Shown piece by piece: positions 1 through 64,000 of a DNA stretch of 64,000 nucleotides (within the stretch, counting starts at the first letter, position 1; each line of letters starts with the position of its first letter). This DNA comes from a virus: the IMG/VR virus record IMGVR_UViG_3300046543_000266, positions 153,606-217,605 of that record; one strand, 5' to 3'. The position numbers and the translations under genes were made by a program. Under the pieces are notes generated by a model. The model saw only the letters and a list, made by a program, of their open reading frames with translations. It did no database searches and was not told the DNA's origin.

Positions 1-1701
1 CGAGTTGGTGATGCTACCGGCATTGGCCTGATTGTTGACGGTCGAGCGGTTGCCTCCGACGTTAGCACTCGACGACGCGGTCACCGTAGTGTTGGCGTTG
101 ACGCTGGTAGTGTTGGAGTTGCCACCCTTGTTCGCATAGTAGCTCGGATTGCTCGTGGCGTTGGCTACGTCGCTCTTCACCACGTTCTCATCACCGAGCT
201 TGATGCCAAAGAAGTTGCCGATCTTCGACTGCCACGACTGATGCGCACCCGGATCTTTGGCTTCCGGTAGCTTGGCTCCAGGATGCTGGTCCTTCAAGCC
301 CGCGTCCATCTTTGCCAGTTCAGCCTGTACCTTCGGATCTTGTAAGCGCTGCGCGTTGGACTTGGTGAGCTTGGCACCACCGTGATCCTTGGCTGCGTCT
401 ACTTCAGGCTGCTCGATCTTCTTGTTGAGCCCGAGCTTCTCGAGAACCCAATCAATGATCGTCTTGCCCTGATCCTTCATGTACTCCCACGAAGAGACCG
501 CCATCTTCTTGATGTTATCCCATGTGAGGATCTTCTGAACCGTTTCCGCCAATCCAGTGAACAACTGCGGGTCCATGATCATGGCGGCCAACACACCACC
601 CAGACCCTTCAGCCATGAACTAGTGTCGTCCTTCTCCTTCTTGGACTTCTTGCCTGAAGACTTATCGCCGAACTCATTCTTCAGGGCGCGGGCGACGGCG
701 TTGGCATTCTCTTCAGCCTTATCCGACTCACCACTCTTGTGACCGTTCGGGTTAGCCAGGAAGTCCATCAGCTGTTTGTACAGCGACGTCTGGTCGTTAG
801 CCGCAGTGGTGATCGCAGCTTCCGTATTCGGAGACAGCGACACCACGTCTGCACCCTTGACGGTACTGCCCTGAGTAGCAGTGTTGCCCGTCGGCATATC
901 GATGACGTCGGCTGCCGGAGCACGATCACTTTCGCGATTGCCGCCAACCAACGACATCGCACGATTCAGCACCGAAGGCTGTTCTGCTAGGTGCCAGTCG
1001 TTGCTCTGATACGGGACCAGCGAGTTACCACCCGAAGGTCCCGACAGAAGCGGGGTATTGGCGTGATGTCCAATCTCGCCGTTCCCCATCGCAGTGCGTT
1101 CCCGCTTGATGGACGCCGCCAGATCGCGCAACGTGTGTTGAAACACGTCGGCAATGCTTTCCAGCAGATCCTTCTTGCGAGTAACCCATCGAGCGTCGTC
1201 GCGCGCCATCAGCTCGTCGACCATAATGTCCTGCGCAGTCAGAACATCATCCACACTTGCCGGATCTGCCTGTTTGCGCGGGGCCACCATGTTCTGGAAG
1301 TCCGTGAGCTTCGTGCCGATCACGCGCTCGATCTCTTCGGACTGTTCCAGGTTACTGAGCTCGACCACATCCTGGATCTGATGCAACAGATCAGGGAATG
1401 CGTCGGCAAGCGCCTTGTTCAGGGCTTGCTCGTAGGCCGTGAGTTGCGCGCCGCCACCGTCGTCAGCGCCGTGAAGCTTTTCATACTGTGCTTCGAACTT
1501 CTTGGCACTGACTTCGGCAGCGCTGATCGCCTGATCGAACACCTGCTTCGCCAGTCCACTCAACCCGTTGAGCGCGGTACTAACCGCCTTCACATCGGAT
1601 GCGCTGGCAACTCCCTTTGCGATGTTCTGCAACGAGAGGCCCGCCTTGTGTTCCAGCGAAGCCCACTTCTTTTTCTCTGCGTCACTACGAAAAGCGGCCA
1701 T
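1..1701 (-). CDS. Structural protein, 3' end outside window (partial)
   Basis: The reading frame is open from an ATG at 1701 (MAAFRSDAEKKKW) to the left edge, giving 567 residues without a stop, so the C-terminus is missing. The first ~200 residues look helical and charged. A short aliphatic stretch (LGGVLAAMIM) lies near residue 370. The visible end is Asn/Ser/Thr-rich (SNTTSVNANTTVTASSSANV), as in many phage baseplate or fibre proteins. No domain is recognised. It follows two baseplate-type genes by 5 bases, so a baseplate or tail-associated role is the most likely inference. AGG sits about ten bases before the ATG. Confidence 0.75.
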   Translation of the reverse strand, partial: MAAFRSDAEKKKWASLEHKAGLSLQNIAKGVASASDVKAVSTALNGLSGLAKQVFDQAISAAEVSAKKFEAQYEKLHGADDGGGAQLTAYEQALNKALADAFPDLLHQIQDVVELSNLEQSEEIERVIGTKLTDFQNMVAPRKQADPASVDDVLTAQDIMVDELMARDDARWVTRKKDLLESIADVFQHTLRDLAASIKRERTAMGNGEIGHHANTPLLSGPSGGNSLVPYQSNDWHLAEQPSVLNRAMSLVGGNRESDRAPAADVIDMPTGNTATQGSTVKGADVVSLSPNTEAAITTAANDQTSLYKQLMDFLANPNGHKSGESDKAEENANAVARALKNEFGDKSSGKKSKKEKDDTSSWLKGLGGVLAAMIMDPQLFTGLAETVQKILTWDNIKKMAVSSWEYMKDQGKTIIDWVLEKLGLNKKIEQPEVDAAKDHGGAKLTKSNAQRLQDPKVQAELAKMDAGLKDQHPGAKLPEAKDPGAHQSWQSKIGNFFGIKLGDENVVKSDVANATSNPSYYANKGGNSNTTSVNANTTVTASSSANVGGNRSTVNNQANAGSITNS

Positions 1702-1706
1702 AGTAA

Positions 1707-1901
1707 TCAACCTGTGTAGATCATTCCATTGCGTGCAGCATCGATGCGCTCGTCACGACGTTTCTGAGCATACTCCGAATACTGCTGGAACCGATAAAGC
1801 GGCATTTCGTCAGATGGATCAAAACCGAATTCCGAAGCTATCAGAAAGTAGCGGTCCTTGACGTCAGCCGCGCTTGTCAGGGGAAAGAAACGAGAACGCA
1901 T
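1707..1901 (-). CDS. Small protein overlapping the gp26-like gene
   Basis: 64 residues (MRSRFFPLTSAADVKDRYF...) ending ARNGMIYTG. The region after the upstream gene's stop (1864) reads as ordinary coding sequence in this frame and fills the space up to the next start. The ATG at 1901 lies inside the end of the upstream gene, a 38-base overlap in another frame, with GAGGAAGAG about 19 bases before it, a poor spacing. In T4 the small hub-assembly protein gp51 follows gp26, so position suggests a gp51-like partner, but similarity to gp51 cannot be judged by eye. The start is the least certain part; an extension from the upstream gene by frameshift is possible but no clear slippery site is seen. 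Confidence 0.55.
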   Translation of the reverse strand: MRSRFFPLTSAADVKDRYFLIASEFGFDPSDEMPLYRFQQYSEYAQKRRDERIDAARNGMIYTG

Positions 1902-3129
1902 CGAGGATGAGCTTACTCTTCCTCGATGCGCCACACCCCTTGCACGTAACAACGACTTCTTCATCAACACCGTAAGTGCCAATGGCCTGTTCATAGTCTT
2001 GCAGCAGCTGAACTTGGTCTGCGGTTGCTTCCCCGACGATATCCACGCGCACGGCCAGCGTGAGCAGGAGTTCCTGATGCTGGATATGCGACGCCATCTG
2101 AGCCAGATACGCAAACTCGGTACGGGTAGCCTTGTCCTGCATCTGCGGCGCATCCTGGAACTCGATGACATCGCGCATGGTAGGCGGGCGGAAGAACATC
2201 GCCGAGGTATCGCTGAAGTGGTAGTGTTCCGGATTCGGGATTTCTTCCAGCTCCTTAACTACCATCGTGGATTGACGAATGATCTCGGCAATCTGCAGCG
2301 AGTCTTCCGGCAGGACTTGCGACTGGATGAGGTCGAACTGCTCCTGGGACATTTCGCCAGCAGCGACCGCGGCAGCGTACTGTTCCAGCTTGTAGCCGTC
2401 CTCGACGCGCTTCATGTGCGCTTCGTTGTTACACGTCGTCTTGTGCGTGTAGTTCGACTTCGTGAAGCTATTCAGACGCAGCCAATACAGCACGAAGTAG
2501 AAGTCCGGCAGGGTCAGGTCGAATGCGACAGCCGAATGTCCAGGCGTGGTCGTCATCAGAATCGATGACACGGCTTCCACCAGCGGAAGCAGTGACTGTT
2601 CACGGTGCGCGCGTTGCAGCTTCGCCAGATGCTTGGCACGAAACGGCGAGGCGTACAGATCCTTGAAGTTGTAGAAGGCGAAGCGCGAAGGCAGTGCCAG
2701 CGACGTACCTTCCGGTTCAGCGATCGCGTTCGTGAATCCAGGCATTTCCACCGGAACCGTCGGCGCGCTCACTTGAGCTTGTCCAGCAGGGACGCCGTTG
2801 AACGACATTCCCATCGGATTGGGTTGCGGAGCCTGACGAGGAGCTTGCGGCTGATCGTCAAGCACCGGCTGCATCATCGGGCGACGTTGCAGCTGCGGCG
2901 CGTGTTGCGCTTGCGGGGCTGCCTGAGGTTGCGGCTGTGCCGTAGGTTGATGCGGCGTCTGACCTACCTTCGTCATCTGCTGAGGTGCCTGAGGATGTGC
3001 CTTGGGCGGCGTCATGAAGTGAGCAGTCGACGCAGAACGCGCATCGACCTTCTTCTGGATCGCTTCCTGCCGCTCACGTGGGAACTCCATCGTGGTGGTG
3101 GAATGGATCGTGGTGTTGTTACCACTCAT
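1864..3129 (-). CDS. Baseplate hub protein, T4 gp26-like
   Basis: 421 residues. Residues ~1-140 are low-complexity, rich in Gln, Pro and Ala (many APQ and PQ runs), unusual for the family. Residues ~155-421 form the recognisable part, with SRFAFYNFKDLYASPFRAKHL, PDFYFVLYWLRLNS and a terminal CKGC zinc-ribbon-like motif close to the C-terminus, resembling the T4_baseplate (gp26) family. A conserved pair of upstream cysteines is not obvious. Context agrees: it lies between a tail-tube-like protein and probable tail genes. gp26-type proteins help assemble the central hub of the baseplate. The start ATG at 3129 follows AGGAGTAAACG. Confidence 0.6.
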   Translation of the reverse strand: MSGNNTTIHSTTTMEFPRERQEAIQKKVDARSASTAHFMTPPKAHPQAPQQMTKVGQTPHQPTAQPQPQAAPQAQHAPQLQRRPMMQPVLDDQPQAPRQAPQPNPMGMSFNGVPAGQAQVSAPTVPVEMPGFTNAIAEPEGTSLALPSRFAFYNFKDLYASPFRAKHLAKLQRAHREQSLLPLVEAVSSILMTTTPGHSAVAFDLTLPDFYFVLYWLRLNSFTKSNYTHKTTCNNEAHMKRVEDGYKLEQYAAAVAAGEMSQEQFDLIQSQVLPEDSLQIAEIIRQSTMVVKELEEIPNPEHYHFSDTSAMFFRPPTMRDVIEFQDAPQMQDKATRTEFAYLAQMASHIQHQELLLTLAVRVDIVGEATADQVQLLQDYEQAIGTYGVDEEVVVTCKGCGASRKSKLILDAFSFLSPDKRG

Positions 3130-3166
3130 CGTTTACTCCTAGGTTGGGAAGGGTATTGCTTTGTGT

Positions 3167-4366
3167 TTATATCGTCGGTTGATACAGCGACGACGAGCCG
3201 GGCAACGGCAGATTATTGGCAAGGAAGTCAGTAGCACTGGACAGCATATGCGAACCGCTGCTGATCAGATCACCGACGTTACCAACTCCACTACCGATTA
3301 GATTCGTCAGCGCGTTGCTACTAAGGTTGGACGCAATCGCCGAAGTGAGGTCCGGGTTGACATCCATGACATTGATGAACACGTCGCCAACACTGAACGT
3401 CACGTGGTTGACTAGGCGCTCGCTGCTGTTGCTACCCATCTGGTAGGTGTCTACCGAGATAGGCCAGCACTCGGTGTACTGCACGATGGCGATAACGCTC
3501 TTGGTGACATCCAGCAAGTAGATATAGATCGGCTTCTTGTAGTCAGACGGGCGACCCCATCCACCAGCGAGCTGTCCAGCAGTTGCCGCGCTGAATGGCG
3601 TGAGCACTGCGTTGTTCCAGGCTTGCAGGTACTTCAACGAAGTGTTGGAGCTGTCCGCGTAGACCGCCAGACGAAGCGTATCCACAGAATACTTATCCGG
3701 GTAGTTGCGGTCGCGACCTTCACGGAAGATGGCCTTCGACGCGAACTGGCGGAAAGGCATAGTAGCCTCTTCCACGAAGTACCACGGAAGTTGCGCTGCT
3801 TGGCTAGTGGACACAGCGCCGCCCATAGCCGAAGACAGAGCGCCACCGACACCGCTGAGTGCGCTGCTCGCAAGACTAGCCAGCACTCCAGCGCTCGCGC
3901 CAGATGCGGTCTGCGTCGTGCCGGGGCTGATGACTGGGAGCTGAGCGTACCATGTGAACGACATCAGCGGATCTGGACGTGCGGAGATACCAGCCAACGG
4001 ATTGCCGGGGTCTGCGCCACCGATGCTGCTCATAGCACTGAAAGTGCCAGGACTCTGCAGAGTTGCTGACGGGGCGAAGCCACCTAGGCCAGACAATGCT
4101 GAATCGAAAATCTTGGAGGGTGCGTTGAGTATGGAACCAACTGCACCGCTGACGTTGCCTGTGAGTAAGCTACCGACTGCACCTGTTACGGCGCCAATAC
4201 CGGTCTTAACCACATTATTTACTGTGCCGCTGACTGCGGAACTAGCGTTGTTCTTGACGTTGGTGACAGCGCCTTTGACGCCCTGCTTGAGCGCGTTGAC
4301 CTGCCCCTTCGTGTTCACGTGAATCTGTTGCTCGGCGTTGGATATTGCGTCGGAAAGAAAGCTCAT
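3167..4366 (-). CDS. Tail-tube-like baseplate protein (gp48/gp54 type)
   Basis: 399 residues from ATG 4366 (MSFLSDAISNAEQQ). The first ~150 residues are repetitive, rich in Ala, Gly, Val and Ser. Residues ~200-350 resemble the T4 gp19 tail-tube fold also found in the tube initiators gp48 and gp54: LPWYFVEEATMPF, a SVDTLRLAVYADSSN strand, KYLQAWNNAV, DYKKPIYIYLLDV, then CWPISVDTYQMGSNSSERLV and a VTFSVGDVF strand. The length is greater than a tube subunit and closer to gp48 or gp54, so a tube initiator or cap on the baseplate fits better than the tube itself. An in-frame start further upstream at 4423 is possible but would run into the leader hairpin region. Confidence 0.6.
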   Translation of the reverse strand: MSFLSDAISNAEQQIHVNTKGQVNALKQGVKGAVTNVKNNASSAVSGTVNNVVKTGIGAVTGAVGSLLTGNVSGAVGSILNAPSKIFDSALSGLGGFAPSATLQSPGTFSAMSSIGGADPGNPLAGISARPDPLMSFTWYAQLPVISPGTTQTASGASAGVLASLASSALSGVGGALSSAMGGAVSTSQAAQLPWYFVEEATMPFRQFASKAIFREGRDRNYPDKYSVDTLRLAVYADSSNTSLKYLQAWNNAVLTPFSAATAGQLAGGWGRPSDYKKPIYIYLLDVTKSVIAIVQYTECWPISVDTYQMGSNSSERLVNHVTFSVGDVFINVMDVNPDLTSAIASNLSSNALTNLIGSGVGNVGDLISSGSHMLSSATDFLANNLPLPGSSSLYQPTI

Positions 4367-4465
4367 GATTGGCACGCCCGTAAGGAGGCACCAAGAGTGG
4401 ATTAGCTGACGGTTGAACCTCAAGAGTCAGCTGAACTCTTGGGTAAAGAGGAAAAGAGGAAAAGA

Positions 4466-4501
4466 GGGGACGCGAGACTCGAACTCGTTTTGATCGTCCC
4501 C
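4466..4501 (-). other. Hairpin resembling a tRNA acceptor plus T arm
   Basis: Read on the minus strand: a 7-bp outer stem GGGGACG/CGTCCCC, a 7-base bulge ATCAAAA, a 4-bp inner stem CGAG/CTCG and a 7-base loop TTCGAGT that matches the tRNA T-loop consensus TTCRANY. A pyrimidine tract TCTTTTCCTCTTTTCC follows, so it may simply be an intrinsic terminator. No 5' half of a tRNA is found nearby. It sits in the leader of the gene starting at 4366. Confidence 0.5.
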
Positions 4502-4605
4502 CAAACCACAATGCAGTGTGTCACCCTTCCCACAAGTTTGAACCCACTGCACGTCGTCGAGTATGCGATACTGATGCTATTAAATTGGGGCTACTGGTGC
4601 CGTGC

Positions 4606-5301
4606 TTAGATCAGATGCACGTCATCGACAGTGAACGCCGGGAGGTCCGCAGTCTTCGTAGCGTTGCCAATCTGATCACGGAGCTTCTGGTATGCGGCAA
4701 GCAACGTCGCGTATTTGTCGTTGTACGCGTTCGACTTGGCGATGATCGAAGCCGCCAGATAGGAGACTTCGATACCGCGTGCGGTTGCCAGCGTGGACAA
4801 CAGATGCGAAGCGGGTTGTCCGTCGATGACTGCGTGTGCGTCGACGACTTGCTGCTTCCACGAGGCTTGCTCGGACTTCGTGTAACCTGACGACAGCGCG
4901 TAGACTGCTTCGTCGAAGTCCATGGCGGCACGCGCATACGCTGCAGACTGCTGACTGGCGATCGGTGCGTTGATCAGGTCAGCACCGACTTGCCACGCGT
5001 TGCCAGTCCAGTAAACTACCAGTCCGGTGCCGAGTACCATCGGCGGTTCCCACGGCGTGCTGTTGTCGGGTTGCGCTGCGTCGGCGTCGAGCTCGACACT
5101 GGTATCGTACACGGTCAGTGCGCCAACGCCCGAAGCCTTGAACAGATACCACGTTTTCTTGGCGGGCGCTGCCGGAGTTTCTTCGACAGTCGGAGCGGGT
5201 TCTTCAGCAGGAACGCCGGTCTGGATGTTGATGGTTGCATCCGGCTCGATCGTTTCAACCGTCGTCGGTTGTTCAGGAAGGGTGTCTTGAGTGTCGGACA
5301 T
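4606..5301 (-). CDS. Tail-fibre assembly (chaperone)-like protein
   Basis: 231 residues. The N-terminal ~45 residues are acidic and Pro/Glu/Thr-rich. The C-terminal half, with DFDEAVYALSSGYTKSEQASW, and then YATLLAAYQKLRDQIGNA, is the pattern of phage tail-fibre assembly chaperones and DUF4376 proteins, in which a Trp-containing helix and a terminal helical hairpin are conserved. Such proteins help fold or trimerise tail fibres. It follows by 4 bases a gene whose product ends in a similar PNGYIPVDPALTLIW segment. Family assignment is from pattern memory only. Confidence 0.55.
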   Translation of the reverse strand: MSDTQDTLPEQPTTVETIEPDATINIQTGVPAEEPAPTVEETPAAPAKKTWYLFKASGVGALTVYDTSVELDADAAQPDNSTPWEPPMVLGTGLVVYWTGNAWQVGADLINAPIASQQSAAYARAAMDFDEAVYALSSGYTKSEQASWKQQVVDAHAVIDGQPASHLLSTLATARGIEVSYLAASIIAKSNAYNDKYATLLAAYQKLRDQIGNATKTADLPAFTVDDVHLI

Positions 5302-5305
5302 GTTG

Positions 5306-5794
5306 TTAAGACCAGATGAGTGTGAGTGCGGGGTCGACCGGGATGTAGCCGTTAGGAGCCGGCCGATCGAGCGAGATGGTATCCGGACACGGACGACCCT
5401 GCTCTGGCAGGTAATAGCCGTTGTCGTGAGCCTCGTCGGGAGCGATCATCTGCACGTTCTTCGTCGCAACGTACAGATCGCGCTGAACTTCCAGTGTCGT
5501 GCCTTCGGGAGCTACCGGCCAGTCCGCGTTCGTGCGGTACACCAACCATTCAGTGGTCAGCGTCGGGATCATCACACGACGCATACCAATGGCTTCCAGC
5601 AGTTGATCCGGTTTGTCGCTTTGACACACCAGAACAACCTCGTCGTACCGTTCCTTGCGCGCCACATCCATAAGCATGATGCAGTCACGCAGGAGTTGCG
5701 CTTCGACTTGCGGCGTGTACTCGTCGAAAAGCGCACCAAAATATTTACGCTTCGGTGCGGTCACTGGTTGATCGTTCGGGATATGCGTATCCAC
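5306..5794 (-). CDS. Unrecognised protein near tail-fibre chaperone
   Basis: 162 residues starting at a GTG (5794) with AAGGGAG six bases upstream. Mixed alpha/beta composition, no signal peptide or membrane segment. Contains YDEVVLVCQSDKPDQLLEAIGM and ends PNGYIPVDPALTLIWS. It lies 4 bases ahead of the fibre-chaperone gene and 1 base after its own upstream neighbour, so it is translated with them. A tail-related function is only an inference from position. Confidence 0.7.
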   Translation of the reverse strand: MDTHIPNDQPVTAPKRKYFGALFDEYTPQVEAQLLRDCIMLMDVARKERYDEVVLVCQSDKPDQLLEAIGMRRVMIPTLTTEWLVYRTNADWPVAPEGTTLEVQRDLYVATKNVQMIAPDEAHDNGYYLPEQGRPCPDTISLDRPAPNGYIPVDPALTLIWS

Positions 5795-5795
5795 G

Positions 5796-6053
5796 TCAGA
5801 CTCCCTTAGCGAGCTTGTCGGCTTGCTGCTTGGTTAGGGTGTGAACCTTGGTAGGTTCACCCTTGAAGATAAGCCGGATGTCCGTGCCGTTGACGGAAGG
5901 GCGCACGCCGAAGCGCATACCCTTTTCAACGACTACCGTCTTGCCACGGAAATCCAACTTGACCGGACGAGCTCCCTTGTAAGAAAACCACTGATAGGCC
6001 GTTTCGGGCTTGATTGCGGCAGTAACAGGTTTGCTGATCAGGAATGAATACAT
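5796..6053 (-). CDS. Small unrecognised protein between portal and tail genes
   Basis: 85 residues (MYSFLISKPVTAAIKPETA...). Basic and beta-rich with repeated short strands (KLDFRGKTVVVEKGMRFGVRP). No domain recognised. It begins 10 bases after the portal stop and ends 1 base before the next start, consistent with co-translation in the virion gene block. Confidence 0.65.
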   Translation of the reverse strand: MYSFLISKPVTAAIKPETAYQWFSYKGARPVKLDFRGKTVVVEKGMRFGVRPSVNGTDIRLIFKGEPTKVHTLTKQQADKLAKGV

Positions 6054-6062
6054 AGAGCATCC

Positions 6063-7967
6063 TTACATCGGGAGTGTTGTACGACCGAGCTTTTCTTTGT
6101 TGCGCTTCGCCAGTTCCAGGCGATAGTTCGGATCGCGGTCGGCTTTCGCTGCGATCTTGATGATCCGGCTGTTTGCTTCTGCCTTGGCACGCGGCTGGCT
6201 GATAGACGGGATGTGCTTGATCTTACCCGTCTTCGACAACGTCCAGCTGTCACCACTGTCGCCAAAGTCACGAGACAGCAACGGCTTCCGGTATCCACGT
6301 GAATGCGAAGCCGATTGTGTGGTCAGTTGACCAGCACTAGCACGTTCCAACAAGCGTGCGTGTTCCTGCTTGGCTTCTTCACGTGCGTCGACGCTACCAC
6401 CGAAGTCATCGTCGAACTCGTCAGTGCCGAAGTCGTCTTCACCTTCGTGGCTGGTGTCCTTGCCCGTGTACTTCTCGAGCTTCTTGCGGAGCTCGGCGTC
6501 TTCGTCCAAGTCACGCATCAGCGCATCCGGATCGATCTTCGCAGCAGCCATCCACATCTTCAGCGGGATAGGTACACCCTTGTCGGATGCTTGCTGAAGC
6601 AGTTCCGCCATGTTCTCTTCACCCTTCGCTTCCAACTCCTTATGCCAGTGAAGCTGCGGCATCTTCAGGTTGTTGCGATTGGTGCGGTTGAACAGGAAGT
6701 CAACAACACGGCCAGCCTCTGCGCGTTTGCTCGGATCCTTGTACAGATTGTTGGTAACGGCGACCAGCGGGAAGATCTTCGAGTAGAACACCCGTTCCGT
6801 CATGTCGGTACGGAAGCTGTTCATCGATTCCAGGAACGTGGAGTACGCCGACTCAGCCGAAGCGTAGCTGGCATCACCCGAAAGGAACGACTCCGAGATA
6901 CCGAGTGCCCGCAGCTTGTAGGCAACCAGAATGTCGGCCATGTCGGTCCACTTCCAGAAGTCACCACCAGGACGCAGATCGGTTGCTTGCACGGCGTTAC
7001 GTGTGGATACCCATCCGCCAAGCGGATCCATTTCCGCGCTCTGGAACTCCTGCACCAATGCGCCGAGCTCTTCGCCTGTCGGTGTCCACTGATCGTCACC
7101 TGCGGTCAAGTGGGTCATCGCGCGCTGACGACGTTGCGATTCAACCAACGTACCGCGGAACAGCGTCTTCTCGATGAGGTACATCGGGAGGATGCGGTGC
7201 AGGTACGAGGTGAAGGCCCGGTCCGTTGTCGAACGGCGCGGCACGAACAGCGTAGTCACCGGGTCTAGAGTGAATGCACCCGACTTCAGCATGTCAACGA
7301 ACTGCGACGGCATCTGCTGCAGATAGCGGCGTGCGTACTCCGAGGTATCGTTGAGGAACTGCTGCGTTGACTGTCCAACCCGCACGTTGATCGTGGGGTC
7401 GATGTTGAAGAACGGCGAAGGCATCACGCTGCAGGACAGTGCGTCGTGCAGCAGAGTGTCCATGAACACCTTAGCCTTCGGATCGAACACCAAGCTTCCG
7501 GCGAAGAAGCCGTCCACAAGGTGCGTTGTCGAGATCAACGGCATCATCTGCTGAACGTTGAGGCGCTCCAGCGTTTCATTGAACGGGCGCAGTTCCTTTT
7601 CTTCCAGACCCCGCAGTTCCCAGCTTGAGAACGGGAAGTGCGCCTGAATGTCCACTGCGCTACCTGCCGTGTTATCGAACAGGTAGATGTCCCGATACAT
7701 CAGGGCCAGCGTGGAGGTGTCGACCAGATGCGGATCCGCCGGGATCAGGCCAGTCATGTAATACTGGTAGTTCGATTGCCAGAAGCCGTTGACGGACATC
7801 GAGGCACCACCGGCACCGCTTCCACCACCGAACATCGACATGTTAGCGCTGACCTCTGACTTGCTGGCTTTACGCGAAGCGCGTGCGCTGATACCATTTC
7901 CCTGGGAAGGAGGGGCCATGTTGAAGTTCTTGCCGTTCACACCCAGAATCTTTTGTTTGGCGAACAT
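6063..7967 (-). CDS. Portal protein
   Basis: 634 residues. The central region is the portal fold of large T4-like phages: WQSNYQYYMTGLIPADPHL, ALMYRDIYLFDNTAGSAVDI, then RILPMYLIEKTLFRGTLVESQRRQRAM, and near residue 365 KLRALGISESFLSGDASYASAES, the characteristic portal stem/wing segment. Residues after ~500 form a charged tail (Asp/Glu-rich followed by Lys/Arg-rich). The portal is the dodecameric ring through which DNA enters the head and to which the tail docks. Length is in the usual range for myovirus portals (about 500-650). It sits in the packaging block with terminase 2 kb upstream. Confidence 0.85.
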   Translation of the reverse strand: MFAKQKILGVNGKNFNMAPPSQGNGISARASRKASKSEVSANMSMFGGGSGAGGASMSVNGFWQSNYQYYMTGLIPADPHLVDTSTLALMYRDIYLFDNTAGSAVDIQAHFPFSSWELRGLEEKELRPFNETLERLNVQQMMPLISTTHLVDGFFAGSLVFDPKAKVFMDTLLHDALSCSVMPSPFFNIDPTINVRVGQSTQQFLNDTSEYARRYLQQMPSQFVDMLKSGAFTLDPVTTLFVPRRSTTDRAFTSYLHRILPMYLIEKTLFRGTLVESQRRQRAMTHLTAGDDQWTPTGEELGALVQEFQSAEMDPLGGWVSTRNAVQATDLRPGGDFWKWTDMADILVAYKLRALGISESFLSGDASYASAESAYSTFLESMNSFRTDMTERVFYSKIFPLVAVTNNLYKDPSKRAEAGRVVDFLFNRTNRNNLKMPQLHWHKELEAKGEENMAELLQQASDKGVPIPLKMWMAAAKIDPDALMRDLDEDAELRKKLEKYTGKDTSHEGEDDFGTDEFDDDFGGSVDAREEAKQEHARLLERASAGQLTTQSASHSRGYRKPLLSRDFGDSGDSWTLSKTGKIKHIPSISQPRAKAEANSRIIKIAAKADRDPNYRLELAKRNKEKLGRTTLPM

Positions 7968-7976
7968 GTTGTTCCT

Positions 7977-8450
7977 TTATTTGGCCTTGCGATGTTTCGC
8001 AAACCGATTGAACTGCGCGTTGCGAAACGCCAGCCGGATTATCAGGTCGAGGTTGACTACGGCGTCGAGCTCACGGCGGAACGCGTACTTGGCAACCTTG
8101 GACTTCAGCAGATTACGACCCATTCGATCAGTAGCCCGGCTGACCAGCAACACACCGACTCCGCGTGGAATGTCGTCCTTCACCTTAGCGTACACGGCGG
8201 GCGACATGGCGAAGTAGAAGCGATTGCTCAACTCGACATAGTTGTGCCACTTCTTGTCTGCACGAAAATCGGCGACGCTCGACTTGACTTCTACGATAGT
8301 AACATCGCCGGAGAAGCTCAAGCACAGCAGGTCAGCACGGAAACGACCGCCTCGACACAAGCCCATCTCTTCGTTGACTGCCATGCGCTTCTTGACGAAG
8401 TATCGCGTGGCCGCAGTCTTGATCTCTGATGCAACCAGTGGTGTGCTCAT
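7977..8450 (-). CDS. MmcB-like PD-(D/E)XK nuclease
   Basis: 157 residues. The core RADLLCLSFSGDVTIVEVKSS followed by VADFRADKKWHNYVELSNRFYFAM matches the MmcB (DUF1052) DNA-repair family: the Asp of RAD and Glu-x-Lys of VEVK are the expected restriction-fold catalytic residues, and DxKW..Y is its signature. MmcB works in DNA-damage repair in alphaproteobacteria; in a phage it could trim or repair replicating DNA. Start ATG (8450) overlaps the stop of the upstream gene by four bases (ATGA). Confidence 0.65.
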   Translation of the reverse strand: MSTPLVASEIKTAATRYFVKKRMAVNEEMGLCRGGRFRADLLCLSFSGDVTIVEVKSSVADFRADKKWHNYVELSNRFYFAMSPAVYAKVKDDIPRGVGVLLVSRATDRMGRNLLKSKVAKYAFRRELDAVVNLDLIIRLAFRNAQFNRFAKHRKAK

Positions 8451-9292
8451 CGCTGCATCGCCTGAATGATTTCCGTCTTCATCTTGTCGTGCTGCTCTTG
8501 CATGACTGTACCAAGCCGAGTACGACTCTGCACCATGCGCTCCCGGAATTCCTTCATGTTGGATTCGGGCAGCCCCAAGGTCTTGGCGTCATCGGTGATA
8601 AGCGCTAGCTCCTTCATGATCGCCATACCGATGTCCAGCATACCCGGACGCAGCACCTTCTCGACCAGCATCATGCCGACGGCACCGCGGTCTTGCGTGG
8701 ACTGCAGGTCGATCATCAGCTCACGGATCGACTGGACCAAGCCGTTGAACGAGTGAACGCCGTAGCGGCCCTTCGACTCACGAATACCAGCTTCTACTTC
8801 CGAGATCAAGTCGATGGACGTTTGGATAAGCCGCTTGTTCAGCTGGGACAATGCGTTGTCCGCTTCACCAGCTTCCAGCATCTGTTGCAGTGCTTCTGCG
8901 TCATCACCGAGGATAGAGTTCAGACCCTTCTTGTTGAGGCGCGAAATACGACCCGGCTTCTGCGGTTCCAGCACCATGAGCTCAGTCCCCGGTTTATTCG
9001 GGGACGGGGCGGCTTTAGCTTTCTCAGCCTTGGGTGCCAGATGACGCTTGGCCTTCTTTGCTTTCGGAGGACGCGGCCGGAAGTCATTCTCGAAATCCGC
9101 GTCGTCCGGTTCATCTGTGTGGCGCGCCTTCTCAGGCTGTGCTGCCGACTTGTTCTTCCCCTTGCGCAACGGTTGCTCGTCGCCGTCTGCACCTTTCTTC
9201 TTGGATGGCTTTGGACTGGGGGACTGGGAAGGGTTGCTACCGGGACCCGAAATGTTGAACGAAAAGTCCCGTGTTTTAGTTTTCTTCAACAT
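8447..9292 (-). CDS. Unrecognised protein with charged disordered N-terminus
   Basis: 281 residues. Residues 1-110 are Lys/Pro/Asp/Ala-rich and look disordered (KKKGADGDEQPLRKGKNKS). Residues ~120-281 are helical, with LNKRLIQTSIDLISEVEAGI and LVEKVLRPGMLDIGMAIMKELALI. No catalytic motif is seen. Its place between terminase/resolvase genes and the portal suggests a packaging or head-assembly helper, as an inference only. Confidence 0.7.
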   Translation of the reverse strand: MLKKTKTRDFSFNISGPGSNPSQSPSPKPSKKKGADGDEQPLRKGKNKSAAQPEKARHTDEPDDADFENDFRPRPPKAKKAKRHLAPKAEKAKAAPSPNKPGTELMVLEPQKPGRISRLNKKGLNSILGDDAEALQQMLEAGEADNALSQLNKRLIQTSIDLISEVEAGIRESKGRYGVHSFNGLVQSIRELMIDLQSTQDRGAVGMMLVEKVLRPGMLDIGMAIMKELALITDDAKTLGLPESNMKEFRERMVQSRTRLGTVMQEQHDKMKTEIIQAMQR

Positions 9293-9317
9293 CAGCTACT
9301 CCTTTCGTGCGTGCTGG

Positions 9318-9572
9318 TCACTCGCTGTCAGCAACCGGAAGGGCGATACGGTGGTCTTCGCACACGAGAACCGGAATGCCGTTGGCGTGGCTGGCAGTCA
9401 TCGGTTGACGGCATTCGGGACACAGACCCTTGCCTGCGACTTCGGCGCTCATGTCGATGCGCGCAGTCAGCTTCTTCTGGGTGGTAGCGGCAGCCGCGCC
9501 AATCTTCTTCGCGACCGCTTCGCTTTTGGTGGACGATGCTTCGAGATACGCTTTCGGGAATTGCATTGCCAT
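9318..9572 (-). CDS. Small zinc-ribbon-like protein
   Basis: 84 residues. The second half has CPECRQPM, then VLVCEDHRIALP, giving C-x2-C and C-x2-H, a plausible single zinc site. The first half is Ala/Lys-rich and helical. It lies 2 bases after the resolvase-like gene. Function unknown. Confidence 0.65.
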   Translation of the reverse strand: MAMQFPKAYLEASSTKSEAVAKKIGAAAATTQKKLTARIDMSAEVAGKGLCPECRQPMTASHANGIPVLVCEDHRIALPVADSE

Positions 9573-9574
9573 GA

Positions 9575-10189
9575 TTACACTCGCTTGTTGATTAAGGGCA
9601 TACGGCTACTGTCTTCGACCATCTTGACGATGCCCATCGGCTGGTAGTCAAGGTATTTACCAAGACCGGCTTCCAGACCATACAGACCGATGAAGCTGCA
9701 GTCCAGTTGGTGCGGAGGCGTCCGACAGACACGGTACAGCTGATCAAGAGTGTAGCCTTCGAACCGCCGATGGAACTCGTTCTTCCACGTTGCCGCGGTG
9801 ATGTACTTGACAGGAACGTTGTAGCGGCCAGCCAGCAGACCGTTCATCATCGAGACGCATTCAATGAGCGGACCCATCGAACTACCACCACGCGTCTGGA
9901 ACCGTTCGGCGATGATGCCGTTCGGTTGATAAAGATCGATCCACCTACCAACCTCAGTCAAGAACAGATCGCGCTGCGGGCCGAACTTCGTCAGATCGTA
10001 GATTGGATTGGTCAGGATGGCGTTAGCCAGAACCCCGACCTTTCCGTTCTCGTTCACGGCAACTACCGAGATTCCCATATTGCGACTTCCCGGGTCGAAT
10101 GCCAGCACCCGCTTCGTTGTGGGCTTCAGCTTCACATTGTCCGGCAAGTCATATTCCCGATTGGGCTTTCGTATTTTTCTGCGGGCCAT
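9575..10189 (-). CDS. RuvC-like Holliday-junction resolvase
   Basis: 204 residues. RVLAFDPGSRNMGISVVAV is the first strand of an RNase H-like fold with the catalytic Asp of RuvC-type resolvases (DPGS..G); IIAERFQTRGG supplies the second acidic residue; a C-terminal LDCSFIGLYGL helix supplies another Asp. RuvC-like enzymes cut branched DNA; in T4-type phages such debranching precedes packaging. It sits just downstream of the terminase, fitting that role. No Cas12 or transposase-like extension is present. Confidence 0.7.
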   Translation of the reverse strand: MARRKIRKPNREYDLPDNVKLKPTTKRVLAFDPGSRNMGISVVAVNENGKVGVLANAILTNPIYDLTKFGPQRDLFLTEVGRWIDLYQPNGIIAERFQTRGGSSMGPLIECVSMMNGLLAGRYNVPVKYITAATWKNEFHRRFEGYTLDQLYRVCRTPPHQLDCSFIGLYGLEAGLGKYLDYQPMGIVKMVEDSSRMPLINKRV

Positions 10190-10237
10190 CTCGTGTTACC
10201 TCGTATTCACATACGGTTAAATTGCGACAATCCGCAA

Positions 10238-12499
10238 TTAACGTAAGCCCCTGAATCCTCGGAAGGCGCCACCACTGCGTCCGGCACTGGCGGGCATCGG
10301 CATGGTTGCACGACTCCCGTCGTACGTCCAGTCCTTGGCTTCGTTCAAGCGTTCCATGATTTTCGGATCGTGTAGCTTGGCACCCCACAGCACGAATGCA
10401 CGGAAGATGTCGTCTGTGAATCCGTCACCCTTCTCAGGGCAGCGCGCTTCGCCAACATCTTTCACGGTAACGATCTGGAGCATCAAGTGCGGGACAGGCT
10501 TGCCGAACATATCCGTCTTGTAGTTCTCGACACGTCCGTCCAATATCATACGTTTCTCGGCGTCGTTGATGGTTGGGGCGACGATGTTCTTCTGTCCAAG
10601 CATTGCCACCACTGCGTTGAAATCCTTCCGACGCGGACTGTACTGACGCGCCAAACAACGCGGCTTCTGCGACGGGTTGTTACCCATGTCATCCTTCGCA
10701 CGGTTCAGCAAGTCGATGGATTGCCACTGATCCGCCAGCAATGCCACAGCGTTGAGTTGCTTGAGCATCGGGAGGATCACGTGCTGATACATCATATTGT
10801 GATTGATGCGTCGGCCGTCATGTGGCATACACTCGATGACTGTAGTCAACACGCTCTTGCCTGAGTTGAAGTCGTAGTGACCGCCACACAGCGTGAACGA
10901 GTTATCTACTACTCCAGCGTCGATAGTTACCAGTGACGGCCAGCGGAAGCTACGAACACGATCCAGCTTGAGGTAGACCTCGTCGGCCTTGTCGTACTGG
11001 TAGGTTGCGTTGTGGCTGTTCTGACCGTTAACGAAGATCTCCTCTTCAACAACCTTGGGCTGAATGAACCGCGAGTGTACCGACGGCGGATTAGCCCCGA
11101 AGTCTCGCTCAGCCTTTTCCGGATTGGAGTTGTAGGCCATAGCGATGATCGGATCGTCCTTTTCCATTTCCGGGTGCATTTCCCATGTCGGGAGATTCAC
11201 GCCCAGAATGTACTTGGATCCCACTTCGGTGCGCGACTCAGCCAGCAATCGCATCACCTTATCGCGCTTCGAGATCGGCGACGACACGCACATCATCAGA
11301 GCAGATGGAGCACTGGAAAAGCCAGCGGCCAGCAACTTGCGGCTCACCTTCTGCACCGTAGTCAGACTGTTGGTCAGTGACTTGTGTGCTTCGTCAGCGT
11401 TGGCGCGCTCGGACTGTTCGTCCTCATCTTCGTTACCTTTCGGCAGCGGGAACAAACCCAATTCGTCAAGGGCAGCGCCGATGCGTGTGTCACCCCGGAG
11501 GGTAGTAGAGTTCGGCCCACTCGGGTAGAACTTCATGTTGCGGTGATGGAACGTCAGGTACATTGACGAGTCGCGATACAGTTCTGTGCCTGAACGGGCC
11601 TTGGTATCGTCCAACACTTCGAAGTATGATTGGAACCAGGAACTGTTGTCAATCAGCTTCTTGAACGGAGTCCACAACACGCCGACGGCCTTGTTGAAGT
11701 TCAAGCTGACCATCGTACAGGTCAACTGCGTCGAGGCTTGCATCATAGTAGGAGCGAGCTCCGCGATGTTCGGAAACATCAAATACTGATGGGCCATGTA
11801 CGCAAAGTAGCCAGCGGCCGACGATGATTTGCCGGATCGCTGGCCCAGAACGTTGACTAACTGCTGATAGTGATGCAGACCGTGGTTCTTTATCAGATCC
11901 CACTTGTGACGCTTGCACTTCGGACATACACCGTGCTCCAGCATCACCACGCTCTTCTTCAGGCGATCTGGTTCCAGTGCCTTCGGAATGTTGTAGATGT
12001 CGAATACGCGCTTGTCCGAACAGCACGGGCAGATCTCGGCGAACAACATCAGGCCGATCCACATCTGGCGCGCCCACGGAACGCTGTACTTCGGAGCATC
12101 ACGCGACAGCACATTCATAGTGAAGTCGTAGAAGTTCTTGGCATGAGTAAGCTGTCGTGTATCGATCTTCAGATCACGTAGCGTACCCGTTGCCGGATCC
12201 TCCGCGTCGTTCATGTAAGCCAGGATGTCGAAGTCATCGACGGCCATACCACCTTCTTCGAATCCACCATGCTTGATGATGTACTCGTCAGGCGAGATCT
12301 CCTTGAACTTGATCTTCTTGCCCTTCTTCTTGGCAAGTTTAGCCTTCAGCATCCGCTTCTCGTGGATGCGTTGCATGTCGTCGTCAGACAGCAAGCCCTT
12401 CAGGAAGACGTCGGCATCCGCGTCCATCAAGCTGTCGGTACGAGCCGTTGCCAAGCGATCACTCGCAGACTCCACGGCATTATAATCGATCTTCTGCAT
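10238..12499 (-). CDS. terL: Terminase large subunit
   Basis: 753 residues from ATG 12499 (AGGA seven bases before; a TTG at 12517 is the longer option). ATPase: Walker A GQRSGKSS, Walker B GAALDELGLF. Nuclease: VTIDAGVVDNSFTL, ALLADQWQS and FTDDIFRAF supply the three acidic clusters of the TerL RNase H-like domain. Between the N-terminus and Walker A there is CPCC near residue 155 and CPKC about 40 residues later, a four-cysteine zinc ribbon not part of the minimal terminase. The enzyme pumps DNA into the head and cuts it at the end of packaging. No intron or frameshift seen. Confidence 0.9.
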   Translation of the reverse strand: MQKIDYNAVESASDRLATARTDSLMDADADVFLKGLLSDDDMQRIHEKRMLKAKLAKKKGKKIKFKEISPDEYIIKHGGFEEGGMAVDDFDILAYMNDAEDPATGTLRDLKIDTRQLTHAKNFYDFTMNVLSRDAPKYSVPWARQMWIGLMLFAEICPCCSDKRVFDIYNIPKALEPDRLKKSVVMLEHGVCPKCKRHKWDLIKNHGLHHYQQLVNVLGQRSGKSSSAAGYFAYMAHQYLMFPNIAELAPTMMQASTQLTCTMVSLNFNKAVGVLWTPFKKLIDNSSWFQSYFEVLDDTKARSGTELYRDSSMYLTFHHRNMKFYPSGPNSTTLRGDTRIGAALDELGLFPLPKGNEDEDEQSERANADEAHKSLTNSLTTVQKVSRKLLAAGFSSAPSALMMCVSSPISKRDKVMRLLAESRTEVGSKYILGVNLPTWEMHPEMEKDDPIIAMAYNSNPEKAERDFGANPPSVHSRFIQPKVVEEEIFVNGQNSHNATYQYDKADEVYLKLDRVRSFRWPSLVTIDAGVVDNSFTLCGGHYDFNSGKSVLTTVIECMPHDGRRINHNMMYQHVILPMLKQLNAVALLADQWQSIDLLNRAKDDMGNNPSQKPRCLARQYSPRRKDFNAVVAMLGQKNIVAPTINDAEKRMILDGRVENYKTDMFGKPVPHLMLQIVTVKDVGEARCPEKGDGFTDDIFRAFVLWGAKLHDPKIMERLNEAKDWTYDGSRATMPMPASAGRSGGAFRGFRGLR

Positions 12500-12506
12500 G
12501 GCAATC

Positions 12507-13226
12507 CTATTCTTCAATTACCGGCGAACGTTTAGGTGTGGGTGTCTTGGGCGTGTCGTCGGAAGACGCTGCTGATTGGGCTTTCTCTTTCGGCCTACGA
12601 CGTTCATCGTCGGAAAGCGCCGGGAAGATGATATTCGCTGGCTGCTTAGGCGTGATTGAGTTGATCAACGAGTCGACTGCAGACCGCGGCAATCCAAGAT
12701 ACTTTGCAATGTAGCGAGCCATCAACAATTGAGATCCGGTCGCTACCATGCGTTCAAATTGCGCGAATTGGGTATTGTCGACCTCAGCGTTCAAGGTACG
12801 CTGGACTACCTCACGTGCTTGCGAGGTGCCCGCCTGAACGGCCAGAGTAAGCGGTCCGAGGTCATTAAGGAAGAACTCTCGTACACGCTCGATGTTGGAT
12901 TGGAGGGCGACTGGAAGCTCGTCAGAGTAGGCACTCTTACGGATCTCCACCTCCTCGGTGATGAGGGATAGTGCGTGCGGGGCCACCACCTTCTTGGTAG
13001 CATTCAACGACTCGTCGAAGGACTGGGTCGGACGGTAGAAGAAGCGGGAACGCCTGGACTTGGTGGTCTTTTTCTTTTTCTTGGGTGCTTCGGGAGCTTC
13101 CACTTCGGGTTGCTGCTGTGACTTCGGTGTCGGGTGGGCCATCACAGTCAGCGCACTGAGAAGATCGTCTGCCACGTCCTCCTGCTTCTTGGTGGACAAA
13201 CTCAGGTGGGATAAACGACTTGCCAT
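12507..13226 (-). CDS. Unrecognised protein upstream of terminase
   Basis: 239 residues from ATG 13226, with AGAGGT seven bases before it. Residues 1-75 hold a poly-Lys patch (KKKKKTTKSRRSRFF); the middle is helical (LPVALQSNIERVREFFLNDLGPL...); the C-terminus is Pro/Ser/Lys-rich. Position directly before TerL is where a small terminase subunit is often found, but no HTH or other diagnostic feature is visible, so this is only a possibility. Confidence 0.7.
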   Translation of the reverse strand: MASRLSHLSLSTKKQEDVADDLLSALTVMAHPTPKSQQQPEVEAPEAPKKKKKTTKSRRSRFFYRPTQSFDESLNATKKVVAPHALSLITEEVEIRKSAYSDELPVALQSNIERVREFFLNDLGPLTLAVQAGTSQAREVVQRTLNAEVDNTQFAQFERMVATGSQLLMARYIAKYLGLPRSAVDSLINSITPKQPANIIFPALSDDERRRPKEKAQSAASSDDTPKTPTPKRSPVIEE

Positions 13227-13258
13227 TGCGGACCTCTGACTGTGATGGTTGATTACGA

Positions 13259-14812
13259 TTACTCTTCTGCGTCGTCGTCCATGGACTTCGACTTCTTCTG
13301 GTTGCGTTTCGCTACGTACAACTCTTCGCCAACGCCGGAAGCCAACTGGCGGAAGCACCACGAACGCAGATTCATAGGCTTGTAACCCATGCGGTTCGAA
13401 TGCTCGGTCATCTTGGCCTTGTCGCCGAGGACCCATTCCTTGAGTTGCGCCCAGCTGATGACCTTCTTACCAGCGCCCAGACCCTTGAGGTCGATATACA
13501 TATTTTTCCGATTCTTGCCGGTGAGCTGGCCCGTCTGGCGGAGATAGTACACCGTGTCGAAGAACGGGTCGAAACCGCGAGCTTCACCACTGCCGTCTTC
13601 TTCCCACAAGCGAACGAAGCCCATACGACCCGGCGTCCACAGCTTGTTCTTGATAGCCTTGAACCGGACGTAGCGATAACGGTCGGTGCCCTCTACTTCT
13701 ACCGACGGCTCGTGCTCGCGACGATCTTCCGCGTCGAACTTCGGATTGAACGGCAGGTTCGAGGCCAACGGCGTCCATTGGATACGCACGTCACTGTTGA
13801 AGCGCAGTGCCTGTCCACCCGGTTCTGCTTCCTTCGGACCGTACATCGCCATCGGAACAGCACGCAGCTGATTGATACCAATGACCGCGACCATCTTTGA
13901 TGCCAGACGACCCTTCACGCGCGGCAGATGCTTCGAGAACATACGCGCTTGCAACGCCAGCGAGTTGTCGCCGTCTTCCTTGTCGTTCGACGTCGGGTTC
14001 ATTGCCGGATACGAGTCGACCAAGATCAGAGCTTGCAGTGCTCCATCGGGTGCCGGGATCCAGATGCCCTTGCCGTACTTCTTGGACATCGTCTTGTCGG
14101 AATGGCTATCGAGCTTCGCCTTGTTTTCCTTCGTCTCGTCGAACACGAGCCACCACTTACCCGCGATGAACTTCTTGTCCGGCAGCTTCTGCAGCATGTC
14201 GTGCAACCAGTCGAAGAACTTCTCGCCGATGGTTTCCGCACGATAACGCACACGCGGAGCCACCGTCCACTTGCCGGTTTGCGCGTCCTTCTTGCCGAAC
14301 ACTTCCTTGATCGAGATCTTCGCGCCGCAGGTACGCAGAATGTTGGCGACGTAGGGCTTGGAGTTCTTGGTCGAACCTTCGTAGTCCGCCAGCCCGATGA
14401 TCGGGATGTTGGCGTTGATACCAGCGGCCATGATGTGCAGCGCGCCAGTAGTCTTACACGACTGTTCCGGGCCGAAGTGGGTGTACCATGCCGGGCGGAT
14501 ACCACCACCCTCGACGAGGTCCAGCGCCAGAATGCCGGTGGACATCGGCGGTACGTCTTCGAGCAAGTCGCTATCGAAGTCTTGACGGCGGCTGACGTCG
14601 TCGAGCGTATCCGAGTACAGACCAGCGACGTCGAAGGTTACTTCACCCTTCGCACCCTTCTTGCCACGAGGTGCCTTACCTACGACCGCTTCGATTGCTT
14701 CTTCGACTTCGTCTTGCTTGGCGCGGCGTGCTGGAGCTCGCTTGACTGCTGGCGCCTTCTTGGCTGCGACCTTACGGGCCGGAGCCTTAGCTACTGGCTT
14801 CTTTGTTGCCAT
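13259..14812 (-). CDS. RecA/UvsX-type recombinase
   Basis: 517 residues from ATG 14812 (AGGA nine bases before). Residues 1-60 are Lys/Ala/Pro-rich. ILALDLVEGGGIRPAWYTHFGPEQSCKTT is split here as: MSTGILALDLVEGGG then Walker A GPEQSCKTT; LILVDSYPAM is Walker B; AVIGINQLRAVP is the RecA L2-region Gln-containing motif. Walker A has Cys where RecA has Gly, comparable to T4 UvsX, which also departs from Gly there. It catalyses strand exchange for recombination-dependent replication. An AGTAAATA promoter motif (14908) and a GC-rich hairpin precede it. Confidence 0.8.
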   Translation of the reverse strand: MATKKPVAKAPARKVAAKKAPAVKRAPARRAKQDEVEEAIEAVVGKAPRGKKGAKGEVTFDVAGLYSDTLDDVSRRQDFDSDLLEDVPPMSTGILALDLVEGGGIRPAWYTHFGPEQSCKTTGALHIMAAGINANIPIIGLADYEGSTKNSKPYVANILRTCGAKISIKEVFGKKDAQTGKWTVAPRVRYRAETIGEKFFDWLHDMLQKLPDKKFIAGKWWLVFDETKENKAKLDSHSDKTMSKKYGKGIWIPAPDGALQALILVDSYPAMNPTSNDKEDGDNSLALQARMFSKHLPRVKGRLASKMVAVIGINQLRAVPMAMYGPKEAEPGGQALRFNSDVRIQWTPLASNLPFNPKFDAEDRREHEPSVEVEGTDRYRYVRFKAIKNKLWTPGRMGFVRLWEEDGSGEARGFDPFFDTVYYLRQTGQLTGKNRKNMYIDLKGLGAGKKVISWAQLKEWVLGDKAKMTEHSNRMGYKPMNLRSWCFRQLASGVGEELYVAKRNQKKSKSMDDDAEE

Positions 14813-14834
14813 GAGTTCTGTTCCTGGGAAGGGC

Positions 14835-14878
14835 AAATGAAAAGACCCGCCGCGAACGGTCATCTGTTCGGCGGCGGG
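14835..14878 (-). terminator. GC-rich hairpin with T tract
   Basis: Minus-strand CCCGCCG-C-CGAAC / GTTCG-CGGCGGG (one bulged base), 8-base loop, then TCTTTTCATTT: a textbook intrinsic terminator. It lies between the ssDNA-binding and recombinase genes, but downstream of the AGTAAATA motif at 14908, so it would also sit in the recombinase leader. Confidence 0.8.
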
Positions 14879-14907
14879 CCCGAGGCTTCACGATGAGTTA
14901 CGTGAGC

Positions 14908-14915
14908 TATTTACT
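14908..14915 (-). promoter_or_regulatory. AGTAAATA late-promoter-like motif
   Basis: Minus-strand TAGTAAATAG lies 10 bases past the ssDNA-binding gene and about 95 bases upstream of the recombinase start. Same octamer and orientation as the other copies in this window; resembles the T4 late -10 TATAAATA. Confidence 0.65.
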
Positions 14916-14924
14916 ACTGACGCT

Positions 14925-16463
14925 TTAGCGACGTGCCTTCTTCACCGGAGCCTTCTTACGTGCGGGCGGCTCGTCGTCCTCGTCTTCATCTTCGTCGTCG
15001 AAGTCATCGTCATCTTCATCTTCTTCCTCGACGACCTTCTTGCTTTTGGCTGCCGTCTTCTTGGCGGGAGCCTTGGCTACCGGCTTCTTGGCACCCTTCT
15101 TGGGCGGCGGGGCTTCGTCTTCATCTTCGTCGTCGAAGTCATCTTCATCTTCGTCATCCGAATCTTCGTCCTCGTCCTCGTCTTCCTCGACGGCGGCCTT
15201 CTTGCCCTTGGCTACAGGCTTCTTCGCCGGGGCTTTCTTGGCACCCTTCTTCGGAGCCGGCTCGTCGTCTTCGTCTTCGTCTTCGTCCTCGTCGTCGAGA
15301 TCGTCGTCTTCGTCTTCCGAGTCTTGATCATCCTCGTCGTCCGAATCTTCGTCCTCGTCTTCATCATCGCCGAAGTCGTCCTCGTCTTCTTCGTCTTCCT
15401 CGACCTTCTTGCCCTTCTTGGCCGGTGCAGCCTTACCCTTCTTGGGCGGCGGTGCATCGTCCTCGTCTTCATCTTCGTCGTCGAAGTCATCGGACTCTTC
15501 GTCCTCGTCTTCTTCGTCTTCCTCAGCAGCCTTCTTGCCCTTGCCCTTTGCCGGAGCAGCCTTCTTGGCGGGAGCCGGTTTGCCCTTGCCCTTCTTCGGC
15601 GCCGGTTCGTCGTCCTCGTCCTCGTCTTCCTCGTCGAGGTCTTCGTCCTCTTCGTAGTCGTCTTCAGCAGCCTTCTTGCCCTTCGACTTCACCTTGATGC
15701 CCATGCGCTTTGCCCACGATTCGTAGTCACGCTTGGTTTCTTCTTCCGTCGATTCAGCAGCCAGATCCGACAGGTCCCACGTGAGGAATGCCAGTTCTTC
15801 TTCGGTCAGCGGCGAACGCTCGCCGATCTGCACGGAGTACTGCTCAGCCGGTGCCTTCGTGCTGTCGAACATGATACGCACGTCGCAACCGAACTTATCG
15901 TGGCTGACTGCGTAGGCCGTCGTGCTGCCAGTCTTCTTCGACGTTACCGTGTTGAGGGGCTTCAGTTCAGCCAGCTTGCGGATAGCGCCGCCCGGCAGTG
16001 CCAGAGCAACCCACGGTGTCCACGTTTCCGAGTCCTTGTCCTTGTGGCCCGACTTGCGTTCGGCAGCCGTCGGCTTCGGCAGACGCGACGGTTGCTGCTT
16101 CTGGGCAGCACGCGACAGAGCGTTGCAGTAGAACTTCTTTGCCACCTGAACCGTCTTCTTGTCGTTCTCGCGGATGTCTTCCTCTTCCTGCACGATTGCA
16201 TACCACGGATCGTACTTCGTGGTGTCGAACTGCTGCGTGTCCGGATCGTACGACGGGAAAGAGACCGGGAACTTCGTGGGCTTGCCGTCCTTCGTCTTCG
16301 TCTTGACCCAACCCGTTGCGTAGCTGAACGTCGGTCCGAAGAAGCGGAACGTCACCCACTTCTTTTCCGGGAACTTGAACAGGTTGATCTTGTCGGTGAT
16401 CTTCGGTTTGTCCGAACGGTTGCCAGTGCGGACGTTATCGAAATCTGTACCCTTTTGAGCCAT
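14925..16463 (-). CDS. gp32-like ssDNA-binding protein with long acidic/basic repeat tail
   Basis: 512 residues. Residues 1-250 hold the presumed OB-fold ssDNA-binding domain: KINLFKFPEKKWVTFRFFGPTF is the characteristic start of gp32-like proteins of large phages. Residues ~255-512 are made only of alternating blocks: runs of Asp/Glu (e.g. DEDEDEDD) and runs of Lys/Pro/Ala/Gly (e.g. PAPKKGKGKPAPAKK), about six of each, ending in KKARR. gp32 normally has one short acidic tail that recruits replication partners, so this tail is very long and ends basic instead. Neighbouring genes are a recombinase and small replication-era genes. Confidence 0.65.
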   Translation of the reverse strand: MAQKGTDFDNVRTGNRSDKPKITDKINLFKFPEKKWVTFRFFGPTFSYATGWVKTKTKDGKPTKFPVSFPSYDPDTQQFDTTKYDPWYAIVQEEEDIRENDKKTVQVAKKFYCNALSRAAQKQQPSRLPKPTAAERKSGHKDKDSETWTPWVALALPGGAIRKLAELKPLNTVTSKKTGSTTAYAVSHDKFGCDVRIMFDSTKAPAEQYSVQIGERSPLTEEELAFLTWDLSDLAAESTEEETKRDYESWAKRMGIKVKSKGKKAAEDDYEEDEDLDEEDEDEDDEPAPKKGKGKPAPAKKAAPAKGKGKKAAEEDEEDEDEESDDFDDEDEDEDDAPPPKKGKAAPAKKGKKVEEDEEDEDDFGDDEDEDEDSDDEDDQDSEDEDDDLDDEDEDEDEDDEPAPKKGAKKAPAKKPVAKGKKAAVEEDEDEDEDSDDEDEDDFDDEDEDEAPPPKKGAKKPVAKAPAKKTAAKSKKVVEEEDEDDDDFDDEDEDEDDEPPARKKAPVKKARR

Positions 16464-16470
16464 GCTGGTG

Positions 16471-16863
16471 TTACTCCTGTGTGGGATGAGTTGGTCTCGA
16501 CGCGCGCCCTTGTGATTGGTTCATCTGGGCGAGCGACATGGTAAGTGCCTTCTGAATACTATTTACTGTGTGCCGCAGAGTTGCATCGTCGAGCGGCGCA
16601 GCGCTATTCAGGGCAACCAGAGTGGTTTGTAGCAATGCCTGTTGATGCACAGCCAGCTGATTGGCACGCGATTCCAAGTGAGCGGCGACGAGCGTAGCAA
16701 ACTTCTCAATGCCGTCAGCGTCCATCTTCTCGCGCATCATCAACGATACCGCTTGTTCTGCCTGTTGAGTGCGCTGCGAATACTCAGCAAGCAATCCCTT
16801 GTGGGCCTGAAGGGATAGTTCGAGACTGGCCTCCCGATTGGCGTTACGGCTAACGTGCGTCAT
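16471..16863 (-). CDS. Small helical unrecognised protein
   Basis: 130 residues, almost entirely predicted helix and rich in Gln, Ala, Leu (AHKGLLAEYSQRTQQAEQAVSLMM), compatible with coiled-coil oligomerisation. Start ATG 16863 overlaps the stop of the sigma-like gene (TAATG). The AGTAAATA motif for the next gene lies inside its coding region at 16560-16567. Confidence 0.75.
   Translation of the reverse strand: MTHVSRNANREASLELSLQAHKGLLAEYSQRTQQAEQAVSLMMREKMDADGIEKFATLVAAHLESRANQLAVHQQALLQTTLVALNSAAPLDDATLRHTVNSIQKALTMSLAQMNQSQGRASRPTHPTQE
16560..16567 (-). promoter_or_regulatory. AGTAAATA late-promoter-like motif (intragenic)
   Basis: Minus-strand CAGTAAATAG about 97 bases upstream of the ssDNA-binding protein start, inside the preceding gene. 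Correct orientation for an extra promoter for that highly expressed gene type. Confidence 0.5.
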
Positions 16864-17834
16864 TAAATTTCCAATGCGAACGAGCGCAGTAAGTCACGGT
16901 TCTTGCGGCTCACATGCTCGGGGATTCCGAGACTGGCTCGGATATATCCGTGCGTGTCCGCCTGTTTGGCTACGAAGGCGATGTGTTCTTCGAGCTCACC
17001 ACTGGTATCCGGCATTGTGAAGCCGAGGATATCAGAAGCCGCGTCGCCGTGCGCATCGGTCAGACTCTCGACAGACTGGTCCGATTGTCCACGCGCCATG
17101 TTGGCTACTTCAGAGCGCGCACTCTTGAACCAGTTCTGTATGAATGTGGTAAGAACACCTTGCCGCGCGTCACACCGATCAATCGCCCGCGACACCACGA
17201 TCATGTACGTCTGAGCGACGTCGTCCAATGGAACGTAGTGGTTGAAGTCCTTGTAGGTAGCTTGCGCTTGCATGATCGCCATCCGGGTGTACTTCTGGAC
17301 AATCATCTCCTTGAACTCGCGAGCCTTGTCATACCAGTAACGCACCTGCTGGATTGCGCTATACAGACTACCACCCGGACGCAGTCCCATCTCGCGCTCG
17401 ACCTGATGCATCCGTGAGTTGCGCACCACGTTGTCCACACGGGCAAACGGTGAATGCAACCACTCGTAGTGACGCAACTTCTTCAGGAACATCGACAGGA
17501 AGCCGAACAGCAAGCCTCGGTTGATGTACATGGACTTGGCGTGCTCGTGCGCCTTGGTTATGTCCGGGGCGGTGATTACATTGAACAAGTGGATAGCCAG
17601 TTTGGCCCGGTCATCCGACGTGAACTTGGTACTAGCCTTCAGCGACTGGTGCGCCGTGATCTTCGCCAGATAGTTGTTGAACAGCGACGGGCACTCCGCG
17701 TGAATCGGTTCGAGGGCTTTCCAGAGAAACAGGTCGAGCGTCTGCAGATACTGGAGGCTCGTCAGATTGCCCGTGATACTTTCGGTGATACCCTTCAGCG
17801 AGTCGAAGGCGCGGCTGTGCTCGTAGCTTTTCAT
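16863..17834 (-). CDS. Sigma-factor-like protein (sigma-70 region 2), possible late sigma
   Basis: 323 residues. Residues ~200-245 read PLDDVAQTYMIVVSRAIDRC then DARQGVLTTFIQNWFKSARSEV, which follows the sigma-70 region 2 pattern (DDLVQ.G...L..A...FD...G..F.TY....I...). No region 4 helix-turn-helix is obvious. T4 late sigma gp55 is likewise a small protein holding mainly region 2, and it reads TATAAATA; this gene is therefore the best candidate reader of the AGTAAATA motifs in this window. The N-terminal ~150 residues are helical with basic patches. The link to the promoters is inference. Confidence 0.6.
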   Translation of the reverse strand: MKSYEHSRAFDSLKGITESITGNLTSLQYLQTLDLFLWKALEPIHAECPSLFNNYLAKITAHQSLKASTKFTSDDRAKLAIHLFNVITAPDITKAHEHAKSMYINRGLLFGFLSMFLKKLRHYEWLHSPFARVDNVVRNSRMHQVEREMGLRPGGSLYSAIQQVRYWYDKAREFKEMIVQKYTRMAIMQAQATYKDFNHYVPLDDVAQTYMIVVSRAIDRCDARQGVLTTFIQNWFKSARSEVANMARGQSDQSVESLTDAHGDAASDILGFTMPDTSGELEEHIAFVAKQADTHGYIRASLGIPEHVSRKNRDLLRSFALEI

Positions 17835-17836
17835 GA

Positions 17837-18289
17837 TTACTTCTTACGTTGAGATACCGGCGAGGGTTTCTGAGGCGGCGGGAGTTTGGACTCGATCTTG
17901 TTGAAGAGGGATACGACATGCTTGCACATCCCTGTGCGAAGCTCGGGATTGGTTTGGATCGGATACTCGCCGTTGGAGTACTCGATATCAGCGGCACCCT
18001 TCTCGTGTAAGGCCGTTTCCCAACGGTACGTGAAGTCGGCGCAACTGCAAGACAGCTTGACGTGCAGTTGCTTGTCCAAGAACACAATCACAGTCACGTA
18101 CTTCTGTGGGTCTGGGTTCTTGACCGGACGGCCCTCGTTGTTGATGACGTGAGTGCTGTAGCTGGCACTCGCCACGTATCCTCGACCTTTAGAGTCGAAG
18201 CCCTTCTTCATATCGGTGATCCGCACGTACTTCGCACCCTCGTGGCGGAGGCGAGTGGTACGGCGGATGATTTGCGGCAATGTCAGCAT
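17837..18289 (-). CDS. SWIM-type zinc-finger protein
   Basis: 150 residues. LSCSCADFTYRW followed ~35 residues later by GMCKHVVSLF gives the C-x-C...C-x-H signature of the SWIM zinc finger, a domain that binds DNA or protein partners. N-terminal part (MLTLPQIIRRTTRLRHEGAKYV) is basic, C-terminus Pro/Lys-rich. Two bases separate it from the sigma-like gene, so the two are probably translated together. Partner unknown. Confidence 0.65.
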   Translation of the reverse strand: MLTLPQIIRRTTRLRHEGAKYVRITDMKKGFDSKGRGYVASASYSTHVINNEGRPVKNPDPQKYVTVIVFLDKQLHVKLSCSCADFTYRWETALHEKGAADIEYSNGEYPIQTNPELRTGMCKHVVSLFNKIESKLPPPQKPSPVSQRKK

Positions 18290-18319
18290 GATGGATCCTC
18301 GGTGAGCCGAGTAATCAAA

Positions 18320-18448
18320 TTACGTGAAGCTGATGTGCAGGTGTTGGAACAGGTGGATTAGCCAGCCGAACTCCGTGTAGACGCCGATCACCAGCAGAGT
18401 TGCCACCCATAATAACAGTAGGCCAATCCAGAATTCACTCTTGTTCAT
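18320..18448 (-). CDS. 42-residue single-pass membrane peptide
   Basis: MNKSEFWIGLLLLWVATLLV... with one hydrophobic helix (residues ~7-27) and a short His/Phe-rich tail. The ATG overlaps the stop of the preceding HTH gene (ATGA), which supports translational coupling. Function unknown; small inner-membrane phage peptides often act on the host envelope. Confidence 0.6.
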   Translation of the reverse strand: MNKSEFWIGLLLLWVATLLVIGVYTEFGWLIHLFQHLHISFT

Positions 18449-18720
18449 GGGTATGCAACTCCGGCACGCTCTTGCCATGCAATCACTTCGGGATTGCGCG
18501 TCTTCCAGCGGCCAGCCGGATTTACCTTAGTGCCAGCGCGCGGACGCATGGTTATCACGTTCAGCAGCGTGAGTCGGCTGAGCGCTTCACGCAGAACGGT
18601 ACGGCTCACCCCCAACTGCACAGCCAGATCCAGCTGATCCGGAAGCATACCGCCGGGGCCGACTTTGACTACGAGGTCAACCAACGATTCGAGCGTCTTA
18701 TCTACTTTGCTGACTGCCAT
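18445..18720 (-). CDS. GntR/FadR-type winged-helix DNA-binding protein, DNA-binding domain only
   Basis: 91 residues. LPDQLDLAVQLGVSRTVLREALSRL is a helix-turn-helix of the FadR class of GntR regulators, followed by LNVITMRPRAGTKVNP, the wing with the conserved RPRAGT loop. Full GntR regulators have an extra ~150-residue ligand-binding domain, absent here. It may regulate phage or host genes next to the modification island. AAGAGGTGCATC precedes the start. Confidence 0.75.
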   Translation of the reverse strand: MAVSKVDKTLESLVDLVVKVGPGGMLPDQLDLAVQLGVSRTVLREALSRLTLLNVITMRPRAGTKVNPAGRWKTRNPEVIAWQERAGVAYP

Positions 18721-18744
18721 GATGCACCTCTTAAGATGGGTGGT

Positions 18745-19218
18745 TTAATAGTCGGCTACTGCGGTGTGATAGCAAACGATGCCGCGTGCGCGCCACATAT
18801 CGACTACGCATTGACGATCGTCGAACGCCATGAACACGTCGGCCAAGTCGAAGCCCGCTTGCTGCACGATCCACGGCTTGTAGTCTTCGTCCGACATCTT
18901 CGCAAGACCGTGGAGGCCGGGCGGACGCATCAGCAGTTGATCGTTGGTGATCTTCGGGCCAACGTACTCGTGAATCTGGTGGAGCGTCATACCCCGATAC
19001 TCAGGACCGTCGCCACGGCTGGTAACGAACAGCATGTGGAACGCCGGATTGTCGTAGAAGGCGCGGTAGACGTGTGCTCCTTGTGGGATCACCGTGTCAT
19101 TGACCGTTGCCTTGATGTAGGCTTCACGATCACCCTTGAAGTAGTGGGCCGTGCGATGGCTGGAGTTGATGAGGCAGCCGTCCAGATCACAGATGACCAG
19201 CTTGATTGGTGCTTGCAT
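18745..19218 (-). CDS. HAD-family phosphatase (polynucleotide 3'-phosphatase-like)
   Basis: 157 residues. VICDLDGCLIN is HAD motif I (both Asp), FVTSRGD is motif II, and FMAFDDRQCVVDMWRARGI is motif IV, all in the order of the T4 PNK phosphatase domain and 5'-nucleotidase-like HADs. No kinase domain is attached. It could dephosphorylate nucleotides or DNA ends, or a sugar phosphate for the neighbouring island. Confidence 0.75.
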   Translation of the reverse strand: MQAPIKLVICDLDGCLINSSHRTAHYFKGDREAYIKATVNDTVIPQGAHVYRAFYDNPAFHMLFVTSRGDGPEYRGMTLHQIHEYVGPKITNDQLLMRPPGLHGLAKMSDEDYKPWIVQQAGFDLADVFMAFDDRQCVVDMWRARGIVCYHTAVADY

Positions 19219-19251
19219 GAGGGAACCTCGTTGGGTTGGTTGTGGAGATGA

Positions 19252-19704
19252 TCAGTTGGCGGCTGCGGTTTCCGGCGACGCGAGCAGCAGTGCGCGCTCA
19301 GCGATCATGCGTTGCTTGGTGCGACGCTTCTCCAACAGCAGCGCGAAGTAGAAGATCGCGTCGAGAAGCGTTTCGTCCAGCGACTCGGTGGCATTCGCAT
19401 CACCTTCAACGTTGAACACGTCGTAGTTCAGCAGTTCGCACTGCGTCTCGAGGCGGTCGATCTTGCGCCAGATCGTGAAGAAGGCACCCGGTCCCACACG
19501 CTTGCACCACGACGCGCCGTACTCGCTGTCCTTCTTGATGCCGAGGTCGACCAGTTCGTTCATCATCTGGCGGATGTTCTCGAAGTTGGTATGCGGCAGG
19601 TCACGGTCTTGAATCAGCGAGTTGGGGAAAAAGGACACGCCGAAGTCCGGATGCAGCATCGACTGTTGTTTGGGTTGTTGGGGTTGTTTGGGTTGGTTGC
19701 TCAT
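19252..19704 (-). CDS. DUF1599 (Nmad1)-like protein
   Basis: 150 residues. N-terminus Gln/Pro-rich. Then IKKDSEYGASWCKRVGPGAF, IWRKIDRLE, and LDETLLDAIFYFALLLEKR, the spacing of the DUF1599 / 'nucleotide modification-associated domain 1' family, an all-alpha MazG-like fold. Such domains are found beside nucleotide-hypermodification genes, as here, and may act on modified nucleotides. Ends overlap the next gene by 4 bases. Confidence 0.55.
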   Translation of the reverse strand: MSNQPKQPQQPKQQSMLHPDFGVSFFPNSLIQDRDLPHTNFENIRQMMNELVDLGIKKDSEYGASWCKRVGPGAFFTIWRKIDRLETQCELLNYDVFNVEGDANATESLDETLLDAIFYFALLLEKRRTKQRMIAERALLLASPETAAAN

Positions 19705-19901
19705 GTTGGTTCCTTGGGTTGGAAGCGGTTCAATACTACGGCGGTTCCGTCAGCGCTAATACGTTGCCACACTAGCGCTTTCTCTTCGACGCTGAGGAAT
19801 ACCCAATTGTCTACTTCGAATTGGGTACGACCGCAGCCTTTGCATTTGGCGTCGAAGAGCGTGGAACACACGCCGATACATGGGGTGTCGAGTCCGTGCA
19901 T
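19701..19901 (-). CDS. DUF1289 family cysteine-rich protein
   Basis: 66 residues from ATG 19901 (the ORF extends to a GTG at 19925, but TAATG coupling with the upstream stop favours the ATG). PCIGVCS...CKGCGRTQFEVDNW matches the DUF1289 pattern with four cysteines, a likely small metal-binding protein. Role unknown; usually a short accessory protein in proteobacteria. Confidence 0.7.
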   Translation of the reverse strand: MHGLDTPCIGVCSTLFDAKCKGCGRTQFEVDNWVFLSVEEKALVWQRISADGTAVVLNRFQPKEPT

Positions 19902-20995
19902 TACTTCATCCGGCGGCCGAGCCACATGATACCGGCGGTCAGCCAGTCGTTGCCGAGCTTGGTGTCGAGGTCAAGCTGGAGGCACTGCTTGTTGTACGTG
20001 AGCAGAGCCAGACCGCTCGCCGTGTCGCCGGCCTTGTGCATGTTGTAAGCCCGAGCCATCGGCATTGCCACGTAGTCCAGGAACTGGTTCTCGTAGTCAC
20101 GGGGGTTCACCTGCTCGGTACACACCGTGACGAAGTCGCGCAGTTCGTCTTCGAATTCATCGCTGTCAGCTTGCAGCGGCAGCGGTGCCACGTCTTCGTC
20201 ATACCGACCTGGATAGGCCAGACCACCCTCGACCCCACGGAAGCCGTTGCCCGCGCGCTCGATGAACCGCTTTGTTACGTCGAACTCCGTGTAGATGTGC
20301 AGGTTGTTGGACACCTGATAGTAGTTGCCAACTTCGACGCCGATCTTGTTCGCCAGATATTCATGGAGGAACGCGAAGTGAACGGCGTTGGCGCCGTAGG
20401 CACCCCAGATCATGTCGTTGCTACGGTTCGTCACCGTGATATTGAGCTTGCCCTGACAGATGTCGACGTAGACCGCGGTATTGCACGGCAGGTCCTTCGA
20501 CGTCTGGTTCAGCAGATCCGACGGCTTATACTCGTTGTACATGCCGATGCCGCTTTCGTGCTCGACATCTTCGCCCTTGCCGTCCCACATGCTGATCACA
20601 CAGCGACGGCTGCCCGGATTCTTGCGCAGTTCGGCGATCACGGCGTCCAGCTGATCGTAGCCGAAGTGGTTGCGCCAGCGGAAGCCATACGCGCCGTTGA
20701 GCGTCTCACCGTCGTCGGTGTACTGGAGCATCTGCTTGGCATAGTAGCCGATGGTCGCCACGTCGTTGTTGCCATTCAGCATCCACATGCTTTCGATCAG
20801 GTGGAGGAACGGGTTGGCGTCGCGAGCCTTGCTGAACGACACACGGTGCATCGGGCTCGACCACATGGTCGTCACCGGACGGGGGAAGCGCAGGACCGGA
20901 CCGTTGCGGCTGTCGGTGACAACACCGTTGGCGAGGATCTGGGGGATGCCAATGCTGAGGGCATGGTCCGGGTTAGCTGCATGAATCACAAACAT
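19901..20995 (-). CDS. Thymidylate-synthase-family enzyme (possible dUMP/dCMP hydroxymethylase)
   Basis: 364 residues from ATG 20995, with AGGAG six bases before it. LPCNTAVYVDICQGKLNITV has the catalytic Cys of the thymidylate synthase fold (PCN instead of PCH), followed by NRSNDMIWGAYGANAVHFAF in place of RSxDxxLGxPxN, then YYQVSNNLHIY with the conserved HxY. The family makes dTMP or 5-hydroxymethyl-dUMP/dCMP. The altered substrate loop and adjacency to a thymine-hypermodification-family gene suggest it makes a modified pyrimidine, but plain dTMP synthesis cannot be excluded. Confidence 0.75.
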   Translation of the reverse strand: MFVIHAANPDHALSIGIPQILANGVVTDSRNGPVLRFPRPVTTMWSSPMHRVSFSKARDANPFLHLIESMWMLNGNNDVATIGYYAKQMLQYTDDGETLNGAYGFRWRNHFGYDQLDAVIAELRKNPGSRRCVISMWDGKGEDVEHESGIGMYNEYKPSDLLNQTSKDLPCNTAVYVDICQGKLNITVTNRSNDMIWGAYGANAVHFAFLHEYLANKIGVEVGNYYQVSNNLHIYTEFDVTKRFIERAGNGFRGVEGGLAYPGRYDEDVAPLPLQADSDEFEDELRDFVTVCTEQVNPRDYENQFLDYVAMPMARAYNMHKAGDTASGLALLTYNKQCLQLDLDTKLGNDWLTAGIMWLGRRMK

Positions 20996-21040
20996 GAACA
21001 ACTCCTATGAGAAGGGTTTGATTGGTTGCATACACCAGCT

Positions 21041-21047
21041 TATTTAC
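21041..21047 (-). promoter_or_regulatory. GTAAATA promoter-like motif
   Basis: Minus-strand GCGTAAATAAG in the 70-base gap before the thymidylate-synthase-like gene, about 45 bases upstream of its start. One base short of the AGTAAATA consensus. Confidence 0.5.
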
Positions 21048-21066
21048 GCGCTGGCTTAGAGTTGGA

Positions 21067-22071
21067 TTAGGAGCCTTTGTAGCCGCTGCGAGGCTCGCCT
21101 TCACCGCTGATGACGCGGCAGTATTTGTCGTACTCGCACAGACAGTTGCTGAGGTTCGCTGCGCTCAGGTCGACGAAGCCCGTCTCGAAGCTACCGGACC
21201 ACCACTTCGGAGGCACGATCGTCTTCGCCAACTTGTTCATGTCGCGGCGCAGCTTGACCATCGGCTCGTTGAGAGCATTGCCGCGGACGTCGGCTTTACG
21301 ACCGCCGCTCATCACTCGGTTCATACCCCGCGTAGTGCCCGGTCCAGGACTAGTGAACGTCTCGATGTCCGTGGCATTCATCAGCCACTTCTGGCTGTAC
21401 GTCAGGTCGACGATAACCTGATATGCCATGAACGGTCCCCAACCTTGATACTCACGAAGGGTGGATACGGCCTCTTCCTGGGACTCCTTGAACTTACTGC
21501 GCAATTCCTTGCGATCCTTCCACAGCGGATCCAGCCCAAAGTACGGGATGTAGTAAGCCTTGCTGTTGTCCGGCGGGTTCGTGCCCTTCGGGAACACGCT
21601 GTTGACGATGTAGGCACCGGTGATCAGCTTCTGCTTCTCGTTCTTGATAGCGTTGAACGTGGCGTAGGCTTTCTTGGCACTCCAGCCGTCGACTGGGAAG
21701 CTACCTTCGTCCATCATGCGTTGCAGCGTATCCGGCCAGTTGATGATACGAGCCAGCGCCAGCATGAACCACAGGTCCGGATGGTTCTGGTACGGCGTGA
21801 TGATGTTGTCGATTATCCACTTGCTGACCGTGTCGAGCTCACGGTAGATGTTGCAGAAGCGGTAAGCGCGCAGCACTGGATCGTTGGTCCACGGCTTGGC
21901 CTTGCCTACGTGATAGCGCTTCAGGTAGATAGAGTGGCGCTCGATCCAGAACTTCGTGATCGACTCTACCTTGTTTTGATCTTCGGGCTGGAACAGATAG
22001 GGCAGCTTCTTCGGAGCCGCCGCTGGCTGATCAAACAGACTGCCTTGACTGGCGTTTGTTTTGCGCTTCAT
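21067..22071 (-). CDS. Thymine-hypermodification protein (5-hmdU DNA kinase helical / aGPT pyrophosphorylase family)
   Basis: 334 residues from ATG 22071. Diagnostic segments in order: PWTNDPVLRAYRFCNIYREL, HPDLWFMLALARIINWP, WGPFMAYQVIVDLTYSQ, FTSPGPGTTRGMNRV, and C-terminal NCLCEYDKYCRVISGEGEPR. This all-helical, DNA-glycosylase-like family is described in phages with hypermodified thymine (phages such as SP10, ViI and phiW-14) where members act on 5-hydroxymethyl-dU in DNA or on its pyrophosphate derivative. It overlaps the next gene and lies next to the thymidylate-synthase homologue. Which clade it belongs to cannot be set by eye. Confidence 0.7.
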   Translation of the reverse strand: MKRKTNASQGSLFDQPAAAPKKLPYLFQPEDQNKVESITKFWIERHSIYLKRYHVGKAKPWTNDPVLRAYRFCNIYRELDTVSKWIIDNIITPYQNHPDLWFMLALARIINWPDTLQRMMDEGSFPVDGWSAKKAYATFNAIKNEKQKLITGAYIVNSVFPKGTNPPDNSKAYYIPYFGLDPLWKDRKELRSKFKESQEEAVSTLREYQGWGPFMAYQVIVDLTYSQKWLMNATDIETFTSPGPGTTRGMNRVMSGGRKADVRGNALNEPMVKLRRDMNKLAKTIVPPKWWSGSFETGFVDLSAANLSNCLCEYDKYCRVISGEGEPRSGYKGS

Positions 22072-22376
22072 TTGAATAAGCCTCGTGTTCTTTGATTGGC
22101 AATCGTTGCCAGATACGTACCGTGACAGCGCTTGGGATTGCACCAACATCCGAGACGCTGTCCTTTTAAATCACGGCGGATCTCGTCTCGGGTTGGTGGC
22201 GTTTCTCCGTTAGGTGCTTCGAGCAATCCGTCTAGCCACTTCATGTGCTTGTCGCAGCATTCGGTACGCGTGCCGTGAACGCCGACCACAAAGGGATTGC
22301 CGTACTTCTGAGGCCTCCCGATGTAGACGTCGTATTCGGATCGCTCGCAGTGGACAACCAACGGATGGTTCGTCAT
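22068..22376 (-). CDS. DUF4326 family protein
   Basis: 102 residues from ATG 22376, overlapping the sulfotransferase stop (ATGA). VYIGRPQKYGNPFVVG and LKGQRLGCWCNPKRCHGTYLATIAN are the two signatures of DUF4326 (small protein with CWC..CHG, likely metal-binding). Often found in phages; role unknown. An in-frame start at 22424 is less likely because it would overlap the upstream gene by 50 bases. Confidence 0.75.
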   Translation of the reverse strand: MTNHPLVVHCERSEYDVYIGRPQKYGNPFVVGVHGTRTECCDKHMKWLDGLLEAPNGETPPTRDEIRRDLKGQRLGCWCNPKRCHGTYLATIANQRTRGLFK

Positions 22377-23167
22377 AGCAGGAAGTGTTCGGCTTCGATT
22401 GCACGAGTGCGCCAGTACATGCACTGGTCACCGAGCGACATGTTGCGAATGTCGTCTTCGGAATAGTACCCGAGCACCTTGCGCGCCAGCGTGTCCACGG
22501 TATGTGCGTGGGTTGTACCCCTATTTACGCTGCCGACCATTTCGTAGCCGAAGAGCTTGAAATCGCGCTCGTACAGACGGTTGATCAGGCCCAGAACATC
22601 TTCGTCCAGTTCTTCGATTTTCAGCTTCGGACCAGTCGGATACTTCGTCTGATCCTTCGAGTGGCCGAACTCTTCGGTTTCCACGCCGATCATTTCACGC
22701 ACCGTTTTCCAGTCGGCATCAAGGCGCTCGTAGCGGCCGATGAAGTCAGCGTAGCACTTGTTGCCTTGATAGAAGAAGTAATGCTGCGGGCAGAAGTGCG
22801 TGTACTTCCAGTCGAAGCGCACACTTACTTCGTTCAGATTGCGGCGCGCGAATTCGTTGAAGTCGGCATCGGCCGGCAGATTGTGTTGGCGCTTGTGCTC
22901 GGCCCACGAACTGATGAGACGAGTGTACGGATCACGCACGAAGCCGAACTTGAAGTACTCCTCGAAGTAGTGATGGGGCCACACTGCCGGGATGTCGGCA
23001 ACGCACACGTGGAACACTTCGATCACACGTTCGAGCTTGGGAATGAACGACTGGTAGTCCAGCTTCAGCGGGTTGCTGTCATACTGGAAGAGGGTGCGGC
23101 GAATCGACGTTCCTGCAACCTTTGGGTTGTGCAAAAACATGAACTTGTTTTGGTCACTGATGATCAT
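22373..23167 (-). CDS. PAPS-dependent sulfotransferase
   Basis: 264 residues. FLHNPKVAGTSIRRTLF (residues ~11-27) is the 5'-phosphosulfate-binding loop of the Sulfotransfer_2 family and FKFGFVRDPYTRLISSW (residues ~74-90) is the 3'-phosphate-binding motif with the Arg..Ser pair. Later segments (FIGRYERLDADWKTV) match the family too. It moves sulfate from PAPS to a hydroxyl, usually on a carbohydrate. No signal peptide or membrane helix, so it is cytoplasmic, unlike cell-surface glycan sulfotransferases. An APS-kinase-like gene lies 5.4 kb upstream in the same gene run. Confidence 0.8.
   Translation of the reverse strand: MIISDQNKFMFLHNPKVAGTSIRRTLFQYDSNPLKLDYQSFIPKLERVIEVFHVCVADIPAVWPHHYFEEYFKFGFVRDPYTRLISSWAEHKRQHNLPADADFNEFARRNLNEVSVRFDWKYTHFCPQHYFFYQGNKCYADFIGRYERLDADWKTVREMIGVETEEFGHSKDQTKYPTGPKLKIEELDEDVLGLINRLYERDFKLFGYEMVGSVNRGTTHAHTVDTLARKVLGYYSEDDIRNMSLGDQCMYWRTRAIEAEHFLL
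22522..22528 (-). promoter_or_regulatory. GTAAATA promoter-like motif (intragenic)
   Basis: Minus-strand GCGTAAATAGG inside the sulfotransferase gene, about 145 bases upstream of the DUF4326 start. Matches 7 of 8 bases of the motif; may be chance. Confidence 0.3.
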
Positions 23168-24059
23168 TGAGCAGTCTCTTGAGGTATTCGCGGTCTTTGT
23201 TTTGAAACGCCAGTTCGGCCTTCAGTAGTAATTTACCCTTCTCGCGGAACTTGGCGCGCTTTTCTTTGTCTTTGAACAGGCCCGGTGCGTTCATGAAGTC
23301 GACGCGCAGGAAGGACGCAACGTGCTGAGCTTGCTTGCCGCGCTTGATCAAACCTGGGAACATCACCATCTGGCGCAGGAACGAGTCGTGGACATGCTGG
23401 ACCTTGCGCTCGCTGCCTGCACCACCTTGATCTTTCGGGTCGAAGGTGGTGTTCCACAGCATGTGATAGTCGACGACCGAACGATAGCCGTTGCACAGCA
23501 CCGCCAGATTGTGAACTGTGTCGATGCCCCACAGATCGCGCGTTTCCTTCTTGTCGATGCAGTGCAGCAGGATGTTCACATCGTAGCCCGCGACGTTGGT
23601 ACACTTGTGATTCTTGCGCTCCAGTCCCCAACGTTCGATGATGTTCTTGTGCATGAAGTAAGCGCCAGCGCCGACCAGCGCGTTACCCTTGCGGAACAGT
23701 TGCGGAGCCCTCTTCAGGAACCACTCGTCCGCAGCGCTGATGTCTTTGGTTGCGCCCACGTACTTGTCACCACGACGACCGTAGAACAGCATGTCGTCCT
23801 CTATCACCATTGCGAACTTGGCCCCCTGCTTGCGATGATGATCGAACACCGAGTAGCGCTTGTTCGGCAGCAGGATGTCGTCCTTGGTGCGCAAGAAGTC
23901 CACGTGCTTGGCGTAGGCTTCCTTCTTGTGGGCCGCATGCTCTGAGGCCGGGCACACCACTGTGATGTGCTTCTGCACTTCAGGGGACAGGTAGGACAGC
24001 GTCTTCTGCCGTCCTACTCGCCCCTTGGTCAGCAGGTAGATGTGGTAGTCTTTATCCAT
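23154..24059 (-). CDS. GT-A glycosyltransferase, TET-associated type (TAGT-like), copy 3
   Basis: 301 residues from ATG 24059. DYHIYLLTKGRVGRQKTLSYL then HITVVCPASE is the N-terminal strand-loop of the TAGT-like glycosyltransferases of phages; AMVIEDDMLF supplies the DxD-like metal site. Later FRKGNALVGAGAYFMHK and DVNILLHCIDK fit acceptor-side segments. This family was described with TET/JBP-type base-modifying enzymes and is proposed to glycosylate modified bases in DNA. Start overlaps the HNH-like gene by 8 bases; end overlaps the sulfotransferase start by 14. Confidence 0.65.
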   Translation of the reverse strand: MDKDYHIYLLTKGRVGRQKTLSYLSPEVQKHITVVCPASEHAAHKKEAYAKHVDFLRTKDDILLPNKRYSVFDHHRKQGAKFAMVIEDDMLFYGRRGDKYVGATKDISAADEWFLKRAPQLFRKGNALVGAGAYFMHKNIIERWGLERKNHKCTNVAGYDVNILLHCIDKKETRDLWGIDTVHNLAVLCNGYRSVVDYHMLWNTTFDPKDQGGAGSERKVQHVHDSFLRQMVMFPGLIKRGKQAQHVASFLRVDFMNAPGLFKDKEKRAKFREKGKLLLKAELAFQNKDREYLKRLLNDHQ

Positions 24060-24570
24060 ATGATACGTAGGTTCCAACCCACCCTTTATGGTGTTCTTTT
24101 ATACCGCCGCAGACGGCCTTCATGCAAGAGTAGTCTAGACCGTGAATGCGGCATAGACCCCTGAGATTGTTTCCAATGTAGCTCACCCAACGTGGAGAAG
24201 TCACGTGGTAGCCGCGCGCCAGCTTGTTGCCAATCTCCACATCACCGCCGTTGAGGGCGCGCTCCGACAAGTTCTGAGCGGTTGTGATGAACCGGCAGTT
24301 ACCCCAGACGTAATCACCGACGTCACCGAGGCGACCCATCTGGAATTCGGATACTGCCTTTCCGATCTGATCGGGGTGTTTTATACCGGCACGTTTCGCG
24401 AGCTTCATGTACTGGCGGAAGGTCAGCAAACAGACGCAACCACGACGACTAGCATTTCCGCGTAGATCGCGCCATTTCCTTCGCCATTGAAACCAGTAGC
24501 TCTGATCGAAGCTGAGCTTCTGCAGCACACCACAAGCTTCCTCTTCAGTTAGAACACGATCCCGAGTCAT
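24052..24570 (-). CDS. HNH-type homing-endonuclease-like protein
   Basis: 172 residues. FRQYMKLAKRAGIKHPDQIG, then RLGDVGDYVWGNCRFITTAQN, resembles the GxYxxxNCRxxxxxxN core of HNH/AP2-type phage endonucleases, and the C-terminus (LCRIHGLDYSCMKAVCGG...HHKGWVGTY) is like the small DNA-binding modules at the end of homing enzymes. The 39780-40397 gene is a paralogue. It is inserted between two glycosyltransferases and overlaps one of them by 8 bases. Confidence 0.6.
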   Translation of the reverse strand: MTRDRVLTEEEACGVLQKLSFDQSYWFQWRRKWRDLRGNASRRGCVCLLTFRQYMKLAKRAGIKHPDQIGKAVSEFQMGRLGDVGDYVWGNCRFITTAQNLSERALNGGDVEIGNKLARGYHVTSPRWVSYIGNNLRGLCRIHGLDYSCMKAVCGGIKEHHKGWVGTYVSYG

Positions 24571-25337
24571 TAGACCAGCCCTCCGATTTTAGCAGCACCC
24601 CTCCAACTGATGCGAGTGTTGGAATCCGGGTGTTGGGCCGATGGCGGCTTTTCCTTCACGACATCGGGGTGCAGCTTGAGCAGCTTCTGCAGCGCAGCCT
24701 TCGCCATATCACGGGTACGTTCACCTTCTAGCCCACCTGGAGCGTCGGCCTTACGCTGCGCCACCGCCATGTCGTACGTGAGGGCGATTCGCGTTCCACC
24801 CTTGAGTAGTTGGAGCGTGTAGTCTATGTCCTCGTACGGAAATAAACGATCCCACACGATCTTCTTTACGGTGCCGCGGGACATGCCGAAGGCGAATCCT
24901 AGATGGCTGTTCTCTTTGATACCACCCTTCGGCGCGAAAGCCTTGGTCCCGAGCCCGACGCACTTGTAGCGCGAGCACAGGTCCGGAAGCACCTTGGTCC
25001 AGAAGCCCTTGGTCACTTCGGGAACCGTCGACGCCACGACGTGCTTGTCCTGCTCCTTATCGAAGGCATACAGGTACAGATCGTCGTCGAACATGAACGC
25101 GTACTTGTGCGGGCTGTTCTCCATGATCCACTGGCGCTTGGCACTCAGCGTCTGGATGGACTTCGGCTGCGCCAGCACGTTGACCTTCGGGTAGTTGGCC
25201 TTGAGGATAACGACTTCATCCTTGGGGCATACCAGAGTGACGTGACCGTGCATTCCCTTAGGCAACCGCTCGACCGTCAGCTGGTTGGCAGTACGGCCCC
25301 GCGTTGGGATGTAGATATGATAGTTGATCTTGGACAT
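24570..25337 (-). CDS. GT-A glycosyltransferase, TAGT-like, copy 2
   Basis: 255 residues. NYHIYIPTRGRTANQLTVERL and HVTLVCPKDE at the N-terminus; FMFDDDLYLYAF is the DxD site; FGMSRGTVKKIVWDRLFPYEDIDYTLQLL is the acceptor/donor-binding helix region with an EDxD. C-terminus Pro/Asp/Ser-rich. Paralogue of the genes at 23154 and 27633. Likely adds a sugar from a nucleotide-sugar to a modified base in DNA or another phage acceptor. Start shares one base with the upstream stop. Confidence 0.7.
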   Translation of the reverse strand: MSKINYHIYIPTRGRTANQLTVERLPKGMHGHVTLVCPKDEVVILKANYPKVNVLAQPKSIQTLSAKRQWIMENSPHKYAFMFDDDLYLYAFDKEQDKHVVASTVPEVTKGFWTKVLPDLCSRYKCVGLGTKAFAPKGGIKENSHLGFAFGMSRGTVKKIVWDRLFPYEDIDYTLQLLKGGTRIALTYDMAVAQRKADAPGGLEGERTRDMAKAALQKLLKLHPDVVKEKPPSAQHPDSNTRISWRGAAKIGGLV

Positions 25338-26071
25338 CAGAAGCGAGCCTCGTTTCTGCGTTGGAATTCCGCCAGATGCTCAGGCGTACCCAGATTGGTG
25401 AACTGACGGGTCTCGAAGTACCGCAGCGGCAGTCGTGTGATCCCGTTGATGACGGCGCTCAGTGGCAGTTCGGCATAAGGCTTTCTGTTGCGCTCGGCTT
25501 CAAGGAACGCATCCGCCATGTCGTCCACGTTACGGAACCAGTAGCAGCCAGTGTTGATGTAGTCGGAGATCCGCAGCTTCTCGGACAGACCATGGAACAC
25601 GGCAGTCTTACGCCACGCCGAATGATACTTGGCTGGATTGTTCAGGAAAGAGTACTCTTCCGACCCGCTCTTGTCTTCGTAGGCAATGACGCCGGAGCTG
25701 CCCTCGATGACTGCTTCGGTCATGGTGTACTTGAGGTCGACGTGTGCCGAGCAGTCACAGTCGAAGATGATGACCGGTCCTTCACGCGGTGGATCGCACA
25801 TCAACGCCAGAGCCATCGCGCTGAATGCCGGACCCGGCGAAACGTCTTCGAGATAGTGGACGGCCTTGAAGGTATCCCCGTACTGTGCGAGCAGCTCCTC
25901 GTCCTTGCGCAGGATCAGGATCTCGACGTCCGACGGTTCCAGCCCATACGAGTCGATAACCCATCGGTACATCGGGACGCCCGGAAGTACTTCGATGAAC
26001 GGCTTGCTGACCGGGAATCCCTGCTCCCGGAAGCGTGAGCCCATTCCGGCGGCGGACATTAGATAGCGCAT
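25337..26071 (-). CDS. Sugar nucleotidyltransferase
   Basis: 244 residues. LMSAAGMGSRFREQGFPVSKPFIEVLPGVPM is split as MSAAGMGSRF (the GxGxR nucleotide-binding loop) and PVSKPFIEV (the KP lysine); FDCDCSAHVD holds the Asp pair for metal; C-terminal GTPEHLAEF matches the family ending. It activates a sugar phosphate to an NDP-sugar (NTP_transferase family, like glucose-1-phosphate thymidylyltransferases), so it can feed the glycosyltransferases beside it. The sugar cannot be told. Confidence 0.75.
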   Translation of the reverse strand: MRYLMSAAGMGSRFREQGFPVSKPFIEVLPGVPMYRWVIDSYGLEPSDVEILILRKDEELLAQYGDTFKAVHYLEDVSPGPAFSAMALALMCDPPREGPVIIFDCDCSAHVDLKYTMTEAVIEGSSGVIAYEDKSGSEEYSFLNNPAKYHSAWRKTAVFHGLSEKLRISDYINTGCYWFRNVDDMADAFLEAERNRKPYAELPLSAVINGITRLPLRYFETRQFTNLGTPEHLAEFQRRNEARF

Positions 26072-27597
26072 GATTGCTGTTCCATGAGTTGGTATATTTC
26101 TTGGCCCTTCTTGAACAGAGCCAGTTGTCGTTGCAGCGAATCGCTGTGTAGCGGCAGCATTGAGAAGAACAGCAGCGCAGTCATCGCCAGCACTTCTTGG
26201 AAGTCGATACCGAAGCGCTCCCGAACTACGACGCTGAAGTAACTAATGACCTCACGGTTCAGCGGAGGCGGGTTGATTGCCGAGACACTGTAGTGCCCGG
26301 CGATAATCGAGTCGTAGCCAACCATCGAGTGCAGCAGCTTTGCCAACTCGTAGCGGACGTCGCCGTATATGGAGCGCTCGTCGAATCCGTTGAGGCCGCG
26401 CGGGTCAAACACCTTGATGCTATTAGTGCGATGGTCATACGCGATGTTGCTGAAGCACAGGTCACCATGAACTACCGAGATACGGTCAGGGCGATCGGGT
26501 ATCTGTGCGATGCAGTGCTCGGACAATGCCGTAAGCTCAGGCACAATCTCCGAGAAGGTGTCGGACTGGCCGCTGGACTGACCACTGAGTTGTAGCTGCT
26601 GGATGCGCTGGCGAGTCTTACCTTCGATGAGCTCACGGAACGCCGCCGCTTCATGCAGGACGGTCTCTGAGTCGATATGGTGTCCCGGGTCACCACCAAT
26701 GAAGTCGAGGCACTTGTCGATGATGGTGTGCCACACACCAAACTCTTGATTGCCGAACACGTACAGTTCAGCCAGCGTCGGCAGCGGCAGGTACTCGATC
26801 TCGTAGGATCCGTAGCAGTCGTACGACAGCAGGGCCGGAGTGTACTTACGCAGCTTGACTGGGAGGTTGCTGTACCAATCGAACTCAGCGTGGATCTTGG
26901 CTGGAGTACCACTCTTACTCACCACGTTGTCTTCGATGCGAAGTTGGTTGAAATGCCGCGACGTCAGGAAGTTCTGCTTGGACAGGAAGTAGGTAGCAGC
27001 GTGTCCGAAGTCAAACCAGTCGACGCCGTCCGTATAGTCCTGATAGGTTACGGCGACTTCGTCGTGAATCCAATCCAGGGCTTCACTGATATCGTCGTCA
27101 GGTGCTATCACACGCGCTACCGTGTTGAGCGGAGCCATGAAGTATCCGATGAACACAGCATTGCGGCCGTTATCCAAGCGTATATCCAACCAGTTGAAGT
27201 TACCCGGACGGGTCGCAGCCACCCCGATGCACGGAGTGGTCGCCCACTTGCTGATCAGTGTATCGCCCCACAGAACGTGTAGTTCCACACCCTCACAGTT
27301 TCGAGCACCGTTCAAGTGGTTCACTATCCTGGTCACCGCATAGTACAGAACGTGCGACAACGGACGTGGGTGCTTGGACGAGTACTCACTTAACATGGTC
27401 ACGCGATCATCGCACGGCGGCATCGGGAAATCTTCCGGATGTGTGACAAATACCTTGTCGAAGTCTGCACCCATCTTCAGCTGATGTTGGATCAACGACT
27501 TGCCAGCTACCGGAATGCGTGAGGCGGGCAGCTTACCGAACATGAACTGAAGCTCGGGGTTGCACAGCGCTGAAGACAGGATAAGCAGGACCTTCAT
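26059..27597 (-). CDS. Bifunctional nucleotidyltransferase-like / APH-type kinase
   Basis: 512 residues from ATG 27597 (upstream leader contains an AGTAAATA motif at 27630). N-terminal ~230 residues resemble a nucleotidyltransferase fold with degenerate motifs (LPASRIPVAGKSLIQHQL for the SKP loop). C-terminal ~280 residues hold the aminoglycoside-phosphotransferase catalytic motif VVHGDLCFSNIAYD and the DxG-like KVFDPRGLNGF. Such two-domain proteins occur in capsule and choline/sugar phosphate pathways. It may phosphorylate then activate a small sugar or polyol for the adjacent glycosyltransferases. Overlaps the next start by 13 bases. Confidence 0.6.
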   Translation of the reverse strand: MKVLLILSSALCNPELQFMFGKLPASRIPVAGKSLIQHQLKMGADFDKVFVTHPEDFPMPPCDDRVTMLSEYSSKHPRPLSHVLYYAVTRIVNHLNGARNCEGVELHVLWGDTLISKWATTPCIGVAATRPGNFNWLDIRLDNGRNAVFIGYFMAPLNTVARVIAPDDDISEALDWIHDEVAVTYQDYTDGVDWFDFGHAATYFLSKQNFLTSRHFNQLRIEDNVVSKSGTPAKIHAEFDWYSNLPVKLRKYTPALLSYDCYGSYEIEYLPLPTLAELYVFGNQEFGVWHTIIDKCLDFIGGDPGHHIDSETVLHEAAAFRELIEGKTRQRIQQLQLSGQSSGQSDTFSEIVPELTALSEHCIAQIPDRPDRISVVHGDLCFSNIAYDHRTNSIKVFDPRGLNGFDERSIYGDVRYELAKLLHSMVGYDSIIAGHYSVSAINPPPLNREVISYFSVVVRERFGIDFQEVLAMTALLFFSMLPLHSDSLQRQLALFKKGQEIYQLMEQQSCAI

Positions 27598-27629
27598 TAT
27601 GACCTCGGATTGTTGTGGGCGTACTACCC

Positions 27630-27637
27630 TATTTACT
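27630..27637 (-). promoter_or_regulatory. AGTAAATA late-promoter-like motif, overlapping a stop codon
   Basis: Minus-strand AAGTAAATAGG; the TAA is the stop codon of the glycosyltransferase gene ending at 27633. Lies about 35 bases upstream of the bifunctional kinase start (27597). Confidence 0.7.
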
Positions 27638-28511
27638 TCTGGCTGGCAGCATAGCATTTCTGCCAGTAGATGATGACTTCCTTGCGGGAGATGCTCTCTT
27701 TGTACTTACGGTCCACCACCTTGACGAACGGCTCGTGCGCACGCGCCAGCTTGACCGCAGCGATGTCCGAGCGCTTGATCGTCCGCTCTTCGAATGCCCC
27801 ACCCTTTGCCCCGTAGGACAGCGGGTTGACTACGAAGTTGTTCATGATTAGATTGGGGATGCCGCGCTTGAGCAGATGCAAGGTCACGTTGAAGTCTTCG
27901 CGGAACTTGATCTCGTCGAAGCGGATGTCGTTGTCGAGTAGCGTGCGGCGGTGATGACCCATCGCGTGCATGGCGCGACCGGCTTCCATGGTTTCCTTGC
28001 GCTGCCGATTGTTGTTCTGCCGTGAAGCAATGCAGGTATGCCGATACTCACGTTCGAGCATGGCATCACGGATGAAGTCGAAGCGGCGGATCTTCTGCTC
28101 GTCGGTGAAGCCGTCCTTGAACAGGAACAGCACACCCTTCTTCTTGTACTCAGGCAGCACATCCCACTGCACCTTCTTGGGGTCGAAGGCTCGATACTTC
28201 TTGTTGCAGCGCCGGAAGAAGTACATGTCGTCGTCCATCTGGAAGATGTTGTCCGACTTGACGTTCTCGATGATCCACTGGCGCTTCTTGGCGATGCCGT
28301 CCACCGTCGGATCGTCGATAGCGTACACCAGATCGTGTTTATACTTCTTCTTTAAGGCCCGCGCATCTTCGAGGGTCGAAGTAATGAGCAGTACCTTGGC
28401 ACGCAGTTCTTCGGGGATGCCCAAGAACGTCACTTGGCGATCCACCCGTTGATGCGTTGGTATGACCAGCTGAAAGTCTTTATCAGCCACGAGGAGTCTG
28501 TTCTTGAACAT
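27633..28511 (-). CDS. GT-A glycosyltransferase, TAGT-like, copy 1
   Basis: 292 residues. FQLVIPTHQRVDRQVTFLGIP then KVLLITSTLED at the N-terminus, IFQMDDDMYFF as the DxD site, LLDNDIRFDEIKFREDFNVTLHLL as the later acidic motif and a basic C-terminus. Clearly a paralogue of the two TAGT-like genes downstream. Ends with a stop codon that forms part of the next promoter motif. Confidence 0.65.
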   Translation of the reverse strand: MFKNRLLVADKDFQLVIPTHQRVDRQVTFLGIPEELRAKVLLITSTLEDARALKKKYKHDLVYAIDDPTVDGIAKKRQWIIENVKSDNIFQMDDDMYFFRRCNKKYRAFDPKKVQWDVLPEYKKKGVLFLFKDGFTDEQKIRRFDFIRDAMLEREYRHTCIASRQNNNRQRKETMEAGRAMHAMGHHRRTLLDNDIRFDEIKFREDFNVTLHLLKRGIPNLIMNNFVVNPLSYGAKGGAFEERTIKRSDIAAVKLARAHEPFVKVVDRKYKESISRKEVIIYWQKCYAASQK

Positions 28512-28522
28512 GCCCGAGCCTG

Positions 28523-29227
28523 TTAGTAGGTGAGAACGAACTTGCGGAATCCGTCAGGTGTGTTCTCGATGGAAGGGTAGCCAGTGGCCTCGACGTTGTA
28601 CTTGGTGACGCCGTGCTCGACCGTGGTGGCGGGAACCATCAGACCACGCAGTTCGAAGTCGTCGAACAGATACTCTTCCATCGTGGCTGCGTTGATAACG
28701 CGCCACTGATTGGTGTGGCCGTCCGAATGCGTGTTGTACCGGATGTAGTACTTCTTGTGACCGGTCGTCACCACCTTGGCGATCTGACGTGCTTCCTTGT
28801 CGAACTCTTCGGCGCTCTCCAGATAGTTGCCGATCTGATAGTCCACCTCATCGTACTTGGGCGGCACGTACATCTTGTTCGTGTCCTCGAAGCGGCCCTT
28901 GTCGATGGTGTTCATCCACACCTTGAACACGTCGTCTGTGTGATCGAGGAACTGTTCTTGGAACGCGTTGCGCGTGGTTGCCAGCGGACACACGAAGTCG
29001 ACGATAACCCAATGGCCTTGGAAGTGCAGCATCCGAGCCAACTGACCGAGAGTGGTTGCTTGCTTGACGCGGTCCAGGTTGGAGAAGCCCAGATGCGACG
29101 TGATGGTGCTACGCGCCCAGTCAGCGTTGACGTGGATGGCGTTCAGCTTCTGTTGGAGAACCTTTGCCAACGTGGTCTTGCCGCTGCCGGGCAAACCCTG
29201 AATGAAGATGACTTTGTTTTGGCTCAT
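28523..29227 (-). CDS. APS-kinase-like P-loop kinase
   Basis: 234 residues. GLPGSGKTTLAKVL (residues 11-24) is the P-loop; INVDWARS-like 'NADWARSTI' is the substrate-binding loop (compare LDGDNVR in adenylylsulfate kinase); GHWVIVDFVCPLATTRNAF matches the Walker B and lid segment of CysC (SFISPYxxxRxxAR). The last ~100 residues are an extra domain with no clear match. APS kinase makes PAPS, the donor for sulfotransferases, and a sulfotransferase gene is present downstream. An alternative is a 5-hmdU or nucleotide kinase using the same P-loop fold. Confidence 0.6.
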   Translation of the reverse strand: MSQNKVIFIQGLPGSGKTTLAKVLQQKLNAIHVNADWARSTITSHLGFSNLDRVKQATTLGQLARMLHFQGHWVIVDFVCPLATTRNAFQEQFLDHTDDVFKVWMNTIDKGRFEDTNKMYVPPKYDEVDYQIGNYLESAEEFDKEARQIAKVVTTGHKKYYIRYNTHSDGHTNQWRVINAATMEEYLFDDFELRGLMVPATTVEHGVTKYNVEATGYPSIENTPDGFRKFVLTY

Positions 29228-29282
29228 GATGGTTTGTTGTGTGTAGAGAGGGAAGAGCAGTAAAACTAGGAAGAGCGATTTT

Positions 29283-29675
29283 TCAGGCGGTGCGAGCCGA
29301 GGCTTGGTACGGCTTCATGCGCGTGTGGTGGACGATGATGTACTGCGACCGGCCGCCACGCGACATGTGATCAGCGTTGACCCATTGCCGTTCGCGCGGA
29401 AGGAACGCATCGGTGAACACGTAAATGTTGCTGTCGATACGGCACAGGAACCCTTCTGCCTTCTGAGCCGCAGTTGCCAGCAACGTCCGGTCCTGGATCT
29501 CCTCGTAGTTACGGCCGAGATGCTCGTACGTCGAGGGGTCCACGATGACGTGGGTGGTGAGCCGCGGATCGATGGTCACCAAGAAGTCCGGGATGGTCGT
29601 GAACTCCTGACGGGCCAGACCCATCGGGAAGTCCTTGTTCTTGTACACCTGGACAGGCTTGATCGGATTAGTCAC
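29283..29675 (-). CDS. Unrecognised protein, GTG start
   Basis: 130 residues from GTG 29675, with GGAG eight bases before and a four-base-type overlap with the upstream peptide. Contains DPRLTTHVIVDPSTYEHLG and IYVFTDAFLPRERQW. No domain recognised. Neighbouring APS-kinase-like gene follows after 55 bases. Confidence 0.65.
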   Translation of the reverse strand: MTNPIKPVQVYKNKDFPMGLARQEFTTIPDFLVTIDPRLTTHVIVDPSTYEHLGRNYEEIQDRTLLATAAQKAEGFLCRIDSNIYVFTDAFLPRERQWVNADHMSRGGRSQYIIVHHTRMKPYQASARTA

Positions 29676-29808
29676 GAGTGTTCTCCAGTGCTTTACGGCG
29701 ACGCATTGCACGCACGTCATGAGCAACCTGACGTAACGTGTGAATGATGACTGCTAATGCCACGACGCCGAGCGCCAACATTATAGCGGATTGCAGCCGG
29801 GGTTCCAT
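29668..29808 (-). CDS. 46-residue single-pass membrane peptide
   Basis: MEPRLQSAIMLALGVVALAV... has one membrane helix (residues ~8-27) and a basic C-terminal tail (RAMRRRKALENTRD). AAGGAT lies seven bases before the ATG. Its stop overlaps the next GTG start. Function unknown. Confidence 0.6.
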   Translation of the reverse strand: MEPRLQSAIMLALGVVALAVIIHTLRQVAHDVRAMRRRKALENTRD

Positions 29809-29832
29809 AGTGAAGATCCTTCAAATTGACTA

Positions 29833-29985
29833 TTACAGATTGGCCTTCTCTTTCGGGTCGCAGCACGTTGCTTCGATTGGGATAACGAAGCAGCACCACC
29901 AACAGCGTTTGGTATCCGGACCAACTACAAACGGGAAGGGGTGCGGCGACGGCGGTTCGGTGTTCTCCCCCACGTCGTTTTCCAT
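29833..29985 (-). CDS. 50-residue cysteine-rich protein
   Basis: Starts MENDVGENTEPPSPHPF and then has RCWWCCFVIPIEATCCDP, five cysteines in about 15 residues, compatible with a metal site. AAGGG precedes the start by about ten bases; the start follows the upstream stop by one base. Unknown function. Confidence 0.5.
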   Translation of the reverse strand: MENDVGENTEPPSPHPFPFVVGPDTKRCWWCCFVIPIEATCCDPKEKANL

Positions 29986-29986
29986 G

Positions 29987-30271
29987 TTAGCGGCGACCCT
30001 TCGTATTGAACTTGGCCTGTTGCCGCTGCTGGAAACGCTTCTGGTCTTGACGCTGGATCTTCAGTTCGTGACGCTTGTTCGCTTCGTCGTGGTTGAAGTC
30101 GGATGCAGGTGCCTGACACGGCGTATCGTCATAGTCATGTAGCTCGCGACGTTTACGCTGTTCGATGCTCGGTGTGCTCTCGTGAACGGCGCCCTGACTG
30201 GCGAGCATAGCCATTGCTGCGACTGCCGAAATGCTGGAGCGACCACCAAGTCCAATGCGACGCTGTGTCAT
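29987..30271 (-). CDS. Small unrecognised basic protein
   Basis: 94 residues; N-terminus MTQRRIGLGGRSSISAVAAMAMLA could be a weak signal or helix, the rest is highly charged and Gln-rich (HELKIQRQDQKRFQQRQQ), predicted coiled coil. Start overlaps the upstream stop (ATGA). Confidence 0.55.
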   Translation of the reverse strand: MTQRRIGLGGRSSISAVAAMAMLASQGAVHESTPSIEQRKRRELHDYDDTPCQAPASDFNHDEANKRHELKIQRQDQKRFQQRQQAKFNTKGRR

Positions 30272-30459
30272 TTGCGACGTCTCCCTGTTCTAGCGCGGCG
30301 CTGTGCCTTGCGTTTGTGGTGTAGCTTGCGTAGCGCCCGGACGCGGTTGACTTCATACGCCATAAGACGTAGCTGTGAGTCAGTCAGAATACGATAGTCA
30401 ACCGCCCCCGGAACCTCGACCCATGTGAACTTCAATGGTTGTGGAAAGTAGAGGCCCAT
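30268..30459 (-). CDS. Small basic unrecognised protein
   Basis: 63 residues from ATG 30459 (MGLYFPQPLKFTWVEV...), overlapping the upstream stop (TGATG). Ends with a Lys/Arg-rich tail (KAQRRARTGRRRK), a likely nucleic-acid contact. A start further upstream is in frame but would lie inside the preceding gene. Confidence 0.5.
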   Translation of the reverse strand: MGLYFPQPLKFTWVEVPGAVDYRILTDSQLRLMAYEVNRVRALRKLHHKRKAQRRARTGRRRK

Positions 30460-30635
30460 CAACGCCTTCCGGTGCGTGCGCGCTTCTGGCGCTTGCGCTT
30501 GTTGAGCTTGAGTCTGTGTTGGCGATACAAAGCCCACAGAGTACCGAAGATCCGCCGGTTCTCAATTTCCTCGATCTGGTTAGCAAACTCTACGGCCAGT
30601 GGATCATCCAAATCGTTCATTGTCAAAGTAGGCAT
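30459..30635 (-). CDS. Small basic unrecognised protein
   Basis: 58 residues: MPTLTMNDLDDPLAVEF..., then IEEIENRRIFGTLWALY and a basic end KRKRQKRARTGRR. The basic tail resembles that of the next gene, hinting at a duplication. Start and stop both overlap neighbours by TGATG. Confidence 0.5.
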   Translation of the reverse strand: MPTLTMNDLDDPLAVEFANQIEEIENRRIFGTLWALYRQHRLKLNKRKRQKRARTGRR

Positions 30636-31654
30636 CAACGTTTCTCCGAATTGGCCTTCGCATACGAGAACGTCTTGTCCACCAGCGACTCGACGTTCTT
30701 GGGCAGTTGCTTGCCGACCAACCGGAAGGCGATGGCCTCGGCGATCAGTTCGTTGACGTGCTTGGTGGCATACTCGGTGACGATGGGTTCAAGGTCACGC
30801 TTGGATACACCACGCGTAGGCCACAGCGCCCGGATGTCGTCCTTGAAGTCAGCCTCGAACAGCAGGTCCAGTTCCTTCACCGACAGGGAGTGGCGCTGGC
30901 TGATACTGCGCAGTATCCACTTGTAGGTGATGGTGTCCTCTTCCGACAGGATGGACCGGAAGTCTGACGGCATGTCTTCTTGACTCAGCAGCATGTCCAG
31001 CAGCTCCTGGGACTTGTCGCGCTTGATGTCCTCGACCTTGATGCTGGTATTGTACGCCCGGATCCACGCGGCATTGAGCTTCTTGCCGGTAGCGTATTCC
31101 TTGTGGAGGTGATGGCCGAGCTCGTGGTAGATCACGTACGGATACTCCGAGAACGGCATGATCTCCGGGCGGATCTGGAACGTATGCGGCCGCACTTCGG
31201 GCTTCTTACTGCGCTTGTAGAGGCCCGCGTACTTCTCGCCGTTGAACGGGATGACTTCCCACACGCAGGTGGAGGGGTCGATGATGAAGTCGAGGCCGTG
31301 TTGCTTCAGCACCTTGGCACACTTGTCGAACGCCGCGAACAGCTTCTTGCCGAGTTCAGCTTCGGGCTTGTAGAAGAAGTGGATGGTGCCGAAGTTGTCG
31401 TGTACCTTGCGGCCCGTATGCAGGATCGACGTATCGCAGCCGTACACCTTACCCGGAACCGGCGTCGGCCCCAGATTGACGACGATGTCCTTTGTGGACA
31501 CTTCGACTGTGGACCGCAGGTTCGCGAAGTGGCAGTCCTTCTCTACTACACCAGTCACTTGATTGTTGGTCTTGCCAGTGACCTTGAACAGGAAGAGCTT
31601 GGCCTTCGTGTTGTTGGATTGGGTTCGTCCTACAGCGTAATCGCCTTTCTGCAT
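30635..31654 (-). CDS. Zinc metallopeptidase-like protein (HELGHH)
   Basis: 339 residues from ATG 31654, AGGAAGG five bases before it. YVIYHELGHHLHKEY near residue 190 is an HExGHH-type zincin motif with the HExxH glutamate. A third zinc ligand may be the Glu/His in a later helix (NELIAEAIAFRL). The N-terminal ~70 residues are beta-rich. It could process a phage or host protein; no signal peptide is seen, so a cytoplasmic target is likely. An AGTAAATA motif and a hairpin precede it. Confidence 0.6.
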   Translation of the reverse strand: MQKGDYAVGRTQSNNTKAKLFLFKVTGKTNNQVTGVVEKDCHFANLRSTVEVSTKDIVVNLGPTPVPGKVYGCDTSILHTGRKVHDNFGTIHFFYKPEAELGKKLFAAFDKCAKVLKQHGLDFIIDPSTCVWEVIPFNGEKYAGLYKRSKKPEVRPHTFQIRPEIMPFSEYPYVIYHELGHHLHKEYATGKKLNAAWIRAYNTSIKVEDIKRDKSQELLDMLLSQEDMPSDFRSILSEEDTITYKWILRSISQRHSLSVKELDLLFEADFKDDIRALWPTRGVSKRDLEPIVTEYATKHVNELIAEAIAFRLVGKQLPKNVESLVDKTFSYAKANSEKR

Positions 31655-31694
31655 GGTGCCTTCCTGTTCGTGGATAGAGATATGGTCTGGAAAC

Positions 31695-31730
31695 GAAAAA
31701 TGCCCGACCCTGAGTAACAAGGCCGGGCAT
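31695..31730 (-). terminator. Hairpin with T tract
   Basis: Minus-strand ATGCCCGGCC / GGTCGGGCAT stem with a loop of about ten bases, then TTTTTCGTTT. Strong intrinsic terminator shape, located between the AGTAAATA motif at 31747 and the metallopeptidase start. Confidence 0.75.
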
Positions 31731-31746
31731 CCGTTACTGTACAGCT

Positions 31747-31754
31747 TATTTACT
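31747..31754 (-). promoter_or_regulatory. AGTAAATA late-promoter-like motif, overlapping a stop codon
   Basis: Minus-strand CAGTAAATAAG; the TAA is the stop of the gene ending at 31750. About 95 bases upstream of the metallopeptidase-like start, with a terminator hairpin in between. Confidence 0.6.
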
Positions 31755-32832
31755 GCGGATCGGCAGGTTGCACCGGGGCGACCACAACGGGTTCAGCCGG
31801 AGCCGGCGTCACAGTCAGCGTGACTGCGGGTTGCTCGGCGGGCACTTGCTGGATGGCTTCTTCGAACACAGCAGCCGGAGTAGGCGATGCCGTAACCTCT
31901 TGCGCGTTGAGGTCGGGCGGCAAGCCAGCGCTCGTGGTGGTGACCGAGCCGTCTTCGTGCTGCACGCTGGCGACGTCTTGATGTTCAGACACGTCCGACT
32001 CTTCGACGCGGAAGTCCGACTCGTCAGTGCTCGGGTTGTCTTCGGTGCCGACCAAGACGCTGGCGTACAGGCCGTTGGTGCTGAACTCCGGGTACACACC
32101 GATGAAGTGCGTCCAGTACACGAGATCCGTGCCGAGCTTGGTGCGAACTTCGAAGGCGTCGACCGTGGAGTTGGTTTCCGACGGGGCGAATGCTGTGCGC
32201 AGGTTGTCGATCGTGACCTTTTCCGACAGTTCGAACAGCAGACGGTGTTGCGTGAGGTTGAACGTGCCGTTCGGATCTTGGCTGTACACCACCAGAGAAT
32301 CCGTGAGTTCGCGCGCCGACAGCGGCGAATCGACCAGACCTTCTTCGACTGCGAATGCGAAGCCGACGTGCACGCCGTCGTTGCTGTTGCTGGCTGCGAC
32401 AACCGGCTCGTTGTCACCGGAGAGCTCCGCCATGAGCTGTTCTGCGAGCGTGCCTTCGTTTGCGCTTTGCGGAACTTCGTCCGTGACCAGCAGATCGACA
32501 GCGGCTTGCTCGACGGCTTCGGAGGCTTCTGCCGTTTCGGCTTCGTCGTCCGACGCGTAATCCGCCTCGTTGAATACGAACAGATTGTTGAGCTTGAGTT
32601 CGAGTTCGCCGTCGACGTTGTAGAACTTGTACATTTCGAGGAAACCGTCGATGTCGCGGTTGTACACCTTGCCGTCGTTGTCCGCGTACACGACTTGCGG
32701 CGGATGTTGCAACTGCGTCTTGGCTTTCAGCGCAGTGTTCGTGATGAACAGGAACTTCGCGGTGCGCCCGTCTTTGCGCATCCACACAGAACCGGGCGAC
32801 AGGAATTCGAGTTGGGAAGCAGGAGTTGCCAT
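31750..32832 (-). CDS. Unrecognised acidic protein
   Basis: 360 residues, acidic and low in Lys after residue 110. Beta-rich N-terminus (MATPASQLEFLSPGSVWMRKDG, FLFITNTALKAKTQLQHPPQ), and a Pro/Ala/Val-rich C-terminus (PAPAEPVVVAPVQPADPQ). The composition and wording recall the 56485-57462 protein, but no shared domain can be claimed. Leader has an AGTAAATA motif and a GC-rich palindrome. Confidence 0.7.
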   Translation of the reverse strand: MATPASQLEFLSPGSVWMRKDGRTAKFLFITNTALKAKTQLQHPPQVVYADNDGKVYNRDIDGFLEMYKFYNVDGELELKLNNLFVFNEADYASDDEAETAEASEAVEQAAVDLLVTDEVPQSANEGTLAEQLMAELSGDNEPVVAASNSNDGVHVGFAFAVEEGLVDSPLSARELTDSLVVYSQDPNGTFNLTQHRLLFELSEKVTIDNLRTAFAPSETNSTVDAFEVRTKLGTDLVYWTHFIGVYPEFSTNGLYASVLVGTEDNPSTDESDFRVEESDVSEHQDVASVQHEDGSVTTTSAGLPPDLNAQEVTASPTPAAVFEEAIQQVPAEQPAVTLTVTPAPAEPVVVAPVQPADPQ

Positions 32833-32862
32833 TTGAATGGGATCCTTTGTAGGAAGGGTTAT

Positions 32863-32926
32863 AGGTCGGCCGACCTTGGCGTCTATTGGGTTGCTTTACG
32901 CAGTTTATTTACTATGGTCGGCCGAG
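32863..32926 (-). repeat. Inverted repeat around a promoter motif
   Basis: GGTCGGCCGACC at 32864-32875 is itself palindromic, and GGTCGGCCGA recurs at 32916-32925. The copies flank the AGTAAATA motif at 32906-32913, so folded DNA or RNA could place the promoter in a loop, or the pair could be a repressor-site dyad. Confidence 0.6.
32906..32913 (-). promoter_or_regulatory. AGTAAATA late-promoter-like motif
   Basis: Minus-strand ATAGTAAATAAAC, in the 108-base gap after the Rz1-like gene and about 74 bases upstream of the start at 32832. Confidence 0.7.
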
Positions 32927-32940
32927 TTGCTTTTTGGCGC

Positions 32941-33261
32941 TTATTTCACGGGTTTTGCCGCTGGGACCGGCGTCTTCGTGATGTCGAATGCTTCCGCAGT
33001 CAGGTCCGAGAGTTTGGCTTGCTTGTTCGCACAGGCAGTGTACATGTCTTGCCACGTCTGCGCGGTAACGAGCGTTTCGCCCTGCGCGTATTTCCGCACC
33101 GGAAGTGTTTTCATGGGCGGACATTTCTCCAGAAGTTCTGGCGGAATATTGACCTCCTCCTTCGGTGCTACGATCGGCAGCGGCGTTGCAGTGATCGTGG
33201 GCTGACTTCCACATCCGTACAGGAGTGTGAAGACATACGACATCGCGAGATATCTTTTCAT
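32941..33261 (-). CDS. Outer-membrane spanin subunit (Rz1-like lipoprotein)
   Basis: 106 residues. MKRYLAMSYVFTLLYGCGSQP is a lipoprotein signal with the lipobox LLYGC, so the mature protein starts at the Cys and is tethered to the outer membrane. The following Pro-rich segment (PLPIVAPKEEVNIPPE) is typical of o-spanins. It pairs with the upstream i-spanin to fuse inner and outer membranes at the end of lysis. Start overlaps the i-spanin stop by four bases (ATGA). Confidence 0.75.
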   Translation of the reverse strand: MKRYLAMSYVFTLLYGCGSQPTITATPLPIVAPKEEVNIPPELLEKCPPMKTLPVRKYAQGETLVTAQTWQDMYTACANKQAKLSDLTAEAFDITKTPVPAAKPVK

Positions 33262-33707
33262 TTCGTAACTCCGGTTGGTGCCGACGCTTCGTCGGGATGT
33301 GCGGCCTCGTAAGCGTTTGCTGCGGCGTTGACAGGATCCGCGTCGATGATCTCGTTAATCGCAGACACGGTTGCTTCATCCCACCCGCACGACTTGGTTA
33401 CGACGTCGGGAACCAGCAGCTGATACTTGGTAACTACGGAGGCGCGCGTTGACGCCGCTTTGGCGTTAGCCGTAAAAATGTCACCAGCCGCCTTCATGGC
33501 CTTCTGCTCCAAGTCGCTGATCCGAGCGTTCTGCGCAGTGGTTTGCGCATTCTGCTGATCGACCATCTTTTGAATGGTCTTCTGCTGCTCGTTCCAGCCA
33601 GCGGTGTGTCCGCTGTCGTAGCCATTGCTGTGTCCGTAGCTGTACACTCCGAACAACGCGCCGAGTATTGCAACGGTCATGAGACCGTACTTCACCAACG
33701 TTGACAT
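33258..33707 (-). CDS. Inner-membrane spanin subunit (Rz-like)
   Basis: 149 residues. One N-terminal membrane helix (LMTVAILGALFGVYSYGH) then a periplasmic coiled coil (IQKMVDQQNAQTTAQNARISDLEQKA) as in Rz i-spanins. Together with the overlapping lipoprotein gene it forms the spanin complex that disrupts the outer membrane. No holin or endolysin gene is recognised nearby in this window. Confidence 0.75.
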   Translation of the reverse strand: MSTLVKYGLMTVAILGALFGVYSYGHSNGYDSGHTAGWNEQQKTIQKMVDQQNAQTTAQNARISDLEQKAMKAAGDIFTANAKAASTRASVVTKYQLLVPDVVTKSCGWDEATVSAINEIIDADPVNAAANAYEAAHPDEASAPTGVTK

Positions 33708-33718
33708 GGTCTAACCTC

Positions 33719-34759
33719 TTAGTAGAATTTCTTTTTGATCTTTTCGAGGATCTGTTGCGGAAGATTGCCCGGATCCCAGAGCGTTACTCCTGCGGCCTTT
33801 GCTGCTTTGGACGGCTCTTCCTCGTCCTTGAAGGGAATATACGGCGACCCCTTTACCGCCCACAACCGGATGACCGACAGCTTGAACATCCGCTTGATCA
33901 GTGGCCGCAATCTCTCAGTGGCATCGATACCTGCATCGTCACCATCCATGAGCAGCACTACTTGATCGACCCCTGCGATCTCAAGTAGCTTGGCCTTGTT
34001 ATCCGTCCACGACTGTGTACCGAAGATACACATAGCCGGGATGCCGTTCATGAGCAAGCGGAGTGCATCCCGCTGCCCCTCCACCAGAACAATAGTGCGA
34101 CTCTTCTTCTGCACCATCATGTCGATAGCGTAGTCGAAGGGCCAGAGTCCGTGGGTAAGCGCCCATTTGCTGCCACCTTCCGCAGCCGCCAGCAGATAGG
34201 AGGGTGCCTCCCCTGTAGGGTCTTTCTTCAAGCGCGCACGGAAGAAGCCCTGCTGCTCGCCGTTTATAATAACCGGCATGTAGATATGCTTCGTGGTTCC
34301 CCACTTCTCCCACTCGTCATTCCACTTCAGACACATACGTCCACCCAACTCGATCAGCATGTCGGTTGGGATAGTACGCCACTTCTTTCCCTTCGGCAGG
34401 TCCCAGAACTTGAACTTGTCCTTACGGTACTTCTCGGTCTGGGTAAGTGCCGCCATGCCCTTTGCCATGAACAAGTCCATAGCGAACTCTTCTTTGGGTG
34501 GACCTTGGTAGAAAGGCTCTAGTCCGATGGCTGGAGCCAGATCATCCCATTTCTTCTTGACGCCACAGCCGTAACACACGAGGTATCCGGGCGAACGCGT
34601 GCTATCACCGTGGAAGATGCGCGCTGAAGGTGTCCGCTCTGAGTGATACGGGCAACAGATGAACGTGGTGTCCCCCATCTTGCGAGTCTCACCACTATAC
34701 ATGCTGAGCTGTTGCCGCACATGCTGCAAGCGATTGCCATTCTTTACCTGATCGATCAT
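33719..34759 (-). CDS. DnaG-type DNA primase
   Basis: 346 residues. ICCPYHSERTPSARIF and YLVCYGCGVKKKW form the CHC2 zinc-binding domain; SRTIVLVEGQRDALRLL and VVLLMDGDDAGIDATERL form the TOPRIM catalytic core (Glu then DxD). It lacks the C-terminal helicase-interaction domain of bacterial DnaG and no helicase is fused as in T7. It makes RNA primers for lagging-strand synthesis alongside the nearby DNA polymerase. Confidence 0.85.
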   Translation of the reverse strand: MIDQVKNGNRLQHVRQQLSMYSGETRKMGDTTFICCPYHSERTPSARIFHGDSTRSPGYLVCYGCGVKKKWDDLAPAIGLEPFYQGPPKEEFAMDLFMAKGMAALTQTEKYRKDKFKFWDLPKGKKWRTIPTDMLIELGGRMCLKWNDEWEKWGTTKHIYMPVIINGEQQGFFRARLKKDPTGEAPSYLLAAAEGGSKWALTHGLWPFDYAIDMMVQKKSRTIVLVEGQRDALRLLMNGIPAMCIFGTQSWTDNKAKLLEIAGVDQVVLLMDGDDAGIDATERLRPLIKRMFKLSVIRLWAVKGSPYIPFKDEEEPSKAAKAAGVTLWDPGNLPQQILEKIKKKFY

Positions 34760-34768
34760 GATGAATGC

Positions 34769-35479
34769 TCAGAGGGAGTCGATAGACGGGTCCTTGTACA
34801 GTAACACTTCTAACGCATTCATCGCTTTGCTGAGCCCGTCGGTGCCCGTGAATGCCTTGGTCCAGGAGTACCACTTGGAGCACACGAGTTGCGTGTAGAT
34901 GAACACAGGGCGATCAACAATCGGCGGGAACCTGTAGAACACGTAGCGCGTCGGATCTGCGCGTCGGATCTCTTCGATGAAACCATCTTCGGTAGTCCAC
35001 GCCAGCCTGACACTGCTATTTACCGCGTCGAAGATACCAGTCAGGTGGATGACTTTGCCTGACGACATCAAGGTGAACGTGGCGTGCTCACTCAGATTGT
35101 TGATGACCGCAGCATAGCCTCCATGGTCAGCGGCAATAACCAACTCATCGTCGACCTCCAGCAGCAGCCGATGCAGCTTATACAGCTGACGGGCACCGTC
35201 GAACCGCGAGTCCAGATCGGCGAGCTTCTCTTTGAGGAGCAGTGCCGTATGCTCGGACTGCGGCTTCTTATCAGCCAGTACCGTTACCGTCATGTACTTG
35301 TTGCGCTGTGGAAGCGCCACGGTTTCAGCGGCCCACCTGTCACCAAGCTCTAATGTCGAGAACAGGCCACGAGTGCGGCTCTGGGTGTGGTTGCCGTGCT
35401 GCGGCTTCGACCCCTCCAACTGCGGGAACTGTCTGATAGGGGTAGTTGCTGCGATTGTCAGCGATCCGTAGATTGCCAT
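34769..35479 (-). CDS. Unrecognised protein between primase and polymerase
   Basis: 236 residues. Alpha/beta composition with LELGDRWAAETVALPQRNKYMTV and a helical C-terminus. Contains IDAADHGGY-like 'VIAADHGGYAAVINNLSEH'. No domain recognised. Its place suggests a replication role only by position. A weak GTAAATA match (35017-35023) inside it is not treated as a promoter. Confidence 0.6.
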   Translation of the reverse strand: MAIYGSLTIAATTPIRQFPQLEGSKPQHGNHTQSRTRGLFSTLELGDRWAAETVALPQRNKYMTVTVLADKKPQSEHTALLLKEKLADLDSRFDGARQLYKLHRLLLEVDDELVIAADHGGYAAVINNLSEHATFTLMSSGKVIHLTGIFDAVNSSVRLAWTTEDGFIEEIRRADPTRYVFYRFPPIVDRPVFIYTQLVCSKWYSWTKAFTGTDGLSKAMNALEVLLYKDPSIDSL

Positions 35480-35499
35480 AAGAACCTCTGTGGGTATGG

Positions 35500-35877
35500 T
35501 TAGTGAGCGGACGAATGCGTGGCCTGAACAACCGGCTCTGAGCGTATCGTCCCACCGAAAGCGTGAGCAAGCTCAACAGGATTCTCGATATCAGTGTCCA
35601 ACAGCACTTCGATGATATTGTGAATCATGGTCTCCACGCCTTCGGGGATAGAGTAGAAGAACGCCGAGTATAGTTCGACATCCCAGATTGGAACCATCAC
35701 CGCGGCGCTTACCACTGCGTCGTACGAGGTGAGGATCACCTGATGGTTAAGCATCCCTGCGACCTTGATAACGTACAGCATGTAGACCACAGGGGTGCCC
35801 TTCTTCTCTTCATCAAATATTGCCCATTCTTCGTCACCCACACGGTCCACGCTGTACCGAATGGTTGTCGTGGTCAT
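35500..35877 (-). CDS. Small unrecognised protein overlapping DNA polymerase stop
   Basis: 125 residues, acidic with mixed strands and helices (MTTTTIRYSVDRVGDEEWAIF). Start overlaps the polymerase stop (ATGA), so it is coupled to it. Unknown function. Confidence 0.65.
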   Translation of the reverse strand: MTTTTIRYSVDRVGDEEWAIFDEEKKGTPVVYMLYVIKVAGMLNHQVILTSYDAVVSAAVMVPIWDVELYSAFFYSIPEGVETMIHNIIEVLLDTDIENPVELAHAFGGTIRSEPVVQATHSSAH

Positions 35878-38800
35878 GCGGCTTCTTTCTCCTTCTTGGG
35901 TAGCGGGCTGATGTCCTTAACCGCGCTACGGATTTGTGTATCGAGGTCCTTGACGCCGAGTAATGGATACTGGTCTTGCAACCAAGTACGCATCGACTTG
36001 CTGCGCCACGGCTTGAAGATAGTTTGCAGCACGTCTTCCTGAGTACCTTCCAGCACCCCTAGCTCATCAGCATCGGCAACCGCTTGCTTGATGGCTTGGA
36101 TGCAGTTTGGCATGGACCAATCCCACTTGTAGGACTGGTCGTCGCGCGCTGCAAACTCAAGCTCGATTTCAGGCTCGACCGTGAACGTCACGTTGAACTC
36201 ATCCTTGTAGGCTTTGGTGATGCCGTAGGTAGCTTGGTACTGCATGATGTGGATCATCGGCACCACCATCTCGTACGGAACCATCAGATAGTTCGCATCG
36301 TGAACCATACGGCTGAAGAAGGCTCGTAGATCCCAGTCGCTCTTTTCAACACCGAGCTTCTGCTTGAAGAACCGCAGATGCTTGTAGTAAGCCTCCAGCG
36401 TAATGCGCGATGCCTTCACGCCGATCTCCGAAGCAAAGCCCTGCACAGGAGCGTTGGAACCACGGCGTACTTGACGGCTAACGATCTTGCGGTCCTGCGT
36501 CATGGCAGCGTACAAGTGACGGACACGACCGATGGGGCTGTACACGTAATACTCGTTTTCAGCCATCGACTGCATCTTCTCAGTCCAACGCGCACCGGCC
36601 TTAAATTCGGTGAACATCTTGTCGACGATGCCTTGAGCATATTCGGTACGGTCTTCAGCAATAAGAGCGCCCAACTGCACATCGAGTGCTTCCAGTTGCT
36701 TGTTGATCTCGATGAGGCGCTTGTTGTCCTTCGTGACCAACGATTCTTCATAGAGCGCACTGATCTTGCCCTTGAGGTTGCCCATGTCGCCTTCCTTGGT
36801 ATCGATACCCAAGGTTTCCGCACCCTTGCCGTACAGCACCCCGAACACGACCTTCTTAACGGCGTCCCGCAGCGGATGGTCCTTGTCCACCAGCTTGCCG
36901 AAGAAGCGCAGCACGTTCAGAATGTGAATGTCACCCTTCTCCTTGATGGCCTTCTTGTTGGCATCGGAAGGATCCTGAATGAACGCCTGACGCAGTGCTT
37001 GACCAGCCTGGAACGCCTCGGCCAGCACCTTGTCACCACTGGCAATCGACCAGATGCGGACTTCGTGAGCGCTATAGTCATACCGGATCATGAGGTAGCC
37101 CTTGGAGGCTACGAACATGCGCTTGATGAGCTTCGACAGCTTACCGCGCGCCGGAATCTGCTGGAGGCTTGGCCCACGTGAAGCCAGACGACCAGTGTCG
37201 ATCACATAATAGTCAGGGCTCAAGTGATCGTTGGTTGCCGCGTCAATGCTGGTATTCAGCTTCTTGTACCAACCCTTGACGTAGGTTCCCATCAGCTTGG
37301 TGAGGCCTTGCAGCTCGCCGTACAGGCTGACGATCTTGTTCTTGTCCTTGTAGTGGGCGATGAACTTCTTATCGATCTGCGGCGCACCCGTCTTAGTCTG
37401 CGTCAACGCATCCAGCCCGAGGATGTTGATGAACAGCTTCTGCTTGTGCTCGGACTTGCTGAACTTGAACATCCACGTGGCAGCCTTCGAGCCAAACAAG
37501 CTTCCGGCCTTGAAGCCCGACTCGCGGACCAGTTCGGCATTGGCTTGCTTCACTTCCTTGTGGACGCGCAGCTCGCCGGACGAACGCTTCAGCTCCTTCC
37601 GCAAGGGGCTGTCTGCTCCCAGCATATGCTTCAGATATTTGCGTTCCACCTTCGAACCATCCTGCCGCAGATGGGACAGCTGATGCGCTGTGTCCGACAT
37701 CTGGTTGAGCATGTGCCGCTCGAAGTAACGCTTGAAGTTCTTGCCAGCGATCTCCTGTGCAGCCGATCGCGCCAACTGCTGATGGTAGATGCCGACGATA
37801 GACACAACGTCAGTAGCCGCATACTCCAGGAAGCCCTTGTCCGTGGGAGGCGTGGTGCCAGTGGTTTCCCGTTCCTTCTTACTGAAGATCGCCTTGTAGT
37901 AGTGATCGTTGCCGTACTCGGAGTACGTTGGAGCCAAGCCACCGAACGTTGAACTCTTGCCGGTGTGCGGGTCGATCATGAAGGTGATGCCGTTCAGTGC
38001 GTTCTTGTTCTCATCCAGATCGTGCTCGCCGAACATGATCTCCCACACCTTGAGCCAGATGATTGGGATGCGCAAGCACTGACGGATCAGGCGCAGGTCG
38101 AACATGCCGTTGAACGTGATGAGCAACGGGCCAGTCGTAGCACTGAAGCGCCTACGGAGCTGTTGCTTGATGTACTTGCGCTCTTCTGCCGTCCAGTGGC
38201 ACAACGGATGATCGACGGACAACACATAGCCGATGTTCTCGTTGTGGTTGGTACAGAACTGGATGGTGTAGATCTTGTTATGCAACACGGACAGGTTACG
38301 TGTTTCCGTGTCGACGCCGACGTGGGTAGCTGTATCGAACCGGCGCATCAGCGCGTCGAACTTCTCGATCGTATCGATATAGCGCGGCTGTGCCTTGAGC
38401 TGAGACAGGTCGTGCGGATTGCGTCCGAGTTGCAGGTAAGCGAAGTGGCGACACCAGAAGCCCAGCAGATTGGCCTGTGCCCCATCCTTTTCGAGCAAGC
38501 GCATGAAGTCGATGGTGGACGTGACCTTGACCGGCATGTCGCCGACCTTCAGCTGATGAACCCATCCCCGCTTGTACTGCGGATACTTGATCTCGGGAAA
38601 GCAGCCGTGCATGATCTCGTCGCCACTGAACAAGATGTGCGTGGGCTTCAGCTTCTTGATGAGCTTGATGATACGGTCAGCGAAAACGCCTTCTGCCTCC
38701 CGACGCTGTAGCGGCGGAAGGTGCAGATGCTTGAACGCGTTTCCGTTGACGACGGCATAGGCCGCCTCGGGCAGCGACCCACCCTTCAGATACGGGCGTG

Positions 38801-39026
38801 CCACCTGACGACTGTACTTGATGGCGTTGCGCACCGACGAGTTGACGGTACGGTCCGACATCAGTTCACCATTGGCTAAGTCCCGACCGTCAACAGTTTG
38901 CATGACGATCAGGATACGACGCTTGGTGTTGCTCCACGTGCTGCACTTCTTCAGCACGAGGTTGTACGGCGACCTCTTCTCGAAGGCGTCCGTACCGAGG
39001 TCGAAGGAAAAGTCTTGGTCTAACAT
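35874..39026 (-). CDS. Family A DNA polymerase with N-terminal extension
   Basis: 1050 residues, longer than phage family A polymerases such as T7 (704) or bacterial Pol I (~930). Exonuclease domain near residues 240-420: VGVDTETRN (Exo I DxE), LITFNGMFDLRL and LEYAATDVVSI. Polymerase: IRYDYSAHEVRIWS (motif A), VKKVVFGVLYGKG (motif B, Lys..Tyr-Gly) and RMVHDANYL (motif C), where the usual His-Asp-Glu reads His-Asp-Ala. Residues 1-220 are an extra domain with RRILIVMQTVDGRDL and THILFSGDEI. This is the likely replicative polymerase. Confidence 0.85.
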   Translation of the reverse strand: MLDQDFSFDLGTDAFEKRSPYNLVLKKCSTWSNTKRRILIVMQTVDGRDLANGELMSDRTVNSSVRNAIKYSRQVARPYLKGGSLPEAAYAVVNGNAFKHLHLPPLQRREAEGVFADRIIKLIKKLKPTHILFSGDEIMHGCFPEIKYPQYKRGWVHQLKVGDMPVKVTSTIDFMRLLEKDGAQANLLGFWCRHFAYLQLGRNPHDLSQLKAQPRYIDTIEKFDALMRRFDTATHVGVDTETRNLSVLHNKIYTIQFCTNHNENIGYVLSVDHPLCHWTAEERKYIKQQLRRRFSATTGPLLITFNGMFDLRLIRQCLRIPIIWLKVWEIMFGEHDLDENKNALNGITFMIDPHTGKSSTFGGLAPTYSEYGNDHYYKAIFSKKERETTGTTPPTDKGFLEYAATDVVSIVGIYHQQLARSAAQEIAGKNFKRYFERHMLNQMSDTAHQLSHLRQDGSKVERKYLKHMLGADSPLRKELKRSSGELRVHKEVKQANAELVRESGFKAGSLFGSKAATWMFKFSKSEHKQKLFINILGLDALTQTKTGAPQIDKKFIAHYKDKNKIVSLYGELQGLTKLMGTYVKGWYKKLNTSIDAATNDHLSPDYYVIDTGRLASRGPSLQQIPARGKLSKLIKRMFVASKGYLMIRYDYSAHEVRIWSIASGDKVLAEAFQAGQALRQAFIQDPSDANKKAIKEKGDIHILNVLRFFGKLVDKDHPLRDAVKKVVFGVLYGKGAETLGIDTKEGDMGNLKGKISALYEESLVTKDNKRLIEINKQLEALDVQLGALIAEDRTEYAQGIVDKMFTEFKAGARWTEKMQSMAENEYYVYSPIGRVRHLYAAMTQDRKIVSRQVRRGSNAPVQGFASEIGVKASRITLEAYYKHLRFFKQKLGVEKSDWDLRAFFSRMVHDANYLMVPYEMVVPMIHIMQYQATYGITKAYKDEFNVTFTVEPEIELEFAARDDQSYKWDWSMPNCIQAIKQAVADADELGVLEGTQEDVLQTIFKPWRSKSMRTWLQDQYPLLGVKDLDTQIRSAVKDISPLPKKEKEAA

Positions 39027-39053
39027 GGGAACCTTATAGGTTGGTAACTACCT

Positions 39054-39061
39054 TATTTACT
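39054..39061 (-). promoter_or_regulatory. AGTAAATA late-promoter-like motif, overlapping a stop codon
   Basis: Minus-strand CAGTAAATAAGG; the TAA is the stop codon of the HD-domain gene (39057). Lies 28 bases upstream of the polymerase start. Confidence 0.65.
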
Positions 39062-39755
39062 GGTGGAACCGACCTTCTTCGAGCTCACGGCGGAAATCTT
39101 CGAGCGCTCGTTCGAGATGGAACTCCTGCATCTGACGGCCGAACTTGGTGAACATCGTCGCTTCGCGCAGGAAGGTGGCATTCTTTTCCAGTGCCGACCA
39201 ACGCGCACCGGCATCGAGTGCCAGCATGTTGATTCCGAGTTCCGTGTACAGGCCGACCAGAAGTGCGCGACCTTCGAAAGTGTAGATGGACATCAGGTCC
39301 GCGTCACGGATACTCTTCTGAACCAGATTGGCCGGGCTGAACGGGAACGCGCCGTCCTTGAACATGGTGACGCGGATGATATCCGACACGCTGTTGGCGC
39401 GACGCTTGTCCCATCCAAGCAGGGCGTTCCGCGAGAAGATCGGGCCACGCACAAATTCGATGGCGCGCTGGACGTTGACGTTGTCCGGGTTCTTGCCGCC
39501 ACTGTGGCCGTGGTCATGGAACAGCGCGGCCATCAGCAGGTCTTCCACTTCCGAGTAGTGACGAAGGGTCGTCTCGTCGGCCTCCGGCTCGTTCACGTAG
39601 GCTGTGAACGCGTAGTAGGCGACGGCCAGTTCGTGTTCCAAGTTGTGATACGGGTTCTGCATGTGCGAACCGCAGGCAGCCAGCTGAAGCAGGTTCGGGG
39701 CGGTGACATAACGTTCGAAGATTTCACGGCCGAGTTGGGAAGGGCTGATGTTCAT
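39057..39755 (-). CDS. HD-domain phosphohydrolase
   Basis: 232 residues. NPYHNLEHELAVAYYAF, LLMAALFHDHGHSGG and IRDADLMSIYTF are the HD-superfamily metal-binding motifs (H...HD...D). Likely hydrolyses a nucleotide or cyclic nucleotide. Phage HD enzymes either recycle nucleotides (as YfbR-like dNMPases) or remove host signalling nucleotides. Sits beside polymerase and helicase. Confidence 0.75.
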   Translation of the reverse strand: MNISPSQLGREIFERYVTAPNLLQLAACGSHMQNPYHNLEHELAVAYYAFTAYVNEPEADETTLRHYSEVEDLLMAALFHDHGHSGGKNPDNVNVQRAIEFVRGPIFSRNALLGWDKRRANSVSDIIRVTMFKDGAFPFSPANLVQKSIRDADLMSIYTFEGRALLVGLYTELGINMLALDAGARWSALEKNATFLREATMFTKFGRQMQEFHLERALEDFRRELEEGRFHQ

Positions 39756-39779
39756 GGAAACTCCTTTTGATTTATAAAG

Positions 39780-40397
39780 TTAGTCGGTGTAGTAACCGGT
39801 CCAGCCTTTGTGGTGAGCAACCGCGCCGCGAAAGACTTTTGATAGTTCACTCTGGTTAAGACCGTGCTTCGCTGCGAACTCTTTCACATTCCGCCCGACG
39901 TATTTCTTTCCGCGTGGACTTAATACCGCGAAGGGTTTAGAGCGAGCTTCGGATACTATCTGATATCCGACGTGAGTGCTTTTTGTCCGACCTCGTAACT
40001 TTTCTGCGCTGCGCGCGACGCTTGGGTCGTTCTCTTTTGTCCGACCTCGCAACTTTTCTGCTGCGACGTAACTTCCACCGTTGACAGTCTTCTCCCACGT
40101 ATTCTGTTCAACCGTGATGAATCTACAGTTACCGACTTCGTAGTCACCGGCATCACCTTTCCGCGCCATTGCATAATGATGTGGTGCTTTGCCAATATCG
40201 TCCGGCCGGGTGAGCTTGGCGCGCTTCGCCAACTTCATATACTGGACAAAGGTTAGGTGACACTCAGCATCTCGTAGCTTGGCATTGCTACGAAGATTAG
40301 TATACTTCCGACGCCACTGCCGCCAGTCGTTGCCGTCGAATCCCGCGGCCCACACAGTAGCTTCTATCAGAAGACGTTCCGCGTTTGATATGCCCAT
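39780..40397 (-). CDS. HNH-type homing-endonuclease-like protein (paralogue)
   Basis: 205 residues from ATG 40397 (GTG at 40409 also in frame). FVQYMKLAKRAKLTRPDDIG and RKGDAGDYEVGNCRFITVEQN align with the 24052-24570 protein; the C-terminus (AAKHGLNQSELSKVFRGAVAHHKGW) again looks like a DNA-binding tail. The middle holds a tandem duplication, AEKLRGRTK twice about 17 residues apart. Likely a selfish nuclease next to the polymerase region. Confidence 0.6.
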   Translation of the reverse strand: MGISNAERLLIEATVWAAGFDGNDWRQWRRKYTNLRSNAKLRDAECHLTFVQYMKLAKRAKLTRPDDIGKAPHHYAMARKGDAGDYEVGNCRFITVEQNTWEKTVNGGSYVAAEKLRGRTKENDPSVARSAEKLRGRTKSTHVGYQIVSEARSKPFAVLSPRGKKYVGRNVKEFAAKHGLNQSELSKVFRGAVAHHKGWTGYYTD

Positions 40398-40426
40398 GAT
40401 AAAGCCCACTTAACTAATGTGTGACC

Positions 40427-40434
40427 TATTTACT
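40427..40434 (-). promoter_or_regulatory. AGTAAATA late-promoter-like motif
   Basis: Minus-strand AGAGTAAATAGG, just after the helicase stop and about 30 bases upstream of the HNH-like start. Confidence 0.6.
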
Positions 40435-40435
40435 C

Positions 40436-42313
40436 TCAGAGGAAGACTTTGACGCTTTTGGCAGCTCTAGTGATTGCCGTGTACAGATGCTCTTGGATCT
40501 GGTCCTGAAAGACGTCGGACTGATCGACGACGAGGACGTGGTCCCACTGCGAACCTTGAGCTTTGTGAACTGTACAGGCATAGGCAAATCCCCACTGATC
40601 TGTTCCGGCGATGTCGCGCCAGTTCGGTTCCGGCAGGTTCGTGTCGAAGTGATGGGTAGAACATACCGTGTTGACGATCAGCGGCCGTCCATCAGCGTCG
40701 AACATATCATAGGACCGCACCTTGAAGTGAAGCCCTTCGATGTTGGTGTCCTCGAATCCAGACTTCGGATTGCGGAAGTCCTTCAACTTACGTATCACCT
40801 TGATCTGCGGCTGCGTACACTGCCAGATCGTACCATTCATCAAGCCGTTCTGCTTGTTGTTCTTCAGACACATCAAGCGGTCACCCTTGACCGGGAACTG
40901 CGAGTCGATGTCGAATCGACCGTTGACGATACGTACCCGACGATTGATAGCATCCCTAGTGTTGCGCATACCGACGAGGACTTGGTCAGCCTTCATCAAT
41001 GCCTTGTCAGTCATCAATGATCCCGGTGCGTACACACGGGACTCACCGTAGCGTCCAGGCTTGAGTCGCTTCCCCTCTCGGACAAGGGTGGCTAGATACG
41101 TGATTGGATCGTCCTTGGCAGTACGCTCCACGCTTGTCAGCATGATGTCTTCCCGCGACTGGGTGAAGTAACCCTCACCCTTGATTGGCTTCAACTGTCC
41201 AGGGTCACCCAGAACCAGAATGGCTACACCGTAGCTCATCAGGTCCATAGCCATCTCTTCGTTGACCATGGATACTTCGTCGACGATGAGCAGTGCGCAG
41301 TCACGCAACGGGCTTTCGCCGTTGCGGGTGAATCCGGTTACCTGACCAGTATCCCGATCGATCTGGGGCTTGTAGATAAGACTGTGGATGGTGGTGGCGC
41401 TCGTACAACCCTTCGAACGCAGGACTGCAGCGGCCTTACCACTGTAAGCAGCGAACAACACGAGTCCGCGAGGGACGCCTTCACCATTCTCAACAACCCA
41501 CGCGATCTCCTTCGCCATGCTCGTTTTGCCTGTACCAGCAAATCCGAACATCCGGAAGATGGGCTTCTTGCGTGGATCGTTTAACCATCGCCAGACACTC
41601 TTGAATGCTTTGTTCTGATCGTCGTTCCACGGGATGGTCGGACGGGCCACCGGGTCATACTTGCGCTCTGGTGCTTCACCACCGAACTCAATGTCCTGCC
41701 GACGCCGATCCTGTTCTTTCACAATGTCGGATGCAGCGATCACGCCGGACACATCTTCAGAGTTGGTTTCCCTACGGACTGGTCCGGGGTCAGCGTGACG
41801 CAGCATCGCTTCCAGATCCAGTTCCCAAGTCTTTGGGTTCAACGGATCTTCAGCACCGCCGTGTCCGTTGTCACACACCCATCCACTAGTGGTGTTGAAC
41901 ATCGACTGTCCACATACGGTGCACTTCACTTCTGAGACTCCGTCAGCCGTAGGCACACCGCGAGACAGCACCATCAAAGGCGGTGCCTCGAATCGGGCGG
42001 CACGAACGAAGAACGAGGTGGGGGAATTGGTGTAGAAGGCGGTGACCATGTCGTACAAGAGCGAGTAGCAATTGTCGTCAGTGGAGCCAATGGCAAAGCT
42101 GAACTTCTCGGGGGATTGGAGTAGGGTCCGGAGCTTCGAATCAGTAGGATTCTTTTCCAGGTGGAGGCAGCACGAAGCGAAGGTGAGGGCCGGTTGTTCC
42201 CGACCACTCACCTGTTCGTACAGTCTCATGAACTCGATAGGTTCGAGGCGGAGGCGTAGACAAGCCTCCTTGATAAGCGCGATAACGCCGTTCTTGATTT
42301 TGTTTGCATTCAT
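40436..42313 (-). CDS. SF1B (Dda/RecD-like) DNA helicase with N-terminal zinc ribbon
   Basis: 625 residues. CTVCGQSMFNTTSGWVCDNGHGG is a zinc-ribbon-like motif near residue 135. Helicase motifs follow: FGFAGTGKTSMA (I), LLIVDEVSMVN (II), ILVLGDPGQLKPI (III), YACTVHKAQGSQWDHV (V) and LYTAITRAAKSV (VI). This is the UvrD/RecD-like SF1B arrangement used by T4 Dda. It would help start replication or remodel forks. A 190-residue N-terminal region before the ribbon is unassigned. Confidence 0.85.
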   Translation of the reverse strand: MNANKIKNGVIALIKEACLRLRLEPIEFMRLYEQVSGREQPALTFASCCLHLEKNPTDSKLRTLLQSPEKFSFAIGSTDDNCYSLLYDMVTAFYTNSPTSFFVRAARFEAPPLMVLSRGVPTADGVSEVKCTVCGQSMFNTTSGWVCDNGHGGAEDPLNPKTWELDLEAMLRHADPGPVRRETNSEDVSGVIAASDIVKEQDRRRQDIEFGGEAPERKYDPVARPTIPWNDDQNKAFKSVWRWLNDPRKKPIFRMFGFAGTGKTSMAKEIAWVVENGEGVPRGLVLFAAYSGKAAAVLRSKGCTSATTIHSLIYKPQIDRDTGQVTGFTRNGESPLRDCALLIVDEVSMVNEEMAMDLMSYGVAILVLGDPGQLKPIKGEGYFTQSREDIMLTSVERTAKDDPITYLATLVREGKRLKPGRYGESRVYAPGSLMTDKALMKADQVLVGMRNTRDAINRRVRIVNGRFDIDSQFPVKGDRLMCLKNNKQNGLMNGTIWQCTQPQIKVIRKLKDFRNPKSGFEDTNIEGLHFKVRSYDMFDADGRPLIVNTVCSTHHFDTNLPEPNWRDIAGTDQWGFAYACTVHKAQGSQWDHVLVVDQSDVFQDQIQEHLYTAITRAAKSVKVFL

Positions 42314-42350
42314 GGGAAGGGTTGCGCAGGATATCCCTTACGCAGTTGGA

Positions 42351-42932
42351 TTAATGAACGGTCCCCGAAGCTGGTAGGAACAACGACGAGTGGTTGTCCA
42401 TGTCGCGTGCGATTTCTTCGTCTTCCGCGTCGGACTCACCTGATACTTCAGAACCTTGCATACTGTCGGATGACACTTCCTCGTCGTCTAGATCTTCGTC
42501 TTCAGACCCATCGAAGTTGGTGTCCAGACGCAGCATATGCTTGCGCAGCGTCTTCAACTCGTAGTAATGCACGAGCTCCGTGTACTCTTCGAGTTCGTCT
42601 TCGCTGATGCCTTCCATAACATCTGGAGGCGGCTGGATGTACTCGATACGTTGGAAGATCAAGCAACGCTGCCACATGTCGCTGACCACACAGGAATTAA
42701 CAAAGTCTGATAACCGATCCGTGTAAACCTCGATGAAGAATTTGTTGTCAGCCACCGGATCGTTTCCTGCTTGGCGCCGAACCTGCGCACGATTCTCCTC
42801 GGTGAATGCGGAAGCCTTCCGGGCGAAGTTGCCGTACTGAACACGGTTCTGAAACTCGGTATCCTTCGTCGCCGGATCATCAATGTTGATTAGAACAATG
42901 ATCCGGCTTATCTCGTTCACGGTCGCCGTCAT
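42351..42932 (-). CDS. Unrecognised protein with acidic tail
   Basis: 193 residues. The core (ISRIIVLINIDDPATKDTEF, NKFFIEVYTDRLSDFVNSCVV, RCLIFQRIEYIQPPPDV) is mixed alpha/beta; the last ~55 residues are Asp/Glu/Ser-rich. Acidic tails are common on phage replication accessory proteins. Function unknown. Confidence 0.65.
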   Translation of the reverse strand: MTATVNEISRIIVLINIDDPATKDTEFQNRVQYGNFARKASAFTEENRAQVRRQAGNDPVADNKFFIEVYTDRLSDFVNSCVVSDMWQRCLIFQRIEYIQPPPDVMEGISEDELEEYTELVHYYELKTLRKHMLRLDTNFDGSEDEDLDDEEVSSDSMQGSEVSGESDAEDEEIARDMDNHSSLFLPASGTVH

Positions 42933-42953
42933 AAAGCCCCTGCAGAAGTTGTG

Positions 42954-43985
42954 TTAATGATGCCCACCGCCACCACCTTCGTGTCCTCCACCCAAGTGAC
43001 CGCTGTAGAACGCATGTTCCAACCCCTCGCCAATCGATTCCACGAAGTGGTGGACGATCGACTTGGGATTGTCACCGCGCGCCTTTGCCGCACGCATCTT
43101 CTTGATGCCGTACGAAATCACAGAGGCAGAAACGCCAGCCGTCAAGTGCGCGGCCAGACCACCTGGAATGGCTGCAATCGAAAGCATCAATGCCTGTTTA
43201 CCCAGACTCTTGACGGCCTTCTTTTGCTCATCATCCAGCGGCTTCTTCTGCGTGAGACCAACCAAACCCTGAGTTGCGGGCTTGATGTTCGGGAAGCTTC
43301 GATTCAACACTTCCGTCACGTGACCAGCACTCTTCTTCAGATTCTCGCCGAGTGCCTTACGATACGGGGAGCCCGCCTTTGCGTGCTCTTCCGGAACAGG
43401 TGCGTGCTGCGACTTGGCTGCGCCTTCGCCAACTGCTTCGACGAACGCTTCCACCGAATCCTTGTCCTTGTTGGCTGCCTGTCGTTCCTTGTACTTCTCG
43501 ATACCGTACTTCACTGCCGTGATACCGATGTCGGCCACGTAGTGAACGGCGTTACCGCCGATGAATTTGGAGGCAGCGTTATGCAGTGCCAGCTCGCCCA
43601 ACTCGTGCAGGACTTCCTTCTGATGGTGGTCCAGCTTCTTGCCTGTCGCCAAACTCTTCAGGGCGCCGACGGCATGGTTCATCTTCGGGAACGTCTTCTT
43701 CAGATGCTCAGCGATCTTCGGCGCATTCTTGGTAACTGCATCGGCTACCTTCGTGCGGCCTTCGCTGTCTTGCTTCAGGTGTTCGGGTGCTTCGTGACCT
43801 TTGTCCTGTCCTTCCTTGATAGCCTGTTCCGCGTACTTGGAAGCCGGGTGTTGTTCGATGTAGTCCTTCTTCTGATCGGCCGGCAGATTGGTCCACCACT
43901 CGGAAGGTTGTGCTGCGCTCGCGTCGTCCGCGTGGACTGGCGTGAAGTTGGCGGTCGCCATCAGGCGGTACAGTGCTTGCGTCAT
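42954..43985 (-). CDS. Unrecognised protein with internal duplication
   Basis: 343 residues. WWTNLPADQKKDYIEQHPASKYA near residue 30 is a short motif I associate with phage virion-associated proteins. Two related ~90-residue halves follow, each ending in an aliphatic stretch and a 'VEA/ESIGEG' segment (KDSVEAFVEAVGEGA and KSIVHHFVESIGEGL). The C-terminus is Gly/His-rich (GGGHEGGGGGHH). Hydrophobic patches may insert in membranes. A structural or injected virion protein is possible but unproven. Confidence 0.6.
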   Translation of the reverse strand: MTQALYRLMATANFTPVHADDASAAQPSEWWTNLPADQKKDYIEQHPASKYAEQAIKEGQDKGHEAPEHLKQDSEGRTKVADAVTKNAPKIAEHLKKTFPKMNHAVGALKSLATGKKLDHHQKEVLHELGELALHNAASKFIGGNAVHYVADIGITAVKYGIEKYKERQAANKDKDSVEAFVEAVGEGAAKSQHAPVPEEHAKAGSPYRKALGENLKKSAGHVTEVLNRSFPNIKPATQGLVGLTQKKPLDDEQKKAVKSLGKQALMLSIAAIPGGLAAHLTAGVSASVISYGIKKMRAAKARGDNPKSIVHHFVESIGEGLEHAFYSGHLGGGHEGGGGGHH

Positions 43986-44000
43986 AATATCCTCGTTGTG

Positions 44001-44024
44001 AAAAGGGCCTCCGGTTAAGGAGGC
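44001..44024 (-). terminator. Hairpin with T tract
   Basis: Minus-strand GCCTCC/GGAGGC stem, 6-base loop, then CCCTTTTC. It lies between the AATTTAAT motif at 44039 and the start at 43985. Confidence 0.65.
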
Positions 44025-44070
44025 AGCCCGATGTTTGCATTAAATTTGCCGACATGGGCTGCCTATCGGG

Positions 44071-44229
44071 TTAGAACTTCCCGAGTAGTACCAGAACGAG
44101 TACCACAGTCAACGCCGTTGTGAAGATGTAGAACGCAGAGTAGCCCCAGGACTTTGAGTACTTCCAACCCGGAAAGCTGACCACACTGCACAGCAGCAAC
44201 AGCAGGATGACGATCATATTAACTGACAT
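44071..44229 (-). CDS. DUF3309-like membrane peptide
   Basis: 52 residues from ATG 44229, AGGAGG six bases before. Two membrane helices flank FPGWKYSKSWGYSAFY, the P..W.YS.SWGY motif of the DUF3309 family (small membrane proteins in proteobacteria). Role unknown; its host-like origin suggests acquisition from a bacterium. Confidence 0.65.
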   Translation of the reverse strand: MSVNMIVILLLLLCSVVSFPGWKYSKSWGYSAFYIFTTALTVVLVLVLLGKF

Positions 44230-44294
44230 GTGAAACCTCCTGTGAGATACTGCACAGTTAAATTCCACACGACCAGCTTGGGTGTTACTGGATG

Positions 44295-44471
44295 TTACAA
44301 CAGACAGACTGCGGTGTGCATACGCTGGAAATACTCAGCGTACGACTGTACGTCACCACGATCAGCCTCACGCCCAGCCTCACGTGCGTCCCGGCGACGA
44401 TCGTTCTTGACTTCGATATACGCCAAGAAGACGAGAGTGGGGTCGACATAACTGGATCTAAGCACGTTCAT
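44295..44471 (-). CDS. Small unrecognised protein
   Basis: 58 residues, MNVLRSSYVDPTLVF..., with a charged helical second half (NDRRRDAREAGREADRGDV). ATG overlaps the upstream stop (TAATG), supporting translation. Unknown function. Confidence 0.5.
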   Translation of the reverse strand: MNVLRSSYVDPTLVFLAYIEVKNDRRRDAREAGREADRGDVQSYAEYFQRMHTAVCLL

Positions 44472-44881
44472 TACTGTTCTCTGAAGTCAACGTCGTCTAC
44501 ATCGGCGTAGGTCAGACGCTTCGGTGGCTGGGATTGGCGGGTTGGTGGCAGAGCCGGTTGAACAACGCGTTCTACAGTGGGCTTCGCTTGCAGCACTTCC
44601 AGCCCCTGTAGACTGAACGACGGGTCGCTATCCGACGATCGGGAGCTGCTGAAACTGCTAGACCGCTTGATTGGCGTTAGACACTTGAGCCACAGCGACG
44701 GCCGCTCCTTGGTGCAGAAGCAGTCGCCGGGCAACACTTCGTGAAGCAGACGGTCGTCGAAGAACTGCCCGTTGCGGAAAATCTCCACGTCCTTGTCGTA
44801 TCGTCCCTGCCGCGCATCAGGTAGGGCGGGTAATTGCTCCACCGCGCCAGTCGAAGGCTGCAGAACTATGGACGTTGACAT
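44471..44881 (-). CDS. Unrecognised Ser-rich protein
   Basis: 136 residues from ATG 44881, GGGAGC seven bases before it. Middle is Ser-rich (RSSSFSSSRSSDSDPSFS) and ends acidic (YADVDDVDFREQ). First 65 bases overlap the next gene on the same strand in another frame. Unknown. Confidence 0.55.
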   Translation of the reverse strand: MSTSIVLQPSTGAVEQLPALPDARQGRYDKDVEIFRNGQFFDDRLLHEVLPGDCFCTKERPSLWLKCLTPIKRSSSFSSSRSSDSDPSFSLQGLEVLQAKPTVERVVQPALPPTRQSQPPKRLTYADVDDVDFREQ

Positions 44882-45188
44882 TGGATGCTCCCATTGGTTG
44901 GGCGTGCCCCGGTTCCCTGTAGCCATTGTGCGGGAACCGGCGACGCATGTCAGTGAAGAAGGCGTCGATGAAGAACAGCAGTGGACTCAGATGCATGTCC
45001 GGTACATCGGGGAAGTTTACAGACACCCACTGACGATCGAGCTCCGCGGCTCGCAACTCGTCGTACGTGAATGTCTTCGACTCACCACGGCGCGGATTGA
45101 TGAACAGCGACGACTTGCCGATATGCGATGCACCGCTGATCTTCTCCGCAGTGTACCAGAAGCTCGAATTCCAACTGCTGTACGCCAT
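44817..45188 (-). CDS. Unrecognised protein
   Basis: 123 residues from ATG 45188, GGAG before it. MAYSSWNSSFWYTAEKISGAS is aromatic-rich; then FPDVPDMHLSPLLFFIDAFF. Long C-terminal overlap with the next start (65 bases) suggests either an over-long frame or genuine overlap. Unknown. Confidence 0.5.
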   Translation of the reverse strand: MAYSSWNSSFWYTAEKISGASHIGKSSLFINPRRGESKTFTYDELRAAELDRQWVSVNFPDVPDMHLSPLLFFIDAFFTDMRRRFPHNGYREPGHAQPMGASNVNVHSSAAFDWRGGAITRPT

Positions 45189-45219
45189 GATTATCTCCAC
45201 TTGATTTAGTTTGTGTTTA

Positions 45220-45459
45220 TTACAGGACAACGTTGTCCGGGTCGGTGTGCTCGTCGGCCCGCTGCTTCAGCTCCGGCCAGCGATGCGACATGTAGGTGCG
45301 CAGCCAGTTCGCGGCTTTGCGGTAGCCCGGATTGTGCGGCTCGCGGGCTGCTCCGTATCCGTCGGTGACTCCGTTGAGATACGCGTTTCGGATTGCCGAA
45401 ACACCGATGATTCCCAGCGTCAGAATTACGACTACCCCGCACAGCAGTTGCACATTCAT
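45220..45459 (-). CDS. Small membrane protein
   Basis: 79 residues from ATG 45459. MNVQLLCGVVVILTLGIIGV is one membrane helix followed by a soluble ~50-residue tail with NPGYRKAANWLRTYMSHRW. GGTGAG lies before the start. An AGTAAATA motif is 47 bases upstream. Unknown. Confidence 0.6.
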   Translation of the reverse strand: MNVQLLCGVVVILTLGIIGVSAIRNAYLNGVTDGYGAAREPHNPGYRKAANWLRTYMSHRWPELKQRADEHTDPDNVVL

Positions 45460-45505
45460 GGTCTCACCTATTGATGGTTGGATTGTTTGTTTTGATACCA
45501 CTGTT

Positions 45506-45513
45506 TATTTACT
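45506..45513 (-). promoter_or_regulatory. AGTAAATA late-promoter-like motif
   Basis: Minus-strand CAGTAAATAAACAG, between a terminator hairpin (45532-45571) and the small membrane-protein gene starting at 45459. Here the terminator-then-promoter order is the ordinary one. Confidence 0.7.
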
Positions 45514-45531
45514 GTGACGGAGCAGGTCCAG

Positions 45532-45571
45532 AAAAGTCAAAAGGCACGCGACCCTTTCGAGTGGCGTGCCA
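45532..45571 (-). terminator. Hairpin with T tract
   Basis: Minus-strand GGCACGC/GCGTGCC stem, 14-base loop, then TTTTGACTTTTC. It ends the glycosyltransferase transcript (gene stop 45593). Confidence 0.75.
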
Positions 45572-45592
45572 TTGTTCAGCTAGTTACGTCAA

Positions 45593-46693
45593 TCAGGACA
45601 ACGTGTTTGCGTCGTCGTTGCGTTGCGCGAAGTAGTCGCGAATCCCGTCACGCAACCCATGATTGTCACCGGTCAGTTGAAGCAACCCGTGTTCGTCATA
45701 GTAGACGTCGGTGTTAGGATCGTACTTGTTGTCCACCAGGATGGACCACCGCTCGACATATTTACGGCTTGATTTACGACCGTGCCAGTGATGCAGGATT
45801 GTGCCTTCCACAAATCCCAAGTCTCCGTTCACCACATGCTTCATTCGGTACAGCCGCGCAAGGGCTGCTTTCTGGTATGCTTTGGTGGTCCTGCCGTGGA
45901 TTCCCATATGAGCATGACCTACGAAGGCCCACGCCATGTGATGATCACCAGCACCTAGGATGGAAATGTCAAACAATCCACCACCTTGTTCCCACGTGTC
46001 TCGACGGATAGCCCATGCGTAGCCCGGATGCCACAGAGTAGCGTATCCACCGGCTTTACGCGCTTCGAGTCCGTACGTCTGATAGCAGTAGCCGAACGAC
46101 TCGACGACTGCATTCTTCGACTCACCGAACACGATGGGGCGACCCTGCGGATCCATGTCCAGCGCACGCGCCCACATCTGCACTACTTGGTGACGGTGCA
46201 GCTGAGTGATGGTGTCTTGAACGATGTTGCTGTTGAAGAAGTGAATGTCAGCGTCGATCCATGCCAGATACTTCACTTGGTCACCGTACAGCTTCACTGC
46301 GTTTGCGAAGGCAATGTTGGTGAGGTTCTCTTTGTGGAACAGTTCGTACTTGGTCCGCAGCTGGACGTGATGCGGATTGTCCGGGCTGGTGACTTCGAAT
46401 TCAGATTCGTTGAGCACCACTTCCACGACATGAAGTGTCACACCGAGATCTTCCATGTGCTTGACAAAGCGCTGGAAATTGGTGAGCAGGTTCTTGAAGT
46501 GTCGGTGGTTGAAATAGACGGCCGCAACGTGAAGGCGGGCGTTACCTTCTAACTTCTTGTGATGATGGTGACCGTGACTGCTGCGCGCGTGATGCGGGTG
46601 CGACGGTTTCTGTTGAACCGGTCGCGGCGCGTAGTAGCCTTGGGCGATGTGGTCTTTGATGAGTCTGGCGATTTTGGTGAGCCCGGAAAACAT
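45593..46693 (-). CDS. GT-A glycosyltransferase
   Basis: 366 residues. Residues ~30-50 carry a His-rich segment (HPHHARSSHGHHHHKK). Then RLHVAAVYFNHRHFKNLL, KYLAWIDADIHFFN (DxD site), ALDMDPQGRPIVFGESK, and a WHPGYAWAIRR segment, the layout of a GT2-like enzyme. No membrane helix. It is separate from the modification island by about 17 kb, so it may modify something else, such as a surface or DNA sugar. Confidence 0.65.
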   Translation of the reverse strand: MFSGLTKIARLIKDHIAQGYYAPRPVQQKPSHPHHARSSHGHHHHKKLEGNARLHVAAVYFNHRHFKNLLTNFQRFVKHMEDLGVTLHVVEVVLNESEFEVTSPDNPHHVQLRTKYELFHKENLTNIAFANAVKLYGDQVKYLAWIDADIHFFNSNIVQDTITQLHRHQVVQMWARALDMDPQGRPIVFGESKNAVVESFGYCYQTYGLEARKAGGYATLWHPGYAWAIRRDTWEQGGGLFDISILGAGDHHMAWAFVGHAHMGIHGRTTKAYQKAALARLYRMKHVVNGDLGFVEGTILHHWHGRKSSRKYVERWSILVDNKYDPNTDVYYDEHGLLQLTGDNHGLRDGIRDYFAQRNDDANTLS

Positions 46694-46781
46694 GCTGATC
46701 TCTGCGAGTTGGAGGTTAAGGTCTCATGACGAGGTATGTCCTAATAAGTGCAATGGAATTGTAAGCTTCCATTCCCAGATG

Positions 46782-46818
46782 TGAAAAGGGAGCAGCGACT
46801 GGTCCGTTCGCTGCTCCC
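46782..46818 (-). terminator. Hairpin with T tract
   Basis: Minus-strand GGGAGCAGCGA/TCGCTGCTCCC, 11-bp perfect stem with a 9-base loop, then TTTTCACATC. Strong intrinsic terminator between the gene ending at 46891 and the glycosyltransferase start. Confidence 0.85.
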
Positions 46819-46890
46819 CCATGTTGTTATTCGTTATGTGAATTGTGGTATTAAATTGCGTAGCCTACCGCCTTCACACCAAACCCCAGT

Positions 46891-47175
46891 TCACAGCTGA
46901 CTATTGACGTCGCGTCGCAGCGCTTCCAGCTGGTTTGACACGCGACTGAGAACTTCGTAGCGAGCTAGTGCTTGCTTGGCTTTGATAAGTGCATCCAGTC
47001 GCTGGAAGTCGGCGAAGCTGTCCACACGCACTTCGTATCGCTCGCCGTTGACCTTCCACCACGCGATGCCGCGGCGATCGGCGATGTCTCCACTGCCGTC
47101 GAAACCGCTGGTGCTGATGTCGACTCGCTGAACTGGCGAGCTCGTCGGATACGGTGCGTAATGATCGCTGCTCAT
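46891..47175 (-). CDS. Small unrecognised protein
   Basis: 94 residues. N-terminal half beta-rich (GIAWWKVNGERYEVRVDSF), C-terminal half helical (LIKAKQALARYEVLSRVSNQLEAL). No domain recognised. Twenty bases follow the upstream gene stop. Confidence 0.6.
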   Translation of the reverse strand: MSSDHYAPYPTSSPVQRVDISTSGFDGSGDIADRRGIAWWKVNGERYEVRVDSFADFQRLDALIKAKQALARYEVLSRVSNQLEALRRDVNSQL

Positions 47176-47194
47176 TTGTTCACCTCAATTGGTT

Positions 47195-47416
47195 TTATTG
47201 CCATGATCTATCCTTGAAACAGGCTGTGTACACTGCTCCGGCTATACGTAGGTCTTTGCTTTCAGTAGCCGAAGCCCATGCCATGACGCTGCATCCGGTC
47301 TCGACTGCTCGATTGTGGAAGTGCCGGTAAACGCGGTATCCCAAGTACGACACGACTATCGCGAGGGTGGCGATCATGAGCCAGTCAACGATACCGCGAT
47401 TAGGTCGACGACTCAC
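47195..47416 (-). CDS. Small membrane protein
   Basis: 73 residues starting at GTG 47416. IVDWLMIATLAIVVSYLGYRVYRHF is one membrane helix; the remainder holds three Cys and ends KDRSWQ. Overlaps the upstream stop by four bases. Unknown. Confidence 0.55.
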   Translation of the reverse strand: MSRRPNRGIVDWLMIATLAIVVSYLGYRVYRHFHNRAVETGCSVMAWASATESKDLRIAGAVYTACFKDRSWQ

Positions 47417-47919
47417 TCAGGCACCCCGTACTTGGCGATCAGGTTCTTGAGGCGCGTGATGTCCTTACGCCGCTGCATAGCCTTGACCGGATCTTCCACC
47501 GGCGTCCGCGCCGTCTTGGGGCGCTCGTGCGCTTCGATTATCTGGCGAGGAACAACGCGAGCCTCGACGTTGTTGAATCCAGCGTCAGTGTATAGCACGG
47601 CATCGAAACCGTACTTGACGATGAGCTGGGCCAAGATTGTGCTGAGATCTTTCAGGGTGCCCTGGAAGTCGGACAGTTCCTGAATGCCCTCTGAAGGCAG
47701 ATCACGGATTTGGGTTGCTGACAGCTTCGTCGTGAGGTCCCCAGCTTCCGCGTGGCCTGACATCGAGACCCCAAGGTGGGGTACAACGTTGTAACCCGCG
47801 TCGAAGTATATAACTGACTGGGAACCGTGCTGTTCCTCGACACGACGCAGGGCAGCGATCATTTCACCGATCGTGAGGCTAGTAATCTGCGGTGGTAACA
47901 GTGTACGATTGGCGTTCAT
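47413..47919 (-). CDS. Unrecognised protein with repeated motif
   Basis: 168 residues from ATG 47919. VIYFDAGYNVVPHLGVS and AVLYTDAGFNNVEARVV are related segments about 60 residues apart, suggesting an internal duplication with a small beta domain. C-terminus basic. Unknown function; ATGA overlaps both sides. Confidence 0.6.
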   Translation of the reverse strand: MNANRTLLPPQITSLTIGEMIAALRRVEEQHGSQSVIYFDAGYNVVPHLGVSMSGHAEAGDLTTKLSATQIRDLPSEGIQELSDFQGTLKDLSTILAQLIVKYGFDAVLYTDAGFNNVEARVVPRQIIEAHERPKTARTPVEDPVKAMQRRKDITRLKNLIAKYGVPE

Positions 47920-48290
47920 GCAAGCACCTTCTCGTCCTGATGCAGTGGAGGCCACTGATGCGACAAGACGGCGATGGCCGCAGCCTCGTTACAGAACACG
48001 CCGATCATGTCGTCTGTCAGCACGTACACATGGCCGTTCCACACATGCAGCGTCAGCATGACGTCACACGTGGACGGATCTTCAACCGTCTCGGGAACCG
48101 GCGTTGCCAAGATTGGTGTGGTGAACACTTTGTTGAACAGACTGGCTAGTTCCAGCGTGTTGTGACTGTTGCCAGCCAGCACGTTCGCCACGTCGGTTTG
48201 CAGCAGTCCGGCAGCGGCGCGCGCCGTATCCTGTTCGAACTCTTCCAGCATGTGGATGCCAACGAAGTGGCACTTTATATCTACAGACAT
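47916..48290 (-). CDS. Unrecognised protein
   Basis: 124 residues (MSVDIKCHFVGIHML...). Beta-rich C-terminal half (LTLHVWNGHVYVLTDDMIGVF). Overlaps the next start by four bases. No domain recognised. Confidence 0.6.
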   Translation of the reverse strand: MSVDIKCHFVGIHMLEEFEQDTARAAAGLLQTDVANVLAGNSHNTLELASLFNKVFTTPILATPVPETVEDPSTCDVMLTLHVWNGHVYVLTDDMIGVFCNEAAAIAVLSHQWPPLHQDEKVLA

Positions 48291-48320
48291 TAGAACCTCG
48301 TGGGTTGATGGGTGTGTTGT

Positions 48321-48515
48321 TCACAAATCCAGGAACCGCTTGTAGAAAGCCTCGAACTCGCGTTCAAGATTCAGTATTAAACGGTCATAGGCGTCGGGCT
48401 TACCCTTTTGGAGCTTGCGCCGACGCCTGATATCTTCGAAGTCCCGGAGCATGGAGTTGTAGAACTCCGGGTCGAAGAACTCCTTGTTAGACAAGGTTTG
48501 TATTGGAGATTTCAT
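48321..48515 (-). CDS. Small helical protein
   Basis: 64 residues, charged and helical (LRDFEDIRRRRKLQKGKPDAYDRLILNLEREFEAF). Start lies 29 bases inside the upstream gene end. Unknown. Confidence 0.6.
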   Translation of the reverse strand: MKSPIQTLSNKEFFDPEFYNSMLRDFEDIRRRRKLQKGKPDAYDRLILNLEREFEAFYKRFLDL

Positions 48516-48852
48516 GAAGCTTCGCTAGTGAGCCGAACTTATCGAAGTCCGGTTCGTCAGTCAAGGCACGCTGGCTATGAAGGTTGAAGCAGTGCCGGTC
48601 ACCGTGCATCTTGACGACGATGTTGAATGACTGAACCAGCACGTGAGGCTGATGGCCGGTGTAATACGGCGAATGAGTTGCACCCATTTGGATGATCTCG
48701 AACGCCGGATCCGACAGCAGATGTGAATCGCATAACTCACTGAGCTTCGTGAAGGCCTCGGCAGCCGCTTTCCGAGTAGTTACCTTTGCGATGACCTCAG
48801 ACACCTTCTGTCCAAGCGGGAAGGTGTGCTCGCGATACTTCAACATGCCCAT
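48487..48852 (-). CDS. Unrecognised protein
   Basis: 121 residues (MGMLKYREHTFPLGQ...). Mixed alpha/beta, Cys-His containing middle (SHLLSDPAFEIIQMG, HGDRHCFNLHS). No domain recognised. The 614-base non-coding stretch lies directly upstream. Confidence 0.6.
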   Translation of the reverse strand: MGMLKYREHTFPLGQKVSEVIAKVTTRKAAAEAFTKLSELCDSHLLSDPAFEIIQMGATHSPYYTGHQPHVLVQSFNIVVKMHGDRHCFNLHSQRALTDEPDFDKFGSLAKLHEISNTNLV

Positions 48853-49466
48853 GATGGTTAGTCTCGATATGTTATGGTTTGATCAAACACATACTCCATT
48901 GCGATTAAGCAATGGGCTAGGTGCTTGTAATGCCGATCCGGAGGCGCGGTCGCGCGACAAGGCGCAGCGCCCCCGTAATCAGCGATTGGTCATAAGGAAG
49001 ATCGCGCGCACGCACAAGGAAGGAATTCGCGCGCAACCCAAGTCATAACAACCAATCTAGACAGCTAACTTCCGCTGGATCTGGACATCTAGCAACGACG
49101 CATAGCGATGACTCACAGTGCGACGATACGCCTAGAGACCGGACCAAGGCAGCGGCAACCTTCTCGTCGCGCAAAGGGCAGCAATTGCGACGGCCAAGTG
49201 GGGGTAACGACAGAGTCCCTTTCCCCATCCAACCTAGTCCTCGAACGGCGACGCGCACAAAGGCTAGGCTGGCTGAGGGCTGACGTTGGGCGCGGCACAT
49301 AGGCTGCGCGAATCAGCTTCAACTGCAAACGCGCGTTGCTCGCAGCGGCGCGAATGCTTTCTTGCAACTGATTGAGACCAGTTGCCAGTCCTCACCACTG
49401 CCGTTCATGAAGCAGCACGGCTGGACAGTGGTGGCCGAGTGGAGCCAGCCGTGCCCCCAACTCTTT
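48853..49466. other. 614-base non-coding stretch, possibly structured RNA
   Basis: No ORF here has convincing codon use or a ribosome site; the short frames seen at 49043-49367 are compositionally unlike the neighbours. A 7-bp hairpin CCATTGC-GATTAA-GCAATGG lies at 48896-48915 and a 10-bp hairpin GCACGGCTGG/CCAGCCGTGC with a 20-base loop at 49415-49454, followed on the plus strand by CCCCCAACTCTTTT, a plus-strand terminator shape. GC-rich blocks with near-repeats of GGAAG..CGCGCGCA occur at about 49000-49040. It may be a non-coding RNA on either strand. Confidence 0.45.
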
Positions 49467-49619
49467 TCACTTAGGTTCGTTCCAGAGCTTTTCTATAAGC
49501 CGAGTTTCTCGACGACGGATAATCCGTAGCAGAGTTTTCCGCCAGGATTTGGGACAGTCGTTGAGGTATTCGTTGCATCTGTTGCGAACCTTCATGTGAT
49601 GCTTGGATTTCGATTGCAT
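49467..49619 (-). CDS. 50-residue basic protein
   Basis: MQSKSKHHMKVRNRCNEYLN..., with WRKTLLRIIRRRETRLIEKLW and a stop at 49467. GGAG lies seven bases before the ATG and an AGTAAATA motif 50 bases further up. Highly basic and helical, so a nucleic-acid or small-regulator role is possible. Unknown. Confidence 0.55.
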   Translation of the reverse strand: MQSKSKHHMKVRNRCNEYLNDCPKSWRKTLLRIIRRRETRLIEKLWNEPK

Positions 49620-49667
49620 GAGATATCTCCGTAGTGTACTAACACGGCATGATAACCTCCTATGCTT

Positions 49668-49675
49668 TATTTACT
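49668..49675 (-). promoter_or_regulatory. AGTAAATA late-promoter-like motif
   Basis: Minus-strand ATAGTAAATAAAGC, about 50 bases upstream of the small basic protein gene starting at 49619 and just past the previous gene's stop at 49690. Confidence 0.7.
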
Positions 49676-49689
49676 ATGCGGCGCTGACT

Positions 49690-49944
49690 TCACATGCGGG
49701 CGTAGGCTACGCTGTGAACGTATCGTGTATCGGGATTGCCCGCTACTTCGTAGTAGATCTCGTACCAGATGCGGCTGGCATCTTCGGTGACGTGGCACTT
49801 GATCACGTCCAGCACTTTGTGATGTGCCAGACCGTCTTGCGTCAGACAGGCACTGGATTTGGCCCAGCGACTATCGTCCGACGAAATCCTCTCCTTGGTG
49901 ATGAAGGGTGCCAGCGGCGACATTTCAGCTGCGTAGTGTCCCAT
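49690..49944 (-). CDS. Small unrecognised protein
   Basis: 84 residues (MGHYAAEMSPLAPFI...). Beta-rich second half (IKCHVTEDASRIWYEIYYEVAG). Follows the P-loop gene by 6 bases. No domain recognised. Confidence 0.55.
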   Translation of the reverse strand: MGHYAAEMSPLAPFITKERISSDDSRWAKSSACLTQDGLAHHKVLDVIKCHVTEDASRIWYEIYYEVAGNPDTRYVHSVAYARM

Positions 49945-49950
49945 GCGTGC

Positions 49951-50169
49951 TCACTTCGGAATCGTGCGGTTGACGGCTTCGCGGATGTCCACGCATTGCT
50001 TGCGGCCGACTTCGCGAATATCGAACTCGAGAGTTTCCGAGTGGTCGAGTTGCAGATTGCGATCCGACGTCACCAGGAAGCCTTTCTGCTTGAGGAAGTC
50101 TTCGAGCGCTTGGACAACCACCGACTTACCGACGCCGACAGGGCCTTCGACTGTGATCTTGATTGCCAT
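49951..50169 (-). CDS. Short P-loop protein
   Basis: 72 residues from ATG 50169. MAIKITVEGPVGVGKSVVVQAL contains a perfect Walker A (GPVGVGKS). There is no Walker B, and full nucleotide kinases are about three times longer, so this is either a stand-alone P-loop peptide or a decayed kinase. Unknown role. Weak ribosome site. Confidence 0.5.
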   Translation of the reverse strand: MAIKITVEGPVGVGKSVVVQALEDFLKQKGFLVTSDRNLQLDHSETLEFDIREVGRKQCVDIREAVNRTIPK

Positions 50170-50200
50170 GATTTCTCTGTTAGGGTGGGGCCATGCTACT

Positions 50201-50250
50201 CGATGACGGTTCAAACGCGGGACTCTTATTAGGAAAACCACACGTCATCG
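50201..50250 (-). other. Hairpin between tRNA block and P-loop gene
   Basis: CGATGACG (50201-50208) pairs with CGTCATCG (50243-50250), an 8-bp perfect stem with a 34-base loop. It may separate the tRNA-like genes from the downstream mRNA or act as a processing site. Confidence 0.5.
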
Positions 50251-50278
50251 AATGCGTAGCACAGCCCCGGTGGAGGGT

Positions 50279-50357
50279 GGGACAGGTTGGAGTCGAACCA
50301 ACGACAGCGCAGATACTATTTCAACCCGCTGCTCTACCGGCTTGAGCTATCTGTCCC
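50279..50357 (-). tRNA. tRNA-like gene, Phe-type by position, with enlarged anticodon loop
   Basis: 79 bases. Acceptor GGGACAG/CTGTCCC, D arm GCTC/GAGC with G-G in the loop, T arm GTTGG-TTCGACT-CCAAC all pair well. The anticodon stem GCGGG/TCTGC pairs with two wobbles and encloses an 11-base loop TTGAAATAGTA instead of 7; the usual anticodon position reads GAA (Phe). No CCA is encoded. The isotype is uncertain because of the larger loop. Confidence 0.65.
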
Positions 50358-50364
50358 GATTGAT

Positions 50365-50493
50365 TGGAGGGAAGGCGAGGATTCGAACCCCGCTTCGCGC
50401 ATTAACCCGTAAGGGTGAGTTTGCACTTTCCGTTGCCCTACTACCAGACCGTCGCTATCGCTAGCATCGCGCACGGCCCAGATTCGGCTTCCC
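50365..50493 (-). tRNA. tRNA-like gene with insert, CCA encoded, isotype unknown
   Basis: The 3' part is tRNA-like: T arm CGGGG-TTCGAAT-CCTCG, acceptor strand CCTTCCC, U73 and encoded CCA. GGGAAG at 50493-50488 pairs with CTTCCC and gives a 129-base unit, 13 bases from the neighbouring tRNA end. Inside lie a hairpin GGGCCGT/ACGGTCT that encloses GCTA-GCGA-TAGC (a GNRA loop). No normal D or anticodon arm can be drawn, so the 5' end and identity are uncertain. Confidence 0.5.
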
Positions 50494-50505
50494 GTTGATT
50501 AAGGT

Positions 50506-50620
50506 GGGTGGTGGAGGGGATTGAACCCTCGACCTCGGACGTACCAAGAACCACCGCGAGACGCATCCGAAGATGTACGGGTTCAGGATTCCTTGCTCTA
50601 CCACCTGAGCTACACCACCC
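50506..50620 (-). tRNA. tRNA-like gene, 115 bases, inserted hairpin in anticodon region
   Basis: Acceptor GGTGGTG/CACCACC plus an extra G(-1):C73 pair (a tRNA-His feature), D arm GCTC/GAGC and T arm GAGGG-TTCAATC-CCCTC are clear. The anticodon region is about 40 bases too long; AGGAA pairs with a distant TTCTT, enclosing a CATC-TTCG-GATG UUCG hairpin. The anticodon cannot be set (CCT is one reading). A late-promoter motif sits 9 bases upstream. Confidence 0.6.
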
Positions 50621-50627
50621 ATGTACT

Positions 50628-50834
50628 TTATTTACTGTCCGACATGATAAACGACACGCCAGTGAAACTACCGATCTCGCCACTGAGTAAGTGCTTGGCG
50701 TCCTCGGGAGTGATTTCCACACGCTTACCCATCTGCTCGAACCACGAGTTGTCGTCGGCAAAGAAGTACGTGTAGGTGTAGCGCCCGAGCCGCCGCTTCA
50801 ATCCTGCGTACAGCCGACGCCGGTGCTTACGCAT
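50628..50834 (-). CDS. Small basic protein
   Basis: 68 residues from ATG 50834 (MRKHRRRLYAGLKRRLGRY...), then FFADDNSWFEQMGKRVEITP. Strongly basic N-terminus suggests nucleic-acid binding. The last three codons AGT AAA TAA are also the promoter motif for the tRNA block. Overlaps the upstream gene by 8 bases. Confidence 0.6.
   Translation of the reverse strand: MRKHRRRLYAGLKRRLGRYTYTYFFADDNSWFEQMGKRVEITPEDAKHLLSGEIGSFTGVSFIMSDSK
50629..50636 (-). promoter_or_regulatory. AGTAAATA late-promoter-like motif for tRNA block, inside a gene end
   Basis: Minus-strand CAGTAAATAAAG, read as the last codons Ser-Lys-stop of the preceding gene and ending 9 bases before the first tRNA-like gene at 50620. 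Confidence 0.65.
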
Positions 50835-51156
50835 TCGGCGTGCCCTCTTGCGGTTCCGCACGCTTGATGGCGTCGTTAAGTTCGTCGCGCAATCCAGCAA
50901 GACCTTTCACATCAAGTCCTGCCGATGCCTGCCCATTCCATAGCATCAACGTCTCGATGAGGTCTTTGACAACGGTAGCGATTTGCTCGACACGATTCGT
51001 ATCCGTCGACGCACGCTTAGGAGCGTACACGAGCAGGTGTTGCCATGCTCGTGGGTCGACTTCAGGGGCGCCGTGACCGAGCCGGTCAACCAAGTCCATC
51101 ATTTCATCGCTGATCGATTTGGCGCGTTGCTCTTTAGTCGGCGCATTGAAGGTCAT
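50827..51156 (-). CDS. Unrecognised protein
   Basis: 109 residues from ATG 51156 (AAGGAG five bases before; overlaps upstream stop, ATGA). Helical, e.g. LPNRVEQI-like 'NRVEQIATVVKDLIETLMLW', and GLAGLRDELNDAIKRAEP. No domain recognised. Confidence 0.6.
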   Translation of the reverse strand: MTFNAPTKEQRAKSISDEMMDLVDRLGHGAPEVDPRAWQHLLVYAPKRASTDTNRVEQIATVVKDLIETLMLWNGQASAGLDVKGLAGLRDELNDAIKRAEPQEGTPNA

Positions 51157-51845
51157 AGCTGCTCCTTCTTGCGACGCGCTGTCAGGATTTCCTTGGCGAT
51201 GGCGCCGCGCAGGATGCCGTAGTTGGGAACCGACTGCGAACCCCAATGGCCAGGACCGAGATTGTTGAAGTCCGGGTAAGCCAACGCTAGTGCGCGATCA
51301 GCAGCATCGAACGCATCGCGATGATCGCCGGCCTTTGAGACAACCGGGTTCAGATAGAAGGGCACTTCTTCGGCCGTCTGGCGGAACACGTTGGCGAGCA
51401 CCGGCTTATGTGCAGCAACGAACTCGGCGTCGTTCATACCCAACGATGCCGGATTCGCGTACAGATCAGCTTCCTGCGGTTCGGTCGGCGTCGAGCTTTC
51501 ACGCGCCAGCAGTTCGCGCAGGGGACAATCGGCTTCACGCAGGGGACCGCTGTAGCCATACTCGGCCAGCACACTGCGGATCCACGTGAGTTCTTCGAGG
51601 ACCGTGTTGACGTTCGGGTCGTTCTTGCCCGACAGTTTCTCGGCTTCCACCCGGTCATCACGACCACGGATGTTGGTGCCGTCACGCACGCCCTTGTCGT
51701 AGGCGGCTGCTTGACTGCCGTTCTCGGTGAACGGATTCGGGAACACACGGCGCTCGTACGACTTGCTGAAGCCGTCGTTGTACGCGAAGATGATCGCTTC
51801 CAGGTGAAGATCCTCAAGCGTGGGCCACTCTTTGTTGCTGCTCAT
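51153..51845 (-). CDS. Unrecognised protein
   Basis: 230 residues. MSSNKEWPTLEDLHLEAIIFAY, then YERRVFPNPFTENGSQAAAYDKGVRDG; the YxxGxxDG and N-P-F segments recall phage proteins of unknown function. No domain is recognised. Start overlaps the next 50-residue gene's stop region by one base. Confidence 0.6.
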   Translation of the reverse strand: MSSNKEWPTLEDLHLEAIIFAYNDGFSKSYERRVFPNPFTENGSQAAAYDKGVRDGTNIRGRDDRVEAEKLSGKNDPNVNTVLEELTWIRSVLAEYGYSGPLREADCPLRELLARESSTPTEPQEADLYANPASLGMNDAEFVAAHKPVLANVFRQTAEEVPFYLNPVVSKAGDHRDAFDAADRALALAYPDFNNLGPGHWGSQSVPNYGILRGAIAKEILTARRKKEQL

Positions 51846-51998
51846 TTAACACCCCGGAATGTTGGGAATAACGCGAATACCACCGAGACCGTGGTCTGGG
51901 TAGCGTAAGAAGATTGTCGGGTCAGCTTCGACTACGATCGTCCAGTAGGCGACTCGCTGTGCTCTATAGAGCTTGACCCAGAACGTGAATAGGTACAT
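51846..51998 (-). CDS. 50-residue unrecognised protein
   Basis: MYLFTFWVKLYRAQRVAYWTIVVE..., aromatic and partly hydrophobic. GGAGGAG lies four bases before the ATG, a strong ribosome site. It shares the TAAATG region with the next gene's start. Unknown. Confidence 0.6.
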   Translation of the reverse strand: MYLFTFWVKLYRAQRVAYWTIVVEADPTIFLRYPDHGLGGIRVIPNIPGC

Positions 51999-52045
51999 GG
52001 TGCTCCTCCAGTGGCCTATCGTTATCTTGCGGTAACTTCTGCGAG

Positions 52046-52183
52046 TTACTGGAAGTAGTGGGCGGCGATTGCAGCCAGCCCAACGACAATCACAAACTTG
52101 ATCTTGGTGCGCTGAACCCGTGCGTAGAACGCGGGTTCTTCAATCATACGTTCGAACACGTTGGCATAGAGATGATGTAGCAT
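52046..52183 (-). CDS. 45-residue membrane peptide
   Basis: MLHHLYANVFERMIEEPAF... then a hydrophobic helix KFVIVVGLAAIAAHYF. GAGGAAG lies four bases before the ATG. Overlaps the next gene in another frame by 44 bases. Unknown. Confidence 0.55.
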   Translation of the reverse strand: MLHHLYANVFERMIEEPAFYARVQRTKIKFVIVVGLAAIAAHYFQ

Positions 52184-52475
52184 GGTCTTCCTCGGCCTCG
52201 TCCAGTTGTTCGCGGTACTGAACCAACCATCGCTTCTCTTGGATGGTCGGCGTCCAGCCCGCAGTGTTGTGTCGCTGATTGCCGCATCCCAAACAGGAAC
52301 ACAGCTGAGTAGTGTTTACTACTTGCCCCAGAATACGCGGCGGCATCTCCACAGGAGTTCGGGGCAGATCATCGAATGCTTGTTTGTAGCGGTTCGGCCA
52401 GCCCCAATAATGCTTGCGCTTATGCTTGAGTCGGGCGACGTGATGTCGGCGTACTGCACGGTTGAACTTGTCCAT
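52140..52475 (-). CDS. Conserved phage protein with CSCxxCGN motif
   Basis: 111 residues. MDKFNRAVRRHHVARLKHKRKHYW then CSCLGCGNQRHNTAGWTPT is a pattern seen in short proteins of large phages and of some bacterial genomes, with four Cys for metal and a basic N-terminus. Function unknown. Confidence 0.6.
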   Translation of the reverse strand: MDKFNRAVRRHHVARLKHKRKHYWGWPNRYKQAFDDLPRTPVEMPPRILGQVVNTTQLCSCLGCGNQRHNTAGWTPTIQEKRWLVQYREQLDEAEEDHATSSLCQRVRTYD

Positions 52476-52641
52476 CTGTATTCCCCGGCCGTGCGCTGAC
52501 TGGTGGTCCAGTCATACCAACGCACGGCGTCTTAGGGTGATACAGCTTGGCGTACTGCGCAGACAACTCCATGGAGCGACGCATCAAACGGTCGGCACCG
52601 TGGTTGTATCGCGCGTAGATTGCGGCGATGTTGATTGACAT
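52420..52641 (-). CDS. Small unrecognised protein
   Basis: 73 residues from ATG 52641 (MSINIAAIYARYNHGADRLM...). It overlaps the neighbours on both sides, by 56 bases and 58 bases, with only a weak ribosome site. Kept because the frame is the only sensible filler of the gap. Unknown. Confidence 0.4.
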   Translation of the reverse strand: MSINIAAIYARYNHGADRLMRRSMELSAQYAKLYHPKTPCVGMTGPPVSARPGNTDGQVQPCSTPTSRRPTQA

Positions 52642-53090
52642 GGGCTTTGTTGAATTTTGTTGAACTGGAGGCCGAACTGATTTGCCACTTGCGACAGCCG
52701 ATCTTCCCATTCCCACGTACCGAAGATATCGTGTACGTTCTGCAGCACTGACAGGAGTTCGATTGTGCGGTCATCGTCAACGTTCACGTGTGCTGCCAGC
52801 AGACCATCCCGAAGTTGTTTGAGTCCCACAGTGTTGCCACTGTTCAGCGTCTGCGAGTGTTGCTTGCCATCTTTCAGGAAGGCCCGCAGATATCGGACAG
52901 GCAAGCCTTCCATGCGTGTGACGTGGAAGCGCGCCGGGATCAGGGCGCCGACCGGACAGCCTCCACCACCGAAGGAACGATACGCTCCACCGCCGGTTGG
53001 TAGGAGCTTGGCTTTCTGCTGGCTACGAAGATGAAGGACTGCACTGTCGAAGATCTGTTGGTGCGTCAGGAATGGCTTGCTGGATTTCAC
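52584..53090 (-). CDS. Unrecognised protein with CPVGALIP segment
   Basis: 168 residues from GTG 53090 (GGAG seven bases before; the frame also reaches a TTG at 53102). Contains GGCPVGALIPARFH and LKQLRDGLLAAHVN. The CxVGALI segment is shared by a small family of phage and plasmid proteins of unknown function. Polar C-terminus. Confidence 0.55.
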   Translation of the reverse strand: MKSSKPFLTHQQIFDSAVLHLRSQQKAKLLPTGGGAYRSFGGGGCPVGALIPARFHVTRMEGLPVRYLRAFLKDGKQHSQTLNSGNTVGLKQLRDGLLAAHVNVDDDRTIELLSVLQNVHDIFGTWEWEDRLSQVANQFGLQFNKIQQSPCQSTSPQSTRDTTTVPTV

Positions 53091-53120
53091 GGCGGTCTCC
53101 AACTGTCTAGTTAGAATTGT

Positions 53121-53330
53121 TTAACTGGCCTCGCGCTCGTCTACTTGACGCAGCGCTTCTTGCAGATCTGTCAGAAGTTGGTCCGCGTTCTCGCGGGTCA
53201 TAACGTACAGCATGGACCGGCCGTCTTGCGTCGGACACACAAGACGGATCATCGGGTTCTGGCCTATCGGCACGTTTGGTTGCACTTGAACTGCGACGCG
53301 CATCAGTTTGTCGTTTATCATCGGTGACAC
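53121..53330 (-). CDS. Small unrecognised protein
   Basis: 69 residues; start is GTG 53330 with GAGGA five bases before, or ATG 53321. Beta-rich (LVCPTQDGRSMLYVMTREN) with a helical C-terminus. Unknown. Confidence 0.5.
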   Translation of the reverse strand: MSPMINDKLMRVAVQVQPNVPIGQNPMIRLVCPTQDGRSMLYVMTRENADQLLTDLQEALRQVDEREAS

Positions 53331-53406
53331 GGATTCCTCAGAGGGAAGTGATAACGGGTACTACCGCGATACAGCATCAAACTGTGGTGCGCTTAATCAG
53401 ACGCAA

Positions 53407-53721
53407 TTAGCTGTGGACTTCCCAGAGTTCCTTGCCGATTTCACCGGCCAGCCCGTAGTACGAATCCATGATAACGTAGTGCGCGACCTTGCCGATGTTC
53501 ATGGGGTCGTCGATAACGCAGTCATCAGGCTCGAAGCAGCGCAGCCGGTTCAGGAAGTCGTGGTAGAACTCGTGAACCGCAGGATCGATGACGCCCAGAT
53601 GTTCCATCAAGAACTCGTTTGGCTTGCCATCCTTGATGTGACCAACGAGGAATGCTTTGTACTTACCGAGCTCGAATGCTTCGTTGCGTTTATGGTTGAG
53701 TGCGTAAGTCAGAGTTGCCAT
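53407..53721 (-). CDS. Unrecognised protein
   Basis: 104 residues from ATG 53721 (MATLTYALNHKRNEAFELGK...). Helical, with DPAVHEFYHDFLNRLRCFEP. No domain recognised. Start is only four bases from the upstream stop. Confidence 0.55.
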   Translation of the reverse strand: MATLTYALNHKRNEAFELGKYKAFLVGHIKDGKPNEFLMEHLGVIDPAVHEFYHDFLNRLRCFEPDDCVIDDPMNIGKVAHYVIMDSYYGLAGEIGKELWEVHS

Positions 53722-53725
53722 GCGA

Positions 53726-53893
53726 TCACCACCGGAACAGGCTGCGATTGTTGTAGGGCTTGTCCAGCTGGACGTATCCGGCGTCACGCGTTTCGAACGT
53801 GCGATAACGGTAGCCTTCCGGGACATAGATAACGCTCCACACCGAAACACCACCGCGCGGAGCGTCTTTCCATTCAGAGAACTTGAGTGCCAC
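53726..53893 (-). CDS. 55-residue unrecognised protein
   Basis: Starts at GTG 53893 (MALKFSEWKDAPRGGVSVW...) with GAGG six bases before. Beta-rich and aromatic. Two bases from the next stop region. Unknown. Confidence 0.5.
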   Translation of the reverse strand: MALKFSEWKDAPRGGVSVWSVIYVPEGYRYRTFETRDAGYVQLDKPYNNRSLFRW

Positions 53894-53909
53894 GTGAACC
53901 TCAGGTTTG

Positions 53910-54425
53910 TTAGGCCATCACATCGTCGGGATCGAAGCCTTCGTCCATGCGCTTACGGCCGAAGGTCACCGGTTCTTGTGTGCGGCCCGTGTAGACCGGC
54001 GCTTGATGTTCGTGATCCGCGTTGCTCTGTGCCTCGACAGCTTCACGCACAGGCAACGACAGCACATTCTTGCCTACCACACCGTAGCGCAGGTGGAGCG
54101 GCTCGGCCACAGCCTTGTTGAGTGTGATGTCGGCTTCGATGGTGGACAGCCATGCCGGGTCGATTTGTCCCACCAGCTTCTGAATGTCGAATGCGAAGTG
54201 CTGCAAGATGGGGAGCGTCGTCGAGAACACCTGAACACGGCTGGACGTCGAGATACCCATGTTGGAGTTCGTGATCTCCAGGAACAGGCGCGTGGTGTTG
54301 GGCTTGACCTCGCCGTCGACCATCTGATCGATGCGGATCAGCGCGTAGCTGATGCTGCCGTTGTTGAAGTTTTGATGCGCGTCAGCTATGATGGTTTCCA
54401 GCTGCGAAGTGGCCTTGAGTTCCAT
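53910..54425 (-). CDS. Unrecognised protein
   Basis: 171 residues. LFLEITNSNMGISTSSRVQV, then FAFDIQKLVGQIDPAWLSTI and acidic C-terminus ending DPDDVMA. No domain recognised; likely soluble. Confidence 0.6.
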   Translation of the reverse strand: MELKATSQLETIIADAHQNFNNGSISYALIRIDQMVDGEVKPNTTRLFLEITNSNMGISTSSRVQVFSTTLPILQHFAFDIQKLVGQIDPAWLSTIEADITLNKAVAEPLHLRYGVVGKNVLSLPVREAVEAQSNADHEHQAPVYTGRTQEPVTFGRKRMDEGFDPDDVMA

Positions 54426-54480
54426 GATGTTCTCCAGTGTTTTGTTTGAATTCGAGTTGAAGCTGAAACTGATCGTCAGG

Positions 54481-54549
54481 TCAGAGGTCGCGGCACGGTT
54501 TCCAGTTGTCCCAGTTGTCCTGCTCGTTGCTTTCTACGATATAGGTCAT
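54481..54549 (-). CDS. Possible 22-residue peptide
   Basis: MTYIVESNEQDNWDNWKPC... from ATG 54549. It is short and the ribosome site is poor, so it may be chance. Confidence 0.25.
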   Translation of the reverse strand: MTYIVESNEQDNWDNWKPCRDL

Positions 54550-54569
54550 GGCGATTCTCGGTTGGTCAG

Positions 54570-55277
54570 TCAATACTGCATGGTTGACGTGGTGTACATG
54601 GTGGTGAACATCGTCGGCTGCGGCTCGGCAGGGCATACGTACTCGGAGGCCATGCTGACAGCGTGTTCATGCACCGCTAGGTCCAGGGAGCTCAAGCTCA
54701 TGCGCTTGCGGCAAGTATCCAGCCGCTCTACCAGCATGATACCCAACGGCGATTCGGCAAACTCACCAGTCTTGCGGCTGAACTTACGTTGCAGGTACTC
54801 GTAGCGGCTGACTGCCCGCTGCAAGTTTGTCCGTGCCTCGTGGATCTGTTGGATCGTCTGGCGAAGCATGTCCTGCACGATAGCCACCGGTTCTTGCAGC
54901 CGGATGTCGAAGCGTGCGTCACCTTCGTTAGCCATCTGGTCGATGAGGTTGGTGAACGTTTGATTAACCAGATCGAGCGCCTTCGATTTCATCTGCTCGT
55001 CGGTGGGGCGGCGATATCCGACCGTATCGTAGAATTCCCGCATGGACACATCGCTGAGAACTTCATACGCTTCCTTGATTGCCTGGAAGCGCTTCTTGGC
55101 CTCGTCGGTGCCACCGTTGCGATCCGGGTGGAAGGCCATCGAAGCCTTGCGATACGCCCGGCGAATCTCGGTAGGCGTCGCCCCCTTATCCAGACCCAAG
55201 ACATCGTACAGGTCCGGAGCCTCGGGATCGAACAGGTCGTCTATGTCGAGCTCGGTTGTTACCATGGAGTTTGTCAT
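54570..55277 (-). CDS. DnaJ-domain protein
   Basis: 235 residues. Residues ~20-85 are a J domain: LYDVLGLDKGATPTEIRRAY, MAFHPDRNGG (HPD motif), KRFQAIKEAYEVLSD. The remainder is helical with no Gly/Phe or zinc region. J proteins recruit and stimulate host DnaK; phages use such proteins to change or steal that chaperone. Lies between the tRNA-like gene and small genes. Confidence 0.8.
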   Translation of the reverse strand: MTNSMVTTELDIDDLFDPEAPDLYDVLGLDKGATPTEIRRAYRKASMAFHPDRNGGTDEAKKRFQAIKEAYEVLSDVSMREFYDTVGYRRPTDEQMKSKALDLVNQTFTNLIDQMANEGDARFDIRLQEPVAIVQDMLRQTIQQIHEARTNLQRAVSRYEYLQRKFSRKTGEFAESPLGIMLVERLDTCRKRMSLSSLDLAVHEHAVSMASEYVCPAEPQPTMFTTMYTTSTMQY

Positions 55278-55294
55278 TTATGAATTCGGTTTGT

Positions 55295-55363
55295 TGAAGT
55301 CGGCAGGAATCGAACCTGCTTCGCGGGGATCAATCCGCATCTATGCCAATCTAATACGACCCA
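55295..55363 (-). tRNA. tRNA-like gene with clear T arm, identity uncertain
   Basis: T arm GCAGG-TTCGATT-CCTGC and 3' acceptor strand CGACTTC are clear. A short fold of about 69 bases pairs GGGTCG with CGACTT and gives a loop with GAT or TGA near the anticodon position, but the D arm is weak. A longer fold to about 55422 would also pair. No CCA is encoded. A late-promoter motif lies upstream at 55484. Confidence 0.4.
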
Positions 55364-55483
55364 AGCAATCCAGACCTGCGAGTCGGTTCACTGCATTTCC
55401 GTGGCGTTGTACGGACGACCCGATTCCTGTTGCATAGGTCAAACACATAGGTTCCGCACGCAGTGGTTATGTCTGGCACTTGG

Positions 55484-55491
55484 TATTTACT
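55484..55491 (-). promoter_or_regulatory. AGTAAATA late-promoter-like motif upstream of tRNA-like gene
   Basis: Minus-strand CAGTAAATACC, upstream of the tRNA-like gene and the DnaJ gene. Same octamer and direction as other copies. Confidence 0.6.
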
Positions 55492-55521
55492 GTGGTTGCC
55501 ATCGTCCGGTATTTGGTCCTT

Positions 55522-55881
55522 TTAGACGTCGGTATCCACAATAAACGGTTTGCACAAATGCGGTCCGCGTTTTCCGCACGCGTGACAAACTGGACCGCGG
55601 CGATTTGGCGAATCGGGACGTGTCGGAATCTTGGTGTAGTTGCCGGGTTTCAGACCAGCCGCAGGATTTATCGGCATCGCGTTTTCGATACCGCGCATCT
55701 GTTCACGAATCACGTTCGTCGTGTGTTCGCGCTCGGCAGCCAACGCTTCCTCGATTGCCGACACGAAGTGCTGGATGTACGGTCGAGTGCCTTCAGTGAG
55801 CGCCCTCGTCGCATGTTTGTTGGCAATCTGCAGTATCACTTCCTGCGGCAGGTGAAGATTCTTCGCGAATAGCATGCTCAT
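55522..55881 (-). CDS. Small protein with C-terminal zinc-ribbon-like motif
   Basis: 119 residues. Helical N-terminal half (IANKHATRALTEGTRPYIQ, AIEEALAAEREHTTNVI) and CHACGKRGPHLC at the C-terminus, a C-x2-C..C pattern. Overlaps the upstream gene by 89 bases in another frame, a rather long overlap. Unknown. Confidence 0.55.
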   Translation of the reverse strand: MSMLFAKNLHLPQEVILQIANKHATRALTEGTRPYIQHFVSAIEEALAAEREHTTNVIREQMRGIENAMPINPAAGLKPGNYTKIPTRPDSPNRRGPVCHACGKRGPHLCKPFIVDTDV

Positions 55882-56419
55882 GGCGTTGGAATGTGTGTTG
55901 AGGTTCGTCTTGCGGGTCGCGACCTTGTTTCACAGGGTCGAGAACAACGTCGCTGTCTTCGTCAGCGTTGAGCCAGCCGCGTATCTCGATGTCCTGCCAC
56001 GCCTGACGCATGGTCACCAGTTCGGACTTGTCCATGAGTTTCAACGACATGCGACAGAACTCTTCCAGCTTGTCGATCAGCTCTTCGTCGATGATCCGGT
56101 CGTGGCGCACGGTGCGGAGCACGCTGAGGATGCTGTCGTTGTGGATGTCGGGATTGCTCGGATCGTCGAGTACATCTTGGCCGCGCCACACCTTCTTGAT
56201 GATTTCGGGCTTGCTGATAAGGCGCAGGTGCAACACGAACTGCGAGAAGTTCTGTAGCTTGTCGAGATCAGTCTCGTTGAGCTCACCGTTGCGAAGGTTC
56301 GTGATTGTTTCGACAACTCGGCGACGATACGTCTGCACGTAGTTGTAGTGTTGATGGAACAGTTGCGGGTCTCGATGCACACGCTTCTTCGTCGGGATCT
56401 TGGATCGATTCTTTGCCAT
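55793..56419 (-). CDS. Unrecognised helical protein
   Basis: 208 residues. Basic N-terminus (MAKNRSKIPTKKRVHRDP), then helices (NYVQTYRRRVVETITNLRN, LIDKLEEFCRMSLKLMDKSELV). The C-terminal 60 residues overlap the next gene and are polar. Unknown. Confidence 0.6.
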   Translation of the reverse strand: MAKNRSKIPTKKRVHRDPQLFHQHYNYVQTYRRRVVETITNLRNGELNETDLDKLQNFSQFVLHLRLISKPEIIKKVWRGQDVLDDPSNPDIHNDSILSVLRTVRHDRIIDEELIDKLEEFCRMSLKLMDKSELVTMRQAWQDIEIRGWLNADEDSDVVLDPVKQGRDPQDEPQHTFQRHEHAIREESSPAAGSDTADCQQTCDEGAH

Positions 56420-56443
56420 GTCGGGTGTTCTTGAATGCTCCGT

Positions 56444-56472
56444 TGTGGAAAGGGGGAACCCGAAGGCTCCCC
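56444..56472 (-). terminator. UUCG-capped terminator hairpin
   Basis: Minus-strand GGGGAGCC-TTCG-GGTTCCCC followed by CTTTCC. Clean intrinsic terminator, ending the RyR-domain gene transcript. Confidence 0.75.
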
Positions 56473-56484
56473 GTGTGAACTACT

Positions 56485-57462
56485 TTACTCGGCGTCACCC
56501 CAGTCCGGATCGCGCTCGACGACGGCCGTCGGTTGTTTGATCACACCGTCTTCGGCGACCCACGGCTTGAGGTTGGCTTCGGCTTCCTCTTCGGCGATGC
56601 GCACGTCCAGCGGTTCGGCCGGTTCTTCGGTGAACTCCACGTCGGTAACGGCTTCGGCCGGCGATTCGTTGGCGAGCTCGACGGGCACCGCTTCGATCGA
56701 CCACGAGGCGCGCGTGCCGTTGTTGTCCGTGTAGTTGACATACGGTATGGACTGCGCTTGGTTGAGCTCGTCCTTCCCAACGAAGCGGAACACGTCGCCG
56801 ATCTTGAGTGCCAGGAATTCACCGGGCACGAAGTCCAGGTTGTTACCAGTCCAGATCTCGATCGGCTGCAGATTCGGCGACGGGTGCGGCAGCTTTTCAA
56901 ACAGCGACATGACGACGCCATGGAACAGGAAATCCTTCACGCGCTGTTCTTGCGGAAGGGCTTCGTAGGGAAGCATCGCCGGGTTGGTCTTGGCTTCCTC
57001 GTCCTTGACCTTGCCATATGTCCAGCCTTCCGCTTGCTTGGCTGCCATCCACGCTGCGTGTTGCTGTTCGGCAGTGGACGTCGGATTGCGCAGCTTGAAG
57101 ATCACGCCGTTGGTCATTGACTGCTTCTGCGCGTCGGACGCTTCGGCCCACGCGACGACGTCGTGACCGAGTGCCTTCAGGTACGACTGGTTGACTTCGT
57201 GCGCAACCTTCGCGATCGTCTCGATGTTGATGGTGCCCTGCACGTTGATGAAGCTGATCGGGTCGTCGTTCGTAACGATGATGTTGTAGCACTGGACATG
57301 ATCGCCGGTTGCCACGCTGACCGTCGGGTCGTTGTTGCGCAGAGCCGCGGCAAATCCTTCGGCGATGCGCGTGAGACTTTCGGTGTTGGGTTCGTTCGCC
57401 ACCTGAATGTGGAGAATGCGTTTTGCGTTGTGGATGGGTGTGCTGACTTGGACGTCGCTCAT
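56485..57462 (-). CDS. RyR-domain protein
   Basis: 325 residues. Residues ~105-180 hold a RyR (ryanodine-receptor) domain: WAEASDAQKQSMTNGVIFKL, then AAWMAAKQAEGWTYGKVKDEEAKTNPAMLPYEAL. The N-terminal ~100 residues are mixed, and the last ~70 are acidic (AEPLDVRIAEEEAEANLKPW). Phage RyR domains are thought to bind NAD-derived or other small nucleotides and have been linked to counter-defence. Possible role here is inferred only from the domain. Confidence 0.65.
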   Translation of the reverse strand: MSDVQVSTPIHNAKRILHIQVANEPNTESLTRIAEGFAAALRNNDPTVSVATGDHVQCYNIIVTNDDPISFINVQGTINIETIAKVAHEVNQSYLKALGHDVVAWAEASDAQKQSMTNGVIFKLRNPTSTAEQQHAAWMAAKQAEGWTYGKVKDEEAKTNPAMLPYEALPQEQRVKDFLFHGVVMSLFEKLPHPSPNLQPIEIWTGNNLDFVPGEFLALKIGDVFRFVGKDELNQAQSIPYVNYTDNNGTRASWSIEAVPVELANESPAEAVTDVEFTEEPAEPLDVRIAEEEAEANLKPWVAEDGVIKQPTAVVERDPDWGDAE

Positions 57463-57514
57463 TGTTGGACTGCTCCTGTGTAAGATTATGGGACTGCGTT
57501 TGTGTACGCGTTGT

Positions 57515-57521
57515 TATTTAC
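57515..57521 (-). promoter_or_regulatory. GTAAATA promoter-like motif upstream of RyR gene
   Basis: Minus-strand CCGTAAATAACAAC, 55 bases upstream of the start at 57462. Seven of eight bases of the motif. Confidence 0.5.
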
Positions 57522-57890
57522 GGTAGGTGGGTGAGGCCGGAGTTAGCATCATTTGCGCACGTACATGAAGGAGATGAAGTGAAGATGACTGGTAGGGATA
57601 CGGATGACGTCTCTTTTCAAGTTTCCAGTAAAGCGAGCGAAGCGAGATTTACCACCAGCGAGCGCAGCGAGTCTGGTGAACCATCCTATACCACATGGGG
57701 GTGTGGGGGTGTGGGAATATGGTTCTCAAGTTTCATGCAATGACAACTACGGGCTTCGCCCTCCGTTGTCTAGGCATGGTACAGAACCTCCGAAGGAGGT
57801 AGAAAAGAGGAATCCTCAGCCTCAAAAACCTAGGTGTTAGGTGCAGAAATTTGCCTTAATAATATGTAATAATGGTATATACCTAACAGT

Positions 57891-57898
57891 AGTAAATA
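57891..57898 (+). promoter_or_regulatory. AGTAAATA late-promoter-like motif (plus strand)
   Basis: Plus-strand GTAGTAAATAAGCC, 29 bases before the helicase start at 57927. It points rightwards, opposite to those left of 57.5 kb, matching the change of gene direction. Confidence 0.7.
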
Positions 57899-57926
57899 AG
57901 CCTCATGAGATGCTCGTGCGCAAACT

Positions 57927-60023
57927 GTGCTCGATCATGTTCGTTCGCAAATTTACCGGAGCACATTCTTGAACGTCGTTCACACTGTAAGTAGTCTGCC
58001 CGGCATGGGCAAAACCGAAGGGGCCGTGCGGTTGATGGCGAAACACCTGCTGTCCGACGCCGATGGTGTCGTGCTCTACGTGGCTCCTACAGTCATGCTT
58101 CTGAAGAAGGTGGAAGAGCGTCTGAAGGTCATGCTGCAATCAATGGGTGGCAAGCCGCGCCACGAAGCCAACATCCTCACGTACAACGAACTGCCGGGCG
58201 ACGGTGAAGGTGGCACCCCTCGCGGTGTGGTGCATAGCATTCTCGAAGACCTGAGCGGCAGTGCCCGAGCAGGTGGCAATCTGTTGATGAGCGCTCGGAA
58301 CAATGCTGTGGCATTCGTCACACACTCCGCGTTCTTCCTGCTGCCGTTCGAGTTCAAGAACAAAGAGCGCGTCAGTGTTGTCTTCGACGAGGCTCGGAAA
58401 TGCGTGTTCGAACCTACCGAGGTCGCACTCACTGAAAAGGAACTCGACCTGTTCAACACCTACATGCAGGACGATGCGTCGCCGCGTCCGTCTGAGTATC
58501 GGCAGGTCAGCTTCAACACTAAGAAGCTGCGCGATCTCGAGAAGCTGATGATCGATCTGCGTGCCAACAAAAGTATGAAGGCGTTCGAGGTCAACCGCTT
58601 TCTCGATATGGTGAAGGCGCTCAAGCGCGGCACTACTGAGGTCTACTATCTCAAGAAGCGATCTTCAAAGAAATATAAGGATGCCACTACCGGAGAACTG
58701 AAGTACCGCACGGCCCTCAAGTTCTACGAGGTCCACATTCCCGGCAAGGTGTTCTTCGGTTGGAAGCGAGTGGTGCTCATGTCAGCGTTTCTCGAACACA
58801 CTCAGCTATACGCCCTTCTGTGTCGTGGCGTGTTCAAGAGTGGCGCGGGCGTCTACACTATGGCGATAGTCAACGGCGTGTGGAAACCGAAGCCCGCCCG
58901 TCGCAACGTTGCGCACGACGTCGAACTCGTCGACGTGACTGAACGGGTTATCAAGGACTACAAGAAGCGGCACGCACAGATCATGCGGCGCTACTCCAAC
59001 GTCACGATCGTATCGTTGACCGGCAACAAAGATACGCCAGTAACAACTCGCAACCTTATCTCGTCGGAGAAGCTGAACGGTGTGGTAGTCAAGACCAAGG
59101 CGATGGCCGAGAAGGGTAAGAAGCAACTTGAAGAACTGTGGGAACGATCCGGCAGTGCCAACGGCATGGGTATCAAATCAATTCGCGAGATCCTGTACGC
59201 GACAGCCGAGTCCCGTCAGCGGCAAGTTCTCACGTCATTCGCCAAGGACTTGCGCGCATGGCATGACAAACTGAACAAGGCCGCCGAAGCTCCGTATCTG
59301 TGGTATCTAGAACAAGGCATCCACGTGGCCGGTCAGTGGTTCGACCGTAACAGTAACAGCAGTCCGGTTCCTCTGTTCCTCGCCAACAAGAACCACATGG
59401 CGGCGCTTCGGAGGCAGCGCCCTGACTTGCGTCGAATGGTCAAGAAACTCCCGTCTGCGTGCCACGGCCGCGACGACTTCAAGGACCACTGCATGTTGCT
59501 GTTCCAGGCAGCTATCAATCCGAAGCCGGAGGCGCGTGCCTTCTACGAAGGTCACATGCCGTGGTATGACTATAATCAAGATCACGTAGTAGACGTGGCA
59601 GTACAGGCCGCGACTCGCACGTCGATGCGGGATACATCAAAGACCGAACCAGTCTTGATCGTAGTGCCTGACCCACATCTAATGGGCTTGCTTGCCGAGC
59701 GCCTCGGTAACGTCACAACCAGTTTCGCGCAAGACGACTACGGTGTCCCGGGGGTCTACTCGATTTCACTGCGTCGGCCGAAGCAAGCTGTGGTCAAGCG
59801 GTATCAAACGTCGGACAAGGGCAAGGAAGCCATACGCCGTGCGCGGGCGAACGCCAAGAAGAGCCCACACTTCGCACGCATCAATAGCCTGACCACTCAG
59901 ATCGCACGCATCAACAAGAAGGGTGTGGACTCTCGCGAAACGAAGGCGCGTCTCGATGCATTGGTAGCTGAGCGTCTAGCAAAACGCGCACTCCATTCTC
60001 AGTGGATGAAAGACAACAAGTAA
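57927..60023 (+). CDS. SF2-type helicase-like protein
   Basis: 698 residues if started at GTG 57927 (no clear ribosome site; other starts are possible). Residues 23-33 SLPGMGKTEGA is Walker A; RVSVVFDEARKCVF is Walker B (DEAR box); VDVAVQAATRTSMRDTSKTEPV resembles the late helicase motifs. Many basic segments (KKRSSKKYKDATTG) and a Lys/Arg-rich C-terminus suit nucleic-acid binding. It may unwind DNA or RNA like T4 UvsW, but the subfamily cannot be named. Confidence 0.65.
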   Translation: MLDHVRSQIYRSTFLNVVHTVSSLPGMGKTEGAVRLMAKHLLSDADGVVLYVAPTVMLLKKVEERLKVMLQSMGGKPRHEANILTYNELPGDGEGGTPRGVVHSILEDLSGSARAGGNLLMSARNNAVAFVTHSAFFLLPFEFKNKERVSVVFDEARKCVFEPTEVALTEKELDLFNTYMQDDASPRPSEYRQVSFNTKKLRDLEKLMIDLRANKSMKAFEVNRFLDMVKALKRGTTEVYYLKKRSSKKYKDATTGELKYRTALKFYEVHIPGKVFFGWKRVVLMSAFLEHTQLYALLCRGVFKSGAGVYTMAIVNGVWKPKPARRNVAHDVELVDVTERVIKDYKKRHAQIMRRYSNVTIVSLTGNKDTPVTTRNLISSEKLNGVVVKTKAMAEKGKKQLEELWERSGSANGMGIKSIREILYATAESRQRQVLTSFAKDLRAWHDKLNKAAEAPYLWYLEQGIHVAGQWFDRNSNSSPVPLFLANKNHMAALRRQRPDLRRMVKKLPSACHGRDDFKDHCMLLFQAAINPKPEARAFYEGHMPWYDYNQDHVVDVAVQAATRTSMRDTSKTEPVLIVVPDPHLMGLLAERLGNVTTSFAQDDYGVPGVYSISLRRPKQAVVKRYQTSDKGKEAIRRARANAKKSPHFARINSLTTQIARINKKGVDSRETKARLDALVAERLAKRALHSQWMKDNK

Positions 60024-60034
60024 CGAGGAATCAA

Positions 60035-60175
60035 ATGAAAGCAGTCAAGAAGGTGCACACATCGCCCGACGAGTTTAACTCTGAGGGCTTCGACAAGGAC
60101 GGATTCCGACCTACCTACAGTGACGAGCGAACCAAAATCCGTGAGCGGGTACTACGTGAGCTGGCTAGTAAATAA
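60035..60175 (+). CDS. 46-residue unrecognised protein
   Basis: MKAVKKVHTSPDEFNSEGFD... with a charged C-terminus. GAGGA lies before the ATG. Its end, AGT AAA TAA, doubles as the late-promoter motif for the next gene. Unknown. Confidence 0.55.
   Translation: MKAVKKVHTSPDEFNSEGFDKDGFRPTYSDERTKIRERVLRELASK
60167..60174 (+). promoter_or_regulatory. AGTAAATA motif formed by the end of a gene
   Basis: Plus-strand CTAGTAAATAAC; its AGTAAATAA is also the last Ser-Lys-stop of the gene ending at 60175. The next start, 60210, is 35 bases further. Confidence 0.65.
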
Positions 60176-60209
60176 CACGGTCAACATACCTACACACCAA
60201 GGAGCCATC

Positions 60210-60512
60210 ATGCCCTACCAAATCGACACATCCACCAACGTCAAGACTGGCGAGTTCTTCCAACACTACAAGGGCGGCGTCTACGAGATTGTAACGCTGG
60301 CAATGAACGAGGGCGACGGCAAGACTATGGTCGTCTACAAGAACTGGGATGACGAGACCTTCGTCCGCCCGCTCGAAGAATTCGTCGCGGTGATGCCCGG
60401 TCTGCTAATGCCACCGGATACTCCGGTCCACCGCTTCAACCTCATCTGCGACAAGGCAGCACTGCGCGATCTGCAAGCGCACGAAGCAGCCAAGCGCTTG
60501 CGGGGCGTCTGA
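60210..60512 (+). CDS. DUF1653 family protein
   Basis: 100 residues from ATG 60210 (AAGGAG before). FFQHYKGGVYEIVTLAMNEG, MVVYKNWDDETFVRPLEEF matches the DUF1653 pattern (small beta-barrel, HYKG..Y...). Function unknown though common in bacteria and phages. Its TGATG end overlaps the SbcD-like start. Confidence 0.7.
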   Translation: MPYQIDTSTNVKTGEFFQHYKGGVYEIVTLAMNEGDGKTMVVYKNWDDETFVRPLEEFVAVMPGLLMPPDTPVHRFNLICDKAALRDLQAHEAAKRLRGV

Positions 60513-61549
60513 TGGCTGAGTTCATCGGGATAGGGGATTTGCATCTTACCAGCGCAGACGGTTCTGGTGGACTGGCGAAGTACATTCAGAACCCCAACGA
60601 AATGGTGATGGAGGAACTACTGACGGTCCTCCAGTGGGCGCGCAAGAAGGGCATCTCGAAGGCGATCTTCTACGGCGACGTGTGCGACAGCCCGCGCATG
60701 AGCTACGAAGCGTTGATCGCCTTCACGAAGTTCCTGTCCGAGAACGACGACTTCATGTTCTACATCATCTTGGGCAACCACGATATGTATGGTGAGACGC
60801 CGGAGACCGGGCACAGCCTCGAAGTGCTCCAGCTGCTGTACTCGAAGAAGAACGTGCGCTTCATCACCAAGCCCCGGACGCTCGACATCGACGGGGCTAA
60901 GGTGCGGTTCCTGCCGTACCCGTTCGAGAACTTCGACAAGAATGCCCTCAACGTTTTCCACAAGGAAGTGTACGGATCGAAGGGTGACAGCGGCCGGGTC
61001 ATGGAAGGCGACGATATGTCGAAGAGCAAGGCTGTGGTTGTGGCCGGTCACTTGCATACCGCACATCGGGTTCGCAACACGTTCTACAGTGGAACGCTGT
61101 ATCAGACCAACTTCGGCGAGTCACAAGATAAGTTCTTCCATCACATCGACTTCCACAGCCCGTCCGAGTACAGTATTGAGTTGGTGCCTCACAAGCCGAA
61201 GTACGTGTTGCATAACGTGGTGCTCCAGTCCCGCGCTGATCTAGCAACTATCCCGACTGGCGAGACCAATCTGGTGAAGCTGGTAGTGCAAGACGGTGCC
61301 GACGTAACGGCTGCCGACTATGCCAACCGTCCGAACATCGCAGTCGTCAAGAACTTCAAATCGAAGGACGATCTGCACGCGGTGCTGACCGAGGATCTGA
61401 CTGAGGGCAAGCAACTGGTGGTACGCACCGAGGACTTCTTCAGGGCGTGGATCGATAGTCTCGACGTAGAAAGCGCCATGCGCAAGCGCGTCCGTCAAGT
61501 ACGCCGTCGTGTTTTAGAAGCAGTCCCATCAAAGATGGAGCGTGTATGA
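60512..61549 (+). CDS. SbcD/Mre11-like phosphoesterase (gp47-type)
   Basis: 345 residues. IGDLHLTSADG (GDxH), ISKAIFYGDVCDS (GDxxD), YIILGNHDMYG (GNHD) and VVVAGHLHTAHR (GHxH) are the metallophosphoesterase motifs in order. T4 gp47 is the nuclease half of a gp46-gp47 DNA end-processing pair; the ATPase partner (gp46/SbcC-like) is not seen in this window. Likely works in recombination or end resection. Confidence 0.8.
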   Translation: MAEFIGIGDLHLTSADGSGGLAKYIQNPNEMVMEELLTVLQWARKKGISKAIFYGDVCDSPRMSYEALIAFTKFLSENDDFMFYIILGNHDMYGETPETGHSLEVLQLLYSKKNVRFITKPRTLDIDGAKVRFLPYPFENFDKNALNVFHKEVYGSKGDSGRVMEGDDMSKSKAVVVAGHLHTAHRVRNTFYSGTLYQTNFGESQDKFFHHIDFHSPSEYSIELVPHKPKYVLHNVVLQSRADLATIPTGETNLVKLVVQDGADVTAADYANRPNIAVVKNFKSKDDLHAVLTEDLTEGKQLVVRTEDFFRAWIDSLDVESAMRKRVRQVRRRVLEAVPSKMERV

Positions 61550-61998
61550 CCCCTACCGTTACTCAAGTCAAAGTCGTTGCCATCGAACTCGACAGGCGTG
61601 CGTGCGCCAATCAACTGTCCGACATGTCGTTCCCACCCTCGTTCTCACGGATGGTACTCGAGACGGTTCGCAACTACGAGAACCCCAATCAGCTGATGAC
61701 TGCGCATGTGCTGTACGCGGAAAGCGCCGATCTGATCCTGCCGTTGGGTATCGTCTCGCGCTACTATCCGTATCAGTACGACGCGCGGATTGCGGTTGTC
61801 AAGAATCAGAATCTGCCCTATTACGCACACGCGTACCTGCCGAGCGCCGATCGCTACCCTGATGCCGCCATGTGCATCTTCCAAGGTTCCCACGACACAC
61901 TCGAAGCGGCTACCCTCAGTATCCAGGAACGCTGGCTGCTGATTCAGCAATCCATGTCGATGGTCACCATTCAACCTCTCGAGACACCCCATGTTTAA
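61546..61998 (+). CDS. Unrecognised protein
   Basis: 150 residues (MTPTVTQVKVVAIELDRRAC...), start overlapping the SbcD-like stop (ATGA). Alternating strands and helices (YYPYQYDARIAVVKNQNLPY). No domain recognised. Confidence 0.6.
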   Translation: MTPTVTQVKVVAIELDRRACANQLSDMSFPPSFSRMVLETVRNYENPNQLMTAHVLYAESADLILPLGIVSRYYPYQYDARIAVVKNQNLPYYAHAYLPSADRYPDAAMCIFQGSHDTLEAATLSIQERWLLIQQSMSMVTIQPLETPHV

Positions 61999-62194
61999 GA
62001 TTCTCATCACCACCATCTCGTACATCGTCGGCGGCCCCGGCATGAATAGCCAGACGGCGCTGCACACCATCGTCACGCAGTTCGGCAATCGCGAAGAAGC
62101 ACTGACCGCCGTCCGCATGATCAACGCGCAGAAGGAAGATACCCAGCTCCTCATTCAACGGGCGGTCCCGATGTTCGACCCGAAGAAACCATGA
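61991..62194 (+). CDS. Small unrecognised protein
   Basis: 67 residues (MFKILITTISYIVGGPGM...), one hydrophobic N-terminal stretch then a helical tail (EALTAVRMINAQKEDTQLLI). Overlaps the previous gene by 8 bases. Confidence 0.55.
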   Translation: MFKILITTISYIVGGPGMNSQTALHTIVTQFGNREEALTAVRMINAQKEDTQLLIQRAVPMFDPKKP

Positions 62195-62385
62195 TAATCC
62201 GCCGCCACGCCCGCAACGACTTCGTGGCCTTGCGCATATGCGAGACCATCGACGATTACAACGGCACCGTTTTCAGTGTGACGCACGACGGCGTGAAGTA
62301 CATCGTGTGGGCCAACATACATGACTCCAGGCTGTCGCAACTCGATGCTCAGCTGGACCACGTCTACATGGAGCCCGACAAATGA
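62191..62385 (+). CDS. Small unrecognised protein
   Basis: 64 residues (MIIRRHARNDFVALRIC...), beta-rich (NGTVFSVTHDGVKYIVW). Start overlaps the previous stop. Unknown. Confidence 0.55.
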   Translation: MIIRRHARNDFVALRICETIDDYNGTVFSVTHDGVKYIVWANIHDSRLSQLDAQLDHVYMEPDK

Positions 62386-62756
62386 ACGGCAATCTTGAAG
62401 AACACGACGCCCGGCAGCAGACCATTCAGAATACGCTGTCTGCGTGCGCTGGCCTAATCCACCTTCTGATCGAAGCGCAGCGCAGCACTGACGCGCTGTC
62501 CGAGCCTGTTGCCCGTCCGGAGTACGGTGGGGAAAATCCGAAGCTGTTCGGTCACGGCAGTCAGGTGTCCCGCCTTGATGCCCTGCGCTTTCAGATGGAC
62601 CTGCTGAACAACTCCATGCACGCGCTCGACACTGATCTGCGTGCGCGTGCGGCTGACGTGGACGAAGCATTCCGCTACAAGGTCCAGTCACGTCAGACTG
62701 CGCTGGATGATGCGTTGCGCAATATGACCACGCTTACGGGAGTGCCAAAGCTGTGA
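62382..62756 (+). CDS. Unrecognised helical protein
   Basis: 124 residues, mostly helical (LDALRFQMDLLNNSMHALDTDL), consistent with coiled-coil oligomer. Starts in ATGA coupling. Unknown. Confidence 0.55.
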   Translation: MNGNLEEHDARQQTIQNTLSACAGLIHLLIEAQRSTDALSEPVARPEYGGENPKLFGHGSQVSRLDALRFQMDLLNNSMHALDTDLRARAADVDEAFRYKVQSRQTALDDALRNMTTLTGVPKL

Positions 62757-63016
62757 ACACTCAACCTGAACGTGGAACGTACTGCGTGGTGATCCACGAT
62801 CAACTCGCGGTGTCTTACTGTCCGCTGCCCGACGGTGAATGTATGTGGAAGCACCGATCAACCGGAAGGTGCATGTACAGCGAGGAATTCGCAGCCACGA
62901 GTTTTACGCCCAATGAATTCGCACAGCGAGTTGGGTTGCCCGCAATTCCTGCGGACGTAGTAAATATAATCAAACGGGTTCTGGTAACCCGCATCCGAGA
63001 CGAGCTCGCCACGTAG
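62753..63016 (+). CDS. Unrecognised protein, GTG start
   Basis: 87 residues from GTG 62753. Has GTYCVVIHDQLAVSYCPLPDGEC with four Cys, possibly metal-binding. The AGTAAATA motif at 62959 lies inside it. Unknown. Confidence 0.5.
   Translation: MNTQPERGTYCVVIHDQLAVSYCPLPDGECMWKHRSTGRCMYSEEFAATSFTPNEFAQRVGLPAIPADVVNIIKRVLVTRIRDELAT
62959..62966 (+). promoter_or_regulatory. AGTAAATA motif (intragenic)
   Basis: Plus-strand GTAGTAAATATAATC, about 113 bases before the start at 63079, inside the preceding gene's coding region. Confidence 0.5.
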
Positions 63017-63078
63017 CAATCCCGCTCGGATACAAACCCATCCCACGTCTCGTTCCCAATCCTATCGGAGAAATCCAC

Positions 63079-63801
63079 ATGAGTATCAAAAGCATCAGCA
63101 TCAGCGACCTCGAAGCACAGGGACCCCGTGGTTCGGTGTGGGTTCTGAACAGCGCAGCAACCTCGCAGTACGCACTCGTCGGCGAAATCGTCATCAACAT
63201 CCCGAAGACCAACGGCGCCGGTGCCGACCCGCTCAAGATCCCGCAGACGTGGCTCCCGGTCGACGCTGCTGCCCGCTTCCCGCGTGAACGTCTGCTCGAC
63301 GCAGCCGAATTCCGTAGCGCCGTCGTCAACGGTCTGGTCACGATCGTCGACGAAGAAACCGCCGCCAAGATCCTGCGCAAGGACGGGGCCACCGACGAAC
63401 TGAAGCGTCTGCGTGCTACCGACCAACACGTCCGTCAAGCCGGTGCCGCTCGTACCATCGCTGACTCGAACGTCGAGATCTCGCGTGCTGACGGCGTCAA
63501 GGACGACGAAGACGAAGGCGACAAGGTCGAGATCTACGGCAGCAACGACGAAGACGACAACCTCGCACGCAAGGCGAAGAACGGCGTCGAACTCAACGAC
63601 GGCCACAAGCCCTCGTTCCTCATGTTCGTCGACAAGCTCAAGACCGAGTCGGACATCGGCGCGCTGAACGCAATCCGCAGCCGCGCGAAGTTCACCCGCA
63701 AGGAAATGCGCTTCATGCGTGACAACCTCACGCGCGGCGAATTCCCGAAGACGATCAAGGCACTCAAGTCGCGCATCGCCGAGTTCAAGACTACCGCGTA
63801 A
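63079..63801 (+). CDS. Unrecognised acidic protein
   Basis: 240 residues (MSIKSISISDLEAQGPRG...). N-terminal half looks beta (VWVLNSAATSQYALVGEIVI); residues ~140-175 are acidic (DDEDEGDKVEIYGSNDED); the C-terminus is basic-helical (RSRAKFTRKEMRFMRDNL). No domain recognised. It follows a late-promoter motif, which would favour a late or structural role. Confidence 0.65.
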   Translation: MSIKSISISDLEAQGPRGSVWVLNSAATSQYALVGEIVINIPKTNGAGADPLKIPQTWLPVDAAARFPRERLLDAAEFRSAVVNGLVTIVDEETAAKILRKDGATDELKRLRATDQHVRQAGAARTIADSNVEISRADGVKDDEDEGDKVEIYGSNDEDDNLARKAKNGVELNDGHKPSFLMFVDKLKTESDIGALNAIRSRAKFTRKEMRFMRDNLTRGEFPKTIKALKSRIAEFKTTA

Positions 63802-63890
63802 TTCAGAAGTTCCCGTAGCGCCGTCGTATCTGTCAGGTTCACAACACCAACAGTCATAACTACCAACCGACTTACAAGGAGTATCACACA

Positions 63891-64000
63891 ATGCCCCGTA
63901 AATCCACCGCAATTCCCGCTGCGAAACCGGCTGCAATTCCCGCCAAGCCTGTGACCAAAGTCGCGCGCAAGCTGACGCCGGAGCATTCGGCAGGTTCGCT
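63891..64000 (+). CDS. Partial gene at right edge
   Basis: MPRKSTAIPAAKPAAIPAKP... from ATG 63891, AAGGAG nine bases before. Pro/Ala/Lys-rich N-terminus like other linker tails in this window. Runs off the window edge at 64000. Confidence 0.6.
   Translation, partial: MPRKSTAIPAAKPAAIPAKPVTKVARKLTPEHSAGS

What the first reader, a model, noticed from the sequence alone, without database searches (positions are those of the whole stretch)
18745..29227. Candidate DNA-base hypermodification island that includes sulfation
One minus-strand run contains a thymidylate-synthase homologue with an altered substrate loop, a 5-hmdU/aGPT-family protein, a DUF1599 protein, three TAGT-like glycosyltransferases, a sugar nucleotidyltransferase, a fused nucleotidyltransferase-kinase, an APS-kinase-like enzyme and a sulfotransferase. 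Known hypermodified-thymine phages have parts of this; adding sulfation genes is, to my knowledge, not described. The simplest story is that thymine is hydroxymethylated, glycosylated, and then sulfated, which would protect DNA from host nucleases.
Basis: partly seen in the sequence, partly recalled or inferred. Interest (0 to 1): 0.85.

Follow-up and report, generated by a model that had tools for sequence, protein, structure and literature searches.

The report
Phage genes predicted to sulfate DNA
A large virus of bacteria carries an operon that should turn thymine in its DNA into a sugar-bearing base and probably add sulfate to that sugar, a chemistry I found no report of in DNA; the same gene set is in an isolated phage (Ralstonia phage RSL1), so it can be tested directly by mass spectrometry.

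Summary
A tightly packed minus-strand operon (18745-29227) of a 217.6-kb, probably complete phage genome encodes an M6-type dUMP hydroxymethylase, a 5-hmdU-associated DNA-glycosylase-fold protein (PF18723), three TAGT glycosyltransferases, a nucleotidyltransferase, a sugar-kinase-like protein, a PNKP-type phosphatase, a PAPS-type sulfotransferase and an APS-kinase-like protein. It lacks the 5-hmdU kinase and amino-acid:DNA transferase of known thymidine-hypermodifying phages. Across 67 PF18723 gene clusters those genes and TAGT never co-occur, so this is the glycosylating branch. Sulfotransferase and APS kinase occur together in 8 of 8 such islands and in none of 59 other clusters. An APS-kinase-anchored scan, blind to the island, found sulfotransferases near 15 of 80 genes against 0 of 153 controls. 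One island lies in Ralstonia phage RSL1. Most likely: thymine is replaced by 5-hmdU, glycosylated, and the sugar sulfated. The first two steps are well supported; sulfation of DNA is inferred. Counter-evidence: one related phage keeps the sulfotransferase without the hydroxymethylase, glycosyltransferases or kinase, and the island phages are one lineage, so the 8/8 count rests on two or three independent events. No chemistry has been measured.

The parts
18745..19218 (-). HAD-superfamily phosphatase, PNKP type; in similar modules it sits beside the sugar-kinase-like gene and may act on a sugar phosphate (inferred)
   Evidence: PF25109 7.2e-12, phrog_415 3.8e-26; HAD/PNK + NT-kinase pairs in phages Planchet and S-SRM01
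19252..19704 (-). small conserved protein of hypermodification clusters (DUF1599-like at best)
   Evidence: phrog_1485 3.6e-05; no significant Pfam hit; family recurs in 5-hmdU clusters
19901..21001 (-). thymidylate-synthase homologue, predicted dUMP 5-hydroxymethylase
   Evidence: phrog_5131 1.7e-111; 42% identity over 99% to M6/YuA-type dUMP hydroxymethylases; Cys173 and Asn (GAYGAN) kept
21067..22149 (-). PF18723 protein ('5-hmdU DNA kinase, helical domain', aGPT-Pplase1), DNA-glycosylase fold; likely true start at 22071
   Evidence: 3.8e-48; 38% to SN1 aGPT-Pplase1; AF2 model pLDDT 86, nearest PDB 8z2n (5-PmdU glycinyltransferase) and 8-oxoG glycosylases, weak E-values; alternative start
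22068..22424 (-). DUF4326 protein overlapping both neighbours; role unknown, found near only one other island (L194)
   Evidence: PF14216 9.9e-22; contexts
22373..23167 (-). sulfotransferase, Sulfotransfer_2 family, with 5'-PSB (HNPKVAGTS) and 3'-PSB (FVRDPYTRLISSW) motifs
   Evidence: PF03567 6.2e-24; phrog_3347 2.8e-47; K16, G19, T20, R78, S86 invariant in 7 relatives; AF2 pLDDT 83.6, most top PDB matches are PAPS sulfotransferases
23154..24077 (-). TAGT-family glycosyltransferase 1
   Evidence: PF20691 2.7e-10, phrog_842 2.6e-41
24052..24570 (-). HNH (homing-type) endonuclease inserted in the operon; probably not part of the pathway
   Evidence: phrog_2081 1.5e-07; paralogue at 39780-40409
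24570..25337 (-). TAGT-family glycosyltransferase 2
   Evidence: PF20691 8.4e-38, phrog_842 1.3e-46
25337..26071 (-). sugar-phosphate nucleotidyltransferase with intact signature loop
   Evidence: phrog_3980 1.2e-16; profile matches GlmU / ADP-Glc pyrophosphorylase-type enzymes; AAGMGSR loop
26059..27657 (-). fused nucleotidyltransferase (degenerate signature) plus APH/sugar-kinase-like domain (HGDLCFSN, DPRG motifs intact)
   Evidence: phrog_24015 3.2e-96; weak APH 0.0049; profile matches sugar-1-P nucleotidyltransferases; motif comparison
27633..28511 (-). TAGT-family glycosyltransferase 3
   Evidence: PF20691 2.4e-11; homologue beside NT-kinase in phage DLP6
28523..29227 (-). APS-kinase-like P-loop kinase, predicted PAPS supplier
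   Evidence: PF01583 3.9e-15; 2yvu APS kinase best in PDB, 2.5e-18 by profile; below NCBIfam equivalog cut-offs; linked to sulfotransferases

Best explanation
The operon makes a glycosylated and then sulfated 5-hydroxymethyluracil in phage DNA. The TS homologue makes 5-hmdUMP from dUMP; 5-hmdU enters DNA in place of part or all of thymine (inferred from M6-type phages). In DNA, the PF18723 protein, with a DNA-glycosylase-like fold, recognises or flips out 5-hmdU (inferred), and TAGT enzymes put a sugar on its hydroxymethyl group instead of the amino acid used by M6/ViI phages. The nucleotidyltransferase, the kinase-like protein and perhaps the HAD phosphatase supply a dedicated NDP-sugar, and the further TAGTs lengthen the glycan (inferred). 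The APS-kinase-like enzyme turns host APS into PAPS, and the sulfotransferase transfers sulfate to a hydroxyl of the DNA-borne sugar. The likely benefit is bulk and negative charge that block host nucleases (not tested). The simplest islands (L189, L194) need one TAGT, i.e. 5-hmdU-sugar-sulfate.
For: dUMP hydroxymethylase: 42% over 99% to YuA/M6-like enzymes, motifs. PF18723 with no hmdU kinase (PF18748) and no ADDT (PF18724) in the window genome or the five ST-island records searched, with SN1 and RHph_TM26 as positive controls. In 67 PF18723 clusters TAGT and kinase/ADDT are mutually exclusive: 18 / 29 / 0 both, Fisher 3.8e-6. TAGT is described as a DNA glycosyltransferase family in T6-like phages (PMC13390438). 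Sulfotransferase: Pfam 6e-24, PAPS motifs invariant, fold. ST-anchored IMG/VR scan: 7 contigs with the full ST+APSK+TAGT+PF18723+TS set, plus the window. ST and APSK co-occur 8/8 in PF18723 clusters, 0/59 otherwise (whole records). An independent APSK-anchored scan finds ST in 15/80 loci, some overlapping or adjacent, against 0/153 control loci. A relative nested in the island clade lacks ST, APSK and TAGT together. Bacterial relatives of the ST (20 loci) have none of these partners.
Against: No chemistry. The island phages share one lineage (DNA polymerase 42-80% identical), so counts are not independent; the tree allows only 2-3 changes of ST/APSK. L188/L190 keep a 35%-identical ST with a UDP-galactopyranose mutase but no TS, PF18723 or TAGT and no clear APSK. 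The APSK-like protein falls below all equivalog cut-offs, has Gln for a conserved Asn of the DR..N motif, and most of its relatives (65 of 80) had no other island gene in reach by the first models and likewise 65 of 80 had no ST detected by the broader model. The sulfotransferase's acceptor cannot be read from sequence. Fold-search E-values are weak.
Confidence: 0.6

Rival explanations
1. The island makes glycosylated 5-hmdU DNA, but the sulfotransferase and APS-kinase-like gene act elsewhere (host small molecule, surface glycan or virion glycan) and merely travel with it.
For: L188/L190 keep the ST beside UDP-galactopyranose mutase without the hydroxymethylase or TAGT; ST relatives in bacterial genomes have none of these partners; APSK-like genes are common in phages without the island.
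Against: ST is embedded in the operon with overlapping reading frames; 8/8 co-occurrence with PF18723+TAGT+TS+APSK; a nested relative lacks TAGT, ST and APSK together.
Confidence: 0.22
2. The APS-kinase-like protein is not a PAPS supplier but a replacement for the missing 5-hmdU DNA kinase, phosphorylating 5-hmdU in DNA (or a sugar); any sulfation relies on host PAPS.
For: The M6-type kinase is absent from the window genome and ST-island records; the protein is below APS-kinase equivalog cut-offs.
Against: Best matches are APS kinases; TAGT-type clusters without ST have neither kinase, so no kinase seems needed; its relatives lie beside sulfotransferases in phages without PF18723.
Confidence: 0.12
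3. The whole run is a surface- or virion-glycan pathway, and the TS homologue is only a nucleotide-metabolism gene.
For: NT-kinase relatives sit in glycan-like clusters of cyanophages.
Against: TS and PF18723 are M6-type and linked (54 of 67 clusters); TAGT is a DNA-glycosyltransferase family; no membrane-glycan export genes were recognised in the run.
Confidence: 0.04

Closest known systems
M6 / ViI / PhiW-14 thymidine hypermodification (5-hmdU kinase + amino-acid:DNA transferase)
   Same: M6-type dUMP hydroxymethylase and PF18723 protein, both about 40% identical
   Different: No PF18748 kinase and no PF18724 transferase; TAGTs, NDP-sugar genes, sulfotransferase and APS kinase instead
TS + aG/PT-PPlase1 + 'beta-glucosyl-HMC-alpha-glucosyltransferase' clusters of pelagiphages (PMC9599517) and the TAGT-type clusters found here
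   Same: hydroxymethylase + PF18723 + TAGT, no kinase or ADDT
   Different: One TAGT, and no sulfotransferase, APS kinase or NT-kinase in the clusters scanned here
Bacillus phage SP-15 DNA (dihydroxypentyluracil with glucose and phosphoglucuronolactone, PMC5977210)
   Same: thymine-derived base carrying sugars and an extra negative charge, with an NDP-sugar gene cluster
   Different: Charge is a phosphodiester-linked glucuronate; Thy1-type synthases; no sulfotransferase reported
T-even glucosyl-hmC DNA
   Same: TAGT family is used for a second sugar in T6-like phages (PMC13390438)
   Different: Cytosine based; no sulfation
Stenotrophomonas phage DLP6 (T4-like)
   Same: sulfotransferase, TAGT, NT-kinase and an APS-kinase-like protein in one genome
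   Different: Genes are scattered; no PF18723 or M6-type TS; kinase fused to a cytidylyltransferase-like domain

Membership tests
M6/ViI-type thymidine hypermodification system | dUMP 5-hydroxymethylase | tested here: met
   42% identity, 99% coverage to M6/YuA-like enzymes; Cys and Asn kept
M6/ViI-type thymidine hypermodification system | PF18723 (aGPT-Pplase1 / HMUDK_hel) | tested here: met
   3.8e-48
M6/ViI-type thymidine hypermodification system | 5-hmdU DNA kinase PF18748 | tested here: not met
   absent from the whole genome and five ST-island records; SN1 and RHph_TM26 positive
M6/ViI-type thymidine hypermodification system | amino-acid:DNA transferase PF18724 | tested here: not met
   absent; SN1 and RHph_TM26 positive
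Glycosylating 5-hmdU clusters (PF18723 + TAGT) | hydroxymethylase + PF18723 + TAGT without kinase/ADDT | tested here: met
Glycosylating 5-hmdU clusters (PF18723 + TAGT) | sugar on 5-hmdU in virion DNA | not testable with these tools
   needs LC-MS
PAPS-dependent sulfotransferase (Sulfotransfer_2) | curated Pfam score | tested here: met
   85.9 bits against cut-off 22
PAPS-dependent sulfotransferase (Sulfotransfer_2) | 5'-PSB and 3'-PSB PAPS-binding residues | tested here: met
   K16, G19, T20, R78, S86 invariant in 7 relatives
PAPS-dependent sulfotransferase (Sulfotransfer_2) | sulfotransferase fold | tested here: inconclusive
   best matches are sulfotransferases, but E=0.02 and low TM-scores
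PAPS-dependent sulfotransferase (Sulfotransfer_2) | acts on DNA-borne sugar | not testable with these tools
   needs an enzyme assay
APS kinase (CysC) | PF01583 curated score | tested here: met
   56.6 bits against cut-off 21.1
APS kinase (CysC) | NCBIfam equivalog score (TIGR00455) | tested here: not met
   52.2 against 138.7 bits
APS kinase (CysC) | Walker A and D..R...GF..DR..N acceptor-site residues | tested here: inconclusive
   P-loop, D, R, F, R kept; Asn replaced by Gln
DUF1599 / nucleotide modification associated domain 1 | Pfam PF07659 match | tested here: not met
   no hit for the window protein; one relative at E=0.052
TAGT glycosyltransferases (PF20691) | curated Pfam score | tested here: met
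   40.9, 130.8 and 44.4 bits against 27.5

The most novel reading that the evidence does not exclude
Jumbo phages of the RSL1 lineage carry sulfated glycosyl-5-hydroxymethyluracil in their DNA, made by a dedicated PAPS-forming kinase and DNA-glycan sulfotransferase: sulfate monoesters as a natural DNA decoration, and glycosylation as a second, kinase-free branch of 5-hmdU chemistry.
Probability: 0.55. Interest if true: 0.92.

Novelty: new variant of a known kind. Interest (0 to 1): 0.8.

Why it matters
Known DNA hypermodifications use methyl, amino, amino-acid, polyamine, deazaguanine and sugar groups; I found no report of a sulfate ester on DNA. If true, it adds a new functional group to DNA, gives phages a cheap extra negative charge on each modified base, and predicts host nucleases or sulfatases that recognise it. 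The mutual exclusion of TAGT and hmdU kinase/ADDT also gives a simple genomic rule for predicting which phages glycosylate 5-hmdU and which add amino acids. One island carrier, Ralstonia phage RSL1, is a cultured phage, so the claim can be settled by one LC-MS experiment.

Tried and rejected
Single-sequence searches with the sulfotransferase and TAGT found nothing in named phages and the sulfotransferase nothing in IMG/VR; alignments were needed. The idea that the APS-kinase-like gene is the M6-type hmdU kinase was rejected: only a 22-residue blastp match, E=0.028, and no PF18748 match, though a functional replacement is not excluded. A DUF1599 assignment was not upheld. The HNH and DUF4326 genes were left out of the pathway. 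RSL1 is not in the phage record collection; it was identified by exact contig length, 231,255 bp. The founding papers on thymidine hypermodification (Iyer 2013; Lee 2018, 2022) are not held, so whether they mention RSL1 or sulfotransferases could not be checked. The first kinase/ADDT searches of the own genome had silent controls and were repeated with positive controls.
Full report
WHAT IS THERE. The window is bases 153606-217605 of a 217,605-bp virus record whose two ends share an exact 127-bp overlap, so the genome is probably complete. The island 18745-29227 is one minus-strand run in which most neighbouring genes overlap by 1 to 82 nt. Library searches give, in order of transcription: an APS-kinase-like protein, a TAGT glycosyltransferase, a fused nucleotidyltransferase/kinase-like protein, a nucleotidyltransferase, a TAGT, an HNH endonuclease, a TAGT, a Sulfotransfer_2 sulfotransferase, a DUF4326 protein, a PF18723 protein, a thymidylate-synthase homologue, a small conserved protein and a PNKP-type HAD phosphatase. 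A family A DNA polymerase lies near by (35874-39026).

THE BASE. The TS homologue is 42% identical over 99% of its length to the dUMP hydroxymethylases of YuA/M6-like Pseudomonas phages and keeps their catalytic Cys and the Asn of the GAYGAN loop. M6-like phages replace part of their thymine with groups built on 5-hmdU (PMC6449724, PMC9476957). The PF18723 protein is 38% identical to aGPT-Pplase1 of SN1, a close relative of M6. Its AlphaFold2 model (mean pLDDT 86) is nearest to the phage PaMx11 5-phosphomethyl-dU glycinyltransferase and to 8-oxoguanine DNA glycosylases, at weak E-values, which suggests a base-flipping DNA-binding fold.

NOT THE AMINO-ACID BRANCH. M6-like phages carry two further enzymes: the 5-hmdU DNA kinase (PF18748) and the amino-acid:DNA transferase (PF18724). 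Neither is in the window genome or in five related ST-island records, while the same searches ring in SN1 and Rhizobium phage RHph_TM26. Among 67 PF18723 clusters (90% identity) from IMG/VR, named phages and the window, 18 have a TAGT, 29 have the kinase or transferase, none has both, and 20 have neither (Fisher 3.8e-6). On the tree each trait changes about 8 times; independent pairs always go in opposite directions when both differ, but are too few for significance. So PF18723 seems to serve two alternative decorations, and the window belongs to the glycosylating one. A TS/aGPT-Pplase1/glucosyltransferase association has been noted in pelagiphages (PMC9599517); the exclusivity is, as far as I know, new.

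SULFATION. The sulfotransferase has a strong Pfam score, invariant PAPS-binding residues and a predicted structure (pLDDT 83.6) whose best PDB matches are mostly PAPS-dependent sulfotransferases, though at weak E-values. A scan anchored on the sulfotransferase alone returned 13 loci. Seven contigs carry ST + APSK + TAGT + PF18723 + TS within about 10 kb: RSL1 (231,255 bp, identified by its length in PMC8504454), L186, L187, L189, L191, L193 and L194. Two contigs with one arrangement, taken here as one further virus (L188, L190), carry ST without them, and four are short or weak matches. Whole-record searches confirm that APSK is present in all five ST+PF18723 records tested and has no strong match in the 17 PF18723 records without ST. 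In a separate scan anchored on the APS-kinase-like protein, 15 of 80 loci carry a sulfotransferase, three of them overlapping the kinase gene, against 0 of 153 control loci. Of those three, two keep the full APS-kinase motif DR.EN.RR. This is the best evidence that the kinase makes PAPS. Bacterial relatives of the sulfotransferase (20 loci, 25-40% identity) have none of the island genes near by, so the enzyme looks recruited from ordinary bacterial sulfotransferases.

THE SUGAR. The nucleotidyltransferase has an intact signature loop. The fused protein keeps kinase-like motifs (HGDLCFSN, DPRG), but its nucleotidyltransferase loop is degenerate in all five island members and intact in DLP6, Planchet and S-SRM01: division of labour between two proteins. 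The NT-kinase also pairs with a PNKP-type phosphatase and glycosyltransferases in Enterococcus phage Planchet, next to a pyrimidine hydroxymethylase, and in cyanophage glycan-like clusters. The identity of the sugar is not readable. Islands L189, L191 and L194 lack these genes within reach and have one TAGT, so a host NDP-sugar may suffice there.

WHAT SPEAKS AGAINST. (i) No chemistry. (ii) The island phages are one lineage by DNA polymerase (42-80% identity), and ST/APSK presence needs only about three changes on the PF18723 tree, so the 8/8 is far fewer independent observations; the APSK-anchored scan is the more independent test, though its loci are not all independent either. (iii) L188/L190, with a DNA polymerase 68% identical in L190's record, keep a 35%-identical ST beside UDP-galactopyranose mutase but no TS, PF18723 or TAGT; either the ST has another acceptor there or the pathway decayed. 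(iv) The APS-kinase-like protein is below equivalog cut-offs.

WHAT SPEAKS FOR CO-FUNCTION. A relative that nests in the island clade (L027/L040, 243-kb record; 92% SH-aLRT) lacks ST, APSK and TAGT together while keeping TS and PF18723. Island L105/L187 carries a very divergent PF18723 protein yet keeps ST + APSK + TAGT.

VERDICT. 5-hmdU with glycosylation about 0.85; sulfate on that sugar about 0.6. It is a new variant of phage thymine hypermodification. If the sulfate is confirmed it would be a new functional group for DNA.

Noticed in passing
window 26059-27657 and islands in L104, L105, L024, L026: The nucleotidyltransferase half of the fused protein has lost its signature loop in all island members, while a separate nucleotidyltransferase gene is present (loop intact in the window, L104, L024 and L026): complementary decay.
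   Followed up: partly
window 24052-24570 and 39780-40409: HNH/NUMOD-type endonuclease inside the operon with a paralogue elsewhere in the window; a homologue is also in island L026. Probably mobile.
   Followed up: partly
L190 8698-9825 and 10001-10894: A close relative of the window phage carries the sulfotransferase beside a UDP-galactopyranose mutase, without hydroxymethylase, PF18723 or TAGT: sulfation in another context, or a decayed pathway.
   Followed up: partly
L198-L277 (APSK scan), e.g. L209, L213, L218: A roughly 250-aa APS-kinase-like protein is common in environmental phages and sometimes overlaps a sulfotransferase gene: a second possible phage PAPS/sulfation module with unknown target.
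   Followed up: partly
L020 7827-13836 (Enterococcus phage Planchet): Pyrimidine hydroxymethylase, dUTPase, PNKP-type phosphatase, NT-kinase and further glycosyltransferase genes in one cluster: candidate DNA glycosylation in enterococcal phages.
   Followed up: no
L021 8007-10915, L284 1724-2338, L005 6995-7726 (phage DLP6): T4-like phage with TAGT beside NT-kinase, a sulfotransferase near the DNA polymerase, and an APS-kinase-like protein fused to a cytidylyltransferase-like domain.
   Followed up: partly
window 56485-57462: Protein with a RyR domain (PF02026, 2.8e-10) in a phage; role unknown.
   Followed up: no
record ends (G000 1-127 and 217479-217605): Exact 127-bp overlap of the two ends, although IMG/VR classes the record as linear: probably a complete genome.
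   Followed up: yes
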